Shown: positions 1 through 64,000 of the stretch, piece by piece
Layout of the letters: every line of letters starts with the position of its first letter
Position numbering within the stretch: position 1 is the first letter of the stretch
NCBI GenBank assembly: GCA_027919835.1
Contig: JANVFP010000026.1
Span: 682,001-746,000, forward strand
Source of the DNA: Lentinula raphanica
Taxonomy: Eukaryota; Basidiomycota; Agaricomycetes; Agaricales; Omphalotaceae
Direction: 5' to 3'
DNA: 64,000 nt
Made by a program: the position numbers and the translations under genes
The notes under the pieces: generated by a model
Told to the model about the DNA's origin: nothing
Databases searched by the model: none
Seen by the model: only the letters and a program-made list of their open reading frames with translations

Positions 1-2787
1 AGTGGCAAAGCAGACCCAGGGCTCAAAGTCAAGACAGATCTCAATCAAGTGCTCACAGAAGCAATGTCCAAGGTAATATTGTAGCAAACAAGCCACAAAA
101 AGATTGAACGGAATAGGTATGAGACCAAATTTCCCACAAAAAATGAAGAACAATGAGAAAATCAAGCCAAGACGGTGAAGACAAAACTGAATATGTATGC
201 AAGCGAATGATAATGAGGCTGGCCATTGCGAAAAGGGATAGGATGCTAAGATGCATATAAAAAAGGGGCCGTCGCTAACATACGGATATGCGCAAAGGCG
301 AATAAAAGGGATTCAAAAAAAGTGATGTACATTGAAAGCAATGTAAGAACACATGTACCAATCATGGTTCGTAACCTGGATGCACCGATACGGGGAGAGC
401 GAGCAGACACTTGGCAGGCCAGTTGAGAGGCTGGCAGTACGCATGGGTTCCAAAGGCAATTACAGGAGACCCGCGCTATGGCATGGTTTGCCGCGGGTTG
501 GGTTGGGCGGTTCTGAAGCCAACCCGACCTGGGTACAGGGGCCGCAGATCAACGGCTCATCTGTTGGGTGGAGTTCGAGTGCCTAGCGGATAATTTGAAG
601 TTGCTCTGGCAGCCAGCGGAGCCTTGCCTAAATGAGGGGCTGGGCGTCCACAGGCTGCATAAGTTGGCCATTGGGGTCTTCGAGGAGAGGAGAGTGAGAA
701 AGAAGGTCAGAGGGATGAGGGGAGCAAAAAAGAGCCTGAAGCAACAAAACAAACAGAAGGGACACGAAGAAAGCAGAGAGCGACTTGAGATGTCGCGCAT
801 GAGCACGTGAAGTGTGTGAGGCTTGAGGATGATGCCGTTGAGGAGGAAGAAGCAAATAGTGTAGAGAAAAGAAATTGGCTGTAAGGTCGTTTACACAAAC
901 TAATCAACGTTCTCATCTCATTGTTAATGTCCCTGTCCTTCTCCATCTCGTCCTTCTCAAAGAACACCAGGTCCAGAAGGGAGATGATGAGGTGAACAAA
1001 AAGTAGGAGTGGGGATGACGCTTGACACGTCGGGCCTTCAGGTGATTTCGACGTGCACAATGAACGCCATGAAAACAAGGCAAAGTAGGGATATTGACTG
1101 CGTATGAGAGTCGGGGATTGTCAAACAAGGCCAAATGATGTGTAAGCAAGTCGAAGACAAGTTCCACTGGAGGAGGGACGGTTGAACAAAAAAAGACTAC
1201 ACTTGACACGATGAGATTAGAGGTTCTTGATCAAGTGTAGCAGGGTCAAGGCAGTATTGATGACATTGAGATGGGTCAACAAAAGTCGAGAATGGTCCCA
1301 GCCTATGGCAGGACCTCGTTAGTGACAACAAATTTTGGACAGATTACACACACACATACAAAGTACTGGTTGGCAGGCTGCATCATTGCGCCTCCAACCC
1401 CTCAGTCATGCCCCATCCATCACATAGTATCCCGTACGGTCTTGAGGATGCTCCCAGGGGCCCTATCGTGTGGAGGAGCTGAAGACGAGGTCGAAGAGAA
1501 AGAGTGTTGAACGAAAAGAGGGAGTGTGGGAATAAGAGAAACCCGTGAGATGCCGTAATTTTCCCACATGATCAGCGGCAATTCAGCAATAATTAATAAA
1601 TCGGCAGGGAGTTGGTAAATTAATTAGCGCCCATTAGCGCCCATCGGCATATACTCGGCTACCACTCACATGACTTAGCTCCGAGTACCCGGTCCAGGCT
1701 TTTGAGTTCGCCGGTCCAGGCTTTTGAGTTCGCCGGTTCCTTTTGAGTTCGCGGTCCCTGTTGAGTTCGCGGGCCATCTCAGGGCCATCTCTATGTTTGA
1801 GTTCGCAGTTCACTCATTATTTTTTGTGCACATTGAACATCATATTTTCCTAATGATTGCATGCGATAGGTCCAATTTTGACAATAACATTCAGGCTGTA
1901 GTAAGAGGCTGCCAGTGGGGGCATTGAAGCTCCATGAAGATAGTAGAAGCGATGTCATAGAATTCCGAAGCCCATCCCCCCGGTTTGTGCTTGAGTCGGT
2001 TAGTTATCGAGTCGGAGGAGGTCGCGATCGGAGGTTTCTATCAGCAGCGTCAATCTACAAGTCAACAATCATCCACCTTTGAAACAGCCTCAGCGCCCCA
2101 CAGACTGAGATACTTAGGTACAGAAGGGTACAGATGCGACGGACTAGAGATTAGAGGGTCAACCACTGATAATGTGGTTCCGCGAGGCTCGAGCCCGGTC
2201 GCAGATGGCACTGCGCTACTTATACGCTTGAAAGGACTGGTCACTGGTCAGTCTTTCCCCAGAATTTCTAGAAGTTCTTCCTTTCGACCCCATCAGTGGT
2301 CTCTTTCCAATTCGCCCCTTTGCTGGTCAAAGGCAAGTTAGACTGCGCTAACGATCCTCTACTGCTGTAGACTGATCTGAATACTTACACCTGTCGTCCA
2401 CTATCATTTTCTCACAGACTTTTTGTGACTATTTACTTGAATAACGCCACGCCACCTCAAATCAAGCTTGACGATTCTTTTCGGTGAGCTCAGTGAATCG
2501 TGCTTTCGTTACGCCTGCGCGGTTCCGAATCTGACGTGCTTCGCATGGCATCTTTGCCTCTCCATAGAATCCACCAGACTTTTGCCGCACCAAAACTTAA
2601 CCACTCCACGATTTTTGTTCGGTAAAGCTCATCTTCCCGCTTGAAATCCGACCTTCATATCCGATTTCTAACATTCCTTCCCAAACTTGATTGTGTAGTC
2701 TCTCTATATCGTTTTTGCTCTCTCGTAGTTCATCCACTGCCAAAATTCGAGCCTAAACCAATCGCTGCTGTGCTCGACAACCTCAAC
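1..2787. other. No convincing gene; short degenerate repeats near 1.62-1.80 kb
   Basis: Open frames here are short, overlap each other on both strands and show no recognisable domain or signal peptide with plausible splice structure. The only structure I can support is a patch of short direct repeats between about 1620 and 1800 (see the repeat entry). I see no RNA gene or mobile element. Confidence 0.5.
1691..1805. repeat. Degenerate tandem repeat, GAGTTCGC core
   Basis: A unit of about 22 nt (GGTCCAGGCTTTTGAGTTCG) occurs twice in tandem and then decays into shorter copies that keep TTGAGTTCGC, the last near 1797-1806. Just upstream, at about 1627-1642, TAGCGCCCAT is also repeated. It is a small minisatellite-like patch with no coding signal. 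Confidence 0.6.
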
Positions 2788-4129
2788 ATGCTTTTATTCT
2801 CTCTCGAACGTCATTTTCCCATCGCCTTTGCCTTCTTGTCCATCTTCGAGTCTATCTCTGTCACGTTTTCCGCCGCGATTCCTCCTTTGGCAGATGCTAG
2901 CTCGGTAAGCAATGTTATCAACACAAAATCTTCAAGCTGTTACTCACTCTGAAAACACAGAATGAACTGATCAGAGCTCCTTCGCCGCCTAAGATCGCCA
3001 CTCTTTCCTTTGTTTGAAATTTACCCGAAGATTTCAGCGTTCAAGGCGCCTACCGAGTCTTTTTGGACAAAGATGATACGTACAAATTCCAGAAACTTGT
3101 CGAAGAACAGATTGCGAAGGACATGCAACCTCTACTCCAAAACCAGGAATCGTCTGTCCTTACTGCCGATGATCTGATCGTAGAGCCTGAATCCCCCCTA
3201 TACCTCTTTCGTGATCCTGATCACAACGCAATACGCTACTTCGTCCCATACAACATCGCATCTACCAATGAGAACTTTCAAGAAGGCATGACTCTACGGA
3301 TGTTGTATGTGGACAAGGACGTTGGGAAACCCCAGACCAAGCTGTATCGGAGAACGAACGAGCCCAATTCCGTCTCGACACCTAGTGAGGTGTGATTTCT
3401 GTCCTCTCTGTTGTGATGTCCCCAGGCTAAGTGAACACTGTAGGGTTTGCTTGACATTGCTTCCCGTTCAAAGTCCGTTATTGCAACCTTCACAACGGAA
3501 GCTGAGGTAAACCCGGATGGCGAACAACGTCTTGAACCCAAGCCGGTGGAACTAGCTGGTGGATACAAAGGGTTGCTTGACATCGTAGGTCTCTCCGCTG
3601 AAATCGTCCTCGATGCTGTGTTCGGAACCGGCGTTCACACTAGAGACGTGCAAGTCGAAGGGCGTCCGAGTGTTCTGGCCACTTCGAAAGACTTTATCAT
3701 ACCATACAAGATAACGTATGGATCCGATATCGAAGTTCATGGCCAACTCGAAGTGTCGAAGTACAGTCGCACTGTACAATTGCGTAGGATAGGAAGAACG
3801 CCTACGATTTGGCAGGTCGGCAAAGACAAACTCGATTATCAGGTAGTAATTTCTCAATCCTGTCTGCTAGCTACATACAGTGTATACTAAATCGACCTCA
3901 ATAGAGCGTGCACGATATCATAGAGATGGGTATGGAAGCACAGAAGAAAGGCGGTGACAACTCTCCCAGACTTCCGCAGCTCATGGAACATCTCATGGGG
4001 CGGAATTGGAAAGAGTCTGCAGTGCGCACGTCCTTCGTAAACCATTACTACTTCACGCGACCTAATGACCCTTATAAACGGGAAGTCTCGGAGCTCTTGG
4101 CGAATGCTGCTCAAAATGCTCACTGTTGA
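2788..4129 (+). pseudogene. Putative secreted protein, four exons, in-frame TGA
   Basis: Unrecognised family. Exons 2788-2904, 2961-3389, 3444-3842 and 3905-4129 join in one frame through GT-AG introns and would give about 389 residues. The first exon starts MLLFSLERHFPIAFAFLSIF, a plausible signal peptide, so the product is probably secreted. The body is charged and globular with no motif I can name. The oddity is codon TGA at 3015-3017 in exon 2: the frame is coding-like on both sides (upstream APSPPKIATLSFV, downstream NLPEDFSVQGAYRVF) and no GT-AG pair of reasonable length removes it. A TGG to TGA change (Trp to stop) is the simplest reading. Alternatives are a sequencing error, read-through, or a start after the stop. 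It is labelled pseudogene for that reason; apart from this codon everything looks functional. Confidence 0.6.
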
Positions 4130-4481
4130 AGTGGCCGCCTTGGCCGTTTCGTAGCAGACTCTGGGAGCCTCCTGAGGCTGTAGATCATTGCTCAACCCTT
4201 CGGTCTTTCATCGTAGAATACTCAGTTTGTTGAATCATAACATGTGCTCTCACTGCCTGAGTCGTCAACGGTGAAGCAATATCTGAAAGTACTACTATGT
4301 ATGCCATGGAACAAATTAGAATGATTGATATGTATAAACTTGCATCTGAAACTGGCCACTGAAAACACGTTAAGTTTAAAATTATACATCATAAAAGTCG
4401 CTCAAGCGCTCAACTGGGAAAACAAACTGAAAATGAAACCTCTCCCCCGCATCATGTATGACAGGATTGGGACTTGGGACT
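4130..4481. other. Intergenic, convergent 3' ends
   Basis: AT-rich spacer between a plus-strand and a minus-strand gene that converge here. No structure noticed beyond what 3' untranslated sequence would hold. Confidence 0.5.
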
Positions 4482-6121
4482 CTAGCCATGTTGTCTCTGG
4501 AGTCCAAGCCCTTCAAGACTGCTCCCTAGGCACAAGGCATGTAAAACCAACAGCATTCCTACCATACTGAGCACCCTCGCAAGCATCTTAATGCCAATTT
4601 CCAGCACTTCTTGAGCTTCATCATCTCCTCGAATCGGTCTTCTACCAAAGTTCAAGGAATATGCGCGATATGACGGAAATGGAGATGAGGGGCGATCACT
4701 GTTACTCTGCGTGCCATCAGCTCCTACACCGGTGGGAGCTGGAGCTGGGATCGTATTTGACGCTGGATTGACAGGTAGACTGTGTGAAGAGTCGTGTTGG
4801 AAATCAAAGTTGAAGAGAGAGTCAAGAGAGAAGTAGTATGACATCAAAGGCAGAGTAAAGCCCGGAGTCTGAGGCCACAGTGGTGTTTCAGGCCAAAGAG
4901 GACTCCATTTGGTGAAAGAAATTTCTAGAGAATGGGGAAGATAGCTTGAGTTAGGTAACCTTTGAATACCATCTCGATCGGAAGTCGAAGCCGGAGAACC
5001 GTATGCTGCACCCTCGTTCGTTTCTCGTCTACTACTAAACCCGCGAGTCAGCGCATGACTGACGGCGTTCAGCATTGGGAGGAGGGACGCAGATCGGGGA
5101 CCACTAGAACGGGTGGCACTGGAAGAATTTTGACTAGGAGTTGGTCGTTGATCCTGAGTCGTCGAATCAAGAAGAGATGTATGGAAGGAAGACGGGGTTT
5201 GACTCGCACTTTCGGGCTCATTCAGATGAGAGTTAGAGAATTCTGCAAGGGGAAGTGGGCGTAATGAATATGGATGGATAGGAGAAGGTATACGAAGAGG
5301 AGGTATACGAAGATGCGGCGCAGTAGAACTAGAGCCTGACGGAGTATTATGTACGGTTGGTGTCATAGGAGGCGCGAGCGAGATCGTGTCCGTCGCTAGA
5401 TAACACTTTGAGGCACAGGCAGGACAGTGGTTTGACGATCCGTAAAGCCACTGGTAAATGCAGCAAGTTAGTACCCAGCCGACCTTTGACTATCTGAGAA
5501 CTGCGAACGTACATCATGTAAATGCTCCTCGCAGAATATCTTTCCGCAACATTTAGTGCGGGACGGACGAACGGCAGAGTCGAAGCTGTGAGCGGTGTTA
5601 GTCCGATAGTCAGTCCGGTTACAGATAAGATACATATCAGAAAAAAAAACATACCATATTCCACAATCCCGGTCGTTAAACCTATTGCTGAAAGCGTTGG
5701 GTTTCGTCGATCTTGGACTCGTTCGAATTCTGAGCTGGACTTTATTCCTCACATTGCGTTCTCCATAAGCAATGCTACCATGGGAAGGAGCATCACTGGG
5801 AGGATGACTCGGATTGAAAGTGGACCAACGTAGCTGGATTTGGGCAGATGTGACAGTCGCCGCACTATTGGGAGCGGCGAAGGAGGAGAAGGAGGTAGCA
5901 TGACCATGATCACTGTCCCCGTGTTCCTCAGATATACTAGACAACACCTGGGGAAGAGACCGCGTCCGGGAGGTACGGGAAAGGCGAGGACGAGCGATAG
6001 TCCCTGTAGTCATTGTTGCCGGTGAAGATGCAGGCCAAAGGGATGTCGGCGATGTATATATCTTCGTTGGCTGGGACGGCAGCCCAGGGGTTTCGTTCTG
6101 ACTGGGACTGCAGAGGAGCAT
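4482..6121 (-). CDS. RING-finger protein with C-terminal membrane segment
   Basis: Three exons, 5655-6121, 5513-5585 and 4482-5450, give about 502 residues. The introns fall inside the zinc finger, and splicing rebuilds it: CGIC, then TKCCGKIFC, EEHLHDW, and finally HCPAC. This is a RING-type arrangement of cysteines and one histidine, so a role as an E3 ubiquitin ligase is likely from the family. The N-terminal 150 residues and the long region after the finger are Ser/Pro/Thr-rich and probably disordered. Near the end is a hydrophobic stretch, MLARVLSMVGMLLVLHALCL, that may anchor the protein in a membrane. The start is the first ATG of the frame. The product could be an organelle-associated ligase; the substrate cannot be inferred. 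Exon borders are by eye. Confidence 0.78.
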
Positions 6122-6659
6122 GATGTGTTGTAGATGCAGGAAGGGGGGATAAGATGAAGATCATAGCCGACGGTTCCCGTAGCTGTATTTAAGAGGAGTA
6201 TACCGTTGCACGTCCGGTAGGACCTAGGTTCGGAGCTCCATAAACTGAGATCAAACAAAAGCGCAACTCCGGATCGCATTGTTTCGTGCTTATCGTTACA
6301 TGTATGCGTTCAGCGGATGAGGAATCCTTCAAGCGAAGCTACTCCATTGGGACTTATAGTCAACAATAGGAACAACCTGGAACAACACGATGTAGCCTAA
6401 GAGTGTTCAAGTGATCATTGACTCGATGGTGTATGTATGAAATGAACCTGCTAGAGAAACACGATGCTTGACACGATGTGATTGCTGCAGGGAAGGTGAA
6501 GGTCGTCAGCGACGATGACGATGACGACGACTAGGGCTTGACCGCAGGCGTAGCTACGATATGATAGTCAGTGTACACTGTAGAACAAATTTAGAGAGAA
6601 ACATACATCGGAGTCAAAATGGCGAAGGCCCCGACTTGAGTGATTACCTCAGCACATAT
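6122..6659. other. Intergenic, RING gene promoter to tRNA
   Basis: Holds the 5' side of the minus-strand RING gene and the upstream flank of the tRNA gene. Short ORFs only; no other feature seen. Confidence 0.5.
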
Positions 6660-6731
6660 AGCAGCATGGCGCAGTGGTAGCGCGCGGGGCCCATAACCCC
6701 GAGGTCACTTGATCGAAACAAGTTGCTGCTA
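6660..6731 (+). tRNA. Initiator tRNA-Met (CAU)
   Basis: A 72-nt intronless cloverleaf. The acceptor stem AGCAGCA pairs perfectly with TGCTGCT at 6724-6730, the discriminator base is A, and the anticodon CAT sits in the loop CCCATAA. Initiator hallmarks are visible: A1:U72 at the end of the acceptor stem, consecutive G:C pairs in the anticodon stem (CGGGG with CCCCG), and a T-arm loop ATCGAAA with A in place of T54 and A60. It therefore delivers the first methionine to the ribosome rather than elongating. The internal A and B boxes overlap the D and T arms as usual. Nucleotides 26-39 are complementary to the primer-binding site of the copia element at 41.1-46.4 kb. Confidence 0.96.
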
Positions 6732-6747
6732 ATAGCACTGCGCAAGG

Positions 6748-6756
6748 TTTTTTTTT
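6748..6756 (+). terminator. RNA polymerase III T-tract terminator
   Basis: A run of nine T residues begins 16 nt after the tRNA end on the coding strand, the normal pol III stop signal. Confidence 0.85.
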
Positions 6757-7943
6757 GTTCTTCCACTGCCAGTGCCACAGGACCTACCCAGCTCACCGCT
6801 ATGATTGATGGTTTTCGGGACATAATAATCACGCTCAAGACAACAAGAACTATAGGATAATGTGTCTTTTCGATGTATGTTGAAAGCGTTTCGCGTGGTA
6901 AGCAGTTACTATTCAGAAATGCTTCACAAAGAGCTCGATTCTGTGAGGCTGCTCACTGACACCCGACAGACACGCGCTATGTTGCTACCAGATAGGTTTC
7001 ACTTGGGATCTCTTCATCATGGAGTCAATGATCCCTGTGTGGACGTCGGCGCGTCGAAATACTTTCGCTAACACACCATCATACTCTTCGAGAACTTGTT
7101 ACCAGTCACAAAGGAACAGGGAGACATCAGAAACAGAGGGATAAGCCTAGGCTTTGCGCCGCGACTGAAATGTCTATGCTGCACAACAAGTTCGAACTCT
7201 GCATAGATACATGGTACATGTCGTTACATTGCTCATCACAGGACTATACTGCCATGTTCAGTGTCATTTACTCCCTCCGGTCTCCGTCCTCTTTCGCGCT
7301 ATCAAGAAGGATTCTTTGTCTTCATTCCTAGTACCTACCCAATAGGAATTGAAAGTCCAGGCCTCTTCCTTACCCTTCCTTGCCCCGTATAACCCTTTCT
7401 GCACACTCCCGACTAACACCCCACTACTCCTGCTCCTGCTCCTGCTCCTGCTTCAATTGAACAGTTGGGATCCAGACCTCTGTCGACTCGCAAACCAAGA
7501 CTGACATGGAATAAGGTGAGACATACACTGTGCCCTTGGATGCTATCTCAAAATGTTAACTATGTGATGTGTTCTGCCAGTCGGTCCTCAAATTTATCGT
7601 TCTCCAGTTTCAAATCGTTTGGTGACTCAGTCATACCGCTCATCGTAGCAACACTCCTCTGTTCGTCTGCTATCGCCTCCGGGTCCCTCATTCCATGGTC
7701 CTTCTACATTTCTCACCACCTCCTTCTTCTCTCGGCCTTCCCTGACAATTCTTGTGCTCTCCTGGCTCCCCTGAATGGAATGTCTGAGCATCACTGCGAC
7801 ATTCATGCCTCTAGACTCTTTTTGCCCGTTGACGAGACCCAAGGTCTAAGACATTTCCACTGAGTCAGGAGCGCGTATGGCTTATAAAAGCTGGTCTCTT
7901 CGTCCCATGCTTGACCAATTCAACTCAACCTACAACATCTACA
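6757..7943. other. Intergenic, upstream of first GT90 gene
   Basis: No gene I can support. A short hexanucleotide tract of CTCCTG units lies at about 7430-7452. A 132-codon frame at 7465-7863 opens on TTG, has no domain and is probably noncoding or 5' leader. Confidence 0.5.
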
Positions 7944-10499
7944 ATGTCTACTCGTCCTATGCTCACCCGTGTCCCTAGCGATTCGCCTTGGACCGTTTCT
8001 AACCAACATCGCTTTTCACAAAGAAGATGGCGACCGCTACTCATGTTTACCCTCCTTGCTTGCTCTACAGTCGCCATCTTTACAGTTGGCCTACCCGTTG
8101 GGGTACCGATATCTACGTTTACTTTCACATCCTCTTCGAAAGTCACTTCCGATCATCCGTCTGCCCTTAGCTATTCAACACATCCCATCACCCGCATGAT
8201 GAAAGAGGCCGAGGAGCGCTTCCAAGCGAAGATCGACAGACAGTCAAAGACGCTGTCCGAAGCTATAGAGGAGTATAAACACCGCTATGGCATGCCTCCT
8301 CCCAAAGGTTTTGACAAATGGTGGGAATTCGCAACGAAGAACAACGTCGTTCTAGTTGACGAATATGATACCCTCATGCGGGATCTCGCTCCCTTCTATG
8401 CCTTGAGAGGTCAGAAGGATTTGGGGGATTATGCAGACGAAGATGAAGACCCATCCCGTCCCGGATCTGGTCTTGATCATCAAGGATGGGCTCTAGGTGG
8501 TGGACACGAAATGCGACGCCGCATATCTGAAGTCGCCGGTGTTGCCTCAATCGACATGGTCCAGATCCGTAAAGGCAACCTCTCCACCGTCTCAATCAGT
8601 AAGGATGGATTCGTCGATGACGAAGTATCAGCCAGAGCCAAAGGACTGAAAGCCATGCTTGGTTCATCCGCTGCCAATCTTCCCGATATTGATTTTCCCG
8701 TTAACGCCAAAGCCGAGGGCAGAGTCATCATCCCTTGGGACCGATGGACAGTTGCCGGTCAGGGCGGGATGACTGGCGAGAAGATTGGACTTGGAATGGG
8801 AAATCGCTCTTACATTGAAGATTCTGCCCCTCACGATACCAAAGACACCTTGCATCCTCTTGCAGATTTCCACCCGGACTGGAGAGGTGCTGGAAACGTA
8901 TGGGACAAGTGGCGTCGTACTTGTCCACCCATTTCCACTGCGAGGAAATCGTACGCTAGCATACGCAGTGCGATAGTCGAAGGAACTTCTCCTTCACACC
9001 ATCATCTCCTCATGGGAGGTACTTCTGGTTAGTCTGTTAGATCTCTATAAAGTTTTTTGTCTCTTACGTCTGTTATTAGATGCAACTGTACCTCCCCCAT
9101 TCGCATTCGCCCCTTCGACCTCCTTCGATACAGTCTCATTCTGTGAACAGCCCCATCTTCACTACACCCAGGGCCACTTCTTCAGTGACTGGCGTACTTT
9201 GGACGATCTGTACCCTGTTCTTAGTCCCGCCAGAGCAAAAGGTTTTGGTGATATCAAGGTGAGCTTTCTTTTCAGAGTTTCATTTGGCAAGACGACTCAC
9301 TTGTTTGTCAAGATCCCTTCGCATTACTATTATGGTTCCACTCAGGCCTACACATATGGCTGGGACAAGATCAAACAAAAAGTGCATTCGGTTGACCTTG
9401 GCGAAGTTGCTTGGGGTGATTTGACTGATGTCGGACCTGATGGTCAGGGTGGTGTTGACGATCGTGACCTCGGTACGTTCATCTTCGAAAATTTTGCCTG
9501 CTGGATATTGAGTTCTCCCGCAGTCATCGATCCCAACTTTGATGGCCATAACAACACGTCTAATCCTCCGAGAAATAGGAAGACTGGAAAAGAAAGCAAG
9601 CGAAACAAGATCTTCTGGCGGGGAGCTACAACCGGTGGCGGCAACTCTCCCCCGGGCTTCGCAGCCCTCTATCAACGCCATCGAGCTGTTCGTATGGCAG
9701 ACTGGGACGCTGAAGGTGACGTCGAAGTCTGGGTCCCCAGCACGAACCCTATCGCCAACGTTTCGTCGACCTCTGTATCGTCATCTGGCACCCCTCACAA
9801 CCCTACCAATGTCGATGCTCCGCTTAAGGCACACAAGATCCCTATTGCGGCCTTGAACAAAGCTTTGATGGACGTCGCTTTTGTGAAAGCTTCGAACGCG
9901 AACCAATATCCAGGAGGCTTGAAGAAGCTCAAAGAGGAACACAGATTTGCCGATGGTGTCTCTCTAGGTATGTAGAATTCTTCACAGTTTTGAAAAAATT
10001 GGAATGCTAATCGCTATCTGCAGGCAACCACTGGCAGTACAAATACCTGCTTGACCTTGATGGAATGTCCTACTCGGGACGATTCATGTCCTTCCTTGCA
10101 TCTGACTCGGTACCGGTCAAGAGTACGGTCTACGAGGAGTTCTTCTCTGACTGGATCGAACCTTGGTTGCACTACATTCCTCTCTCGTCCTCATACGAGG
10201 AGATCTACAACATCTTCGGCTACTTCTCTGGCATTCCTGCGGAGGTTGTTGAAGAAGTGTATGGCGATGCTGTTGACCCCGAAACCGGTGCACCCCTTTT
10301 CCCTCCTGGCACCAAGATTCCTGCTATCCCAGGTGCCCCTGACGGCGACGAGCGTTTACAGCACATCGCTCAGGCAGGAAAGAAATGGAAGAACACCATT
10401 GCTCGGAAGGTCGACATGGAATCTTACGTCTACCGACTCGCTCTCGAATGGGCGCGGTTGAATGCGGTCGATCGGGAATCCATGACGATGAAGGTGTAA
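7944..10499 (+). CDS. GT90 (CAP10-like) glycosyltransferase, copy A
   Basis: Five exons (7944-9027, 9080-9258, 9313-9472, 9524-9967, 10024-10499) encode about 780 residues. The start is the ATG of MSTRPMLTRVPSDSPW, matched by the neighbouring paralogue. A short cytosolic tail is followed by one hydrophobic segment (LLMFTLLACSTVAIFTVGL), which suggests a type II Golgi or ER membrane protein. The stem contains KTLSEAIEEYKHRYGMPPPK. The lumenal catalytic part carries the CAP10/GT90 signatures: CEQPHLHYTQGHFFSDWRT, NKIFWRGATTGG, and LLDLDGMSYSGRFMSFLASD followed by the acidic EEFFSDWIEPWLHYIPL block. GT90 enzymes of this type include xylosyltransferases of capsule and O-glycan assembly in Cryptococcus; the donor and acceptor here are unknown. 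It lies in tandem with copy B, 484 bp downstream, with the same intron positions. Confidence 0.9.
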
Positions 10500-10983
10500 A
10501 GCCTTTGCCTTTGCCTTGGATTTCTTTATTAGTGCAATTGCGATGCTTCATCTCTACGATTTTCACAAACTATACCATGATATACCTTCACTGCTTCGTC
10601 TTCAAGATACCTATCTAAACTTGTAGCATAGCTTGACTTTGAATCAATGATTTTCATCTCAAAGTTCTGTTCAGTTCGAACGTGTTTGCATCAAGCTTAT
10701 GGATTTTCTTGACATCCTCATTGTCAAGCTTGTGTTTCGACTCAGGTGCGTTCAAGAGTGTTGAGGACAATAATAATTGCTGACGGCTACAATAGATGCC
10801 GCTGATTAAGCAGCTATTTTCAATTCGCCTGATTGAATCCGTCGTTGCGGCCATCAAAATTTGATTGGAAATGGTTGACGGGCCGCGGTTGAATTTTATA
10901 ATTGTTAAGTTGTTTTCTTGTTCCTGTTAGTCCTGCAGGTCCTTTTTCGATAACCCTCATTCTTTTTTCATTCTTTTACCACC
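10500..10983. other. Intergenic between the tandem GT90 genes
   Basis: 3' flank of copy A and promoter of copy B. No other gene or repeat was noticed. Confidence 0.5.
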
Positions 10984-13508
10984 ATGAGTACTCGGCCTAT
11001 GCTCAGTCGTACTCCTAGTGACACACCATGGGTTTCTTCCAACCAGCATCGTTTCTCACAACGAAGATGGCGGCCACTGCTCATGTGGACGCTGCTTGCT
11101 TGCACTACTATCGCTATCTTTCAGGTCGGCTTGCGTGCTGGGTCACCTCCAACCATCTCTACAATTTCCGAGCCTTCTTCACCACATCCTTCCGCGCTCA
11201 CATACTCAACACATCCTATAACTCGCATGATGGACGAAGCCGAAGAACGATTTCGAGCCAAAGTCGAAAGACAGTCAAAGACTTTGCCTGAGGCCATAGA
11301 AGAATACAAGCGTCGCTACGGGATGCCCCCACCAAAAGGTTTTGACGGCTGGTGGGAATACACGAGGAAATACGATGTTGTGCTCGTGGACGAATACGAT
11401 ACTCTTATGCGCGACTTGGCACCGTTCTATGCTCTACGAGGCAAAAAAGAACATGGAGACTATTCAGATGATGACGAAGATCCTTTGCGCCCTGGCTCAG
11501 GCTTGGACAGGAATGGATGGGCATTGGGCGGAGGTCCTGAAATGCGGCGGCGTATAGCCGAGGTTGCTGGCGTTTCTTCCATTGATCTCGTTCGCGTCCG
11601 GAACGGTGTACCTTCCACCGTCTCTATAAACAAGGACGGGTTTGTTGACGACGAAGTGTCTGCACGTGCCAGAGGTCTAAAGAGTATGTTAGGAAAATGT
11701 GTTGCAGTTCTACCCGATATGGACTTCCCTGTCAACGCCAAGGCGGAGGGCAGAGTCATCGTTCCTTGGAACAGGTGGGAGGTGGTAGGCCAGGACGGTA
11801 CGACAAGCGATAAAATCGGGCTTGGGATGGGGAACAGAACATATCTTGAACTCGAGACCGATGATCAATCGAACTCTGCTCATCCTCTTTCTACTTTTCG
11901 TCCGGACTGGAGAGGAGAAGGAAATGTCTGGGATACATGGCGAAGAACGTGTCCTCCTAACTCTACTGCACGAAAATTCTACGCAAGTATCCGGAGTGCA
12001 ATGCTTGATAGTACCACATCGTCGAATAATCCTGCGTCTGGAGGAGATGAAGGCATGTTGTTTCGCATATTTCACATGAGTTTTCCTCATCCGCTGTTCC
12101 AGGCTCTATACCGTCATCGTTTGCATTCGCGCCCTCGACTTCCTTCAGCGACATCAATTTTTGCGACGAACCCCATCTACACTACACGCAGGGTCACTTT
12201 TTCAGTGACTGGCGTACCCTTGGAGAACTCTATCCCGTTTTGAGCCCTGCCAGGGCAAAAGGTTTTGGGGATATCAAAGTAAGGCTTCAATCACGTTGGG
12301 CCTTAATGTTCCTAGTTAACATATACCACGCAGATACCTTCTCATTACTACTACGGTTCTACCGATGCTTACACATATGGCTGGGACGAGGTGAATCTGG
12401 AATTGCAACCGACAGATCGTGGTGAAGTGGCATGGGGGGATGAGACCGATTTGGGAGCCAATGGTGGAGGTGGTGTAGATGACCGCGACATGAGTACGTA
12501 TGAATCTACTATCTGCTGTGGACCGATGCTGATCTTTAAGCTTTCCTCTAGTCATTGACCCATCTTACGACGGACACACCAACACCGCCAATCCACCCAA
12601 AAACAGAAAAACCGGCAAAGAAAGCAAACGGAACAAAATCTTTTGGCGCGGAGCTACGACTGGTGGCGGAAATTCTCCTCCAGGCTTCGCCGCTCTCTAC
12701 CAGCGTCATCGGGCAGTTCGAATGGCTGGATGGGATGTCGACAGCGACGTGGAGATCTGGATACCCAACACAATTTCTCTTCTGGCTAACTCCTCCTCAT
12801 CAACTTCCAAGTCAGCCAATGCCAACGACGTTCCCCTCACCGCCCACAAGATTCCTGCTGCAACCTTGAACAAAGCGTTGATGGACGTCGCGTTCGTTAA
12901 AGCATCCAATGCGGATCAATATCCTGGCGGTTTGGAGAAACTTATGGCGGAGCACAGATTCTCCGGTAGTGTTTACCTAGGTGTGTATCGGGTTCCACCG
13001 TGACTGTTGTATAACTCATCCTTCTTCTCAAGGTGGTCACTGGCAATACAAGTACCTCCTCGATCTCGACGGCATGTCGTACTCTGGTCGATTCATGTCC
13101 TTCCTCGCTTCTGACTCGGTACCTCTAAAAAGCACGGTCTACGAGGAATTCTTCTCCGAATGGATCGAACCCTGGCTGCATTTCATCCCTCTCTCTGCTT
13201 CATACGAAGAGATCTACAACATCTTTGGCTACTTCTCCGGTATACCCGCAGAAGTTGTCGAGGAGGTTTACGGTAACGCGACAGATCCTGCAACCGGTGC
13301 GCCCCTCTTCCCACCCGGCACCAAGATTCCTGCCATACCTGGTGCGCCGGACGGTGATGCACGCCTGAGACGCATTGCGCGTGCAGGGAAGCAATGGAAG
13401 AGAACGATTGGGCGGACGTTGGACTTGGAGTCTTATGTGTATCGCCTTGCGTTGGAATGGGCGAGATTGTGTGCGGACGATCGGGATGCGATGTCGATGA
13501 AAGTGTAG
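10984..13508 (+). CDS. GT90 (CAP10-like) glycosyltransferase, copy B
   Basis: Tandem paralogue of copy A with five exons: 10984-12052, 12103-12278, 12334-12493, 12552-12980 and 13033-13508, about 769 residues. The architecture is the same: a short N-terminal tail, a signal anchor (LLMWTLLACTTIAIFQVGL), a stem with EEYKRRYGMPPPKGFD, and a catalytic region with CDEPHLHYTQGHFFSDWRT, KIFWRGATTGGG and DLDGMSYSGRFMSFL. It probably transfers a pentose or hexose to glycans in the secretory pathway. Intron positions match copy A, but the first intron of copy B begins with GC (12053-12054, context AAG|GCATGT) and ends in CAG; using it is the only way to keep the frame. The copies differ most around the junction at about residue 350 and in the Ser-rich loop before exon 5. 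Exon 5 ends in MSMKV, as in copy A (MTMKV). Confidence 0.9.
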
Positions 13509-14022
13509 GCGTGATGAGAAGAGAACTTCACTCTGGATGGACGGACCTTGGACGTCATTGGTCGGAGGAAGGAATGGGGAATTATTCGCCCCATACCATT
13601 CCTCACTGCAAGAATTACATCTCTTGGTTATATACTTCAACCGCTCGATCTCTAACTCTTCTGCGGATCCCATATGTTCTGGAGCGGTAATTACAGTTGC
13701 GGACGTGCTTCATATATATAGAATCTACCTCTCTTCGCATTGGCAACGTTAACTTTCAAGTCAGAGGCATGTCTGAGAATCATGTCTCTTTTTTGGTTGA
13801 ACTCACTCGTTTTTCGTGCAATGCACATAGATTAGGCACTCAAATAATCACTATTTATGTCGCTGGCTTCTGAACCTTCTATCATGCTCACTGTGTATCC
13901 CGAGTCTGAAATAATATCGTGTTCCTTAGGCGCATGCTCTCCTCGACGTATACATAGGTGGCTAAGCTTACAAAGTGAAGTGATTTTGCTCCTGTCTGAA
14001 TTGAGTTGAGGCTCATTTACTC
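13509..14022. other. Intergenic, convergent spacer
   Basis: Lies between the 3' ends of GT90 copy B and the minus-strand secreted-protein gene. Nothing beyond untranslated sequence was noticed. Confidence 0.45.
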
Positions 14023-15014
14023 CTAGTTAGTATCAATGTCGTCCACCCATCTAGACCAATTGGCCTCGAGGTTCTTAGCTTGCTCCCCTATCAAGTCAAG
14101 ATACAAGGCTTTGAGTATGGCCTTGAGGTTCGAGAGGACGACAAATTGACTAACCTGCATCAGAATTCTGGGAATGACAAGACACTCTCAGCCTGAGCCC
14201 ATTTTCGCCCGATGATACTCCCTCCATATGATGACCAGGAGATTCAACGAGGTAATCAGTCGGAATCAACAATTCCTCAACGCTCGGTGTGTTCCCCTGA
14301 TGATGCACCGGAGCCGTTTCGGAATGGAATAGCAGAGTATTTGAAGGACGACGTAATTTCCGTTCAAGGAAGTCCTTGAGCTGATCTTCGTCAGGCCATG
14401 GCCGAACGGCACTGTTGGGAACATAGAGCTGTTCACGAATCAGCTACCATCAAGGCAGTCGTAGGATCTTTGACACACTTTAGGAGCTCGATCAATAGCA
14501 ACCAAATCAGCACCTTCATCTGGGTATTGAACTAGGCACTGGTTATGTTTGACTCGTAAGTAAGGGAGACCGATGCCTGAAGTCTTTTAACTGACCTCCC
14601 AATAGGTAGTACTGCCATATACGGAATATTGAGAACAGGTTCTTCGGAAAAGGAGATCCTTCCACGACTTACCTCGTTCCAGGGGGCCTCGACTTATCAG
14701 AGAGAGCAGCATAAGGATGCTGTTCGCTTACGGCTGCTGTTGTGAGTGCCCCCACTCTGATGTATTCCTCGGCTACTTCCTGCAACACGAAATATGGTTC
14801 ACAACTCAATGCTATTCATGCAATGGGTAGCAGCGAAACTGACCTGTGGGACATAATGAAACCCTAGAAAACCATAACTCGTGACAGCTTGAGGATGATG
14901 GACACTGACAGAGTTCGTGACAGAAGCAACAGGTGCGGCTGTGATGAGCAGGAGATGTGATAGCCCTACTATGAGCACCGCTGCAAACATAAGAAGATGA
15001 AAGGAAGAGAGCAT
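14023..15014 (-). CDS. Putative small secreted protein (family member 1), six exons
   Basis: No known family. Exons 14844-15014, 14673-14779, 14596-14611, 14479-14538, 14219-14443 and 14023-14154 join in one frame to about 236 residues. The first exon is a clear signal peptide (MLSSFHLLMFAAVLIVGLSH then LLLITAAPVAS). After it comes HYVPQ|EVAEEYIRVGAL, which resembles HVPQQV and EEVEYIRAGERW in the frameshifted relative at 20.4-21.1 kb. Later parts read YPDEGADLVAIDRAPK, LYVPNSAVRPWPDEDQLKDF and a C-terminal LKALYLDLIGEQAKNLEANW. One exon is only 16 nt and the intron at 14444-14478 only 35 nt, so that region of the model is uncertain. The gene converges on GT90 copy B. Confidence 0.5.
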
Positions 15015-15639
15015 TGTTTCTGGACTGGAGGTGACGAATTTGAGGAATTGACGATTGGCAGAGACCAGCTCTAGAGTTCAAAAGGGGGAAAGTACCAGCC
15101 TGCAGATTGAGGAGTGTGATTACTCTTTTATAGCATTCACCCACCAAGTTCACCCACTCAACACCGAGTCCACGATCGTTACGGTTAATAGCATCGGCCC
15201 CATCTGTCCGATCGGAAACCAGGCCGGCCCCATCATCCTCTAGCCTCCAGGGCCCCCCGCCGGCTTCAAAGAGTATCATCTCTCGCTCATAGCGTCTCAG
15301 GTTTGAGTATATCTTGGCCTTCGGAGTAGCATCCATAGTTCGAACCTGTTTCACCTTTGCACCCATACGTGGTGTCCTTTGATGTGTTGGGGCCGGTGGT
15401 CCAGCTCATAGTACAATTTGTTTGTTTATGCTCCCGACCCCTCAGGCTTGCCCCCCGGCCAGGCTCTCCCAGTGCACGCACACGCACACGCCACCTCACC
15501 TTCCCTCTCCTAGCGCTCAATGTTGTAACCCTCACTTCACTTCACATCAAAGCCCTTTTTGTCGTTGAGTCTATGATTGATATCTCCAACAAATATCATT
15601 TCGACTCTCTGCGAGAAGGGGACGGAAGTTAGCACCTTG
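15015..15639. other. Intergenic, upstream of secreted-protein gene 1
   Basis: Short open frames only; no domain, RNA or clear repeat was recognised. Confidence 0.4.
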
Positions 15640-16110
15640 ACATCCTTCATGATGGCATAGAGCTCACGATCTTCTTCCTAAGGGCTCCTAAGGGACACAC
15701 GTTGGCTTCGATTTTAATCTCGGGGCTGAGGGTCACCTTGACAATCGGGTGAGATTGGGGGTGTCGGGAATTTCTCCGCATATTCTGATATCATGTCCCA
15801 GCCTAGTTGACGCTAGACTCGAACCAGTCACTCTGGCAGAGACGTGATGAGCGGAATCACTTTTTCGCTGACACGTCTGAGCGCTCGAATCAGACTGTCG
15901 TGCACGAAGTTACTGGCTCGAGTCTAAGTTGACGCGGGCAAATGTTTTCCTACGAAATTCGAAGTAACGAGTTGACGGAGTAGGCCCAGGAATGTTTAAT
16001 GATATCCGAATTGAACATGACCTTCACAACCTCAGATTTTTCTGGGAAACCCCAATCCTTCTCTCTACGCTTCAGGAGATTGTAGTGCTACTTAGTGGGC
16101 ACCGGGTATT
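15640..16110 (-). pseudogene. Decayed fragment of the small secreted protein family
   Basis: On the minus strand, 16030-16065 reads EKDWGFPEKSEVVKV, close to KDWGLPEKFEIRRTTK in the copy at 20.4-21.1 kb. No signal-peptide exon or continuous frame surrounds it. Lower down, at about 15690-15745, a second stretch reads HPIVKVTLSPEIKIEA, broadly like the IHIHVPTKSLLGKQL region of the intact gene. A small inverted-repeat element seems to have landed between them. I infer a broken paralogue; its ends are approximate. Confidence 0.4.
15803..15940. mobile_element. Possible small MITE with imperfect inverted ends
   Basis: The left end TGACGCTAGACTCGAACCAGT and the right end, read in reverse, share TAGACTCGA(A/G)CCAGT over about 15-20 bp, enclosing about 130 bp. 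No target duplication is clear. It lies inside the decayed secreted-protein fragment. Confidence 0.3.
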
Positions 16111-16264
16111 CATACTGATCTGCACCATTCATGCTCATTTAGATGTACACAGTATGAGTATCGAACGTGAACAGTAATAGAACGGGTTGGTAGCTGCCAG
16201 CAGTTGCCCTCCCCCTCCTCCTTCGCTTCGCCCCGCTCTCCGCCGATTGCCCCAAGTCCAACTC

Positions 16265-17020
16265 TCAATTTGTAGCAGACCCCGTGGGTCTCCTCCACCA
16301 GGACTTTTGCTTTTGCTTTCGCTCGACAACCTCGGGGAGTTCCGACTTTGATTTCTCCAAAAACTCCCACTTAGCATTCTAAGAGAACGGGTGTTAACAT
16401 TGAAACCCAGCGCTAATCCTTAACGAGATCAAAAACTCCTCACCTCTCCTCCAATGGACACCACACCTGCGCCGTCTTGAAAGCCACTGGTGGGCTCCAT
16501 CCTGAATTCTACTTGAAGTTGCTTCCCCAGGAGTGACTTTGTTGGCACGTGGATGTGGATTTTAGCTGCTGCCCTATCATCATCTTCCTTCAAGGATACG
16601 AAGGAGCCGATCATTCCCTTCGGGTCCCGGTCACTACTAGTACCTTTGAAATACCCAACCTCCTCAGACTGGATGACTTCCGTAATTATGTCTGGCAAGC
16701 GTTTCTTAAGCTGCTCGGACTTAGACCATAGCGAATGCGTATGTCTTATCCCTGCCTCGGCAAAACGGTATTCATCGGAATTGAGTCTACGAGAGACATA
16801 GAGTGGTGCCGATACGTCACCAGAGAGACGCGTAGAGACAGCAGCCGTATCACCAGAGAGCTCATCCTAGTAGAATACATGGGGTAACATTAATATTAGG
16901 AGCTACGCGTGAGTGTAAGGCACTAGTACACACCATGGAAACTGGCACGGCCGAGCTTGTGGAAAGCATCATGATCAAGAAACTCAGGCCAAGGCATTGA
17001 AGTAGTTTCGAGTACCGCAT
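16265..17020 (-). CDS. Small secreted protein (family member 2), intact
   Basis: No known family. Three exons, 16934-17020, 16444-16866 and 16265-16378, give exactly 207 codons plus stop, with phase-0 GT-AG introns. Exon 1 is almost wholly a signal peptide (MRYSKLLQCLGLSFLIMML, then STSSAVPVSM). The mature part begins DELSGDTAAVSTRLSGD. It includes NSDEYRFAEAGIRHTHSLW, then VGYFKGTSSDRDPKGMIGSF, and ends in a basic tail with KSWWRRPTGSATN. There is no cysteine in the mature chain, unlike most secreted effectors, and no membrane segment. The 5' leader has an intron (17043-17106) and a perfect hairpin motif at 17244-17262, both shared with the copy at 21 kb. The start context TATCTCGACATG is also shared. 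Function unknown; a lineage-specific secreted or wall-associated protein is my inference. Confidence 0.68.
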
Positions 17021-17042
17021 GTCGAGATAGTACGATTCGGAA

Positions 17043-17106
17043 CTACAAGAAGACGTTAGACCGTTCGATGAAATAGGCTTGAACTGAATCGAGACTGTTT
17101 ACTCAC
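17043..17106 (-). other. 5' UTR intron of secreted-protein gene 2
   Basis: Starts GTGAGTAAACAG and ends CTTCTTGTAG, 22 nt before the ATG. The copy at 21 kb has an intron in the same place (21142-21196). Confidence 0.55.
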
Positions 17107-17243
17107 TGTCGGCGAGTCGAAAATAGGCAACGGAACAAAGGATGGAAAGTTTGTGCGTGAAGAAAAATTCGAAAGTCGAAAAGTTTGTTCGTGAGAGGGT
17201 TCGAGAGAGTCTAGAGAGATAGAGACAAGTCAAAATCGAGGCG

Positions 17244-17262
17244 TTCCTTGACCAGCAAGGAA
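17244..17262 (-). promoter_or_regulatory. Conserved hairpin motif in 5' region
   Basis: The sequence TTCCTTGACCAGCAAGGAA is a perfect 7-bp stem with a 5-nt loop. It recurs upstream of the frameshifted paralogue (21236-21252) and in weaker form at 28904-28917. It may be an operator or a leader RNA hairpin. Confidence 0.5.
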
Positions 17263-18270
17263 TTTTCTTGTCTGCGAGCGAGAGTGAAGTCGATAGTTCT
17301 GCAGATGGGGGGAGTTGCGACAAGAGAGCGAGCTTATAATGTAAGTCATTCAGATCAAGACTCAATGCATACCCTGTAGGACACCGAAAAGTGGATTATC
17401 CGGAAGTACCCGCACTGTACAGCGCAATGCGCATCAAAGGCTCAAACCAGCTCGAACCTCCCATATGTTCGTTGATAGAACATCTGTGTTCATCAGACCT
17501 CTACTGATATGCAGAAAGACCGCCGGGCTTGGATAATACAGCTCTCGAAGGCTTCGTACTCGAAATATGTAGTTAGGTTGGGTTACTGGTCAGCGGATAT
17601 TAAAAGTCCAAGATTGTGCACTGCTGCCCATGCAAGCTGGAAGTCGTGCAGAGTGACTTGAAAGCAAGAGATGATAGCGCGGTACGATAGGGATTTGTGA
17701 AGCGAGGTCATCCGAAGTCGGCAAGTCCGCACAGAGATCTATGGTGATAGACAGCCAACGGAAGCCAAATGAATGCCTCACCGCATTGATACGAGTATTC
17801 ATGAATCTATACGCGAGTTATTGCGAGTCGCTGTAGGTCGCTATCGGTGGCGATGTGTGATGTTACCGGCATTTCCCTTCGAGTTTTTCCTCGACGAATA
17901 CATTGATCCACCTCCTGCGATTTTGCAAGAAACATTGTTGAGACCCCGGAGAGCCATTCATGTGGTTCCCGAAAGTGCAGACATTGCTTCAAATCCCTCA
18001 AATTTCCCAGATAATCAGCAAGGTCCAGCGAGGTCCTTCAGTGGCGGGCTTGGCGCATTCATTCTATTCTTGAGGGAGGGGGGTGGGAAGTGAGGCCTGA
18101 GAATTTGTCCATCGGATATGAACTCTGCTCGACTTCTGCAGATGTAGACAATGAATTCAGGTAGAGGCTACATACATAGACTCTAGAGGAGATGGCAGAG
18201 AGAGTGACGCTGAAATTAGCCTCGCTAGCCAGTCTGATAGTTCAACGAAGAGTAAACGCGTTCGTTGAAT
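17263..18270. other. Intergenic, no supported gene
   Basis: A 106-codon plus-strand frame at 17773-18093 is present but has no start context, domain or splice structure that I trust. Nothing else was recognised. Confidence 0.4.
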
Positions 18271-18272
18271 AA

Positions 18273-18807
18273 CAGCCTGGTTGCAAGGGACTGAGGGACC
18301 CCCATGCTCGGATTTTTGAAACTCCGATGTGATGCCGGAAGAATTCCGAGCATATGAGTCATGAATATCCTCACATGAAATGCTGCACGCATGTTTTCGC
18401 GTTCTTATTCTTTATTTCTTCGACGTCTACCTTCGTTCAACGTCGTTCCTTATTACTATATGTGAACGGGGGGCAGCCACAATACTGAGTAGTAGTTAGC
18501 AATAGTATCCTGGCATTGATTCTGATTGCTTAGGTGTTGCAAGATATAGCATGGCCATTGGCCAGATGATTGGAATTTACTGTAGCAGGAGTACTTTTGG
18601 GAACATCAATATGGAGATTGAATATTGAGGCCTTTGGAATCAGCTTCGCTCATGCTGCTGTTCTGGCCGCTCGGACCTCGTCGTTTGCGATATTCCTAGA
18701 AAACTCCTAATCTTATCTGTGAAAGATAACCGGCTGTAACCGGCACGCCATGCGGACTTCGAAAATTCCGAGCATGGGGGTCCCTCAGTCCCTTGCTAGC
18801 AGGCTAC
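18273..18807. mobile_element. Non-autonomous terminal-inverted-repeat element (about 535 bp)
   Basis: A perfect 29-bp inverted repeat lies at 18284-18312 (beginning CAAGGGACTGAGGGACCCCC) and 18767-18795. Similarity continues inward for about 30 bp and outward through AGCCTG. The interior has no long frame, as expected for a MITE-like element. A target-site duplication could not be settled. It ends about 105 bp before the RPB10 start codon. Confidence 0.7.
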
Positions 18808-18911
18808 GCTGAAATCCAAATGGAGATCCGAACACGTGCCAGAAAAAATTCAAACAACCGCTGACTCACGCAAAGCTCTCCTTCACAAAACACTTTCATC
18901 TCGTCCAAAGG

Positions 18912-19373
18912 ATGGCAAGTTCTTACCTTGCATAGCTCTTTCTCTATTCACTTCTAAAGCCCGCATCTATCTGATGTGTACAGATCATCCCGGTGCGCTG
19001 TTTCTCGTGTGGTAAAGTCATCGGAGACAAATGGAATGCGTATTTGGAGTATCTAGCGAAGGATATGACAGAAGGGTGAGCTTCAACTCATCCTGCTTGC
19101 ATTCGTAGATGCATATATCTTGGCTCATCTTCTTGTCTGTGCTGCTCCCCATCTGACTTTATTGTTCTACATGTAGAGACGCGCTAGACGCTTTGCAGCT
19201 CAAGCGATACTGTTGTCGACGGATGGTCCTCACGCATGTTGATCTGATCGAAAAACTCCTTCATTATAATCGTGCGTTATCATTCATCATCCACGTTCTG
19301 GCGAAAGAGTATACTTACGCCATCTTTCCGTTCTATAGCTATGGAGCGTACAAAGGACAAAGCTCAGTTCTAG
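18912..19373 (+). CDS. RPB10: RNA polymerases I, II and III subunit RPABC5 (Rpb10)
   Basis: Four exons, 18912-18914, 18984-19075, 19177-19271 and 19339-19373, splice to a 74-residue protein beginning [18 protein letters not shown]. The zinc site is complete: CFSC near the N-terminus and RYCCRRM at residues 42-48, followed by the invariant [17 protein letters not shown]. Rpb10 is a small zinc-binding subunit shared by all three nuclear RNA polymerases and is essential in yeast. The length equals the family norm of about 70. The first coding exon holds only the ATG, and the intron after it starts with GC in a perfect GC-AG context (ATG|GCAAGT); the next two introns are GT-AG. This is an essential housekeeping gene placed between an inverted-repeat element and a GT90 pseudogene in an otherwise unstable stretch. 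Confidence 0.94.
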
Positions 19374-19849
19374 TGCTCTCATTCTCGCTCATATTTGTTG
19401 GTTTCGTCGTATCTGCTCCGAGTCAGGAAGTGTAAAACTCGATTCAAAACGTTCAGTTCAATCATCAACATATCTTAACCTCTCAGATGCTAGCTGAATC
19501 GACGTCTATTTCACGTCACAACATGCAACCCAATGATCTCGCCGTGCTTGCTTGGCTATTTGGGCAATGTAGTATGTCAAGGCTGTGTATATTGGATGCA
19601 TAATACAACTCATATTCATCTTGAAGTTGGGGGTTCATCGTAAACTTTGTATGCTTACCAGTCAAGCGAAGGTGAGACCGCATGCTGTTGCTTGCCAGTG
19701 TGATCGGAACAGCCAAGGTCAGCCAAAAGACAATTACTTATCCATCATGGTGGCATGGCCGGACGTTTGGCCAAGTCGTCATGATCAAATGGTCCAAATT
19801 CGTCTTGGACACTCTTCACCAGCTTGGACCTCAAAGATTAGACATAGAG
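19374..19849. other. Intergenic, possibly decayed GT90 sequence
   Basis: No intact gene. The right half may hold unrecognisable upstream parts of the GT90 pseudogene that follows. Confidence 0.4.
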
Positions 19850-20160
19850 CAGTCTCATGTCTTCTCTTCTCGTGTTGTTTCTCTCTACCACATCTTGCAT
19901 CCAGCTTGATAGGTGTTGTCATCAGTGTCGTTCTCTCTACTACTTCTCAGGCATATGTGCGGACATTGTCGCGGAGGTCTGCGGTGACGCAATGGGTCCT
20001 GGTGCATCTCTCTTTCTCCATCTGGCACTCAAACTTCTGCCAGTCCCTGGCGCGCTGGATGGTGATGCGTGCATGAGATGTATCGCGCGTGCAAGGACGC
20101 GATGGAAGGGTATGGCTCTCGACGTTGAGTACGGGATGGCATGGTCGAAAGAAGACAAGG
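19850..20160 (+). pseudogene. GT90 C-terminal pseudogene fragment
   Basis: The frame reads YYFSGICADIVAEVCGDAMG, then LLPVPGALDGDACMRCIARA and RTRWKG. It aligns colinearly with the last exon of GT90 copies A and B (GYFSGIPAEVVEEVYGDA, IPAIPGAPDGDARLRRIARA, GKQWKR). Residues essential to the family are changed, the ends SYVYRLALEW and MSMKV are lost, and upstream sequence is no longer readable. It is therefore a truncated third copy. It converges on a member of the small secreted protein family, just as copy B converges on family member 1. Confidence 0.8.
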
Positions 20161-20386
20161 GACATCATTTCTTGTATTACCTTCCCTTCTCTTCCTCTTA
20201 CGCCCTTATCGATGTCTGTAGCATTCAAGGTACAAATCGTTATTCGTGAGGTATGTAGATCATGCTACAAACGATTGTCGGTCACGGCTCGCAGTTGAAG
20301 TGCTGGGCGCCCTAAGCACAGGAAACGGTGCTGAGGGATTCGGGTTTGATAGGAACAAATACCAACCCGACGCCATCCGATTAGCC

Positions 20387-21120
20387 CTAGGGCCAACTTG
20401 AAAGCCATTTCCCGATTCGAGACATAATACCAGGAATTTCGACGACCACGATTCCCTCACGATCCTTTTTGAACGTTCCAACAATCTGAGGCTTGTACTT
20501 CGATAACCCTTCAAGTTCTAGATATTCTTCCCATGGATCACCACCGATGAACACAGTCTTTGGTGATTGACCAGCGGAGGTCATTCGGAGTTTGGTTTTG
20601 GAAGGGTCGCCGTCCCGAGACTGTAAGATCTCGTTTTGCCCCAGGACGGGCCGAGATTGGGTGGTAACCCGGGATAGATGTTGGCCTTTTTTGGTAATCG
20701 TTTAGCTTCATCCCCGTCGAACAATAGAAATATCTTCGTGGTCCGGCGAATTTCAAACTTTTCTGGGAGACCCCAATCCTTCACGTGCAGATGAGCCCAT
20801 CGTTCCCCTGCCCTGATGTATTCGACTTCCTCGGGGATAACTTGCTGGGGACGTGCCCAACCTCCGAGTCAGGTTCCGGGTCTGGAGTGTGGACATCCTT
20901 CGCTGAGGACTGAACGTCCTTCGTGGGGGCGTGGTCACCCTGCACCGGGAAATCAGGATCATCCTGTTACAAACAGTGATAAGGTCAGGTTAGCGGACGG
21001 ACTAGAAAGTCGAGGTTATGTTGATGAGGTAGTACATACAGAGATTGGCATGGCCCAAGTTGAGATCATCAAAAGGCTCAGGCCGAGGAAAAGTAGGTTC
21101 GTCGTGTTGATATATTGCAT
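20387..21120 (-). pseudogene. Small secreted protein (family member 3), two frameshifts
   Basis: Exon 1 (21040-21120) encodes the signal peptide MQYINTTNLLFLGLSLLMIS then TWAMPIS; an intron ends at 20964. Exon 2 starts DDPDFPVQGDHAPTKDVQSS. The frame is then lost at a CCCC tract (about 20857), continues as QQVIPEEVEYIRAGERWAHL and KDWGLPEKFEIRRTTKIFLL, and is lost again at an AAAAAA tract (about 20693). It resumes as RPVLGQNEILQSRDGDPSKT and MTSAGQSPKTVFIGG, ending KWLSSWP. Each break would be mended by one base in a homopolymer, so these are either recent mutations or sequencing errors. Signal exon, phase-0 first intron, start context (TACATCGACATG), leader intron and hairpin match family member 2. 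Confidence 0.65.
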
Positions 21121-21141
21121 GTCGATGTAGTACTGTTGGGG

Positions 21142-21196
21142 CTGCAGGAGGCGATGAGATCCTTTATATGATACGAAAGAACTATTTACTACTCAC
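21142..21196 (-). other. 5' UTR intron of secreted-protein copy 3
   Basis: Begins GTGAGTAGTAAATAG and ends CTCCTGCAG, about 20 nt upstream of the ATG, in the same place as in family member 2. Confidence 0.5.
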
Positions 21197-21235
21197 GGAT
21201 AGATTGAAACAAAACTGAAGTCAGAATCAGAATTT

Positions 21236-21252
21236 TCCTTGACCAGCAAGGA
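21236..21252 (-). promoter_or_regulatory. Conserved hairpin motif in 5' region (copy 3)
   Basis: TCCTTGACCAGCAAGGA, a perfect 6-bp stem with a 5-nt loop, identical in core to the motif at 17244-17262. Confidence 0.5.
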
Positions 21253-21448
21253 TAAGTTCTTCGTGGGGGTTTCGAGGGGACCTTGATAGTTGCACTGCAA
21301 GTGGGGGAATCGTCGATAGGAAATCGAGCCCTTTAAAATCAGTCGTGCAACTTGGGGAGGACCCCAGAAAACAGGATTTCTCCGGATGGCGCCTTTAGCC
21401 CTATACTGCCCTATGGCGACATGAATCATACAAATGCCTCAAATTTCC

Positions 21449-21900
21449 GGTTCATGGGCTATGTCCGTGGAGGCTTATGTCCCAATTCGGACATAAGCCA
21501 ATGCACATGACTTTTCCCATGACTAACCCATCCTAAGGTCGCACGGCCTGCATAGAGCAGTTTTCATTCACTTGAGGCTAGAAAATTAGAGCTTGAACAA
21601 ATTTTACTAGTTTCATCATCTTACTGTCTAATTTTGAGCTTCTACTATCAAATTTTGTCATGTCATGAAGAATAAGACTCGAAAAAATGGATTGAACACC
21701 AAGGGAAGAAAGCCCGAGGCCGAGTCAGCCGATTACTTGCAAAATCAATCTTATCTATCTTATCACTGACATCTTATCAGAAATCAGTAGATTGCCGGTC
21801 TTCGGCATGACAGCTCAGCGCGCTCAGGAAGAAACTCTCACGACATCTTGAAAATCATTGGCTGGGGCTTATGTCAAATGGGGCAGTTGCCCAAAAAGAG
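21449..21900 (+). repeat. Left inverted-repeat arm, outer part
   Basis: Reverse complement of about 28150-28600 with no difference I noticed over more than 400 bp. The arm continues after the gypsy insertion at 27856-27920. Confidence 0.85.
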
Positions 21901-22303
21901 TGTTGTAATAACATTTCGTAATATGCTGATCGACGCTCAAAAGGGAAGTTAGTCCCATGATCTGGCGGTACTTACCTTTTTAGGCGTCCAGTTGCCGTTC
22001 GTACTTTTCTCCTTCTCAAATGACCTGTAGTTTTACTCCCGTTTATTCTACGACCTTCTACATGACTTCACCTTGATTCCTCTTGACTCCAGATGATTCT
22101 TTGAACAATATCTTAGCGTATTATTCCGAGACTTTCAGGTCTCTTGACTCGTATTTCGATTCCTAGGCGCTTTCTTACGGTACCGATCGTATCTCTCACT
22201 TAGGTATAAAAGGACCGTAGATAGTCGAGAATAGATCAGAATTCTCTCCGCCCACTTGATAGCTCGACCGGCCTCAGCCCGAAATCTTTGGACGGATACT
22301 TCA
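21901..22303 (+). repeat. Gypsy 5' LTR
   Basis: 403 bp, TG...CA. It contains a TATA box (TATAAAA at 22205-22211), which likely drives the element's transcript. Confidence 0.95.
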
Positions 22304-22525
22304 CTTTGCAAAGTGAAGGGTCTACTTAGCCTACCTTCGATACTGGTATATCTTCGAGACTTTGAGAATCTCGACTGTACGTACTTTGACTTAGTCATCA
22401 TCAGTTAACGAGCTCAACAACGATTACCTCTTTTCAGAGAATCGTTCACCATCTAGTCGACACCCAAAAATCAACCAGCGTTCAGTCAAAAATTTTGCTA
22501 GGATTCCTTGCGCTTTTCTTCGAAT

Positions 22526-25500
22526 ATGTCAAATATCACCTTGGACCAGCTTCGCGACGCCCTCAGTCCCGAAGCGTTCAATGTGATTGGCCCAGTGTTC
22601 TCCAACATAGCAGAACGTCTTCAAGAAACCGAAAATCGTCTTGCTCAACTCCAAAGTGAGCAAACCACTACTAATCAGCTTGCTGCTTCATTTCGAGATG
22701 CCGTTTCTCAAATGACCCTTCCCACAGCTGCGCCTCCACCTCCGGTTGCTCAACCACAAGCCCAGGTTGCTCGCGCGCCTCTTCGTACAGAACTTCCCAT
22801 TTTCCGAGGTCGTCCTGATGATAATGTTAGTGCTTTCATCTCAATCGCTAAAGACTTACTGAGAGCCACTCACATCGATCAGGAGGACTGGGGAGTTATC
22901 GTAAGTGGATGCCTTCGCGACGCTGCTCAAACCTGGTACTTAGCCAAAAAGCAGGCCAACAACGATCAGCCTCTACCCTGGAACGAGTTGGAACAGGAAC
23001 TTCGTCGCCAATTTGACCACCCTGCTCGGACTGACGAGGTGCGAAACAGCTTGAATCGGTGTAACTACAAAGGTAATGTCTCCGAGTTCATCGCTCGCTT
23101 TCAAAAGCTTGAAATGCAACTCGCTCCCACAGACATGACCTTTGGAGATCGTAAGTTCAACTTCTTCCGGAGTCTCCCACCAGATATGTGTTTCCACATC
23201 TCTAACTCCAATCCTGCCTCTATGTCGGATGTCTATGAAGCAGCCCGTGTTTACGAACGTTATCGCCGTACCTCTGGTAACAACCATAACCACTCCCATG
23301 GTCGAACCTCTGATCCTCGTCTTCGTCGCCCCAACCAGCCTTCCAGTGGAGGAGTATCTAGTTCTTCGATGTATCCTTCTGTGAACGACGCCACCTCTGG
23401 TGCCGTTCCAATGGATCTTGATACCTTCTCCCACACCGCTCAAAATATCGACAAGACGAAGATGCGCTGCTATAACTGCAACAAGCTCGGACACTTTTCC
23501 AAGGATTGTCGTCAGCCCCGGAAGCGAAGACCCATGAGTGCAGGACTCTCTAAACGTCCGGCTCAACCTATGTTCCACATCGCGGACCCAGACCCTCTTC
23601 GCCCTGGACGAATGTACAACTCCACGCCGTATCCCCAGACTCACTTCAACTATAGCTTTCCACGTACCGACATCCAGAAGAGCACTCCCCAGTCTGAGGT
23701 CGACAGGTTCCTTGGCTCTGTCAAAGTCGAGCCAACCGAACCGTCCCTCAGTATGAATGCTTTCACCCTCGATATGCGCTCTACTCCTGAAACGAGTCTA
23801 CCTATCTATGTCGCGACTGTCTCTGGTCGTCCTTCTTGTCCTGGGAAATACATCGTGGTGAAGGAAGTTGACGTTATCGCAGATACTGGAGCTAGAGACA
23901 ACTTCATCCGAAGCGACGTTGTTCAGGCAATCAATGCAGAATACTTCTCTATCAATCCACCTCGGGACATTGCTGGTGCGGGCCGAACAGTCACTTACGG
24001 TTTCGCCAAATTCACTCTCAAGATTGGAGGTGTTGAAGAAGTGATCTCTGCTTACGTTCTTCCAAAGAACAGTGGATTCCGGTACGATCTTCTTCTCGGA
24101 CGAGACTTCCTTGCCCGGCACAACGTAGTCTTCAACTGGGACCGTAATACGCTTGAGATAGTCTCTCCTAAGACGAGAGCTCTCATCACCATCCAGGCTC
24201 GTCCCAACCCGCAGTCGCTACCTGTTCAGGAGGTGTACTGTGCTAATGTTGATGATGAGTATGTGTCCCTTTCTGAGAATGACGAAGTATACTCACCCGA
24301 CTTCAATCCTACCTCCTTCAGCAAAGGAACGAGCAACGATGAAGACTCCTCTGACGATGCTCCTTCGGAACTGGTCCTGGATAACGACAACCCTAAGGCT
24401 GAAGAACCTGAGAAGAAGCAAAAGATTAGTCAGAAGCTGAAGAACATGGCCGTCAAGTACTTTCCTAAGTTGTTTCGCAAGAAAGTAGGTTATCCTCCTC
24501 CTCGACGATGGGTACATAGGATTGATACTGGAAACGCACAGCCTGTCAAAATCCGTGGAAGGCCTCACTCCCCTCGCGAGAATCTGGAAGTAAAGAAGTT
24601 CGTAGACGAGGCTCTGGCCGATGGAGTCATCGAGCCCTCGAACTCGCCCTGGTCAGCTCCTATTATTCTGGTTCCTAAGAAGAACGGTGAGCTTCGTCCT
24701 TGTGTTGATCTCCGAGCTCTCAATAATCTAACTCGAAAAAATGCCTATCCTCTTCCTCGCATTGACGAATGCTATGTGAATCTACAAGGTGCCAACTGGT
24801 TCACTACGCTTGACCTCAAATCCGGTTACTGGCAAGTTCGTATCGCCGATGAGGACAAGGAGAAGACAGCTTTCACCTGCCGGTATGGACATTTTCAGTT
24901 TCGCGTTATGCCTTTTGGACTCACGAATGCCCCTGCGACCTTCCAAAATATGATGAATGATATCCTTTCTGAATATATCGACAAATTCGTTATGGTATAC
25001 CTGGACGATATTGTCATATACTCAAGCAATCTGGAGGAACACGGAACTCATGTTCGAAAGGTACTTGCAGCTCTCGATAAAGAAAATCTCGTCTTGAATC
25101 TTGACAAATGTTCGTGGGCACAGGAAGAACTCCTCTATCTTGGTCACTATGTTTCTGGAAAAGGTATTCAGGTCAACCCCGACAAAGTTCGCTCGATCGT
25201 CGAATGGCCCATGCCTACCAACATTACCGAACTTCGTGGATTCTTGAACATCGCTGGGTACTACCGACGCTTCATCCAGGATTTTGCAAAGATCGCTCTA
25301 CCTCTGACGAATCTTCTGGCTGGTGCTCCACGAAAGGGTTCTCCCATCGACTGGTCTCCCGAATGTTCCCATGCCTTTCAGACTTTGAAGAACGCCCTGG
25401 TTAATGCCAAAATGCTTATTCATCCTACCCCCTGGCACGTCTTTGTTGTCGACACGGATGCTTCGGGTTCCTGTCTTGGCGCGGTCCTTCAACAATCGAC

Positions 25501-27268
25501 CATGCCGTTCAAGAATCTGAACAAAGGGAGGGATGATAGTGAGTCTCCGGATCGATTTACGTTCAAAGAAAAAGACTTAAGGCCAATAGCTTATGAATCG
25601 CGCAAGATGACTCCAACGGAACAAAGATACTCTGCACAAGAACGCGAAATGTTGGCAATAGTTCATGCTTTGAAGAAGTGGCGTGGCTACATTGAAGGTT
25701 CTCCAATCGTGGTACGCACTGATCATGAATCTTTGAAGTATTTCCTAACGCAAAAACATCTTGGTCGCCGCCTTTCTCGCTTCAATGATGATATCGCTCA
25801 CTTTGACGTGAAGATCATCTACCGCCCTGGTTCTGCTCAAGTCGCTGCTGATGCTCTCTCTCGCCGACCTGGACACCCTGATATCCCTGACACCGAGTAC
25901 GAACCTCTTCACGCTACGGAACTTCTGCCTGAGGATCGAGTCTCAGTCTATTACACCCTAGAGGGATACCGAAGAGACCTACTGGCTGGAAAACATAACG
26001 GCGCCTTTGGCAAGTACATGGTAAGCAACAACCGGCTGTTCAAAGACATAAGCCCTGACGATTCGCCGGGATCCCAGATCGTGGTTGTTCCTACCTCTGC
26101 TGCTGAAGCTGCCGAACTCGTTCGTCGACTTCATATCGACCTTGGTCACCTAGGTATCAACGCTGTCGCAGATTGCTTGCGTACTCGAGCTTGGTTCCCC
26201 AATTCCACAGAAGTCATTGAGCGCACTGTACGTACTTGCGACGAGTGTCAGTTTTCCAAACGCGAAGCGAATCCCTTGCAGCCTATGTTCCCTCTTCCTC
26301 GAGTCAAAGCTGGTGACGTCTGGTCCTATGATTTTGTTGGTCCTCTGCCCAAGACAAAGAAGGGTAATCAGTACCTACTTACGTCGATGGATATGGGTAC
26401 TGACTACACCTTTGCAGAAACATTGGTCCAGCGTTCCAGCGATGCGGTTATCAAGCTTCTTCGTCGACAAATATCGTTGTTTGGAAAACCAAGGGCCGTG
26501 CTCACGGATAATGGTGAGGAGTTCATGTCGTATGCCTTTCAAAATATGCTCAAAAGACTTTCTATTGAACACCTCCATACTACGCCTTATCATCCCCAAA
26601 CAAATGGTCGACTCGAAAAATTCAACGATACTCTGGTTCAAATTTTAGCTCGCTACTGTGCTCCGGATCGTCAAGACGAATGGGATGAATACGTACCTGA
26701 TGCGCTGCTCGCTCACCATGCTCACAAGAACCCCAGCACTGGTGCCTCTCCAGCACGCATGATGTATGGATTTGAACCTCGTCTTCCCGCGGACACCATC
26801 TTCGACACTATGCGCATTCCACCTTCTGACGCCGAGATCACTGTCCTCCAAGAAAGACGTCTTGCACATATTCAAGATCTTGAGAGGTTCCGGGATGAGG
26901 CAAATGCAAAAGCCTTGGAACGCCTTGAGAACGAAGCTGCCAAACGCGAAGCTGGATACGAGGAACGCGGGATAGGGATTGGAGACATGGTGTTGAGGAA
27001 GAATGAACGTAAGTCCAAGATCCATCCTCGCTGGGATGGACCGTTCATTGTTCGCGACACTTCCGACAAGAACACTTACCAGTTGATGACCAGAAATGGA
27101 TACGTCCTTCGGCACCTCTACAACGGTTCCCGCCTTCGTCCCTATCACTCGCGCAACTCAAATGAAGTCCCTAACGCTTCGCTATGGTATGCTTCCTCTG
27201 ATCTTCAACGTCGGGATGCTCATGAACGTTTGAAAGCAGGAACGGGAAAATACCAGGTCACCAAATGA
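22526..27268 (+). CDS. Gypsy Gag-Pol polyprotein
   Basis: 1580 residues in one frame from the ATG at 22526 (MSNITLDQLRDAL); the frame is open a little further upstream but only from a TTG. In order: a Gag region with the retrotransposon-gag motif around DAAQTWYLAKKQ; a CCHC knuckle CYNCNKLGHFSKDC at about residue 315; a protease with DTGARDNF at about 453; a reverse transcriptase with YLDDIVIYS at about 825; RNase H with DTDASGSCLGAVLQQ at about 976 and TDHESLKYF; an integrase with the HHCC-type zinc site (HIDLGH ... CDECQF) at about 1201 and a DDE core including DNGEEF at about 1328; and a C-terminal part with DGPFIVRDTSDKNTYQL resembling the GPY/F module. I see no chromodomain. No frameshift or stop separates Gag from Pol. 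Confidence 0.96.
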   Translation: MSNITLDQLRDALSPEAFNVIGPVFSNIAERLQETENRLAQLQSEQTTTNQLAASFRDAVSQMTLPTAAPPPPVAQPQAQVARAPLRTELPIFRGRPDDNVSAFISIAKDLLRATHIDQEDWGVIVSGCLRDAAQTWYLAKKQANNDQPLPWNELEQELRRQFDHPARTDEVRNSLNRCNYKGNVSEFIARFQKLEMQLAPTDMTFGDRKFNFFRSLPPDMCFHISNSNPASMSDVYEAARVYERYRRTSGNNHNHSHGRTSDPRLRRPNQPSSGGVSSSSMYPSVNDATSGAVPMDLDTFSHTAQNIDKTKMRCYNCNKLGHFSKDCRQPRKRRPMSAGLSKRPAQPMFHIADPDPLRPGRMYNSTPYPQTHFNYSFPRTDIQKSTPQSEVDRFLGSVKVEPTEPSLSMNAFTLDMRSTPETSLPIYVATVSGRPSCPGKYIVVKEVDVIADTGARDNFIRSDVVQAINAEYFSINPPRDIAGAGRTVTYGFAKFTLKIGGVEEVISAYVLPKNSGFRYDLLLGRDFLARHNVVFNWDRNTLEIVSPKTRALITIQARPNPQSLPVQEVYCANVDDEYVSLSENDEVYSPDFNPTSFSKGTSNDEDSSDDAPSELVLDNDNPKAEEPEKKQKISQKLKNMAVKYFPKLFRKKVGYPPPRRWVHRIDTGNAQPVKIRGRPHSPRENLEVKKFVDEALADGVIEPSNSPWSAPIILVPKKNGELRPCVDLRALNNLTRKNAYPLPRIDECYVNLQGANWFTTLDLKSGYWQVRIADEDKEKTAFTCRYGHFQFRVMPFGLTNAPATFQNMMNDILSEYIDKFVMVYLDDIVIYSSNLEEHGTHVRKVLAALDKENLVLNLDKCSWAQEELLYLGHYVSGKGIQVNPDKVRSIVEWPMPTNITELRGFLNIAGYYRRFIQDFAKIALPLTNLLAGAPRKGSPIDWSPECSHAFQTLKNALVNAKMLIHPTPWHVFVVDTDASGSCLGAVLQQSTMPFKNLNKGRDDSESPDRFTFKEKDLRPIAYESRKMTPTEQRYSAQEREMLAIVHALKKWRGYIEGSPIVVRTDHESLKYFLTQKHLGRRLSRFNDDIAHFDVKIIYRPGSAQVAADALSRRPGHPDIPDTEYEPLHATELLPEDRVSVYYTLEGYRRDLLAGKHNGAFGKYMVSNNRLFKDISPDDSPGSQIVVVPTSAAEAAELVRRLHIDLGHLGINAVADCLRTRAWFPNSTEVIERTVRTCDECQFSKREANPLQPMFPLPRVKAGDVWSYDFVGPLPKTKKGNQYLLTSMDMGTDYTFAETLVQRSSDAVIKLLRRQISLFGKPRAVLTDNGEEFMSYAFQNMLKRLSIEHLHTTPYHPQTNGRLEKFNDTLVQILARYCAPDRQDEWDEYVPDALLAHHAHKNPSTGASPARMMYGFEPRLPADTIFDTMRIPPSDAEITVLQERRLAHIQDLERFRDEANAKALERLENEAAKREAGYEERGIGIGDMVLRKNERKSKIHPRWDGPFIVRDTSDKNTYQLMTRNGYVLRHLYNGSRLRPYHSRNSNEVPNASLWYASSDLQRRDAHERLKAGTGKYQVTK

Positions 27269-27452
27269 GCGTTGACCCTGGTCCCTCACGAAAATTTCTG
27301 TGACTCTATTCTTCATACTGTAACATTAGTTTTCTATCCCTTCTGGCTGTACTAACACTCACCTTTTCTGATTGTTCTTTCTCTTCGTTACCGATTCTCT
27401 TCGACTCGGTTGTAACTGCTTTTGCAGGAGCAAAAGAGTAACAAGGGGGTTG

Positions 27453-27855
27453 TGTTGTAATAACATTTCGTAATATGCTGATCGACGCTCAAAAGGGAAG
27501 TTAGTCCCATGATCTGGCGGTACTTACCTTTTTAGGCGTCCAGTTGCCGTTCGTACTTTTCTCCTTCTCAAATGACCTGTAGTTTTACTCCCGTTTATTC
27601 TACGACCTTCTACATGACTTCACCTTGATTCCTCTTGACTCCAGATGATTCTTTGAACAATATCTTAGCGTATTATTCCGAGACTTTCAGGTCTCTTGAC
27701 TCGTATTTCGATTCCTAGGCGCTTTCTTACGGTACCGATCGTATCTCTCACTTAGGTATAAAAGGACCGTAGATAGTCGAGAATAGATCAGAATTCTCTC
27801 CGCCCACTTGATAGCTCGACCGGCCTCAGCCCGAAATCTTTGGACGGATACTTCA
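27453..27855 (+). repeat. Gypsy 3' LTR
   Basis: 403 bp, no difference from the 5' LTR noticed on reading; TATA box at 27757-27763. Confidence 0.95.
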
Positions 27856-27920
27856 AGAGATAAGCCTCACGCGACGTTGATATACCTAAAACGGTCTTGA
27901 TTTCGGATAAGCCAAACCTC
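27856..27920 (+). repeat. Left inverted-repeat arm, inner part
   Basis: Continues the arm interrupted by the retrotransposon and matches the reverse complement of about 28085-28150 with a single visible difference (CTCACGCG against CTCGCGCG). The first four bases, AGAG, are the gypsy target duplication. Confidence 0.8.
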
Positions 27921-28079
27921 AAAATTTTGAGAATTTGAGTGGATTCTACTTCAAGAAAAGAGATCCAGAAGGTGAGACTTGATTACAATAATCCCCTCCC
28001 TTCTTTCTTTTTTTTTCTCTTTTTCTCACTCGAAAAAACTTGAAAAAAATGAATTCTCCACAGACATAAACCATAAGCC
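27921..28079 (+). repeat. Central 159-bp unit, copy 1
   Basis: Starts AAAATTTTGAGAATTTGAG, contains a long pyrimidine tract and ends ACATAAACCATAAGCC. It sits between the two arms and has the same sequence as copy 2. Confidence 0.85.
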
Positions 28080-28600
28080 AAATTTTGAGGTTTGGCTTAT
28101 CCGAAATCAAGACCGTTTTAGGTATATCAACGTCGCGCGAGGCTTATCTCTTTTTGGGCAACTGCCCCATTTGACATAAGCCCCAGCCAATGATTTTCAA
28201 GATGTCGTGAGAGTTTCTTCCTGAGCGCGCTGAGCTGTCATGCCGAAGACCGGCAATCTACTGATTTCTGATAAGATGTCAGTGATAAGATAGATAAGAT
28301 TGATTTTGCAAGTAATCGGCTGACTCGGCCTCGGGCTTTCTTCCCTTGGTGTTCAATCCATTTTTTCGAGTCTTATTCTTCATGACATGACAAAATTTGA
28401 TAGTAGAAGCTCAAAATTAGACAGTAAGATGATGAAACTAGTAAAATTTGTTCAAGCTCTAATTTTCTAGCCTCAAGTGAATGAAAACTGCTCTATGCAG
28501 GCCGTGCGACCTTAGGATGGGTTAGTCATGGGAAAAGTCATGTGCATTGGCTTATGTCCGAATTGGGACATAAGCCTCCACGGACATAGCCCATGAACCC
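28080..28600 (-). repeat. Right inverted-repeat arm
   Basis: Uninterrupted copy of the arm in reverse orientation. It shows the sequence AAAAAGAGATAAGCC that existed before the gypsy element landed in the other arm. Confidence 0.85.
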
Positions 28601-28759
28601 AAAATTTTGAGAATTTGAGTGGATTCTACTTCAAGAAAAGAGATCCAGAAGGTGAGACTTGATTACAATAATCCCCTCCCTTCTTTCTTTTTTTTTCTCT
28701 TTTTCTCACTCGAAAAAACTTGAAAAAAATGAATTCTCCACAGACATAAACCATAAGCC
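28601..28759 (+). repeat. Central 159-bp unit, copy 2 (direct repeat)
   Basis: Direct repeat of 27921-28079 placed just outside the right arm. Its end is the right terminus of the whole element. Confidence 0.85.
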
Positions 28760-28767
28760 AAATTTCC

Positions 28768-29441
28768 TATAAGTAAATATCTGGCGCATCCAATTTTCGA
28801 TTATCAATCTGTGTCCTTCGGACCTGGCAGAAAGACCACTTGCCTCTCGTCCAAGGGATAGAAGATAGATCCATAAATTTGCACTAGGGTAGAGTCTCCT
28901 TTTCCTTGACCAGTAAGAGATGAAAAGTCGGGATGTACGCTGGGCGCCCTTCTCGTGATTCCAAATCATCGCCTTTCTTGGCAATCACGAAGGACAGCCC
29001 TTCGGCGGCGGCCGGCCCCTTGCAGTTCAACTTTCAAGCGAGGGTAATCGATTCAACATCTGAAGATCGCACAGACGATTATTGGGACACTGCCTGACTC
29101 CAGCTACTTAACACCGCCCGGGACAGTCAAAGATTTAAGACCCTCTAGAATCAGCCTGAGTCGCAGACGAGTCAGAGACTCCTACAGCCAGCTGGCAGCC
29201 CAGCCTCCTACAGTTGAGTTCCCACTTCAGTGGTCCAGGAATGGTTATCGTGTGACTCACGAAAGATACAAAGGGCGAGTTTTCGTATGAATTGGTATTA
29301 CGACTCACATCATCAGGTTTTTCAACAGAATCAGTGATGTTAGGTCCATACTTGCAGCAAGCCGTTGTATCATGTATGTAGTCTTTGCTACCTATCTAGT
29401 TTCACTGATCAAAATTTTCAATTGTTCGTCTGAGAACTGCT
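28768..29441. other. Intergenic; secreted-family leader remnant and possible GT25 terminal exon
   Basis: At 28904-28917, CCTTGACCAGTAAG resembles the hairpin motif of the small secreted protein family, but no signal-peptide exon follows. At about 29325-29375 the minus strand can read KYGPNITDSVEKPDD, which might be a further exon of the GT25 gene; I could not find a fully convincing splice. Otherwise nothing was recognised. Confidence 0.35.
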
Positions 29442-31492
29442 CTAAGACTCACTAAAAACGCCATCGGACAACTGTTCATCCCATGAACTGGTATTAACCT
29501 CGACCTCGTTACCACCTTGAGTAGCATTCTTCCGCAAAGACCCCGGCCTCCATACATCCCCTATGCTCACACTACCTTTGCCTTCCCCATCTCTCGAATC
29601 TCCCTTTCGTGGCGTATTACCGCTCTTAACCTGCACAGCAACGCTTCCAACAACACTATACGCTTTCAGCCTACCACTCGAGACCAACCACGCGTATGCT
29701 TGATCAATCGCTCGGGAATAGGCGAATGGTGGATACTCGAGATGCGCAAGAATTTTTCGGGCACCGGGAGGAGAAAGTGCATAAGCATGTGTACACCGAG
29801 GAGAGTGCGATGGATGAAGAGTGTTCCATACACCTTCAGATGAGTCCTCGATTTGAGCTTCAGACATAGTCGAATCATCAGCAGAAGTACCTGTTAGGAC
29901 AGGGTGTGTAAGTGCGGGCCAGAATGACTCGTCTGACCAACAATGTCCTAAGAAGACGACATCCCAGTCGTTCGGTAGCACGTTCCAAATTCGGCGCAGC
30001 CGAGAACGGATGTCCTTCTCTACGTCAATATCGTCTTCGAGGATGATACTGATGTGTTCATGGTTCTTGTCGCGATTGCCTGTTTGGCGCATTTCGATGT
30101 CGGAGTGATCGTTCGTAGTAGTTTCCTGTGCAATGACCTGTTCTTTAATAGCCTCATGTCTGCGGGAAGGAAGAGTCAGGAGTTGAACTAACAGACAGTC
30201 GAATAGGACTCTAACCGTGAGACGGCAGGTATTTCTATCCGACGTGCCCCATTGCTTGTCCGAGCTCTGATTTGACTTTTGCCTTCCGTGTGCCATGAAT
30301 TCGTGACAGTCGTTGATGCAGACCCGAATTCATCCTGGTCATTGTCGAGCCGCGGCCGCAATTTCTCTGCTTCGACAATCTGCCTGAGGACCCTCAGATG
30401 TGAATGCCATACGGCTACTCGCGCAGCTGTGAGATATCTATGATATGGCAGAGTCGGTGAGTACGGGATGAGGCTGAAATCCTTCGTGCTGCAGACCAAT
30501 TGTAGTTGCATGGGGAGATTGCTTGATTCTTGAACGCTGCTTTCAAGGTTGGATCCAAGGTTAGTCAGGAATTGAGAGAAGTAATCGTGCTCGTGGACAT
30601 CATCGTCAGGACTTGGGAGTTCGTCTCCCGTACGCCAAGTCCTTTGAGTGTTACTCAGATAGACATCGAATGTATCGAGGAATTCCAGGATACGGTTTTT
30701 CAGTGGCAATGGCGAAACGGATGATACTCGAGATGGTTCGAACGAGGTAGATTGATTTGCGTTTGAAGACACGGGCCATTGGAAGGGTAGTTTTACACCT
30801 GAGAAACTTTGACTTGACTCGAAGACTTGACTCGGAAAAGAGATTGACGTTGTTGAAGTCTGGGTTGCTGTTTTCAAATCTTCCAAGTCGTCAGGATATT
30901 CCGTGACCGAAAAATGGTCATGGTCATCGTCTTGTCCTTTTGATTTGAGTTTTTCGTCTCTCATCCTGTGCAACTCCAATCTCGCCCTCATCGCTTCCTC
31001 TCGTAGCGTGTAGACATTTTTCATGATCGTTGTGACAATCTCTTCATCCGCGTACGTCGCGTCAACATATGTCCAGTTCAAGCCGAGGTATTCTCGTAGA
31101 AACTCCATTCGCATGCGACGGTCAGTTCGATGAGGAAGCGAGACAACATAGATAGATTCGTTAGAGTCCGGTACATTTGTAGAGGCTCTTGAATCACGAA
31201 AACGAGGTACGAGCGGTCCTTCGCCGATTCGTGTAACACCATTGCTAGGTTTTGTCGACCATGGTTTTCGTAGCTTCTTGGGAAGCGGAAGCAGAGACAC
31301 GAGTTTGCTGTCGGGTGCCAAAGTGGTGGAAATTAAGCAGGTCGATAAAACTATCAGGAAAAGGGAGACGAAAGCGCAGATACGAAAGTTTGAGGTGGAC
31401 GATAGCCTTGATAACCTTGCCAAGATGCGATTGCGAATACTGCTTGAGAAAGGCGAGATCGTGAATACGCGTTGATTTTTCTGGGACTTCAT
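29442..31492 (-). CDS. GT25-like glycosyltransferase
   Basis: Two exons, 30216-31492 and 29442-30159 (56-nt GT-AG intron), give about 665 residues. A basic N-terminus is followed by a single hydrophobic segment (ICAFVSLFLIVLSTCLISTT), consistent with a type II membrane protein. The lumenal part has IYVVSLPHRTDRRMRMEFL at about residue 113, the nucleotide-sugar-binding start typical of GT25, then long Ser-rich insertions, WHSHLRVLRQIVE, and ISIILEDDIDV in exon 2 with the EDD metal-binding acidic triad. The final part includes CTHAYALSPPGARKIL, also usual in GT25. Family members transfer galactose or glucose to glycans; the acceptor here is unknown. The 3' end is uncertain because GTGAGT lies next to the stop and an extra exon may follow. 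It is divergently paired with the pinin-like gene, with only 98 bp between the start codons. Confidence 0.82.
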
Positions 31493-31590
31493 TCGTGTGT
31501 ACCAGAAGAAAGAGAAAATTGATCACATGGTTTGTGGAATTCTTTGCATTTTGCTTTTCGACGTTCATCTTCCTTAGTCCTACGCCAACA
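31493..31590. promoter_or_regulatory. Divergent promoter, 98 bp
   Basis: This is the whole space between the start codons of the GT25 gene (minus) and the pinin-like gene (plus), so both genes must share or overlap control sequence, unless one starts transcription inside the other. Confidence 0.5.
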
Positions 31591-32719
31591 ATGTCAGAAG
31601 AGTACGTTCATTCAGTCTGCAATATCGCCCATAAATGCTGACTTGGTCATCGTAGAGTTGCAACCGCTCCCGTACCTACACCAGCTCCCGATGCGGCCGA
31701 AGCAACACCTCCATCTCCAGTTCCTCCTCCTACTTCCACACGTCCTCGTATAGCTCTCGGCAACGGCACGCGGGGCGGAAGAGGCGGAAAGTCTATGTTC
31801 GGTCTTGTCTTAGGGACCCTCAACAAAGCCAAAATAGAGTCCAAAGAGCGCGAAGCGTCCGATGCAGCAAAACGTCGTCAGTTACTCGAAGCACGGTTAC
31901 AAGCCAAACTCAGAAACGAGACGGCTGAAGTAAGAAGGCAGGAAGAGGCAAAAAGGGATAAAACGCTTGCGGTTAGGAAGGAGGAAGAGCTGGGTGTGAA
32001 GGTTAGTGTGTATAGATTGAGGAGGACGAGAACACCATACTTGGCAAACTTTTTGTGCACGAGTGATGTTATACCGGATGAGCAGACAATGGAAGAGGAA
32101 ACAGAACAAGGTGAGCGTTTCCTATACAGCTAGTAGAAATATGCTCAACGAGTCGCTCTAGACGATCCACAATTTCATGCCAAAATATTAGCCAAAGCAA
32201 AACCTCCCCGGTCACATCCACCACCGTTGTACTATCTACCAAAAATACTACTTCCGAACCAAGAGGCATTCTTGAAAAAACGGAAAGAACAAGTTAGTGT
32301 CCCATCTACTGGCTGCTCAGAATACATTCTCCAGTCTGCCAAGCAAATGACCGTATACTAATTCTTCTTCGTTCCAATACTCACAGATAAACGCCGCTTC
32401 CTCTGCAGAGTGGTCTGCCTTTGTCGCCGAACGCGAAGCAGGTGTCAAGGAGATTAGGGAACTCAGAGAAAAGGTAGTCAGCGCTCATGCTGCCCGGAAC
32501 GATGAAAAGGAGGAAAAGAACGGAGAAGATGCTCACATGGATGTGGATAACACCAAGAACGGCTCCATCGATGCAAAAGAATCGATAGAAACGGCAACAA
32601 CAGAGGCCTCATCGGGAGAGAAGGATAATGCGGGTTCAGGAGCTGCGGCGATGGAAGTCGATGCCAAACCGACCTCCACACAAACGGAAAATGACAATGA
32701 TGATGCGGTGGAATACTAA
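31591..32719 (+). CDS. Pinin/SDK/MemA-domain nuclear protein
   Basis: Exons 31591-31601, 31656-32110, 32162-32292 and 32387-32719 join with correct phases to about 309 residues beginning MSEEVATAPVPTPAPDAAEA. A Pro-rich N-terminus is followed by RGGKSMFGLVLGTLNKAK, a long basic and acidic coiled coil (RRQLLEARLQAKLRNETAEV and following), LANFLCTSDVIPDE, and PPPLYYLPKILLPNQEAFL, which together form the pinin/SDK/MemA domain. The C-terminus is acidic and low in complexity. Pinin-like proteins act in the nucleus with the splicing machinery and exon junction complex; a splicing role here follows from the family. The first exon has only 11 coding bases. Confidence 0.85.
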
Positions 32720-33399
32720 TTCGGACTACCTAATGTAGCTGAGGCGTAAGTCCCTTCTACTCTTTCATTCTGACGATGGCATGACTCAAGAGTGGAGATA
32801 AGGCTTTGGTCATCACAGGCCGACGAACCTTTGACGGTCTGCTCGCACGGTATTGTTCTGTGTTTTTTCTCTTCTCCTATTTTTATTCTTCGATACACAG
32901 ATTGACGAACCCTTGCTGCGGTATTGTTGTTCTCCATTTGCACATGCTTGGTGTCTTATCCGTTGGCGTAGAGCGGGCTTGGCGCTTGCTATTCTGCTCG
33001 CTATCAGTTGGCTTTCTATTATGCTTCTTCGTGAACTATTGTAACGACGTTTCGCGCAACAGAATAGACCTGCTTGCTCATAGTATGTTTTTGTCATCGT
33101 ATCTTTGAACACGACGTAGCATGCGAGTTTCTTGTGCGATCTAGAAATAGTACTTGCATCCCGTCCGGGTTGGTAAACATAGAATTTGCTGACTGTGTCA
33201 TCCCGGGTTCCTTCAAGTATTTCAAAGTTCAACGTTGTTCATGTACCACTGCGCTCATCTCAATGTTGCAACATTCCTACAATCATGCCCCGGAAACACC
33301 GGCCAATGCTCTCTATGTAGATGGGCGGTCGCCGGTTGAACACTGACTATCAGTATTTCAACCAAGCCTACAGCTTTGTGTGGCGAATGTTGAAAACGA
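32720..33399. other. Intergenic, no gene seen
   Basis: Several short overlapping frames on both strands without domains. It is probably the 3' flank of the pinin-like gene and the promoter of the next gene. Confidence 0.45.
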
Positions 33400-35044
33400 A
33401 TGTCTAGTTCTGTCCCTCCGGTATGTCAGATAACAGAAAATCCTGATATAGCTGGTGTGTTTGCCTTGGATGACTTGTCCAATAACCCGATTGATTTTCG
33501 TTGTAGGCATCGGTGTTCGACTTTCGATTTATATTCCAGCCGTTCTGGTGACCATCAACTCTGGCTATGTTGCAGCCAAGATTTCTGTAGACGTGCTCAC
33601 AGGGAAATTGTCTGAATACTTCGACTCCGCATCCCTCAGGTCTTTGTCGGACGGTAGCAGTGCCCCATCTGGTTCAGATATCCAACTCAACGATCTCGAA
33701 GCAGCAGAGCAGCAGGAAACTCCTTCTCCTCATGGTCCAGGTTCCATCAATGCCAGTTCTACCGCTGGTTCTTCCGAGTCTTGGTTCAGCGACAATGGAG
33801 AACACTTGATGGAAAAACAAGCCCGTGGATATCTCTCTTACCTCTCCGACCATCCGCATTACTTCGAGTCTAGCAGAGCCCTCGAACGCTCCCTTTTCCT
33901 CATTGGTTCTGCGATCATCGTCAGCGCATTCCTCAATGCGTCAAACTTCAGCCTTCCTCCCTATCACGCCTTGCTGGTTTTGAATCTGTCTCTCCTGAAC
34001 AACCTTGCTGGCTCAATTCTGCTTCCGATCCGAATCATAGCAGTCTGCGCTGAGATATGGTTCGGTGATCGAAAGGAAAATGTGCTTATGCCAAGCTCCC
34101 TTTGGTATTTGGCTACCCTTGTCGATGTCTTTGGTCTTGCGGTTGTGCAAACACTGGTCATCATCGCTTTCGGGACGTGGTTCTGGGTATCTGCGACTTT
34201 CAATCACACATTTAGTGGATATAGCATGACTGTTGACAAACTGATTTCTTCAGCAACGTACAACTCTACTCTGTCTGCGTCACCAGGTGGACCTATGGAT
34301 CCGTCACAGTGTGTTTCCAGAACTTTATACTGGGCTTTCATCAACGTTCCTGTTGAATCAAGTCTCCCTCTACAAATCATTTCCCTCATGTTTTACATTG
34401 GGACTGCCGTTTTTCCAATCCTCGGACCATTCATTTATGTCACGCCTACCATCGTCATTCTCCGTTCCATACCGCTACTCCTAGCGATGGGTTTCTCATG
34501 CGCCATCTATCTTTTCGGTATCCTTCTACCACGCCTAACGGCGCGCCTCATATATACCCTGCTTCCCAAAATATACCATCTCGCCATCACCTTACCTCAC
34601 ATCCGTAAACCTCTCTTCACACTCATGCTCTCGCCTAAAGCGCTCTCCACGAGACTGATATTCTTCACGATTGTGATCACGAACCTGACCACCGTCCTAT
34701 ACCTGATAATCTCAACTGAAAAAGTCATCTCTATCAACTCTGCCTCGCGGGGAGGTTCGGTGGTCATCAGTGGTCCACAATGGACATATGGACAGACTCT
34801 AGCGCTGCTGACTGCGGTCATTGGTGTGCTAACGTATGTCGCGGAGCTTATAGGGGAATGGCGGGAAGTGACATTGGAGCGTCGGAAGCGCTTGCGGGAG
34901 GAGGTGATTGGAGGTGAAGACGCAAAAGGGGTAGAAAGTGGTAAAGACTCACAACAGTCGCGACACGATGTCACTGCTGACGTAGAAGTTCCATGGGTTG
35001 CCAGGAAAGATAATTATGTCCGGAGGAGAGTGAATAGTATCTGA
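33400..35044 (+). CDS. Polytopic membrane protein, unknown function
   Basis: Exons 33400-33454 and 33507-35044 give about 530 residues. The junction reads NPDIAG|IGVRLSIYIPAVLV, a good phase-1 join that puts the first membrane segment right after a short N-terminus. A Ser-rich hydrophilic loop at about residues 60-140 is followed by some seven further hydrophobic segments, among them SLFLIGSAIIVSAFLNAS, SLWYLATLVDVFGLAVVQTL, LQIISLMFYIGTAVFPILG and LIFFTIVITNLTTVLYLIIS. The C-terminal tail is charged and cytosolic-looking (EWREVTLERRKRLREEV). I recognise no transporter or receptor family signature. Proteins starting with a DIAG-GVR-type segment are common as uncharacterised membrane proteins in basidiomycetes; that comparison is from memory and unsearched. 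Confidence 0.75.
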
Positions 35045-35681
35045 TTGCAGGGGCAGCGAGGGCCCGAAGGGTCCTGACTCCTGAGGACTTACAAAACAAG
35101 CTTCTCTTGCGAGAGTCGGCAGGGATTGCTCTAAAGAGAGAGAGACTACGTACCTGGAGACGGGCTACTCTGTAGTTCATATACTTCTTGTGTTGCCGTA
35201 TCATGGTCTCAACCACTAGCTAAGAGAACGTAGTTGGTCGTAGCTCCGAAAAAAAGAAAGAGTTGGTGTGAGGGTCGATAATATGTAGGATGTGTATGTC
35301 TAAGATATAGAGCTATCAGATGAGTCGCGATCAGTTGTAGTAGATTCATAGGGTTCCGCTTCGAATAACGTTGTTAACCTGTTGAAGAGGAATACGCAAA
35401 TGAGCGAGGGAATCAGCGTTTTGAAGGGATCTAAAGCAGTGTTGGCATGAAGAATAGAGTGAGCATGTAGCACGAGAAACACAGGCGACTCGCGAGCCGG
35501 ATAACAGACATGCTTATCCGCACTAACCAAACTTCAACCATCTTCGCTTATGAGAATCTCTGTAATATCGAGCTTTGTTGTGCGAGATCAAGCTACAGGC
35601 TTTTAATAAAGGATTCTGTCCTGCAGAAGAACCTTTCTGGATCGTTTCTACCTACACGACTTTCTTGATTCCTTTTGACCA
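35045..35681. other. Intergenic, convergent spacer
   Basis: Between a plus-strand and a minus-strand 3' end. A short minus-strand frame at 35300-35530 opens on TTG and was not accepted as a gene. Confidence 0.45.
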
Positions 35682-36452
35682 TCACTCGAGTTGAGGTCGA
35701 TGTCGATAGGACATTCTAGCAGCATTCCTTTGTACATGTCGGTACCCTTCATGTACCTTATCATAAGAACAATCAGAGTCAATTATCATATTGACGACAA
35801 GTATTGTTGAACTCACCGTCGGGCGTTCGCACTGTGCAGCCATTTCCAAAGATGGGCTGTCCTCTGACACGTCAAGATTGCGACGCTTACATTTGCCTCC
35901 ATGACATTGCACAGCTGTGTAGATCACGATGAACACGACGCAACCAACAATGCAGCCAATCCCTAATTTGTATGGGAGATTGTCCATATACCTCTCTAAC
36001 TGTGGGAAGCGCGAGACTAGCACAACAGCAACTCGAGATGCGCCTGTTGCTTGTGCTTGTTCTTGTGACATTCGGAGACCCAGATGGTAACCTCTTTCTA
36101 GCTGTGGGGTAGATGGCACAAAAGCGCCGCCATCAGGAGGTAAGCTTAATGCCACAGCTTGAGCATAAGTAGGAGGTGGTTCAAGGTAGGTTCCATCTGG
36201 AGGGTAAGGAAGATGTATGACACTACTGGGATTTCCATGTGCTGGATCAACATCGTGAACCCTGTGTGCGGGAAGATAAGCAGAGGGAGGCGTAGTGGGG
36301 TGACCGTAAGGTTGGATCTCAGCACGATGATTCTCGGATCCTGAACCATGTGCAGCCAACGGGGGAACGGGGAGATTGTCAAGCGGAATGTCCGTGGCGG
36401 CGACACGTACAACGAGAGTGATGAAAGGAAGTAATGTGGTGATGAAACGCAT
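35682..36452 (-). CDS. Single-pass membrane protein with signal peptide, unknown
   Basis: Start chosen at MRFITTLLPFITLVVRVAA, a clear signal peptide; the frame is open 18 codons upstream but that adds an implausible leader. The extracellular part is Pro/His/Tyr-rich (YGHPTTPPSAYLPAHRVH, PPPTYAQAVALSLPPDGG) and probably unstructured or O-glycosylated. One membrane segment, LGIGCIVGCVVFIVIYTAV, at about residue 185 is followed by a Cys-Lys-Arg-rich juxtamembrane stretch (HGGKCKRRN) and a short cytosolic tail. A 60-nt segment at 35757-35816 starts GTGAGT and ends TAAG and is in frame, so it is probably an intron; spliced, the protein is 236 residues, unspliced 256. No known family. Confidence 0.6.
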   Translation of the reverse strand: MRFITTLLPFITLVVRVAATDIPLDNLPVPPLAAHGSGSENHRAEIQPYGHPTTPPSAYLPAHRVHDVDPAHGNPSSVIHLPYPPDGTYLEPPPTYAQAVALSLPPDGGAFVPSTPQLERGYHLGLRMSQEQAQATGASRVAVVLVSRFPQLERYMDNLPYKLGIGCIVGCVVFIVIYTAVQCHGGKCKRRNLDVSEDSPSLEMAAQCERPTVSSTILVVNMIIDSDCSYDKVHEGYRHVQRNAARMSYRHRPQLE

Positions 36453-36577
36453 AGCAGTATTCAGAGTATACTTTGAGCACACTGTCACCGGTCCAGCCGG
36501 GTACAAGGTTGGGTCAAAGTCGTAAATTCCCTCGCGAGTGGGCAGAGCGAGGAGATTTGAGAGAGCATGTCAAGCGC

Positions 36578-37111
36578 CAGACTCCTTCCCATCCGCTCTT
36601 GCGGGTTAAAAAATGAGAATATTACTATATATGGCATATCTGTATCTTATCGTAATCTATATCTTATCAATATCACGTGCATTTACATTTTTTAACCACG
36701 CAAGAGCGACTGGCATAACTTGTATGGGCGCTTGTTGGTCTTGTTTGGTTTGGGCGCTTAAACACATGTAGCGCCTCCCGATTTTCCTCATTTACCTTTG
36801 TCCTACAAATTAATTTAGAGTTTTTTTGATCACAAAGCAGGCAGTGGAGGCCATATTACATGAAGTACAGGGTATTGGTGCAAGTTGAGTACAAAAATTT
36901 TGGCGCTAATCAAATTCCAATACCAAATTTAGCGCCCAAACCAAACAAGACCAACAAGCGCCCATACAAGTTATGCCAGTCGCTCTTGCGTGGTTAAGAA
37001 ATGTAAATGCACGTGATATTGATAAGATATAGATTACAATAAGATACAGATATGCCATATATAGTAATATTCTCATTTTTTAACCCGCAAGAGCGGATGG
37101 GAAGGAGTCTG
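36578..37111. mobile_element. Mutator-like MITE with 9-bp target duplication
   Basis: Long inverted repeats of about 190 bp (36578-36768 and 36922-37111, starting CAGACTCCTTCCCATCCGC on each side) enclose a 150-bp centre. GTCAAGCGC flanks it exactly on both sides (36569-36577 and 37112-37120), a perfect 9-bp duplication. The long arms, 9-bp duplication and absence of a transposase fit a non-autonomous Mutator-type (MULE) element. Arms are nearly identical, with small differences such as TTTTTTAACC against TTCTTAACC. Confidence 0.88.
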
Positions 37112-37245
37112 GTCAAGCGCTCAATGACAACATTTCGAAACATAGCTGCTTACCTAAGCGCTCAGCGCTTCCAAAGTATTGAGACTCAGCACTGTGCCGA
37201 CTGAAGCCGACCATTGTAAATTGCTCGGGACTAGTGTTGCCGCGA

Positions 37246-37320
37246 GTTGAGTTGAGTCGCAACTCGAGTTGCTTACTAAGCCAACTCGAGTTCAACTCGA
37301 GTCGACTTGAGTTGACAGCC
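37246..37320. repeat. Left subterminal AACTCGAGT repeats of the hAT-like element
   Basis: Multiple direct and inverted copies of AACTCGAGT and degenerate AGTTGAGT within about 75 bp. Confidence 0.75.
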
Positions 37321-38889
37321 ATATATCACACCCGAATTGGAAAAAATTCCATCGAGCAGAAAGTTGTACCAATAGCAAGTATTTCTAACAAATTTTCACT
37401 AGTTTTGGAATTTCAAGTGAAACATAATATCTATATATAAGTGAAAATACAGCAAAATTTTGAATATTCAACTAACATTTTCTACTATTGGTAATTTCTG
37501 TTGAAAGTCTATGAATATAAACAAATAAAACAATACAGAAATCGAAGCTTTTGGAACACATTTTGGCTTAGTCAAATCTAGATATTTTGTATGACTCAAA
37601 ATTGCATCAGAAACCTGTACAATTGTTAGCCTCAAAAAGTCCTTCGAATGGACAATTTTCGGGCTCCTTATTGTTATAAATGAAATGATAATAGAAATTC
37701 GGAGTTTCAAAGCTGCTGAAAATGGCCAATTGTATTCAAATTGGGGTTTTCAGCAGGCCCGAAACTGGGGCTTTCTGCCAAGTTTTTACCTTTCCTGGTT
37801 ATACCATAGAAATTAGTCAATTTAGATCATAATTCAGCACTGATGAAGTGGATACTTTCAGGTGAATTTTCTAATTCTTTTTCATTCATGAATTCAGATG
37901 GGCAAAAATCTGGATGAAAATCTTTAGTTTCTCTATTGTTTTTTTCCAACAATATTTATCAGCTTTCAATAAGCTTTCCATTGGGTACAATATCTCTACA
38001 GATTTTTGTACTTTCAGAGATGGTTTTAGCTGTAAAGAGATTTCAGATTTCATAGAGAATTTCTGAATTGGTAAAAGATAGAGTGAAAATTTTGCTATCA
38101 AAATTACTTTCTGCTCGAGGGAATTTTTTCTACTTCTGGTGTGTATATAATAAGTACTAAGCCGTACGATAGTACCAAAAGATCTTCAACATAGCTCATT
38201 GCAGACCATCGCTAGCCACAATATGCAATGCTCTGAGTGATTCAACAGTGAGTTTATGTCATTTTTTGTTACATTACTTGAGTAGTAGTTGCCCAAGGTG
38301 GCAGGCTGTAGCGGTGCAGCAGCAGCCTCAGGATGATGTTGGCAGGAGTAGCAGAAATTGTGAGTCCATTTCTTCAACCTCATTGCTATGTTCAGTTTTT
38401 GACAGTACATACATTGTTTTCACTTGTGCTTTAATGCATGTTACTCTGCTCGGTGGAGTCTTCACTTGAGCCATTTCACTTGTCTTCGGAGGTTGTCTTA
38501 CATATAAATATTGAGAAGAGCCCATGTAAATCTTTTATATCTGTCAAATCAGCTCTCCATGTATGGCTCATTTGTATATTACTCCTCCTCGAGCCTCTCT
38601 AAGCTATAATTTAACCTGGCAATACTTGAAGCTTGAAGATTCTTGAAGAACTTGTCCAAGTCAGAAATATATCACATTTAATGTTTTTTACCATCACTGC
38701 TCCTTATATCTATAAACATTTGGACCTGAAGCTACCTGCACACCTGCTGAACATAGTTTGTGAGATACTATCAATAAATTCAGAGCTGGAGAGGGAAAAC
38801 TCGCAACCTCTCGCAACTTCAAGCTTTTTCTGATAACAGAGATAACAGATAAGCCTAAACAGGAACCGGCATTTCACAGGCACTCATTG

Positions 38890-38943
38890 GTGACTCGAGT
38901 TTCACACGACTCGAGTTCAACTCACAACTCGAGTGGACTCAAT
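38890..38943. repeat. Right subterminal ACTCGAGT repeats of the hAT-like element
   Basis: Three copies of ACTCGAGT and one degenerate AACTCAC within about 55 bp, mirroring the left end. Confidence 0.75.
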
Positions 38944-39052
38944 CCGCGGCAACACTACTCGGGACGTACACGGCTGCCGGCAGCATGTCGGACTTTCAAA
39001 CTTCCGATCATGTTTCTATGATCCTCCATGGAGGCTACAACTTCAAGGTCTC

Positions 39053-40432
39053 ATGCGTTTACCGTCCTTTGCTCTCTTCCTACTTCTCTACCTCCCTCTA
39101 TTATCTCCTTCTAATGCCTCTTCGCAACACACGAACAACTGGGCCGTGCTCGTCTGCTCTTCTAGGTACTGGTTCAACTACCGACACATGGCAAACGCCC
39201 TGGGCATGTACCGCACCGTCAAACGCTTAGGGATACCAGATTCCAATATCATCTTAATGCTGGCCGATGACGCGGCGTGTAATTCAAGGAACAAGTTCCC
39301 TGGAAGTGTTTATGCCAACCCAGGCAGACATCTTGATCTGTATGGCGAAAATATCGAGGTGGACTATAGAGGTTATGAGGTCACTGTAGAGAACTTCCTA
39401 AGGCTTGTATGCTCTTCCCCATTCGACGCAAGATACAGCCGATATTTATCACGTCTCGACAGCTCACAGGCCGTCTTCCAGACTCCTTTCCGCGTTCCAA
39501 ACGCTTGTTGACGGATTCATCCTCCAACATCTTCATCTACCTCACCGGTCACGGCGGGAACGAATTCCTCAAATTCCAAGACAACGAGGAAGTCTCGGCC
39601 CATGACATTGCTGATGCCTTCCATCAGATGTACGAGGGCGGGCGGTATAACGAGATTTTCTTCATGGTCGATACGTGTCAGGCAAACTCGATGTATTCTA
39701 AATTCTATTCTCCTGGGATATTGGCCACCGGAAGTTCGGTTGTTGGAGAAAATTCATATTCGGTGAGCCTCGATCCTGTCGTTCATGTATCAATCGTACA
39801 AACCCTACTTCGTTTCTTCACCTTAGCACGAAAACGACTACGACATTGGCGTAGCCGTTATCGACTCCTACACTCATTACGTCCTCGAATACATGGAAAA
39901 AGTCAATAAAACATCTCGCCTGACAATGGCTGACCTCTTTACTTCTTATGACGTTCCCAAAATTGGATCTCATCCTGGTGTCAGATCAGACCTGTTTGAG
40001 CGTCCGTTGGGTCCTGGAAATCCAGATCACCCCATGAGCGAATACGGATGGGGCAAGGGATGGACCGTCGAAGGTGGAGGTGAATGGATGGGAAGAGAAT
40101 CAGAAGGTGGGAAGAGTGCAAGGGGCTTCAGAGAAGCTCTCATAACGGATTTCTTCGGAGGCGTCGTAGATGTAGACGTCAACAACGAGGACAATGACGA
40201 ATTCCTGCATCTTTTCGAGTACGAGGATTCGGAGTGCTCTCCTATACCAAAGACGCCCCCGCCTCCCTCTAGCAACAAAACACAATCTTCTCCTGCGACA
40301 TCGTTGCCTTCGCGATTTTCATTACTAGATGTACTCGACTCATACCCTTCACTTCGTCCACATCTGGCATTAACGCTTCTCGTCGCATTGTTCGTTATCG
40401 TTTTCGGTGGAGTTCTCTCAGGCCATTCATAG
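39053..40432 (+). CDS. GPI8: GPI-anchor transamidase catalytic subunit (Gpi8/PIG-K)
   Basis: Exons 39053-39406, 39463-39762 and 39827-40432 encode 419 residues, the usual length. A signal peptide ([20 protein letters not shown]) is followed by the caspase-like C13 peptidase domain: [38 protein letters not shown], the catalytic His in [11 protein letters not shown] and the catalytic Cys in [16 protein letters not shown]. Further family blocks are [14 protein letters not shown] and [10 protein letters not shown]-terminal membrane segment ([19 protein letters not shown]) anchors it in the ER. The enzyme cuts the C-terminal signal of proprotein substrates and joins them to the GPI lipid as part of the transamidase complex. 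An out-of-frame ATG at 38985 overlaps this start and could act as an upstream ORF. The start was chosen because it opens directly on the signal peptide. The promoter has been altered by the hAT-like insertion. Confidence 0.97.
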
Positions 40433-41125
40433 CTGTCATTCATTATTCAACAAATGACTATCTCTGAAGTTGTTGCAGGAGTCATCAGTGGTCATGATGG
40501 AGCAGCACATCATCTGTCTTTCTGAATCCTGGCTCTGTCACCCTTCGAAGGTTGCATAACGAGGCCTCCTGTACACGTGTTAACAAGGGCGTTCAAATAA
40601 TATGATGTACATTGGATGTTTTATCACGGTTACAAGCATTTGGGATGGTTGATCATTGAGGAGTCAAAACAGCACGGAACCTGATCTGGCCACTCTGCAT
40701 CTTGCTGTATGCTTCGTTTACTTGCTCCAAGGAGAAACTGGGAGGGCGCGTCAACCCAGTGAGTGTGAAAATCAGGCATGTAAGAACATCTAACGCACGT
40801 TTCGACCATTGTTTTAATATTATGCTTCTGAGCAAAGGCAACCGCATCCTCACTATCCTTGGCATGACCGGAAGGCCACCCCTTAATCGACGAGCGCTTG
40901 CCAATAAGAGCGATCGTACTGAATTTGAGGTCAGTGACTGAAGAAGAGAACGTTCAGATTTTGGATGGTCTGCAATTATTCCTTCAGTATTCACTCACTA
41001 GCGACGGTAAGCATGGTTCCTCCAATCTTCAATCCACCGAGCAGATTCGCGATAGCCTCACCCTGAGGAGCAGTAGCGAGTATGACTTTGGCTCCACCGA
41101 GTTTCATGAGCTCTTCCACCTGGTT

Positions 41126-41450
41126 TGTTGGTATTCAACGCTCGGGCTCGTTAGCCGGACGACACGGACCGTAACTGTACAGTTATTATGTAATTACGTT
41201 CATTACTTGTTTCGTGTATTTTTCCTTTTTCCTCAGTCTTCGTCTTCTACTTCGACGACTGAGGTATGTTCTATTTTATCCACATTCGTTTATATTCTTA
41301 CTTACTCTGTTGTAGCTTCGCATCTCCGCTACGCTACAGGTATGTAATAATAATATGAGTCTTCGTCTTCTACTTCGACGACTGAGCTTCGCATCTCCGC
41401 TACGCTACAGTTTCGTGCCGCGGTTCTTCCATTCGGATTCTGCGCCAACA
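41126..41450 (+). repeat. Copia 5' LTR, with an intron-like segment and a spliced duplicate
   Basis: Inside the LTR, segment A (41236-41263) and segment B (41316-41339) are separated by 52 nt with GTATGT at the start, TTGTAG at the end and a CTTAC branch-like site. After a 19-nt spacer (41340-41358) the LTR carries A and B again, joined exactly without the 52 nt (41359-41410). The 3' LTR has the same arrangement. Confidence 0.93.
41264..41315 (+). other. Candidate intron inside the copia LTR
   Basis: 52 nt, GTATGT...TTGTAG, pyrimidine-rich near the end, with a CTTAC branch-like site about 12 nt before the acceptor. Size and signals match introns of host genes in this window. The neighbouring copy of its flanks lacks exactly these bases. 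Confidence 0.75.
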
Positions 41451-41464
41451 GGTTATGGGCCCCG
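41451..41464 (+). other. Copia primer-binding site for half initiator tRNA-Met
   Basis: GGTTATGGGCCCCG lies directly after the 5' LTR and is the exact complement of nucleotides 26-39 of the tRNA at 6660-6731. Drosophila copia is known to be primed by the first 39 nt of initiator tRNA-Met, and yeast Ty5 also uses an initiator tRNA half; the fit here points to the same mechanism. Confidence 0.9.
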
Positions 41465-41586
41465 GTGCACCTTAATTTTCCTCGTCGTCGTTACTCTGCT
41501 TTTATTCAAGACTCACTCCGGTTCAATCAACCCCGCTTCTCTTCACTTGACAAAATCTATCCTCATCCTCCATATCTCCTGCTGTC

Positions 41587-44500
41587 ATGCCTTCTGGTCC
41601 TTCTTCCTCCACTACTCCTCCTACCACTGATTCCCCTGCTCCTGCTTCCAGTGATCCAGGTACTGGTGAAACTGAGCTGTATGCTGACTGGGGTCTTATC
41701 TCTGGTGCTTTCCAAGTCTACCCCACTCATCCTGATCGTGTTCTCACTGGATCTGAGAACTACTCTGCATGGAGTACGTCCTTTCTCAAGGCCGCTCGAT
41801 TCTCTGAGTGCGAGGGTATCCTTACGGGTAGGATCGTCATGCCTACTTCGGATAACGCCAAGATTCGTACCTTCAACCGGGCGGATAGCTTCCTCTGCAC
41901 CATTCTTGGGCAGTGTATCCACCAGTCGTTGATGGTGAAGGTCGATGGTAAGACTGCTCGTCAGGCTTGGCTTACGTTGGAGGAGGAGTACTCCCAGAAG
42001 GACTTAGGTTCCGTGAGGATCTGGTTCGAGCAGATGACCGAGAAACTCCAGAAGGGTGGAGATCTCGACTCGCATATCCGGCGCTATCAGGAGGCTCTTC
42101 AGCACCTCAACACTTATGGTCTGAACCTACCTGAGAAGTTCGCCGCTGCTTTCTTTGTCGTCAGCCTTTATGGCAATCCTCACGATCCCCTTTCCTATCA
42201 CAACTTCATCTCGAACTTCAAGTTCAGTGAAGCCACCACCCTTATCGCCACCATCGCCGATCTCCGTTCCTTCTATCGTAGCAGTGGTTTGGGTCAAGAT
42301 GCTATCTCCTCGATGCCTTCTATCGAGTCTGCTCTTGCCACCCTCGAGACTGCTCATCGTGCTAAGGGGGAGCGTTACTGTCGTAACCCTCTCTGCCCAA
42401 CGCCGAAGGGACACCTTATCGAGTCGTGCTGGGCGCCGGGTGGAGGTGATTATAGGCCAGAGGGTATGGGGAAATCGAAGAAGAAGAAGCCGAAGGGTAA
42501 AAAGGGCAAGGAGAAGGCCCATGTTGCGGAAGAAGGGGGGAGTACTTCTCAGCCGAATATCTCTTCTACTCACTTTGTAGCCGATTCTATGTCTCACCAA
42601 TACGATTCCGAATTCTCTGCTTACTCGTCGGTGTCTGAATCATGCTCAAAGCCATCCCCCTCTGTGTCTGATGCTGATCGAGCGTATCCAGCTGGTACTG
42701 CTCAAGCTAGACCGCCGCCTGTCGTTATTGATACCGGTTCCACCACTCATATTCACTCAGTCAAATCCGACTTCTCACATCTCCGCTCCGTTTCTCAGCA
42801 TGTCACTGGCTTTGGGAATGGATCTCGGAAGATCGCTGGTCGAGGTATCGCAACCTTTATTGCTCGTTTGCCAAAACATCGTCGTTGCCGTCTTCTCATG
42901 AAGAACACTGCCTATGTCCCCAACTCTTCACCCTCTCTCATCTCTGTTCCTGCCCTCGACGAAGCTAAGTGCTATTCCGTCTTTGGTGCTGGGAAGTGTG
43001 TCGTCTTTTCTCAAGACGATGAGGGAAAGTTTATCGAGGAGCTCATGGACAAGACAGGTATTGTCTTCACGGCTACGAAGGATGATTCGCGCCTCTACTC
43101 CCTTGACCAGGATACTCCGGATACTGTACACCATGCCACGACGGATTCCGTTCCTCCTTCCAATCTTAAACTCCACCTCCTTCACTGTTCGCTAGGTCAC
43201 CTAGGCTATGAGGGATGTCGAGAGCTTTATCGGAAGGGTCAACTGGGCGACGAGTGGAAGTTCACGGATGCTGAGCTTAAGGCTGAGCCTCCCATATGTG
43301 ATGCCTGTGCGCGAGGCAAGCATACTCGGTCCTCATTTCCCCCCTCTACTTCTCGAGCCAAAAATCCCTTGGATCTCGTTCACTCTGACTTGTGGGGACC
43401 GTCTCCTGTGCAAACTAGGCACGGTAAGCGCTATCTCATGACTTTCCTCGATGATCACTCTCGGAAATCATGGGTCTACTTCCTTCGGACCAAGAGCGAG
43501 GCTTTCGCTGCGTTCAAAGAGTGGTTGGCACTTGTAGAACGTGAAACTGGTCGTAAGCTGGTTGAGCTTCATACTGATAATGGGGGAGAATACTTCTCTG
43601 GCGAGTGGTCCACCTTCCTCAAGGCTCGTGGCATTCGTCACAGTAGCTCCGCTCCTCATACTCCTCAGCAGAATGCTCGTGCGGAACGTCTTAACCGTAC
43701 CATCTTTGACCGGGTTCGTACGATTCTCATTGACTCTGGCCTTCCTCTTTCCTTTTGGGGTGAGGCTGTCACCTACATCAATGATCTTCGCAACGCTTCC
43801 TTCACTCGCTCTCTTCCTCGGGGATTGACTCCGAATGTGGCCTATGGCCATGGTCCAAAGTTACGTGATCTTCACCCCTTCGGGTGTAAAGCCTGGGCAT
43901 ATAACACTTCTCCTGATCACAAGTTTGATGATCGTGGTCTGCCTGGATTCTATCTGGGGAAGGATGATGTTCGTGATGCTTTTCGGGTGTATGTTCCGGA
44001 GAAGCGAGGTATCTTTCACTCTGCTTCTGTCAAGTTTGACAATTCCGCTTATGGGGGAGCACTCTTTCGTGAGGCTTCATTGTCAAAGGGGGAGTCGTAT
44101 GACTATTCGCAGATTTTTCCTGGTGATGTCTCAATTTCTCCTCCTGCTCGACCTCCACCTGCTCCTGCTCCTCCTCCACAATCACCCATCATTGCGCCCT
44201 CTCCTCCTCCTTCACCACCACCTGCTCCTCCACCTCGTGCTCCACGTCCTAACCCTAGACTTCCGTCTAATGCGACTCCACGTCGTACTCGTACTGGGGT
44301 CGCTGCTCAGCGTCATGCTATCATGCAGGATGCTATAGGCTTCGATGGTGATGGGGGAGCACTTACAGATCCTGAAGATGATGAAGTCGAGCCTGGTGAG
44401 CCCGAACATGCTTTTCATCTTCGTCATGGAGATACTCCCCTCTCCTACAAGCAAGCTATGGACTGCCCTGACACTCCAGAGTGGCAGGAAGCCATGCTAT

Positions 44501-46032
44501 ACGAGCACACCAAACTCCTCGAAACAGGCACGTATGAACTTGTTCCTCTGCCTCCTGGCTGTAAGGCCGTCGGTACCCGCTGGGTTTGGGCCGTTAAGAC
44601 TCATGCCAAGTACGGAACCATTAACGGGTTTCGAGCTCGTGTTGTTGCTCAGGGTTTCTCTCAACGACCTGGGATTGACTTCTCAGATACTTGTGCTCCT
44701 ACAGCTCGTATCGAGTCCACTCGAGGTATTGCCGCTCTTGCTGCTAGTCTCGATTGGGAGATAGATGTAGTCGATGTGGTCTCAGCATTCCTCAACTCCG
44801 AGATGCCTGAGGACCAACCGGTCTACGTCAAACAACCTGAAGGACTCGAAATCGAAGGAAAAGAAGATCATGTCTGGCTACTGCGGAAAGCCTTGTATGG
44901 CCTGAAGCAAGCTGGTTTCCTTTGGTACGAGAAACTTAAAAATATTCTTCTTTCTCTTGGTTTCACTGTCTGTGACCGTGATCCCTGTGTCTTCGTACGC
45001 CGCTCCTCATCTGGCACTGTCATCGTCACCACCCATGTTGATGATCTTGCTATCTTTGCCAGTACTCGCAAAGTCATGGACTCGTTCAAGGCCGATCTCA
45101 AGGAACATGTCGATATCACAGATAAGGGTCCTGTCTCTCAGCTCCTTGGTATGACCATTACTTGTGATCGTGCTAAACGAACCATCTCTTTCTCTCAGCA
45201 AGGCTACACCGAGACTCTACTCCGAGAGTTTCACATGGAAGACTGTCGATCTGTCTCCACTCCCATGGAGAACGCTCCTCTTCGTCAGTCGGACTGCCCT
45301 CCTCCTGCTTCAGCGGAACAGGAAGCTATGCAGCACATTCCTTATCCTCACGCTGTTGGTCGTCTCATGCACCTAGCTGTCATGACCCGTCCTGATATCA
45401 GTCGTGCTGTGCAACGTGTTTCCCAGTTCATGAAGAATCCTGGTCATTCTCACTGGATAGCTGTTCAGCGGATCATTCGCTATCTCAAAGGCACGTCTGA
45501 CTATGAGCTAGTACTCGGTGGTCTCCCCAAAGGCAATCCTTCCTTTGATCCTTTCTTTGCTCATTCCGATGCCAACTTTGCTGATAATCCTGATGAGCAT
45601 GGCCACTCGATATCTGGTGGTGCTCTGTTCTTCAACACCGGTTGCTTTCACTGGTATGCTCGGAAGCAAACTCAAGTTGCTATTGGTACTCCAGGTGCTG
45701 AGTACTATGCTGGTAGTATCTGTGGTGCAGATATTGTCTGGTTCCGCGAACTCCTTGATGAGCTAGGTTTTGGTCGTTGTTCTCCTACCCTCATGCATGT
45801 CGACTCAAACTCAGCCATGGCAAACCTGAACTCCAACAAGGTGACTCATGGTACGAAACATATCAAGATTCGTTACCATTGGATCCGCCAGGCTATCGTA
45901 TGCAAGGACCTAGCCACTGTCCGAGTTGATTCGAAACAGAACTGCGCCGACATCTTCACCAAGCCACTCACACCAGAGCAACACCGGATCGGCGTTCAAG
46001 GTTTGGGTTTACAACGAGCCGCATCTCGTTGA
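41587..46032 (+). CDS. Copia Gag-Pol polyprotein
   Basis: 1481 residues from the first ATG (MPSGPSSSTTPPTTDSPAPA). In order: Gag of the UBN2/DUF4219 type (GSENYSAWSTSFLKAARF); a modified CCHC knuckle CRNPLCPTPKGHLIESC at about residue 264; protease with VVIDTGSTTHI at about 380; the integrase zinc region (HCSLGHLG ... CDACARGKH) from about 532 and core with HSDLWGP, HTDNGGEYF at about 661 and PHTPQQNARAERLNRT; a Pro-rich linker at about 855-900; reverse transcriptase from about 965 (GTRWVWAVKTHA) with VDDLAIF at about 1150; and RNase H with SDANFAD at about 1327, ending in KQNCADIFTKPL. The integrase-before-reverse-transcriptase order defines Ty1/copia. There are no frameshifts or stops, so it could be functional. 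Confidence 0.97.
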   Translation: MPSGPSSSTTPPTTDSPAPASSDPGTGETELYADWGLISGAFQVYPTHPDRVLTGSENYSAWSTSFLKAARFSECEGILTGRIVMPTSDNAKIRTFNRADSFLCTILGQCIHQSLMVKVDGKTARQAWLTLEEEYSQKDLGSVRIWFEQMTEKLQKGGDLDSHIRRYQEALQHLNTYGLNLPEKFAAAFFVVSLYGNPHDPLSYHNFISNFKFSEATTLIATIADLRSFYRSSGLGQDAISSMPSIESALATLETAHRAKGERYCRNPLCPTPKGHLIESCWAPGGGDYRPEGMGKSKKKKPKGKKGKEKAHVAEEGGSTSQPNISSTHFVADSMSHQYDSEFSAYSSVSESCSKPSPSVSDADRAYPAGTAQARPPPVVIDTGSTTHIHSVKSDFSHLRSVSQHVTGFGNGSRKIAGRGIATFIARLPKHRRCRLLMKNTAYVPNSSPSLISVPALDEAKCYSVFGAGKCVVFSQDDEGKFIEELMDKTGIVFTATKDDSRLYSLDQDTPDTVHHATTDSVPPSNLKLHLLHCSLGHLGYEGCRELYRKGQLGDEWKFTDAELKAEPPICDACARGKHTRSSFPPSTSRAKNPLDLVHSDLWGPSPVQTRHGKRYLMTFLDDHSRKSWVYFLRTKSEAFAAFKEWLALVERETGRKLVELHTDNGGEYFSGEWSTFLKARGIRHSSSAPHTPQQNARAERLNRTIFDRVRTILIDSGLPLSFWGEAVTYINDLRNASFTRSLPRGLTPNVAYGHGPKLRDLHPFGCKAWAYNTSPDHKFDDRGLPGFYLGKDDVRDAFRVYVPEKRGIFHSASVKFDNSAYGGALFREASLSKGESYDYSQIFPGDVSISPPARPPPAPAPPPQSPIIAPSPPPSPPPAPPPRAPRPNPRLPSNATPRRTRTGVAAQRHAIMQDAIGFDGDGGALTDPEDDEVEPGEPEHAFHLRHGDTPLSYKQAMDCPDTPEWQEAMLYEHTKLLETGTYELVPLPPGCKAVGTRWVWAVKTHAKYGTINGFRARVVAQGFSQRPGIDFSDTCAPTARIESTRGIAALAASLDWEIDVVDVVSAFLNSEMPEDQPVYVKQPEGLEIEGKEDHVWLLRKALYGLKQAGFLWYEKLKNILLSLGFTVCDRDPCVFVRRSSSGTVIVTTHVDDLAIFASTRKVMDSFKADLKEHVDITDKGPVSQLLGMTITCDRAKRTISFSQQGYTETLLREFHMEDCRSVSTPMENAPLRQSDCPPPASAEQEAMQHIPYPHAVGRLMHLAVMTRPDISRAVQRVSQFMKNPGHSHWIAVQRIIRYLKGTSDYELVLGGLPKGNPSFDPFFAHSDANFADNPDEHGHSISGGALFFNTGCFHWYARKQTQVAIGTPGAEYYAGSICGADIVWFRELLDELGFGRCSPTLMHVDSNSAMANLNSNKVTHGTKHIKIRYHWIRQAIVCKDLATVRVDSKQNCADIFTKPLTPEQHRIGVQGLGLQRAASR

Positions 46033-46039
46033 GGGGGAG

Positions 46040-46364
46040 TGTTGGTATTCAACGCTCGGGCTCGTTAGCCGGACGACACGGACCGTAACTGTACAGTTAT
46101 TATGTAATTACGTTCATTACTTGTTTCGTGTATTTTTCCTTTTTCCTCAGTCTTCGTCTTCTACTTCGACGACTGAGGTATGTTCTATTTTATCCACATT
46201 CGTTTATATTCTTACTTACTCTGTTGTAGCTTCGCATCTCCGCTACGCTACAGGTATGTAATAATAATATGAGTCTTCGTCTTCTACTTCGACGACTGAG
46301 CTTCGCATCTCCGCTACGCTACAGTTTCGTGCCGCGGTTCTTCCATTCGGATTCTGCGCCAACA
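46040..46364 (+). repeat. Copia 3' LTR
   Basis: 325 bp, no differences from the 5' LTR noticed, including the unspliced and spliced A-B segments. Confidence 0.95.
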
Positions 46365-47277
46365 TGGTTCACTTGCGATCCATCGAGGTAATAATCCGCG
46401 CCGAGTTTAGTTGCCAGGTCTTTCTTCGAAGAAGACTGGGAAAGTGCGACGACTTTGTATCCCATCTGTTTAGCATATTGGATCCCTAGGTGTCCCAAAC
46501 CTGCAGTCAATTCAAGATCAGTTTAATCAAATCATTCGACTAGGATGGGAGTGAACCGCTTACCGCCAAGACCGTGAATGGCGACGAGATCTCCCTTTTT
46601 GAGGTCGTGAACGTTGCGCAAAGAGTTGAAAGTGGTGACACCGGCGCATAGAAGGGGAGCAGCCTCGGCAGGATTGAGTTCTTTCGGAACACGAACAACA
46701 GCTTCTGTGCGAAGGGTGACATATTCAGCGTACCCGCCATCTCGAGAGATGCTACCATCGTCGTATAAATATACCAATTGAAACGGAATTGGTAGACTGA
46801 TAGATATACGAACCCATTTATAGCCTCAGACGAACAGGTAATGAAGTCATTCTCCTTGCACGAGCCACACTGGTGGCAATGGCCTCCATGCCATCCAGAC
46901 CCGACGCGGTCTCCAATCTTCCATTTGGTTTCGCCAGTGGGTACCTCGACAACGTCACCGATGATTTCGTGCCCGGCGACTCGAGGGAGGGCAGTCATTC
47001 CGTATTTCACCATGCCGTCGCTGGAGTTCGTTCATGGTAGCTGATCGTTGATATGAGATGAGTACTAATTACCTAGCACAGATGCCACATGCAAGGACTT
47101 TGACGAGGATTGTACCTTCCTTGGGCGCCTGGTAAAACCACAGGGAATTGTGCTTATCAGTAACAGTGCTTCACTGACCACTACATCGGTCCTCACCTCA
47201 AGAGGCTTTTCGATGAGTTCAAAGTCACTGCCTGCAGAATTGATAACGGCGGCTTTGTATGTTTTGGGAAGAGACAT

Positions 47278-47725
47278 GATAGATAGAAGAGTAGAGATGA
47301 GATCGTTTTGTCTTATCCTGATTCCTGTGAGAATATTTATACCTGCGAGATTTGCTTTTTGTGGAGAAAGGAGAAATCTTCGGTCTTTCGGTGAGCCGGG
47401 GGAATCTGCGTAAGCTGAGTCCTCATTTTCTTGATTCTGGATGATTGAGAAAGGATTCGCGAGCGGAGTTTCAGAGGCCTCGCTATCGGTCTACCCACGC
47501 ACGATTCAAACCGTACAGTCTATCATACTTACTCTCTATGGCATGGGGATAGATGACCGATAGCCCGAACAGAACGTTGTCGTGTTCTACAAGCCTCGCA
47601 TCGTCGTTTGATTATTCAGCTGACTCTGGTCAAACGAGCGTCAATGGTAAGCTTATAGGTATAATTAGATCCTGAATAAGAGAGCCTACTATGTAGTACT
47701 GGTGGTACGCTATACAACATCATCA
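47278..47725. other. Intergenic, ADH promoter side
   Basis: Between the start of the ADH gene and the 3' end of the F-box-like gene, both on the minus strand. Nothing else was recognised. Confidence 0.45.
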
Positions 47726-49588
47726 TCATTCATTGATTGACCATTCAGAGACTGGTACGACTTCGACGTTCATTCCATTGTTTTTGAATTCCTGTAGGCT
47801 TTGTCGTAATAAATCCAATCGCTGATTTACTTCATGCTCGGCATGAGAGTTTGGATATTGTAAATGGAAACTCTGCAGACACACGCAATGACCGTTTTCA
47901 TCTGGATCATCCTCCTGTCCAGGAAGACTTCCAGCTTTTAGCAAAGCTGGCCTCCATCTTGAGCGTACGAGCTCGAGTAAAAGTTGATTCCGAGGCCGAA
48001 TGATAAGACGAAGTTTTGTCATATTGGGGAGCAAGCAAACTCCTTCGGGCACTCGAGTGGTATCCTTTTTGTCATGCTTGTCAAGATTGTATTCCGATTC
48101 TTCTGAAGAGTTGGCAGTTTCCTCATTCTCCATCTCCATTTCGATAGCCTCGTCGTTCCGCCTTTGAGGATTCCCGACAGAATGAGGGGCAACCAAAGAT
48201 TTCAAAACCGAGTAAGTACCTCGCTTCGCAGTAACGTACTCCTGAACTTCCAATTCTGCGAGCAGGGGCGTGCAAGAGAAAAGACGTAGCAAATGACTGG
48301 TCGATAGTTGTTCCACATAACCAAGGCCAAGAGTTAACGAGGTCAGATCGCACTGACTACGTTCAAGCATGGTACATATATCCTCGGTAACGTCCAGATT
48401 TACATGAGGTTCGCGGTCACTATAATACAAGCTTTTGAGCTTGGGAAGGTCAATGCGACGTAGGAAACTGGGTATGGCTTTTTGATGAGAGAACGCAGTT
48501 GATAATACAAGCTTGGTAGCATTGCACAATTGACGGTCTATCTGGTCTTGTGGATCATCGACGGACGGCCACAGCAACTGCTGTATTAGCACCAATTCCT
48601 GAACGTTTGGACAGTACGATATGACTCCCAAGGCATGAATGTAAGAAATACGCTCCAGACACAGACGAGTGATGGAGGGCCGTGGAAAACGAAGATCGAG
48701 GCATCTTCTGGCGAGAGAAAGCGAACTGAGGTTTGGACAAGTCACCGGAAATACCAACACAGAATCATTGGTTTCTGTTTGCAGATCCAACGATTTGAGT
48801 GCTGGAAGTTCCGTTCTACTGTCAATGAGCGGCCTAAGCAGATAGGAAGATGAATTCAACGTGTCGATTGTCACATGGCGCCAGCGATCCGAGTGTTGTT
48901 TAGGAAGTAGCAAAGGCAACAGGTATTGTGACATTGGAAGAACATCAAATCGTCGAAGGCAGCTCTCGTTCAACCTGATATCAAGAGGATAAGGGATAGA
49001 GCGCCTGAGGTAGATGTCCATAAGACACTGGCCCTTGGCTTCATGAAAGTCTTCGCGAAACCGAAGCGAGGACCACAGTATAGGCATGGAGGAAACCAGA
49101 TTGTGCCACCGATAACAAACTTGACTGAGAATCGAGTTGGGCACGGTGTCGTTCAGGAAAACATGGAAATCAAAGCACACATATTTGAATATTTCGCCCA
49201 AAATATCATCTGGAAGTGTCTGGATCGGAGACAATATGGATATAATCAGCGCCTTGTTCCTCTCGAGGAGCCCTTGTACGGCAGCAAGACTGCTGGACAG
49301 CTCATTCAAGCGATTGATTTCTTTCTGACAACGGTTGAGGTTGATCTGTGTCTCCTGGAAAAGCCTGTCATATTTGGCAGAGCTCTCTGCATCAAGGTGA
49401 TTATATCCAGAGCGCAAGTGAGTGAGGATTTTGGAAAATTCCGGTAAATGAGGATCGACTTGCAGAGTATAACTGCATTCAGCACATAGGTTGATCGAAA
49501 CACGATTTTGCTGGGACAAATCATCTGTAAGGTGACATGAAATCAGAAAAATCACAGCGACCACCATAAGTTTGTTATCGCTAACCAT
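47726..49588 (-). CDS. F-box-like protein
   Basis: A single open frame of 620 residues. An N-terminal coiled region (SSAKYDRLFQETQINLNRCQ, KEINRLNELSSSLAAVQGLL) precedes the F-box core SPIQTLPDDILGEIFKYVCF at about residue 122. The rest is a chain of leucine-rich, weakly repeated segments (LPALKSLDLQTE, CPNLSSLSLARRCLDL, LPKLKSLYYSDREPHV) ending in a mixed-charge region and LRLIIRPRNQLLLELVRSRW. Such F-box-like proteins form very large families in Agaricomycetes and, by analogy, present substrates to SCF ubiquitin ligases; the target is unknown. The first 35 residues (MVSDNKLMVVAVIFLISCHL) do not look like this family and contain splice-like signals, so the true start may lie elsewhere. Confidence 0.78.
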   Translation of the reverse strand: MVSDNKLMVVAVIFLISCHLTDDLSQQNRVSINLCAECSYTLQVDPHLPEFSKILTHLRSGYNHLDAESSAKYDRLFQETQINLNRCQKEINRLNELSSSLAAVQGLLERNKALIISILSPIQTLPDDILGEIFKYVCFDFHVFLNDTVPNSILSQVCYRWHNLVSSMPILWSSLRFREDFHEAKGQCLMDIYLRRSIPYPLDIRLNESCLRRFDVLPMSQYLLPLLLPKQHSDRWRHVTIDTLNSSSYLLRPLIDSRTELPALKSLDLQTETNDSVLVFPVTCPNLSSLSLARRCLDLRFPRPSITRLCLERISYIHALGVISYCPNVQELVLIQQLLWPSVDDPQDQIDRQLCNATKLVLSTAFSHQKAIPSFLRRIDLPKLKSLYYSDREPHVNLDVTEDICTMLERSQCDLTSLTLGLGYVEQLSTSHLLRLFSCTPLLAELEVQEYVTAKRGTYSVLKSLVAPHSVGNPQRRNDEAIEMEMENEETANSSEESEYNLDKHDKKDTTRVPEGVCLLPNMTKLRLIIRPRNQLLLELVRSRWRPALLKAGSLPGQEDDPDENGHCVCLQSFHLQYPNSHAEHEVNQRLDLLRQSLQEFKNNGMNVEVVPVSEWSINE

Positions 49589-49965
49589 CCGAATTGTGAG
49601 AAGTGAGTATCGCTGTCATGATCACTGATCAAGAAAGCAGCGTGTTTTGGCGCTCGTCTAGCGCGATTATCACTCAAGGTGCCGTTATCTTAGTAAGCCG
49701 GCAGATCCTACTTTCCATATTTGATCTGATATTTACAGCTTTGACATCTCCTAATTTGTCTTTTCGAGTTTGTCTCTATCAATAATTCATCCCCATATCA
49801 CGAGTCAAGGCCAAGACACAGATCCTAAGCCGGTAAGTAGTTACCCGCATTTTGTGCCAACCTGTGTCAACTGAAAATTGATACAATTTGAACAAAATTC
49901 AATTGAGATATCACCGGGCACCCACCTGCAAGCATAATCTCCCAAGCTTCTAACACTCGGGCACC
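49589..49965. other. Intergenic, no feature seen
   Basis: Upstream of the F-box-like gene and downstream of the cysteine-rich secreted protein. No motif recognised. Confidence 0.45.
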
Positions 49966-50322
49966 TCATACATCAACACACGAGCATCCCCTGTACGTTC
50001 CCGTACATACGTTGTTCACTCCATCACACCCAAACGCTTCACAGGGCCCGACATAGTTCTTGTTACAACCATATCCACAGGGGCAACCTGCATATTCGCC
50101 AGAAATGCAATGAAGTCCATCAGAGGATTTGTCCCCGTCGCAGCCATTGTCATAGCAGTTTCCATTGATGGGGCCGCAATCAGCGCGGGGAACGAGCAAA
50201 GAGCTGAGGGACTCGGAGCGAAGGCTTATATGCTGGGACGCAGGGGCAGGGTTGCCTCGTGCGATATCGATGAAGCCGGAGAAGCTCAAAGAGAGGGATA
50301 CAAGCAAAGATGAGAAACGCAT
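49966..50322 (-). CDS. Small cysteine-rich secreted protein
   Basis: 118 residues from MRFSSLLVSLSLSFSGFIDI, a clear signal peptide; the frame is open 12 codons further up but that start would bury the signal. A propeptide-like stretch runs to LLVPRAD. The mature part has 12 cysteines in about 70 residues and shows an internal duplication: NCYDNGCDGDKSSDGLHC then SGEYAGCPCG in the first half, and PCEAFGCDGVNNVC then TGTYRGCSC in the second. Pairing of Cys within each half would give two small disulfide modules. No family recognised. Size, secretion and cysteine content fit fungal effector-like or surface-active proteins, but this is inference only. Confidence 0.72.
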   Translation of the reverse strand: MRFSSLLVSLSLSFSGFIDIARGNPAPASQHISLRSESLSSLLVPRADCGPINGNCYDNGCDGDKSSDGLHCISGEYAGCPCGYGCNKNYVGPCEAFGCDGVNNVCTGTYRGCSCVDV

Positions 50323-51534
50323 AGCTGTAAAGATACAAGCTGCTTGATTCTTGCACAATGGGTTGGAGGGACTTTATATACTACCTCAGTTGCTGCTATA
50401 ACCGTTAGTATGTTGCTTTTTTCTGGAGTCATATTCCTAGTTCCTGCCAAATGGGCATGTGGCTCTGACTGCTCGGAACATATCGCCTTTCATGAGAACC
50501 CGACAAACGAGGGGTTCAAACGTTAGTTTTCAATAATTGAACTTGCTTGCTGAAGCTCCGATGATCGAGTAGAGTAACGTTGTTTGAGGCTGGCTTTAGT
50601 TTTTCCTCAAGTTATCTCATAGTATTTGCAGAATGAGAGCAGAATCTCTACTGATTTGACTAGAACTTAGCTCTGTCTCCGGAACCGAATTGGACTGTAA
50701 TCAGTACACACTCGGTAGTTGGGAGTACTTGGTACTTACTGAGGCACTCAAATGAAGCGGAATTACACTCGGTGATCCAAGGCAAGCCCAGGTGACACTT
50801 TCCGCTGGCAGTGGCTTCTAGTAGTATGTACATAGTTCTTCAATTCATTGCTCGAACCTCGACTCGGTGACACAGAGGAAAAGAATATGATGGAGTGTTT
50901 ACTTAGGAGGCTCGACTCAATCATGGCACGGCCGTTTTCAGGTGAAATCCGAAAGATCTTCCGAGTGGTACGGATTGGGGGTCAATACTACTGTATCACT
51001 GAACGAAGCACCATCACGTACTTACTCTTGGGCGTTGTCGATAAGTACTTGGTGGTTTGCTACACAAAACTATCTTCATCGGTGGTTCTTATTCTTGCTG
51101 GCGGAACTCCGTTCATGATCATACAGCATTTACCACAACGCGAGTATGTATTATTCATGTACTGAATGATCGATTGCCTTGAGACCAACAAAGGCTCTAT
51201 GGATAAGATAGCGACGATATACAATGTTGAGAGCAAAGAGTCTGACAACTACTACTAAAGATTGAGAGTGAGGCGAGAGTAACTAATAGGGGATGAGCGA
51301 GTCCAAGTGATGGTAATGTACGAATTGAGAAAAGGGGAACGGATACGTTATCATAAAAAAGAGTGCAAAGTCCATCCGTTGTATAACCTAGAAAGAGAGG
51401 AAACATGTTGCATGGCAATAGTAGAAGTTCAGTTTCAAAAGAAGGCAGCTGTCGAAACGCATACAGAATCCAAAGCTTGCGAGAATTCCATACAAAGCAA
51501 GAAAAGTTCAATCATCTTCGAATGACCGCATTAC
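50323..51534. other. Intergenic, no supported gene
   Basis: Several frames of about 60-105 codons on both strands, none with domain, signal peptide or sensible splice pattern. Confidence 0.45.
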
Positions 51535-54500
51535 TTACGACGCCTGCTCCGCAAGACATTTGTCTATTGCAGCATTGATTGTCGCTTTCCTGGCCGCCAG
51601 ATCAACTCCGAATTGTTCTTCTAACTGTCGCCTGATCCCTCTCTTGGTGATCGAATTGAGATCTGCTACTCGAATTATATTTTGAACCGCACGCTCGATA
51701 TCCATATCGAAAGGTCCTCCGGATAAGGAACCGTTATCCGGACTCGAGGTCGTAGGAATGGGCATATCAAGATAATTCGTGGTTGGTCGAGATGGAGTAG
51801 GCTGGTAAAGCGATGGAGTTGCAAACTGAGGCTGACCATACATGCTCCCCATTCCTGTATCCATAGGATTGCGCAGATGTGATTGAGGAGTGTTCCTGCC
51901 AGATTGATATCCAGGAGGAGGAGCATACATATGTTGCATCTGTGAAGGTGCAGGAGAATAGGCTCGTTGAGGTTCGTAGTATGTTTCGCGACCGTAGAGG
52001 GAGGCTGTTTGTGATTCAGCGTAACCTTCGTTTTGGAACTTGTTGGGTGGTACCCAGGATCCAATGCTGTGGTTGGACTCTTTGTCCCATAATTCGTTCT
52101 CCTGCGAGGGAAAAATCAGCAGACAGTCTCGATCTCGGGAATGAGCTACGCACGTAGTCTGTCCATGACTTCAGCGGAATAGCCTTGGGGTCAAATTTAC
52201 CTTCATCCTGAAATTAATGTGTAAGACCAACACGTAAGACTGGAAGAGAAACTGAGGATACTTACATGCACGATGAGTTTCTTGCCGGATTCACCCATGA
52301 CTAGACGTGTAGCTCCCCAGGAAAAGTCGTCCATTCGCCAGAAGGAGTAGAGGGGCAGGTACAACGAGAAGATTGGAATGGCAAGGATATAAAATACCAT
52401 CCAACCAATCATATCCCACTTGCGCCGCATAATGAAGACCAATGCTTGAAGACCATAGATCGCAGCTATCATGATCAGTGACAAAGTGGGTATTGCTTCA
52501 CCAGCGCCGACCACAGAATAGATCAGATAAACAATCTGTGCAAAAGTCAGCAAAAAGCAAGTACTTTTAAGGATAATTTGACTAACGTAGCCCACGGTGA
52601 CGGGTTGTATAATTGTGGAGATGAGGTCGATCATGACAACAAATCGCATAGAGAAACAGCAGAAACCACAAAGTTGTTCCAAGAACATCAATTCACCGAG
52701 ATTGTGCACTGTAGAGTTGATCCAACGCCGACGTTGGGACAGTAGTACCTTCCAGTCGTCTGGGGCAACAGTGAAAGCATGTGCATCTCGCACAAATTGG
52801 GTCTTGAGAGTGGGGAAATGCTTCAAAAGAAGGGTGGTTAGATAACGATCTTCTCCTAGATGCAACAAGTTCTTCATGTGTAACGTGTCGACACGATTTT
52901 CTGAGTAATCATGGATGATCTGGTTGGATATGAACAGCGGCTTGTGGGTGTCGGGGGCACGAAGTCGGTATAGAGAGAAACAACCAGGTAAACAGGTGAC
53001 AGAGCCGAAAAGACTTTCAAACGCCTTGGCCATATGATGCGAGATGAAGTATTCGTATACCTAAGAATGGGCAGTTCAGCTTCCAGCCGTGACCGGAATC
53101 CGGACGTACGAACCTGCATCATCGTAAGAATAGATTGCTTCGCGTTGGACAATTCAGTTTCTCCACAACACGCTAGTAGTTTCTTGTCGTGAATCATGCT
53201 GTCATCAAAAATTCTATCTTGAGCTTATTGGGAACGAACAGATGACCGAAAGACATACGCAGAAATGAGGCGATTAATGGAGTATTGATCCACAGTAGTA
53301 TCAGCATCGACAGTGAACAGATATTCATAGAAAGTGGGGTTTACTCCGATGACATTCTTGATCTGGTGGTACATCTCCAGTTCCATTGGGTTCATGGGGG
53401 AGTTGAAATGAACCTAGTTTCCGGCTGTAAGATTCGAATCATAACATCTAAAGAGTGCTTTTACCTTGTTCAGGAAATGCATGAGAATCATCTGAGAGTC
53501 ACGCTTGCCACGATTACCAGGGCGAGAACGTTCGTTTGGTTTACCAACTTTGACAATGACCATATAAGGCACGACATGACCAGCGCATTCATATAGCCCG
53601 GAGTATATCTTGCCCATGTTGTGTTGCTTGGCACCCTCACCCAGAGAAAGGAAACTCAAAGGTTCGGGATCCAAGTTCGGGTCAGCACCGAGGATGTCCA
53701 ACACGATCCGAGGCGTAGGTCGGTCGTTACCTGAACCCACGATCATACCATCACAGATGACAACAAGCAATTTGCGTTTGTCATCATACTTCATCTGAGC
53801 AAGGGAGTCAATGGTACGACGGAGGGAGGAGTCGCCCTCTGTATAACATGGAACTTGGCAAATGACGAATTTGTCGTGATCTTCCGGTAAACGAGCTGCA
53901 CTGAAATTGATCGAGGCCAAGAACTTGAAACCGATGACAGAGACCATGAATATAGAAAGAGCCAGAAGGATGTATTTCGAGAATAAGCACTGAGGTGAGT
54001 TTCGATTATCGACTTTGCCAATGAGGAACAAGTTCCTGAGGCAAATCTTTTGCCTCTCGAGGACTTCAGAGCTAATCGTATTCGGAACAAGGGCGTTCAA
54101 GCTCTTGGTGATATCGCCCCCGTTGTTGAATTTAAACACATCTATGACCGAAGGGTCCATAAAGTTCTTATCGGTGTCAGAGGGTGCTTGAAAACCCGGA
54201 GGTGCGATGAGCGATGCTTGAGAGCTGACATAGGATGTCACATCGTAAATCATGCCCTCGTATACTCCAACCGATTTTCCTGAACTTGACATGTCCTTGA
54301 TTTCATCTTTGGTGTACCCAAGGAAGCCTACTCGAGCAGTATAGCGCATGGTCACCATACTTTCAAAATACCAGTCTGGTCGCGAGTCATTGGTGTTGAT
54401 ACGGAAGTCGTGATACTGTGCATTGATGTCGGAGTTGTTGGTTGTGTCCAATGCGACGAAAGGACTGACGGTGCCGGTGACACCATTGCAAAGAGCGCTG

Positions 54501-57500
54501 ATCTAAACACGTAGGTTCAAAGTCAATGCAAGGAAAGGTGTAACAAGAATATAGAAATCATACCTGAACAGGGAAGATGTTATCCGAGCTCGTCCCGCCA
54601 TACTTGAGAATAGATTTGGTAGGTACAACACTGACCACATGCTGGTGCGATTCAGATATGATACCCAGGTCGAAAACTTCACCTCGTATCGATGTATAAA
54701 CCTCCTTCGCGGTGCTGTCATGAGATGACAGTTCTCCCGAGCTGAAGACATGCTGGGTAGGACAGATGACAAGACCAAGTACGGCGATGATGAAGATCGA
54801 GACACCGCAGCAGAACCAGATGATCATGTTCAGCGCGAGTTTTTCTCTCCAAGCTTGTCGTACATCCTCACGTTTCATACGCCCAATCCATTTCAGGAAC
54901 GGACTTGGAACCCACCACGTCAAAACCCAACAGAGAGCTACCCATCTTCGGCGAGCAGAACTCTCTTTGACTACCTCTGTAGTCTCGCCCTCTTGGATTT
55001 CACCCGGTAAAGCCTCCTTGTTCACCAACGCAGCCTTGTCGGCATTTTGGAACATATTCCTAGACGGTGCATACGATTCCGATCCGAAGTTTGATACGGA
55101 GTCGTCTCTCTGACTGGTGAACTTGCTCCGGCCGTCAAAGTCTTCGCTATGGAATGAACGATCATCGCCGAACTCGTCGTCGTAGAGGTCTGCACGCTGG
55201 AAAGGAGAAGCATTGGCAACCAGAGGCAGCTGCTGATTCGAAGTACTATAATTCTCGTTATGCCCCGCGGACCAAGCAGCTTCACCATCTGCATTCGGGT
55301 ACGAGTAAGGTGCATATGGATCGCCACGGGAGTCGAGCCCTGCTTCGGCTTCAGCGTCACGGAGCCGATTGCGTTTCTGTTCCTCCACATCTCGAGAGCG
55401 AAGCTGATCTTCGAGGAGGTGGAACGCAGCTTGAGATAGGAACACCTGCGAAACAATCAGGAAGGAGGCATTATAAAAGAAGATTGCTCGCTGACCTTAT
55501 GTTGACCAAGGACAATGTCGTTTTCATTCAGACCCAGGGCGGATCTTGCATACTCAACTTTGTCTCGGTCACCTCCACCGACAACACCAGCCTCCTGAAG
55601 TCCTTCCTTGTACCTATCGCAAAACTCCTCGGGCATCATATTGACTTCGAATACGTTCACACATCGCTTGGCGATTTCTGTCAAACCCAAACTTCTGACT
55701 TGACCCTTGACGCTCCTTCCTTCGAGTTGATTCGGCAGCTGTGAGTCATTGGGATTGATACAGAACACATGCCACGATTGAGTATCATCGAGGGTTTCGA
55801 ACAGCGTATCCAATGCTGCGCGAAACTCGCCTGCGACGCAAGCGGTACCGTTGTGAGATGCAAGACCAGAGGCATTCCCTGTGCCGTCTTCATCGTCGGC
55901 CTCTACTCCTTCTTTGACGGTCGACATTCGTTTTATGGTCCCCTTCCGTCTGGTCGACGGAGCCCGCATTGGTTTAACATTCTGCTGAGCAGCGACGATT
56001 GTGTCCTCGTTTCGTGGATGTACCGTAGTGGCTATCTGCTTCCCACTGAATAGGCCTTTCACGAAAGGATTGATGGACCCTGTGCCTTCCATGCCCTCGA
56101 TGCCCCGGAGGAGATTCACAAAATCTGAGTTTAGTTCATCCTGGTTTCTCTCGATGAAGTTCTCCGACGAATATGTCACCGGGCCGTTGAAGTGACTGAC
56201 AGTGAAAGTAGGGAATCCTGACCTATCAATATTGCCGGTTTTGAACGATGAGTGATTTCCCCAGCGTTTTTGGAACGCTTCAACCATCGTATGATTGGTC
56301 TTCTTGGGCTGACGACGAGCTTGATCATCCATGATATGTATCAAACCGCCCGGTTTGTTCTGCAGGAGTCGGACGCACTCGGTGTTGTCGAAGTACGCTA
56401 CGGAAGGTACAAGATGAGCGATGCCTTCGGCAGCATATTCATTGACGTGAGTTTCGAAGAGACGCTTTTGCGTCCAGTGCTGGAGCCTTTCATTGGCAAA
56501 GTTGATGCAGAATTGATCGAGGGAGTTAGGTCGAGAAGTCATATTTTGTGGACCTGGAAGGTCAAAGAGACCGATGAAAGTGGAGAAATCGTCCTTGCAC
56601 AGGCGTTGATTGATGTGTTCATTGAGCCAGGAAAAGAGAAGGGAGTACAGTGCCTTCGCCAAGTCATCTCGGTTGTCAGAAGCACCATCTGGGTCAAGGA
56701 AGATAGTACACATCTCCTTTTTGACCATCTTAGATCGGTAGGAAAGTGCTTGTTCCAATTCGCTTGGTTGAACACCAAGGAAATCGGCAACGATGGCACA
56801 AACGTCGGTATTTCGCACAACAGCGGCGTCTTCGTTACGGCTGCGGTCGGTGACAAACTCGAGGTTACCAAGATGGAGGATAGCAGCCAGGAGTTGACAG
56901 GTCTGAGCAACGTGTCTCTTCGAAAGACCGATTGTCTTCAAAGCAACTTTGAGCTGCTCAAACCTCAACGCATCATCGTCTTTGGCTCCATTAGGTCTAG
57001 CTGTGACATTCCTCTGGCCAAGGTAGCGATATGCTGTCTTGTCGACGAGATGGAGATGTTGTCGTTCTTCAGGCGTGGCACCAGCGACCAGATAGTAGAA
57101 GATGTGAAAATTTCGTTCGCCGCTAGGTGCACCAGCAACTCGATTACGTTCCAGGTAGTACTCGAGGGTTTTGACACCAGTGAGCCGTCCTCGCTCGCTG
57201 AACTGTAATTCAGTGTATTTCCCGAAGCGCGAAGCATTCGGGTTGAAGAGCGTGCGAGCGTTACCAAACGATTCGAGAACGAATTCGGCGGCAGGAACCT
57301 GATTGGCAAGTTTTGCACCCTTCTTCCCAGGACTAGAAACCGAGAGCTCGAGGATAGCCTTTATCGCCAATCGACGAGATTCTGATTTACCAGAAGCAGT
57401 CTCTCCGCTGGATAGATGATGAATATAGGCGTCTCGAAGGATGGCTGGCAAGTCTTACCTAAAAACTATACTTTGATCCTGAGTAGTCCTCTTCATGTGA

Positions 57501-57790
57501 TAGTATACATTGTTCGCAAGCTGAAAGATATGCGGAGGTAGAGGCTCCTTGGGTATGCTAGTATTTCGATACTCAGAGGCGTATTTCTGGAGGACGTTGT
57601 CGGCATTCGAGGACACGTATTTGTGTGGGTTTAAGGCAACCAATGCGGAGCTCCCCACGTTGGTGTAGATATTGTCGGCCATAAACCTTTCTCTGATGCA
57701 TGCAACAATAACATCGTCGGATAGTCCAGTAAGTTGCGAAAGGTCGGTAACAGCCTCGAGGCGCTGGTGAATGGTCGACTGCCGATTCAT
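51535..57790 (-). CDS. Myosin-motor chitin synthase
   Basis: Ten exons: 57459-57790, 55496-57407, 54564-55445, 53465-54502, 53259-53413, 53114-53198, 52587-53060, 52266-52535, 52154-52207 and 51535-52101. They sum to exactly 1923 codons, so 1922 residues. Start at [20 protein letters not shown]; an upstream GTG was ignored. An N-terminal myosin motor fills residues 1-750 with the P-loop GETASGKS formed across the first intron. Two membrane segments lie at about 918-975 ([20 protein letters not shown]), then a cytochrome-b5-like domain ([14 protein letters not shown]), another membrane segment, and the family 2 glycosyltransferase core with [16 protein letters not shown] and [14 protein letters not shown]. 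It ends with membrane segments and a C-terminal DEK-type domain. It polymerises chitin from UDP-GlcNAc at growing tips; related Ustilago Mcs1 is needed for virulence. Confidence 0.97.
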
Positions 57791-59172
57791 GGTCGTCGAA
57801 AAGGGCACAAGTCCGAAAAGAGTATTAGAGAATTAGAGCTGCAGCCTGAGTACAGGCGCAGCGTATCGAACGAGAGTGATGGCAAAGGGTGGTGAAGGGA
57901 AGAAGTAAGGTTATTATTTGAGCGTCGTGATGGTCAGAACACTTTCGGAGGGTCGTGAGAAATTTTAAGTATGACCGATCGCGACTCTTGCTTTTACTCT
58001 TTCAATGTCATCTCAACCTTTTTCCAACTTTCGATGGCCACTCAAATCTGTTGGCTTCAGCTCTTCGTCCTAACGCACTGTATGCTTATAGCCATGTCTT
58101 TGGGATCAAAAGATATACCAAAGGTCCCACCAGGTTTCAACGTTCCATGAGCGAAAATAGCACCGGGGATCTCACGGGGGAGACAACCCGCTGGCACAGG
58201 CTGGCATAGATAAATTCTTCTCAGCTGTTCTCAGCATCGCCTTCAAGTCTGTAACGGCCGTTCAAGATATCCTTCTCGACCTTTTCATATAGCATTGACG
58301 AGCTTCACAAATTGGCACTGGCCCGGATTTGACCGACTGGCGATGTCGATTTTGCCAAACTCATGCTAGCGGCTAAATTGCCTCGGTACATTTACTTCGA
58401 AGCATCAAATATCTGCTACCAAGGTATGTGTTCGACATACCTCGATCCGTACTCGGAAACTCCAGCCTTGAACTTGACCTTTGGCGGTCCAAAATGAAAG
58501 CAACTGCCGCTCGCAGACACAGTCGGTAAGTACCTGGCGTTGCCGTATGGTTTCTATGTGCGAGAATGGTCAATATCATATGTTCAACTCTCTCATATCT
58601 CTTTGTGTGCGGACTTCGGAGTCTTTGGACCAGCGATACGAGGTCGACTACTAGTAGTCTGTACCAACAGTGGTAGATTAAAAGGGAAGAGTTGGGCAAC
58701 TTTAAGAGATGCGGAATGTACAAGTCTCGCTGTTCAAATGGCCGTTGACGATCCCAACCGAATGCATACAGCTAAATACTGCTGGTGTTTTTTTTTGATT
58801 GTAAATTGTCTTCGAGTTTCTGCAGGCTGCATAGCGGAGTGTAGACTTGGTGTAGACTATACATAGTCTTGAGTCGTCGAATTTCAAATTGGTTGCTTAC
58901 GAAGTGAGCGTTGGCTCATCATCATGCCGCAGAGTCACATGTGCATTATCTAAGCAAAGCTGTGCTCCGAATTCAACCGGCGCTTGAAATAAATGGTGTC
59001 AGCGGTTGAGGCCTCATCCGAGTCGACAAATAACACCTCGAGGCCGTCGTTGTCCTCACACTACAACCTCCACTGTACTGACCAGTTGTTTTTTTTTCAA
59101 ACTCTCGTCACAACTCTCTTACTAGCAGTCGGCTTTTTCGCTCCTCTTCTATATACCTATCTGCTGGTGAAG
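57791..59172. other. Intergenic, divergent promoter region of chitin synthase and RHO1
   Basis: The two genes are transcribed away from each other with 1.38 kb between the start codons. Frames of about 84-116 codons (for example 58373-58723 minus) have no domain. No RNA gene or repeat was noticed. Confidence 0.45.
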
Positions 59173-60253
59173 ATGTCTGAAATTAGGAGGAAACTCGTTA
59201 TCGTTGGGGATGGTGCTTGTGGAAAGGTTCGTTATTCCTTCTTCTGTCGAACCAATGTCTATGTATTCTAAATCTTCTTCTTTGTTCTTCTTACTCTCCC
59301 TGTTCGACATACTCACTGTCTACAACGGGTTGTGCTGTAACAAATCACAACTCTTCAACACCTTTTCCACGGGCGTTGTTCACCACCGACTTTTTGTTGT
59401 TGTGCTCCTACATCAACCGATGACCTGGTACATTGTGCTCTGTTCTGCTTTGGCACCTCCATCAATTTGGCAAACATTGGACCCACCACTAACCGCCACG
59501 GGGACGAACATCAGACATGTTTGTTGATCGTTTTCTCGAAAGGAACATTCCCAGAGGTGAGTTTCTCTGCGCTCTCATAGTCTGCTGCTTTATAAGCGGT
59601 GTTCTTTGTCACACAACTCGCGAGCGCTTGCAGTGACTGATATGTTGTGAACTAGGTCTACGTCCCCACGGTGTTCGAGAACTATGTCGCCGATGTTGAA
59701 GTTGACGGAAAACACGTTGAACTCGCGTTATGGGATACCGCCGGTCAGGAAGATTATGACCGTCTCAGGCCCCTTTCATATCCAGACTCGCATGTCATCT
59801 TAATCTGTTTCGCCGTCGACAGTCCCGACTCCCTTGATAACGTCCAAGAAAAGGTCAGTTCTACCATCTGTATCACGTCTGGTTTCAATCTAATATTAAT
59901 ATTCCATTCGCAGTGGATATCTGAAGTCATGCATTTCTGTGCTGGTCTACCTATCATCCTTGTAGGTTGCAAAAAGGACCTTCGTCGGGACCCCAGGGTC
60001 ATCGAAGAGCTTAGGAAGACAAGTCAAAGGCCTGTCACTCCTGAAGAGGTGAGTTCGCTGTTTTTGTTGAGATTGCTTTTTCCAATTCTTTTTGTAGGGC
60101 ATGGCCGTTGCTCAGAAGATAGGCGCCAAGCACTACCTCGAGTGCTCAGCCAAGTCTGGGGAAGGTGTTCGTGAAGTCTTCCAATACGCTACCCGTGCGG
60201 CACTGCTTTCTCGTCCCGGCAAGAAGAAGGGTAACAAGTGTATCGTCATCTGA
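59173..60253 (+). CDS. RHO1: Rho1-type GTPase
   Basis: Five exons, 59173-59226, 59515-59556, 59656-59853, 59914-60048 and 60098-60253, give 194 residues. The sequence starts [18 protein letters not shown] and continues [14 protein letters not shown] across a long first intron, so the P-loop GDGACGKT is split by it. Next are switch I with [12 protein letters not shown], switch [21 protein letters not shown], the Rho insert region, base-binding VGCKKDLR and the SAKSGEGV loop. The C-terminus [10 protein letters not shown] is a polybasic stretch plus CaaX box ending in Ile, predicted to be geranylgeranylated. Rho1 controls glucan synthase, the cell-wall integrity kinase cascade and actin polarity at the plasma membrane. 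The first intron is 288 nt, unusually long for this window. Confidence 0.97.
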
Positions 60254-61105
60254 GCGCGCCTAACACTGGTGCTCCAGCGATTAGATCCGAGCGCTGGAGC
60301 AAGGGCAAGGAGGGGCGACGGCGTTTGTCGTGTGGTGATGAAGAGACCATGGAGCAAACGAGAGTCTCTTGTTCTGCCAAAGACCGAAAGGATGCTATCT
60401 GTTCTTTAATATCGCTATGATGGAGTAATGGATGCCCTATGGGCCTAGTTTATATGTATATTGGCATGATGGATTCTGTCGTCGTCAGTATTGGTTCTCA
60501 CTCACGTTTTGTCTACCGCTCCTCCACTTTCTGTCTCCAGATCATTCTTTTTTTTCTTCTCCGATCTTACCGAAGTCAGCCCATTCTATGTTCTACTTGA
60601 TAACATCTCTCTGTTTTTCTTTTTTCTCTATCATATTTACTTCCACGCCTTCAGAGCTCACTTGGCTCTCACGTCTTGATTCTAACGTTCCCTGCTACTT
60701 GTTGATGTTGATTGAAATCTCCTATCAGAATATAGGACAAGAATTCATACCCCCAAAACCCAAAGGCCCAATTCTGAATCTATACATGCATACTTCCTCG
60801 TTGCCATCGTTCGTTTTCGCCTTCCAGAATTCGCTAACAATGTGGACGGTGGAGCTTTGAACGGATTTTTGGAGAATCGGATTTCGTTCCGACGCGGAGC
60901 AGATATGTCATCAATTGCTTCCAAGGCAAAATTTTACGTCCCAAAACTCTTCAAAAGCGCGTTTCCTTCTTCATTCCTTTCCTCCTTCTCCAACGCCTGA
61001 TCCCCATTGCTTTATTGCTCCTAGTATTAAACAAGTGATCCAAGTTGTGAGCCTTTGCATCGACACAATGCTTCCGAGATCTAAACTTGTTTTCAAGCCA
61101 TCTCA
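60254..61105. other. Intergenic, no feature seen
   Basis: The 3' flank of RHO1 followed by pyrimidine-rich sequence and the promoter of the F-box-like gene. Short frames lack domains. Confidence 0.45.
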
Positions 61106-63553
61106 ATGACCCAGGGATTCACTCTCTCATACTCTCCCTTTACATTGCCTAAGTCTATGCCTCCTCCAATGACATTACCTGTTTCTTCTGCCACTATACT
61201 CTCAGATTCCACCAATGCTCAAATAGCACAGATAGCTCCGATATTCAATTTACCCTCTGATATCCTCTATCATATCCTTTGGAATCTCTCTGGCGGATGG
61301 GTAACACTCGATCCGACAACAGACATTTGGGTCTTCTCGCGTGTATCGCGGATTCATCGTCTCGTCACCTTGAGCTTCACTAATCTGTGGGCACGAATCA
61401 GCTTGGAGGCTGACGATATAAGGAAGTATAAAAGAAATGCGGTCGATATTCTCCGGACCATTCTGGATAGGAGCTCGACCGACAACTCAGAAGGTGGCCA
61501 AGAAGGATCTCATTTGCGGCTTCGTGTTTACGCGGATATGCTTTTGATTCATGCCAACTTGCTTGACATCCTCACAGCACATTATACTCGCTGGTATTCT
61601 CTTGATCTACACATATCTTTGTTCCTCCTGAACACACTCTCGGCGCAGATGGCTCCATTAGGATTTCCTCTGCTCTCTCATTTGAGGCTGAGTCTTGGAT
61701 CAGATCAAACCAAAATACCCGAACTCGATGTTTTTTCCCTTTGTCCGTCGCTCAAGAGCGTGGAATTCGATTCCATCCCTAGATGTAAGGCTCTGCGACT
61801 TCCTTGGGCAGGCCTCACTCGAATCGTACTCAAAGAACGAGTCCGTTCGGACTTTCTCAGAATGCTTCTCAGCGCGCCGGCTCTTCGACATGCCGAACTC
61901 ATTTCGGTGCTTCCTTCTCTTCATCCTGAAGATCCCAACGACGATCCCCTACCAAAGTCTCGTATAATTGAACACAAATCCCTGAAGTCTCTGGTCCTGA
62001 AATGCATACCTTTTGCTGTTGTGCTTGATATGCTCTATCTTCCCAACTTGACTCAGCTTACTCTTGAGAGCACTGCGCAGGCCTCCTTCGGTAGCCTCCT
62101 CGGTTTCATCCAACGTTCGAATACAAATTCGAAGTTGGAAAAGCTCACTTTGAGTGGAAGTTTGTTCTTGACGGAACCTGAAGGGGCACTGGCAAGGTCG
62201 ATGTCAAGCTCATCCCTGCCTTCATCTCTTCCCCCTTCTCCCTTATCTGAAACTGGGCCTGCGCAATCTCCGTTCGCTCCCAATCCCAACAATTCTCATA
62301 CTTCTACATTTCCCAATTCCCCCTGGCCAGTTCCATTAACGGCTACCTTGGAAGATGTTCTAAAAGCCGCTCCTAGTCTTACTACCTTGGTCCTGGAGGA
62401 TTGGACCCCTGTCCAATTCCCTTCTCCTTATGATCACTTCTTTGTCGCTCTGAGCCGCAGTGGAGATGGAGACGGTGGAATGCACCTGCTCAAAACCGGT
62501 GTGAGCTTCCCCGGGACACCTGTGATTGGTGGAATGACTTCGACGATGGCAGCTATGACACCTGGGTTCGGCATGACGCCAGCTCCCAGTCTCAACTCAA
62601 CCTCCACCAGTTCGCTGCATGGGAATGATTACCCAAGCACGTCTACTCCTGGACCTATTAATGCTCTATCATTCAGTTCTCTTCCACCTGCTTCGGCTGT
62701 ACCACTTCACTTACAACGAACCGGCTCTCAATCTCATATCAACTCACCGCTTGCAGGACTCCCTCCCCATTTAGCAAGCAATCCACACATTGCTGCGGCT
62801 TCTGCACATCTCGCCGCTGCTGGAATTCATTTACCGCCCGGTGTTCTGACACCGAGTGTGAGCTCGTCAGCTTCTTCGGAAAACGTTGACGAAACATCTT
62901 TGAATGCTCAGACTCAAAACCCGCATATTGCTACTCCCACCCAGACCCAAAGCCCGGGACCGTTTAGTCCTGGATTTGGAGCTGGAAACACCGTGTCGAA
63001 CTCAGGGTTCGCTTCAGCTTTGGCACATGAGGAGAACAGCAACGGTGGACTTACTCCTGCAGCAAAGGTTGCTGCGCATGGCGCGCTAGGTATGTGTTTT
63101 CTATAAAGCGATGCGCTACTTCACTCAACTCATGACCTAGGTATACCTATTGACTCGGATGATGTTCTTCTCCCAAATCTCGAAACATTGATAATTTCCA
63201 ATCTCTCGAAAAATGTCATCGACCTTCATTTATTGGCGGGGATGGTTGAATCAAGGTGGCGAGGTCGAGTCTCTGATCTAGCACGAGAATCAAGGAGCTC
63301 GAGCACTACATCGACACCTTCCAACGCAGTCACTCCAAGTGCTTCCCCATCAGCTTCCCCACCTCCTGCTTCCTCATTTTCTCCATCCATTGTTTCTTCC
63401 TTGGCCCTCCATACAGATTTGCGACTTATCAAAAACAAGGGTTCTGTTGGGAGGATCAAGGCACTTCAAAAAGAAACAGAAGAAGCAGCATTAGAAGGGC
63501 GGGGAAAGAAGGTTAAAGTATATGTTGGCGCCAAACGTTGGGGAGGCATCTAG
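61106..63553 (+). CDS. F-box-like protein, long Ser/Pro-rich
   Basis: Exons 61106-63089 and 63141-63553 give about 798 residues (51-nt intron, join ALG|IPIDSDDV). An F-box-like motif, FNLPSDILYHILWNLSGGW, sits at about residue 50, followed by VSRIHRLVTLSFTNLWARIS, as in the large Agaricomycete F-box-like families. Leucine-rich segments follow (LCPSLKSVEFDSIPRCKALR, LPNLTQLTLESTAQASFGSL, NSKLEKLTLSGSLF). Unlike most relatives there is a long low-complexity middle (about residues 370-670) rich in Ser, Pro, Thr, Gly and Asn. A folded C-terminal end has LLPNLETLIISNLSKNV and a basic tail. Presumed SCF adaptor; the substrate cannot be guessed. The start is the first ATG in frame. Confidence 0.78.
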
Positions 63554-64000
63554 CTGAACGAAACCCAATATCGCAGTATGTAGAATATGGGGCCTGTGTA
63601 TCCTAGTTCTTCAGAAATCATTGTAAATCAGGTAGAGTTGCGGTTCCAAAACTCAATGATATGTGCAGCGAAGCAATGGCAGACAGACAGAATTTTCAAA
63701 GCATAGCCGGAACTACCAGCATGCATTCGGTGGAAAAGCATCTGTTCAGCATCTTGAAAGCCCAGGATAAAAAGAAAGAGATACTATAGTATGTAAGTGT
63801 TTTTTTCACCCCCGATCTACTAATAAATCGTAGAGCCTTCTAGTATTCACCAATGATACCCATAGCGTCGCATTGCGAACTCATATTCTTTACTCATTGC
63901 AATACTTATCATATTCTGAACCCAGAAACTGGACTTATATAATAGGCGGTGTTCAGTTTCTCATTTCAGAGCCACCAAAATTTCATACGTGTAACGTCAG
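63554..64000. other. 3' flank, no feature seen
   Basis: AT-rich end of the window without a supported gene. Confidence 0.5.

What the first reader, a model, noticed from the sequence alone, without database searches (positions are those of the whole stretch)
41236..41410. Copia LTR carries an intron and, beside it, its own spliced copy
Seen directly: segments A (28 nt) and B (24 nt) occur once separated by a 52-nt GTATGT...TTGTAG segment and once fused exactly, 19 nt apart, in both LTRs. An exact loss of a canonical intron is hard to explain without splicing followed by reverse transcription. I infer that a spliced element RNA was copied and joined in tandem to an unspliced one, for example by template switching during strand transfer, and was then fixed in the LTR. 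Because LTRs are rewritten in each cycle, the element now propagates both forms. The intron might regulate packaging, export or expression, or help the RNA evade host silencing.
Basis: partly seen in the sequence, partly recalled or inferred. Interest (0 to 1): 0.87.

Follow-up and report, generated by a model that had tools for sequence, protein, structure and literature searches.

The report
Retrotransposon repeat stores its spliced copy
In a fungal genome, many families of copy-and-paste (Copia) elements carry small introns inside their terminal repeats next to a ready-spliced copy of the same piece, which probably lets a spliced RNA be copied back into DNA without losing the introns.

Summary
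Both LTRs of a young, intact Copia element (41126-46364) read A - 52-nt GT..AG intron - B - spacer - A fused to B. It is not a one-off: of the 21 best reverse-transcriptase hits in the genome, 19 show the same plan (12 with the intron); one LTR pair lacks it and one LTR was not captured. The copied unit starts at a pyrimidine-A step, 31-37 bp below a TATA-like box in 9 of 17 LTRs, so it looks like the RNA 5' end. Unit 1 is always followed by GTA and unit 2 always ends in YAG, so spacer plus unit 2 may be a second intron. Within most elements the two units are identical while differing between elements, which implies rewriting. One subfamily has lost exactly the intron. Best reading: the 5' RNA end is spliced to A-B-U5, and the stored A-B near the RNA 3' end is the landing site for spliced strong-stop cDNA, so LTR introns survive. 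A U3-A hairpin may keep the cDNA off the first A. The splicing origin is well supported; the replication role is inferred; no RNA data were available.

The parts
41121..41125 (+). target site duplication TGGTT (second copy 46365-46369)
   Evidence: sequence
41126..41450 (+). 5' LTR, TGTTGG..CCAACA, 325 bp, identical to the 3' LTR
   Evidence: 300 nt; aligned rows
41231..41264 (+). predicted hairpin CCTCAGTC..GACTGAGG joining the last 4 nt of U3, A1 and the first base of the intron
   Evidence: 3 of 100 arm shuffles reach it in this element
41235..41263 (+). A1, first exon; its first A is the inferred transcription start
   Evidence: start inferred from the YA step and from TATA spacing in other groups
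41264..41315 (+). intron 1, 52 nt, GTATGT..TTGTAG, CTTAC motifs 11 and 15 nt before the end
41316..41339 (+). B1, second exon, ends CAG before GTATGT
41340..41357 (+). spacer s, GTATGTAATAATAATATG, begins as a 5' splice site
41340..41410 (+). possible intron 2 (s + A2 + B2), 71 nt, GT..CAG; no yUnAy branch motif in range in this element
41358..41386 (+). A2, copy of A1
41387..41410 (+). B2, copy of B1 fused to A2
41411..41450 (+). U5
41451..41463 (+). primer binding site GGTTATGGGCCCC, exact complement of GGGGCCCATAACC in the tRNA-Met(CAT) gene at 6659-6732
41587..46032 (+). intact Gag-Pol ORF, 1481 aa, Copia domain order (gag, integrase, RVT_2)
46040..46364 (+). 3' LTR with the same arrangement (A1 46149-46177, intron 46178-46229, B1 46230-46253, A2-B2 46272-46324)

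Best explanation
The LTR carries introns in its R region and stores a ready-spliced copy of the RNA 5' end. Transcription starts at A1 (inferred). In the 5' LTR, splicing removes intron 1 and probably also s+A2+B2, leaving A-B-U5 at the RNA 5' end (intron 1 well supported by sequence, intron 2 inferred). The 3' LTR part of the RNA keeps A1-intron-B1-s-A2B2 (required by the DNA pattern). Minus-strand strong-stop cDNA made on the spliced 5' end matches A2-B2 and lands there (inferred). The new LTR is therefore U3-A1-intron-B1-s from the parent 3' LTR plus A-B-U5 from the parent spliced 5' end. The introns survive and A2B2 is rewritten from A1B1. A hairpin between the end of U3 and A1, which the 3' LTR part of the RNA can form but a 5' end starting at A1 cannot, would hide A1 from the cDNA and so favour A2 (inferred).
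For: Same plan in 19 of the 21 best RT hits. Intron 1 present in 12 of these 19: 50-58 nt, GT..YAG, yUnAy motif in range in 12 of 12 (no shuffled control for intron 1). Natural exact loss: L053 (C1) has unit 1 fused where L057 (C16) has a 55-nt intron; a third C1 LTR lacks 55 nt by coordinates, and the second C16 LTR is collinear with the intron. Fused copy downstream in 15 of 15 LTR cases. Unit 1 followed by GTA and unit 2 ending YAG in 19 of 19; s+unit 2 is 50-71 nt. Unit starts at A after a pyrimidine in 17 of 17 rows; TATA-like box at -31 to -37 in 9 of 17. Rewriting: unit 1 = unit 2 in 23 of 29 LTRs, while L049 and L054 units differ in 11 aligned columns from each other and in 0 within each. 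C41 has B1 different from B2 at one site identically in both LTRs, as expected if B1 comes from the parent 3' LTR and B2 from the parent 5' LTR. U3 adds -8.8 to -26.8 kcal/mol to folding of A1, the spacer adds 0.0 to -10.3 to A2, and the first is larger in 19 of 19.
Against: No RNA data: start site, splicing and poly(A) site are unseen. Intron 2 has a yUnAy motif in 13 of 19, no more than in shuffles (73%), and none in this element. In the older F1 copies concerted change is not shown: C22 unit 2 is as far from its own unit 1 (6) as from the window's (6), C30 unit 2 is 8 from its own and 7 from the window's. The arm-shuffle control is weak in five LTRs (3-13 of 100 as stable: win, L040, L041, L042, L046), and other stretches of the same LTRs fold as stably (rank 5 to 61 among 141-317 overlapping stretches). 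Donor pairing is higher with U3 in only 7 of 17 rows, one of them (L053) without a donor there. A TATA-like box at the expected distance is missing in 8 of 17, this element included. L045 has its A2 junction 4 nt further upstream. L044 has an LTR pair without the plan. Only 21 of 94 RT matches, plus the decayed C22 copy, were read.
Confidence: 0.62

Rival explanations
1. End-to-end rebuilding: the RNA 3' end lies at the end of s and the strong-stop cDNA of the spliced RNA is joined to it without homology, so A2B2 is made afresh each cycle and is not a landing site.
For: The unit begins at the inferred cap site and s ends there; homology stops sharply.
Against: s and its junction are inherited with few changes within groups F1, F2 and F6, which suggests that the junction is copied, not remade. 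In F5 the spacer length does vary (6-14 nt).
Confidence: 0.15
2. One accident, then passive inheritance: a template switch between spliced and unspliced RNA made the copy once in an ancestor, and it has no role.
For: Explains the exact intron loss in the fused copy; in the older F1 copies the two units have drifted apart.
Against: In groups F2, F5 and F6 unit 1 and unit 2 change together between elements; passive copies would drift apart.
Confidence: 0.1
3. The fused A-B is ancestral and the intron was gained later in the first copy.
For: Direction cannot be read from one element alone; group F6 and L047 have no intron 1.
Against: It would need gains at the same place in several groups; in the RT tree L053 sits among intron-bearing relatives, which fits loss; B1 followed by GT and the cap-site start of the unit stay unexplained.
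Confidence: 0.06
4. DNA-level tandem duplication and gene conversion within LTRs, without splicing.
For: Direct repeats a short distance apart can convert each other (recalled, no call).
Against: GT..YAG boundaries in 12 of 12 elements with the intron, and the fused copy downstream in 15 of 15 LTR cases.
Confidence: 0.04

Closest known systems
Foamy virus (spumavirus) LTR, PMC3694450
   Same: A splice donor lies inside R, so both LTRs carry it; the 3' LTR RNA has extra U3 nucleotides that change the fold at the donor, and U1 binding at the donor suppresses poly(A) use in the 5' LTR (abstract and sections 11-12 read).
   Different: The parts read mention no complete intron in the LTR and no stored spliced copy; that element is a retrovirus, this one a fungal Copia element.
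Drosophila copia and other half-tRNA-primed Copia elements (recalled, no call)
   Same: Copia domain order and a primer site matching the anticodon arm of a tRNA-Met.
   Different: No LTR intron or spliced copy that I know of.
Intron-bearing plant LTR elements EVADE and Ogre, PMC12786077 (passages)
   Same: LTR retrotransposons with functional introns.
   Different: Their introns serve subgenomic RNA production; EVADE splicing removes the protease domain, so it is internal (Ogre's position recalled). Here the introns are in the LTR.
Penelope-like elements, PMC3846280 (passages)
   Same: Retroelements that can pass introns on; direct terminal repeats with a putative TATA box and Inr.
   Different: Different reverse transcriptase and endonuclease; that paper discusses antisense or unspliced templates, and the passages mention no stored spliced copy.

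Membership tests
Ty1/Copia LTR retrotransposon | gag, integrase, then RVT_2 reverse transcriptase in that order | tested here: met
   Retrotran_gag_2 106-216, rve 593-693, RVT_2 982-1228
Ty1/Copia LTR retrotransposon | paired TG..CA LTRs, target site duplication, primer site, polypurine tract | tested here: met
   TGTTGG..CCAACA, TGGTT, GGTTATGGGCCCC, GAGGGGGAG before the 3' LTR
Spliceosomal intron (intron 1) | GT..AG ends, branch motif, short fungal length, exact loss in a relative | tested here: met
   (exact loss seen in one subfamily, F5; branch motif without shuffled control)
Spliceosomal intron (intron 1) | removed from RNA | not testable with these tools
   no RNA data held
Spliceosomal intron (intron 2 = s+A2+B2) | GT..YAG ends and short fungal length | tested here: met
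   19 of 19, 50-71 nt
Spliceosomal intron (intron 2 = s+A2+B2) | branch motif above background | tested here: not met
   13 of 19 against 73% in shuffles
Foamy-virus-like LTR switch (works like) | U3 nucleotides change the fold at the R splice donor in the 3' LTR only | tested here: inconclusive
   strong U3-A1 hairpin in most LTRs; donor pairing not consistently raised
Foamy-virus-like LTR switch (works like) | U1 binding at the donor suppresses the 5' LTR poly(A) site | not testable with these tools
   needs experiments
Penelope-like element | Penelope-type RT and GIY-YIG endonuclease | tested here: not met
   one search shows RVT_2 and rve instead

The most novel reading that the evidence does not exclude
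In these fungal Copia elements the terminal redundancy needed for first-strand transfer is made by splicing. The 5' RNA end acquires R only after LTR introns are removed, while a stored pre-spliced R sits at the 3' end and is rewritten every cycle. With the U3 hairpin this would be a built-in 5'/3' LTR discriminator and a general way for a retroelement to keep introns in its LTR.
Probability: 0.55. Interest if true: 0.92.

Novelty: new variant of a known kind. Interest (0 to 1): 0.85.

Why it matters
Introns should be erased from anything copied through spliced RNA; this arrangement shows how an LTR could keep one. It offers a readable record of splicing and strand transfer in DNA alone, and it bears on an old question, how a retroelement with two identical LTRs treats the 5' and the 3' copy differently. 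The prediction is sharp (A2B2 of a new copy comes from A1B1 of the parent's 5' LTR) and can be tested with RNA data or fresh insertions.

Tried and rejected
Automatic alignment of LTR loci in mixed orientation was of no use and was redone in one orientation. A scan of viral contigs with an RT alignment confirmed no relative. A first unbiased scan printed a long list dominated by tandem repeats, cut in the output, and was restricted to GT..AG gaps. Donor masking by the hairpin was tested and is not general; masking of A1 is kept as the weaker claim. A branch motif for intron 2 was tested and not supported. I considered a spliced-leader-like reading because A is 22 nt in 15 of 19 elements; cis-splicing to B explains the data without it. 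The Ty3/Gypsy element in the window was a single negative control: its 404-nt terminal repeat has only one repeated 10-mer and no such plan. Searches for prior reports of LTR introns with a spliced copy. I saw no such report in the listings, of which only the top rows were shown for (10 of 307; 12 of 456; 12 of 27); the library is open-access only. Passages of PMC5542766, PMC5014426 and PMC10817607 and the abstract of PMC10886601 did not describe it either.

Full report
Check of the observation. Both LTRs of the element at 41126-46364 hold A (41235-41263), a 52-nt GTATGT..TTGTAG segment, B (41316-41339), an 18-nt spacer that itself begins GTATGT, and then A fused to B (41358-41410), followed by U5. 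The element looks young: one intact 1481-aa ORF, identical LTRs, and a TGGTT target duplication. It is Ty1/Copia by domain order, with a primer site complementary to the anticodon arm of a tRNA-Met(CAT) gene that lies in the window; that this tRNA is the initiator is my reading. The host looks like a basidiomycete: the best hit of the pol fragment is a Moniliophthora perniciosa protein at 43%; the species is not known.

It is a pattern, not an accident. An RT piece found 94 matches in the 49-Mb genome, fragments included. I read the LTRs of the 21 best (L057 and L058 as 501-base stretches only). Nineteen have the plan [unit 1]-GTA..spacer-[unit 2]-U5: window, C41, L040-L043, L045-L057. Twelve of them carry an intron inside unit 1 that is missing from unit 2. 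L044 (C24) has an LTR pair without the plan, and in L058 (C33) no complete LTR was captured. Two further stretches, a decayed copy on C22 and one on C30 whose intron holds an insertion of about 218 bp, also have the plan. I sort the units by eye into seven groups, F1-F7 (F1 window, C41, C22, C30; F2 L040-L042; F3 L043, L045; F4 L046; F5 L049, L051, L053, L054, L057; F6 L048, L050, L052, L055, L056; F7 L047). RT identity to the window element is 98% in C41, 65-66% in F2 and 39-46% in the others. The tree puts intron-bearing elements on several deep branches, with some long branches of unsure place. An unbiased scan of 252,034 bases found 16 exact GT..AG cases, 15 of them in these LTRs, always with the fused copy downstream; the reversed sequences gave none, other end dinucleotides gave up to 11 cases per pair, not inspected. 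The one Ty3/Gypsy element in the window does not have the plan.

Why splicing. Intron 1 is 50-58 nt in 12 of 12, with GTATGT, GTAAGT or GTGAGT at the start, YAG at the end and a yUnAy motif in range in 12 of 12 (no shuffled control was run for intron 1). In group F5 the element on C16 has a 55-nt intron, and its sister type on C1 has unit 1 already fused. Position-only searches show three LTRs on C1 that lack 55 nt, while the two LTRs on C16 and two on C17 are collinear with the intron-bearing query. That is a natural exact loss, as expected from reverse transcription of spliced RNA.

Where the unit begins. In all 17 rows the unit starts at an A preceded by a pyrimidine; in L046, L056 and L047 the match runs one base further upstream, so the start is ambiguous by one there. 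In 9 of 17 rows a TATA-like box lies 31-37 bp upstream. In win, C41, L050, L052, L055 and L056 none was found, and in L047 and L048 it lies 48-59 bp upstream. L045, not in that table, has its A2 junction 4 nt further upstream. The unit is thus best read as the RNA 5' end. A is 22 nt in 15 of 19 elements (23 in L051 and L054, 29 in win and C41), a regularity I cannot explain.

The second intron. In 19 of 19 elements unit 1 is followed by GTA and unit 2 ends in YAG, and spacer plus unit 2 measures 50-71 nt. Removing it would leave unit 1 joined to U5, the same arrangement as unit 2 joined to U5. Branch motifs do not support it beyond background (13 of 19 against 73% in shuffles), so this step is inferred from ends, length and the rewriting pattern.

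Rewriting. In 23 of 29 LTRs unit 1 equals unit 2. Outside that count: L052 has identical units in its 3' LTR and a deletion in its 5' LTR, L047 has one difference in each LTR, L045 and L051 have identical units. Between elements of one group the units differ, for example in 11 aligned columns between L049 and L054, yet in 0 within each. In C41 B1 and B2 differ at one site, identically in both LTRs; in L046 one site behaves likewise, with one more difference private to each LTR. This is what one expects if U3-A1-intron-B1-s of a new LTR comes from the parent's 3' LTR and A2-B2-U5 from the parent's spliced 5' end. Against this, the older F1 copies do not show it: C22 unit 2 is 6 from its own unit 1 and 6 from the window's, C30 unit 2 is 8 from its own and 7 from the window's, although both copies of B share a 3-nt shorter form in C22 and C30. 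I take this as drift after insertion in decayed copies.

Model. The spliced RNA starts A-B-U5. The 3' end keeps the unspliced LTR up to some point in or after A2B2. The strong-stop cDNA lands on A2B2, so the LTR is restored with its introns. Shown: the DNA pattern, the intron marks, the exact loss, the identity of units within most elements. Inferred: start site, splicing at the 5' end, poly(A) position, landing on A2.

Hairpin. The last nucleotides of U3 pair with A1, and in most LTRs the stem ends at or just past the donor (folded at 28 C). Adding 25 nt of U3 makes A1 more stable by 8.8-26.8 kcal/mol, whereas the spacer before A2 adds 0.0-10.3; the first is larger in 19 of 19. With shuffled arms, none of 100 reached the observed value in 9 of 19 and at most one in 14 of 19; the five weaker cases include the window element (3 of 100). 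Other stretches of the same LTRs fold as stably (rank 5 to 61 among 141-317 overlapping stretches). Donor pairing is raised in only 7 of 17, one of them without a donor at that place. I propose that the hairpin hides A1 in the 3' LTR; foamy viruses use U3 nucleotides to change the fold at an R-region donor in the 3' LTR (PMC3694450, abstract and sections 11-12).

Novelty. Introns in LTR elements are known, and a donor in R is known from foamy viruses. I found no report of complete LTR introns kept beside a stored spliced copy (searches; open-access library, top listings only). I rate it a new variant of a known kind.

Noticed in passing
L041 (C18 element), LTR at C18:1073835-1074112: An 11-nt insertion in A1 of one LTR makes a long palindrome around the inferred start site, as if by fold-back synthesis.
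   Followed up: partly
L006/L007, C30:385179-385714: The intron of this F1 LTR holds an insertion of about 218 bp; splice signals on both sides are kept.
   Followed up: partly
window 21431-28617: A Ty3/Gypsy element (404-nt repeats at 21900-22303 and 27452-27855) is flanked by 470-nt inverted arms, 99% complementary.
   Followed up: no
window 36577-37112: Inverted repeat with 185-nt arms, 98% complementary, 166 nt apart.
   Followed up: no
window 9139-13337: Three stretches recur about 3 kb apart in the same order at 73-81% identity, as in a tandem duplication.
   Followed up: no
L040-L057: The first exon A is 22 nt in 15 of 19 elements although its sequence differs between groups; reason unknown.
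   Followed up: partly
L045 (C28): The spacer-A2 junction includes CCTC as before A1, 4 nt upstream of the usual start.
   Followed up: partly
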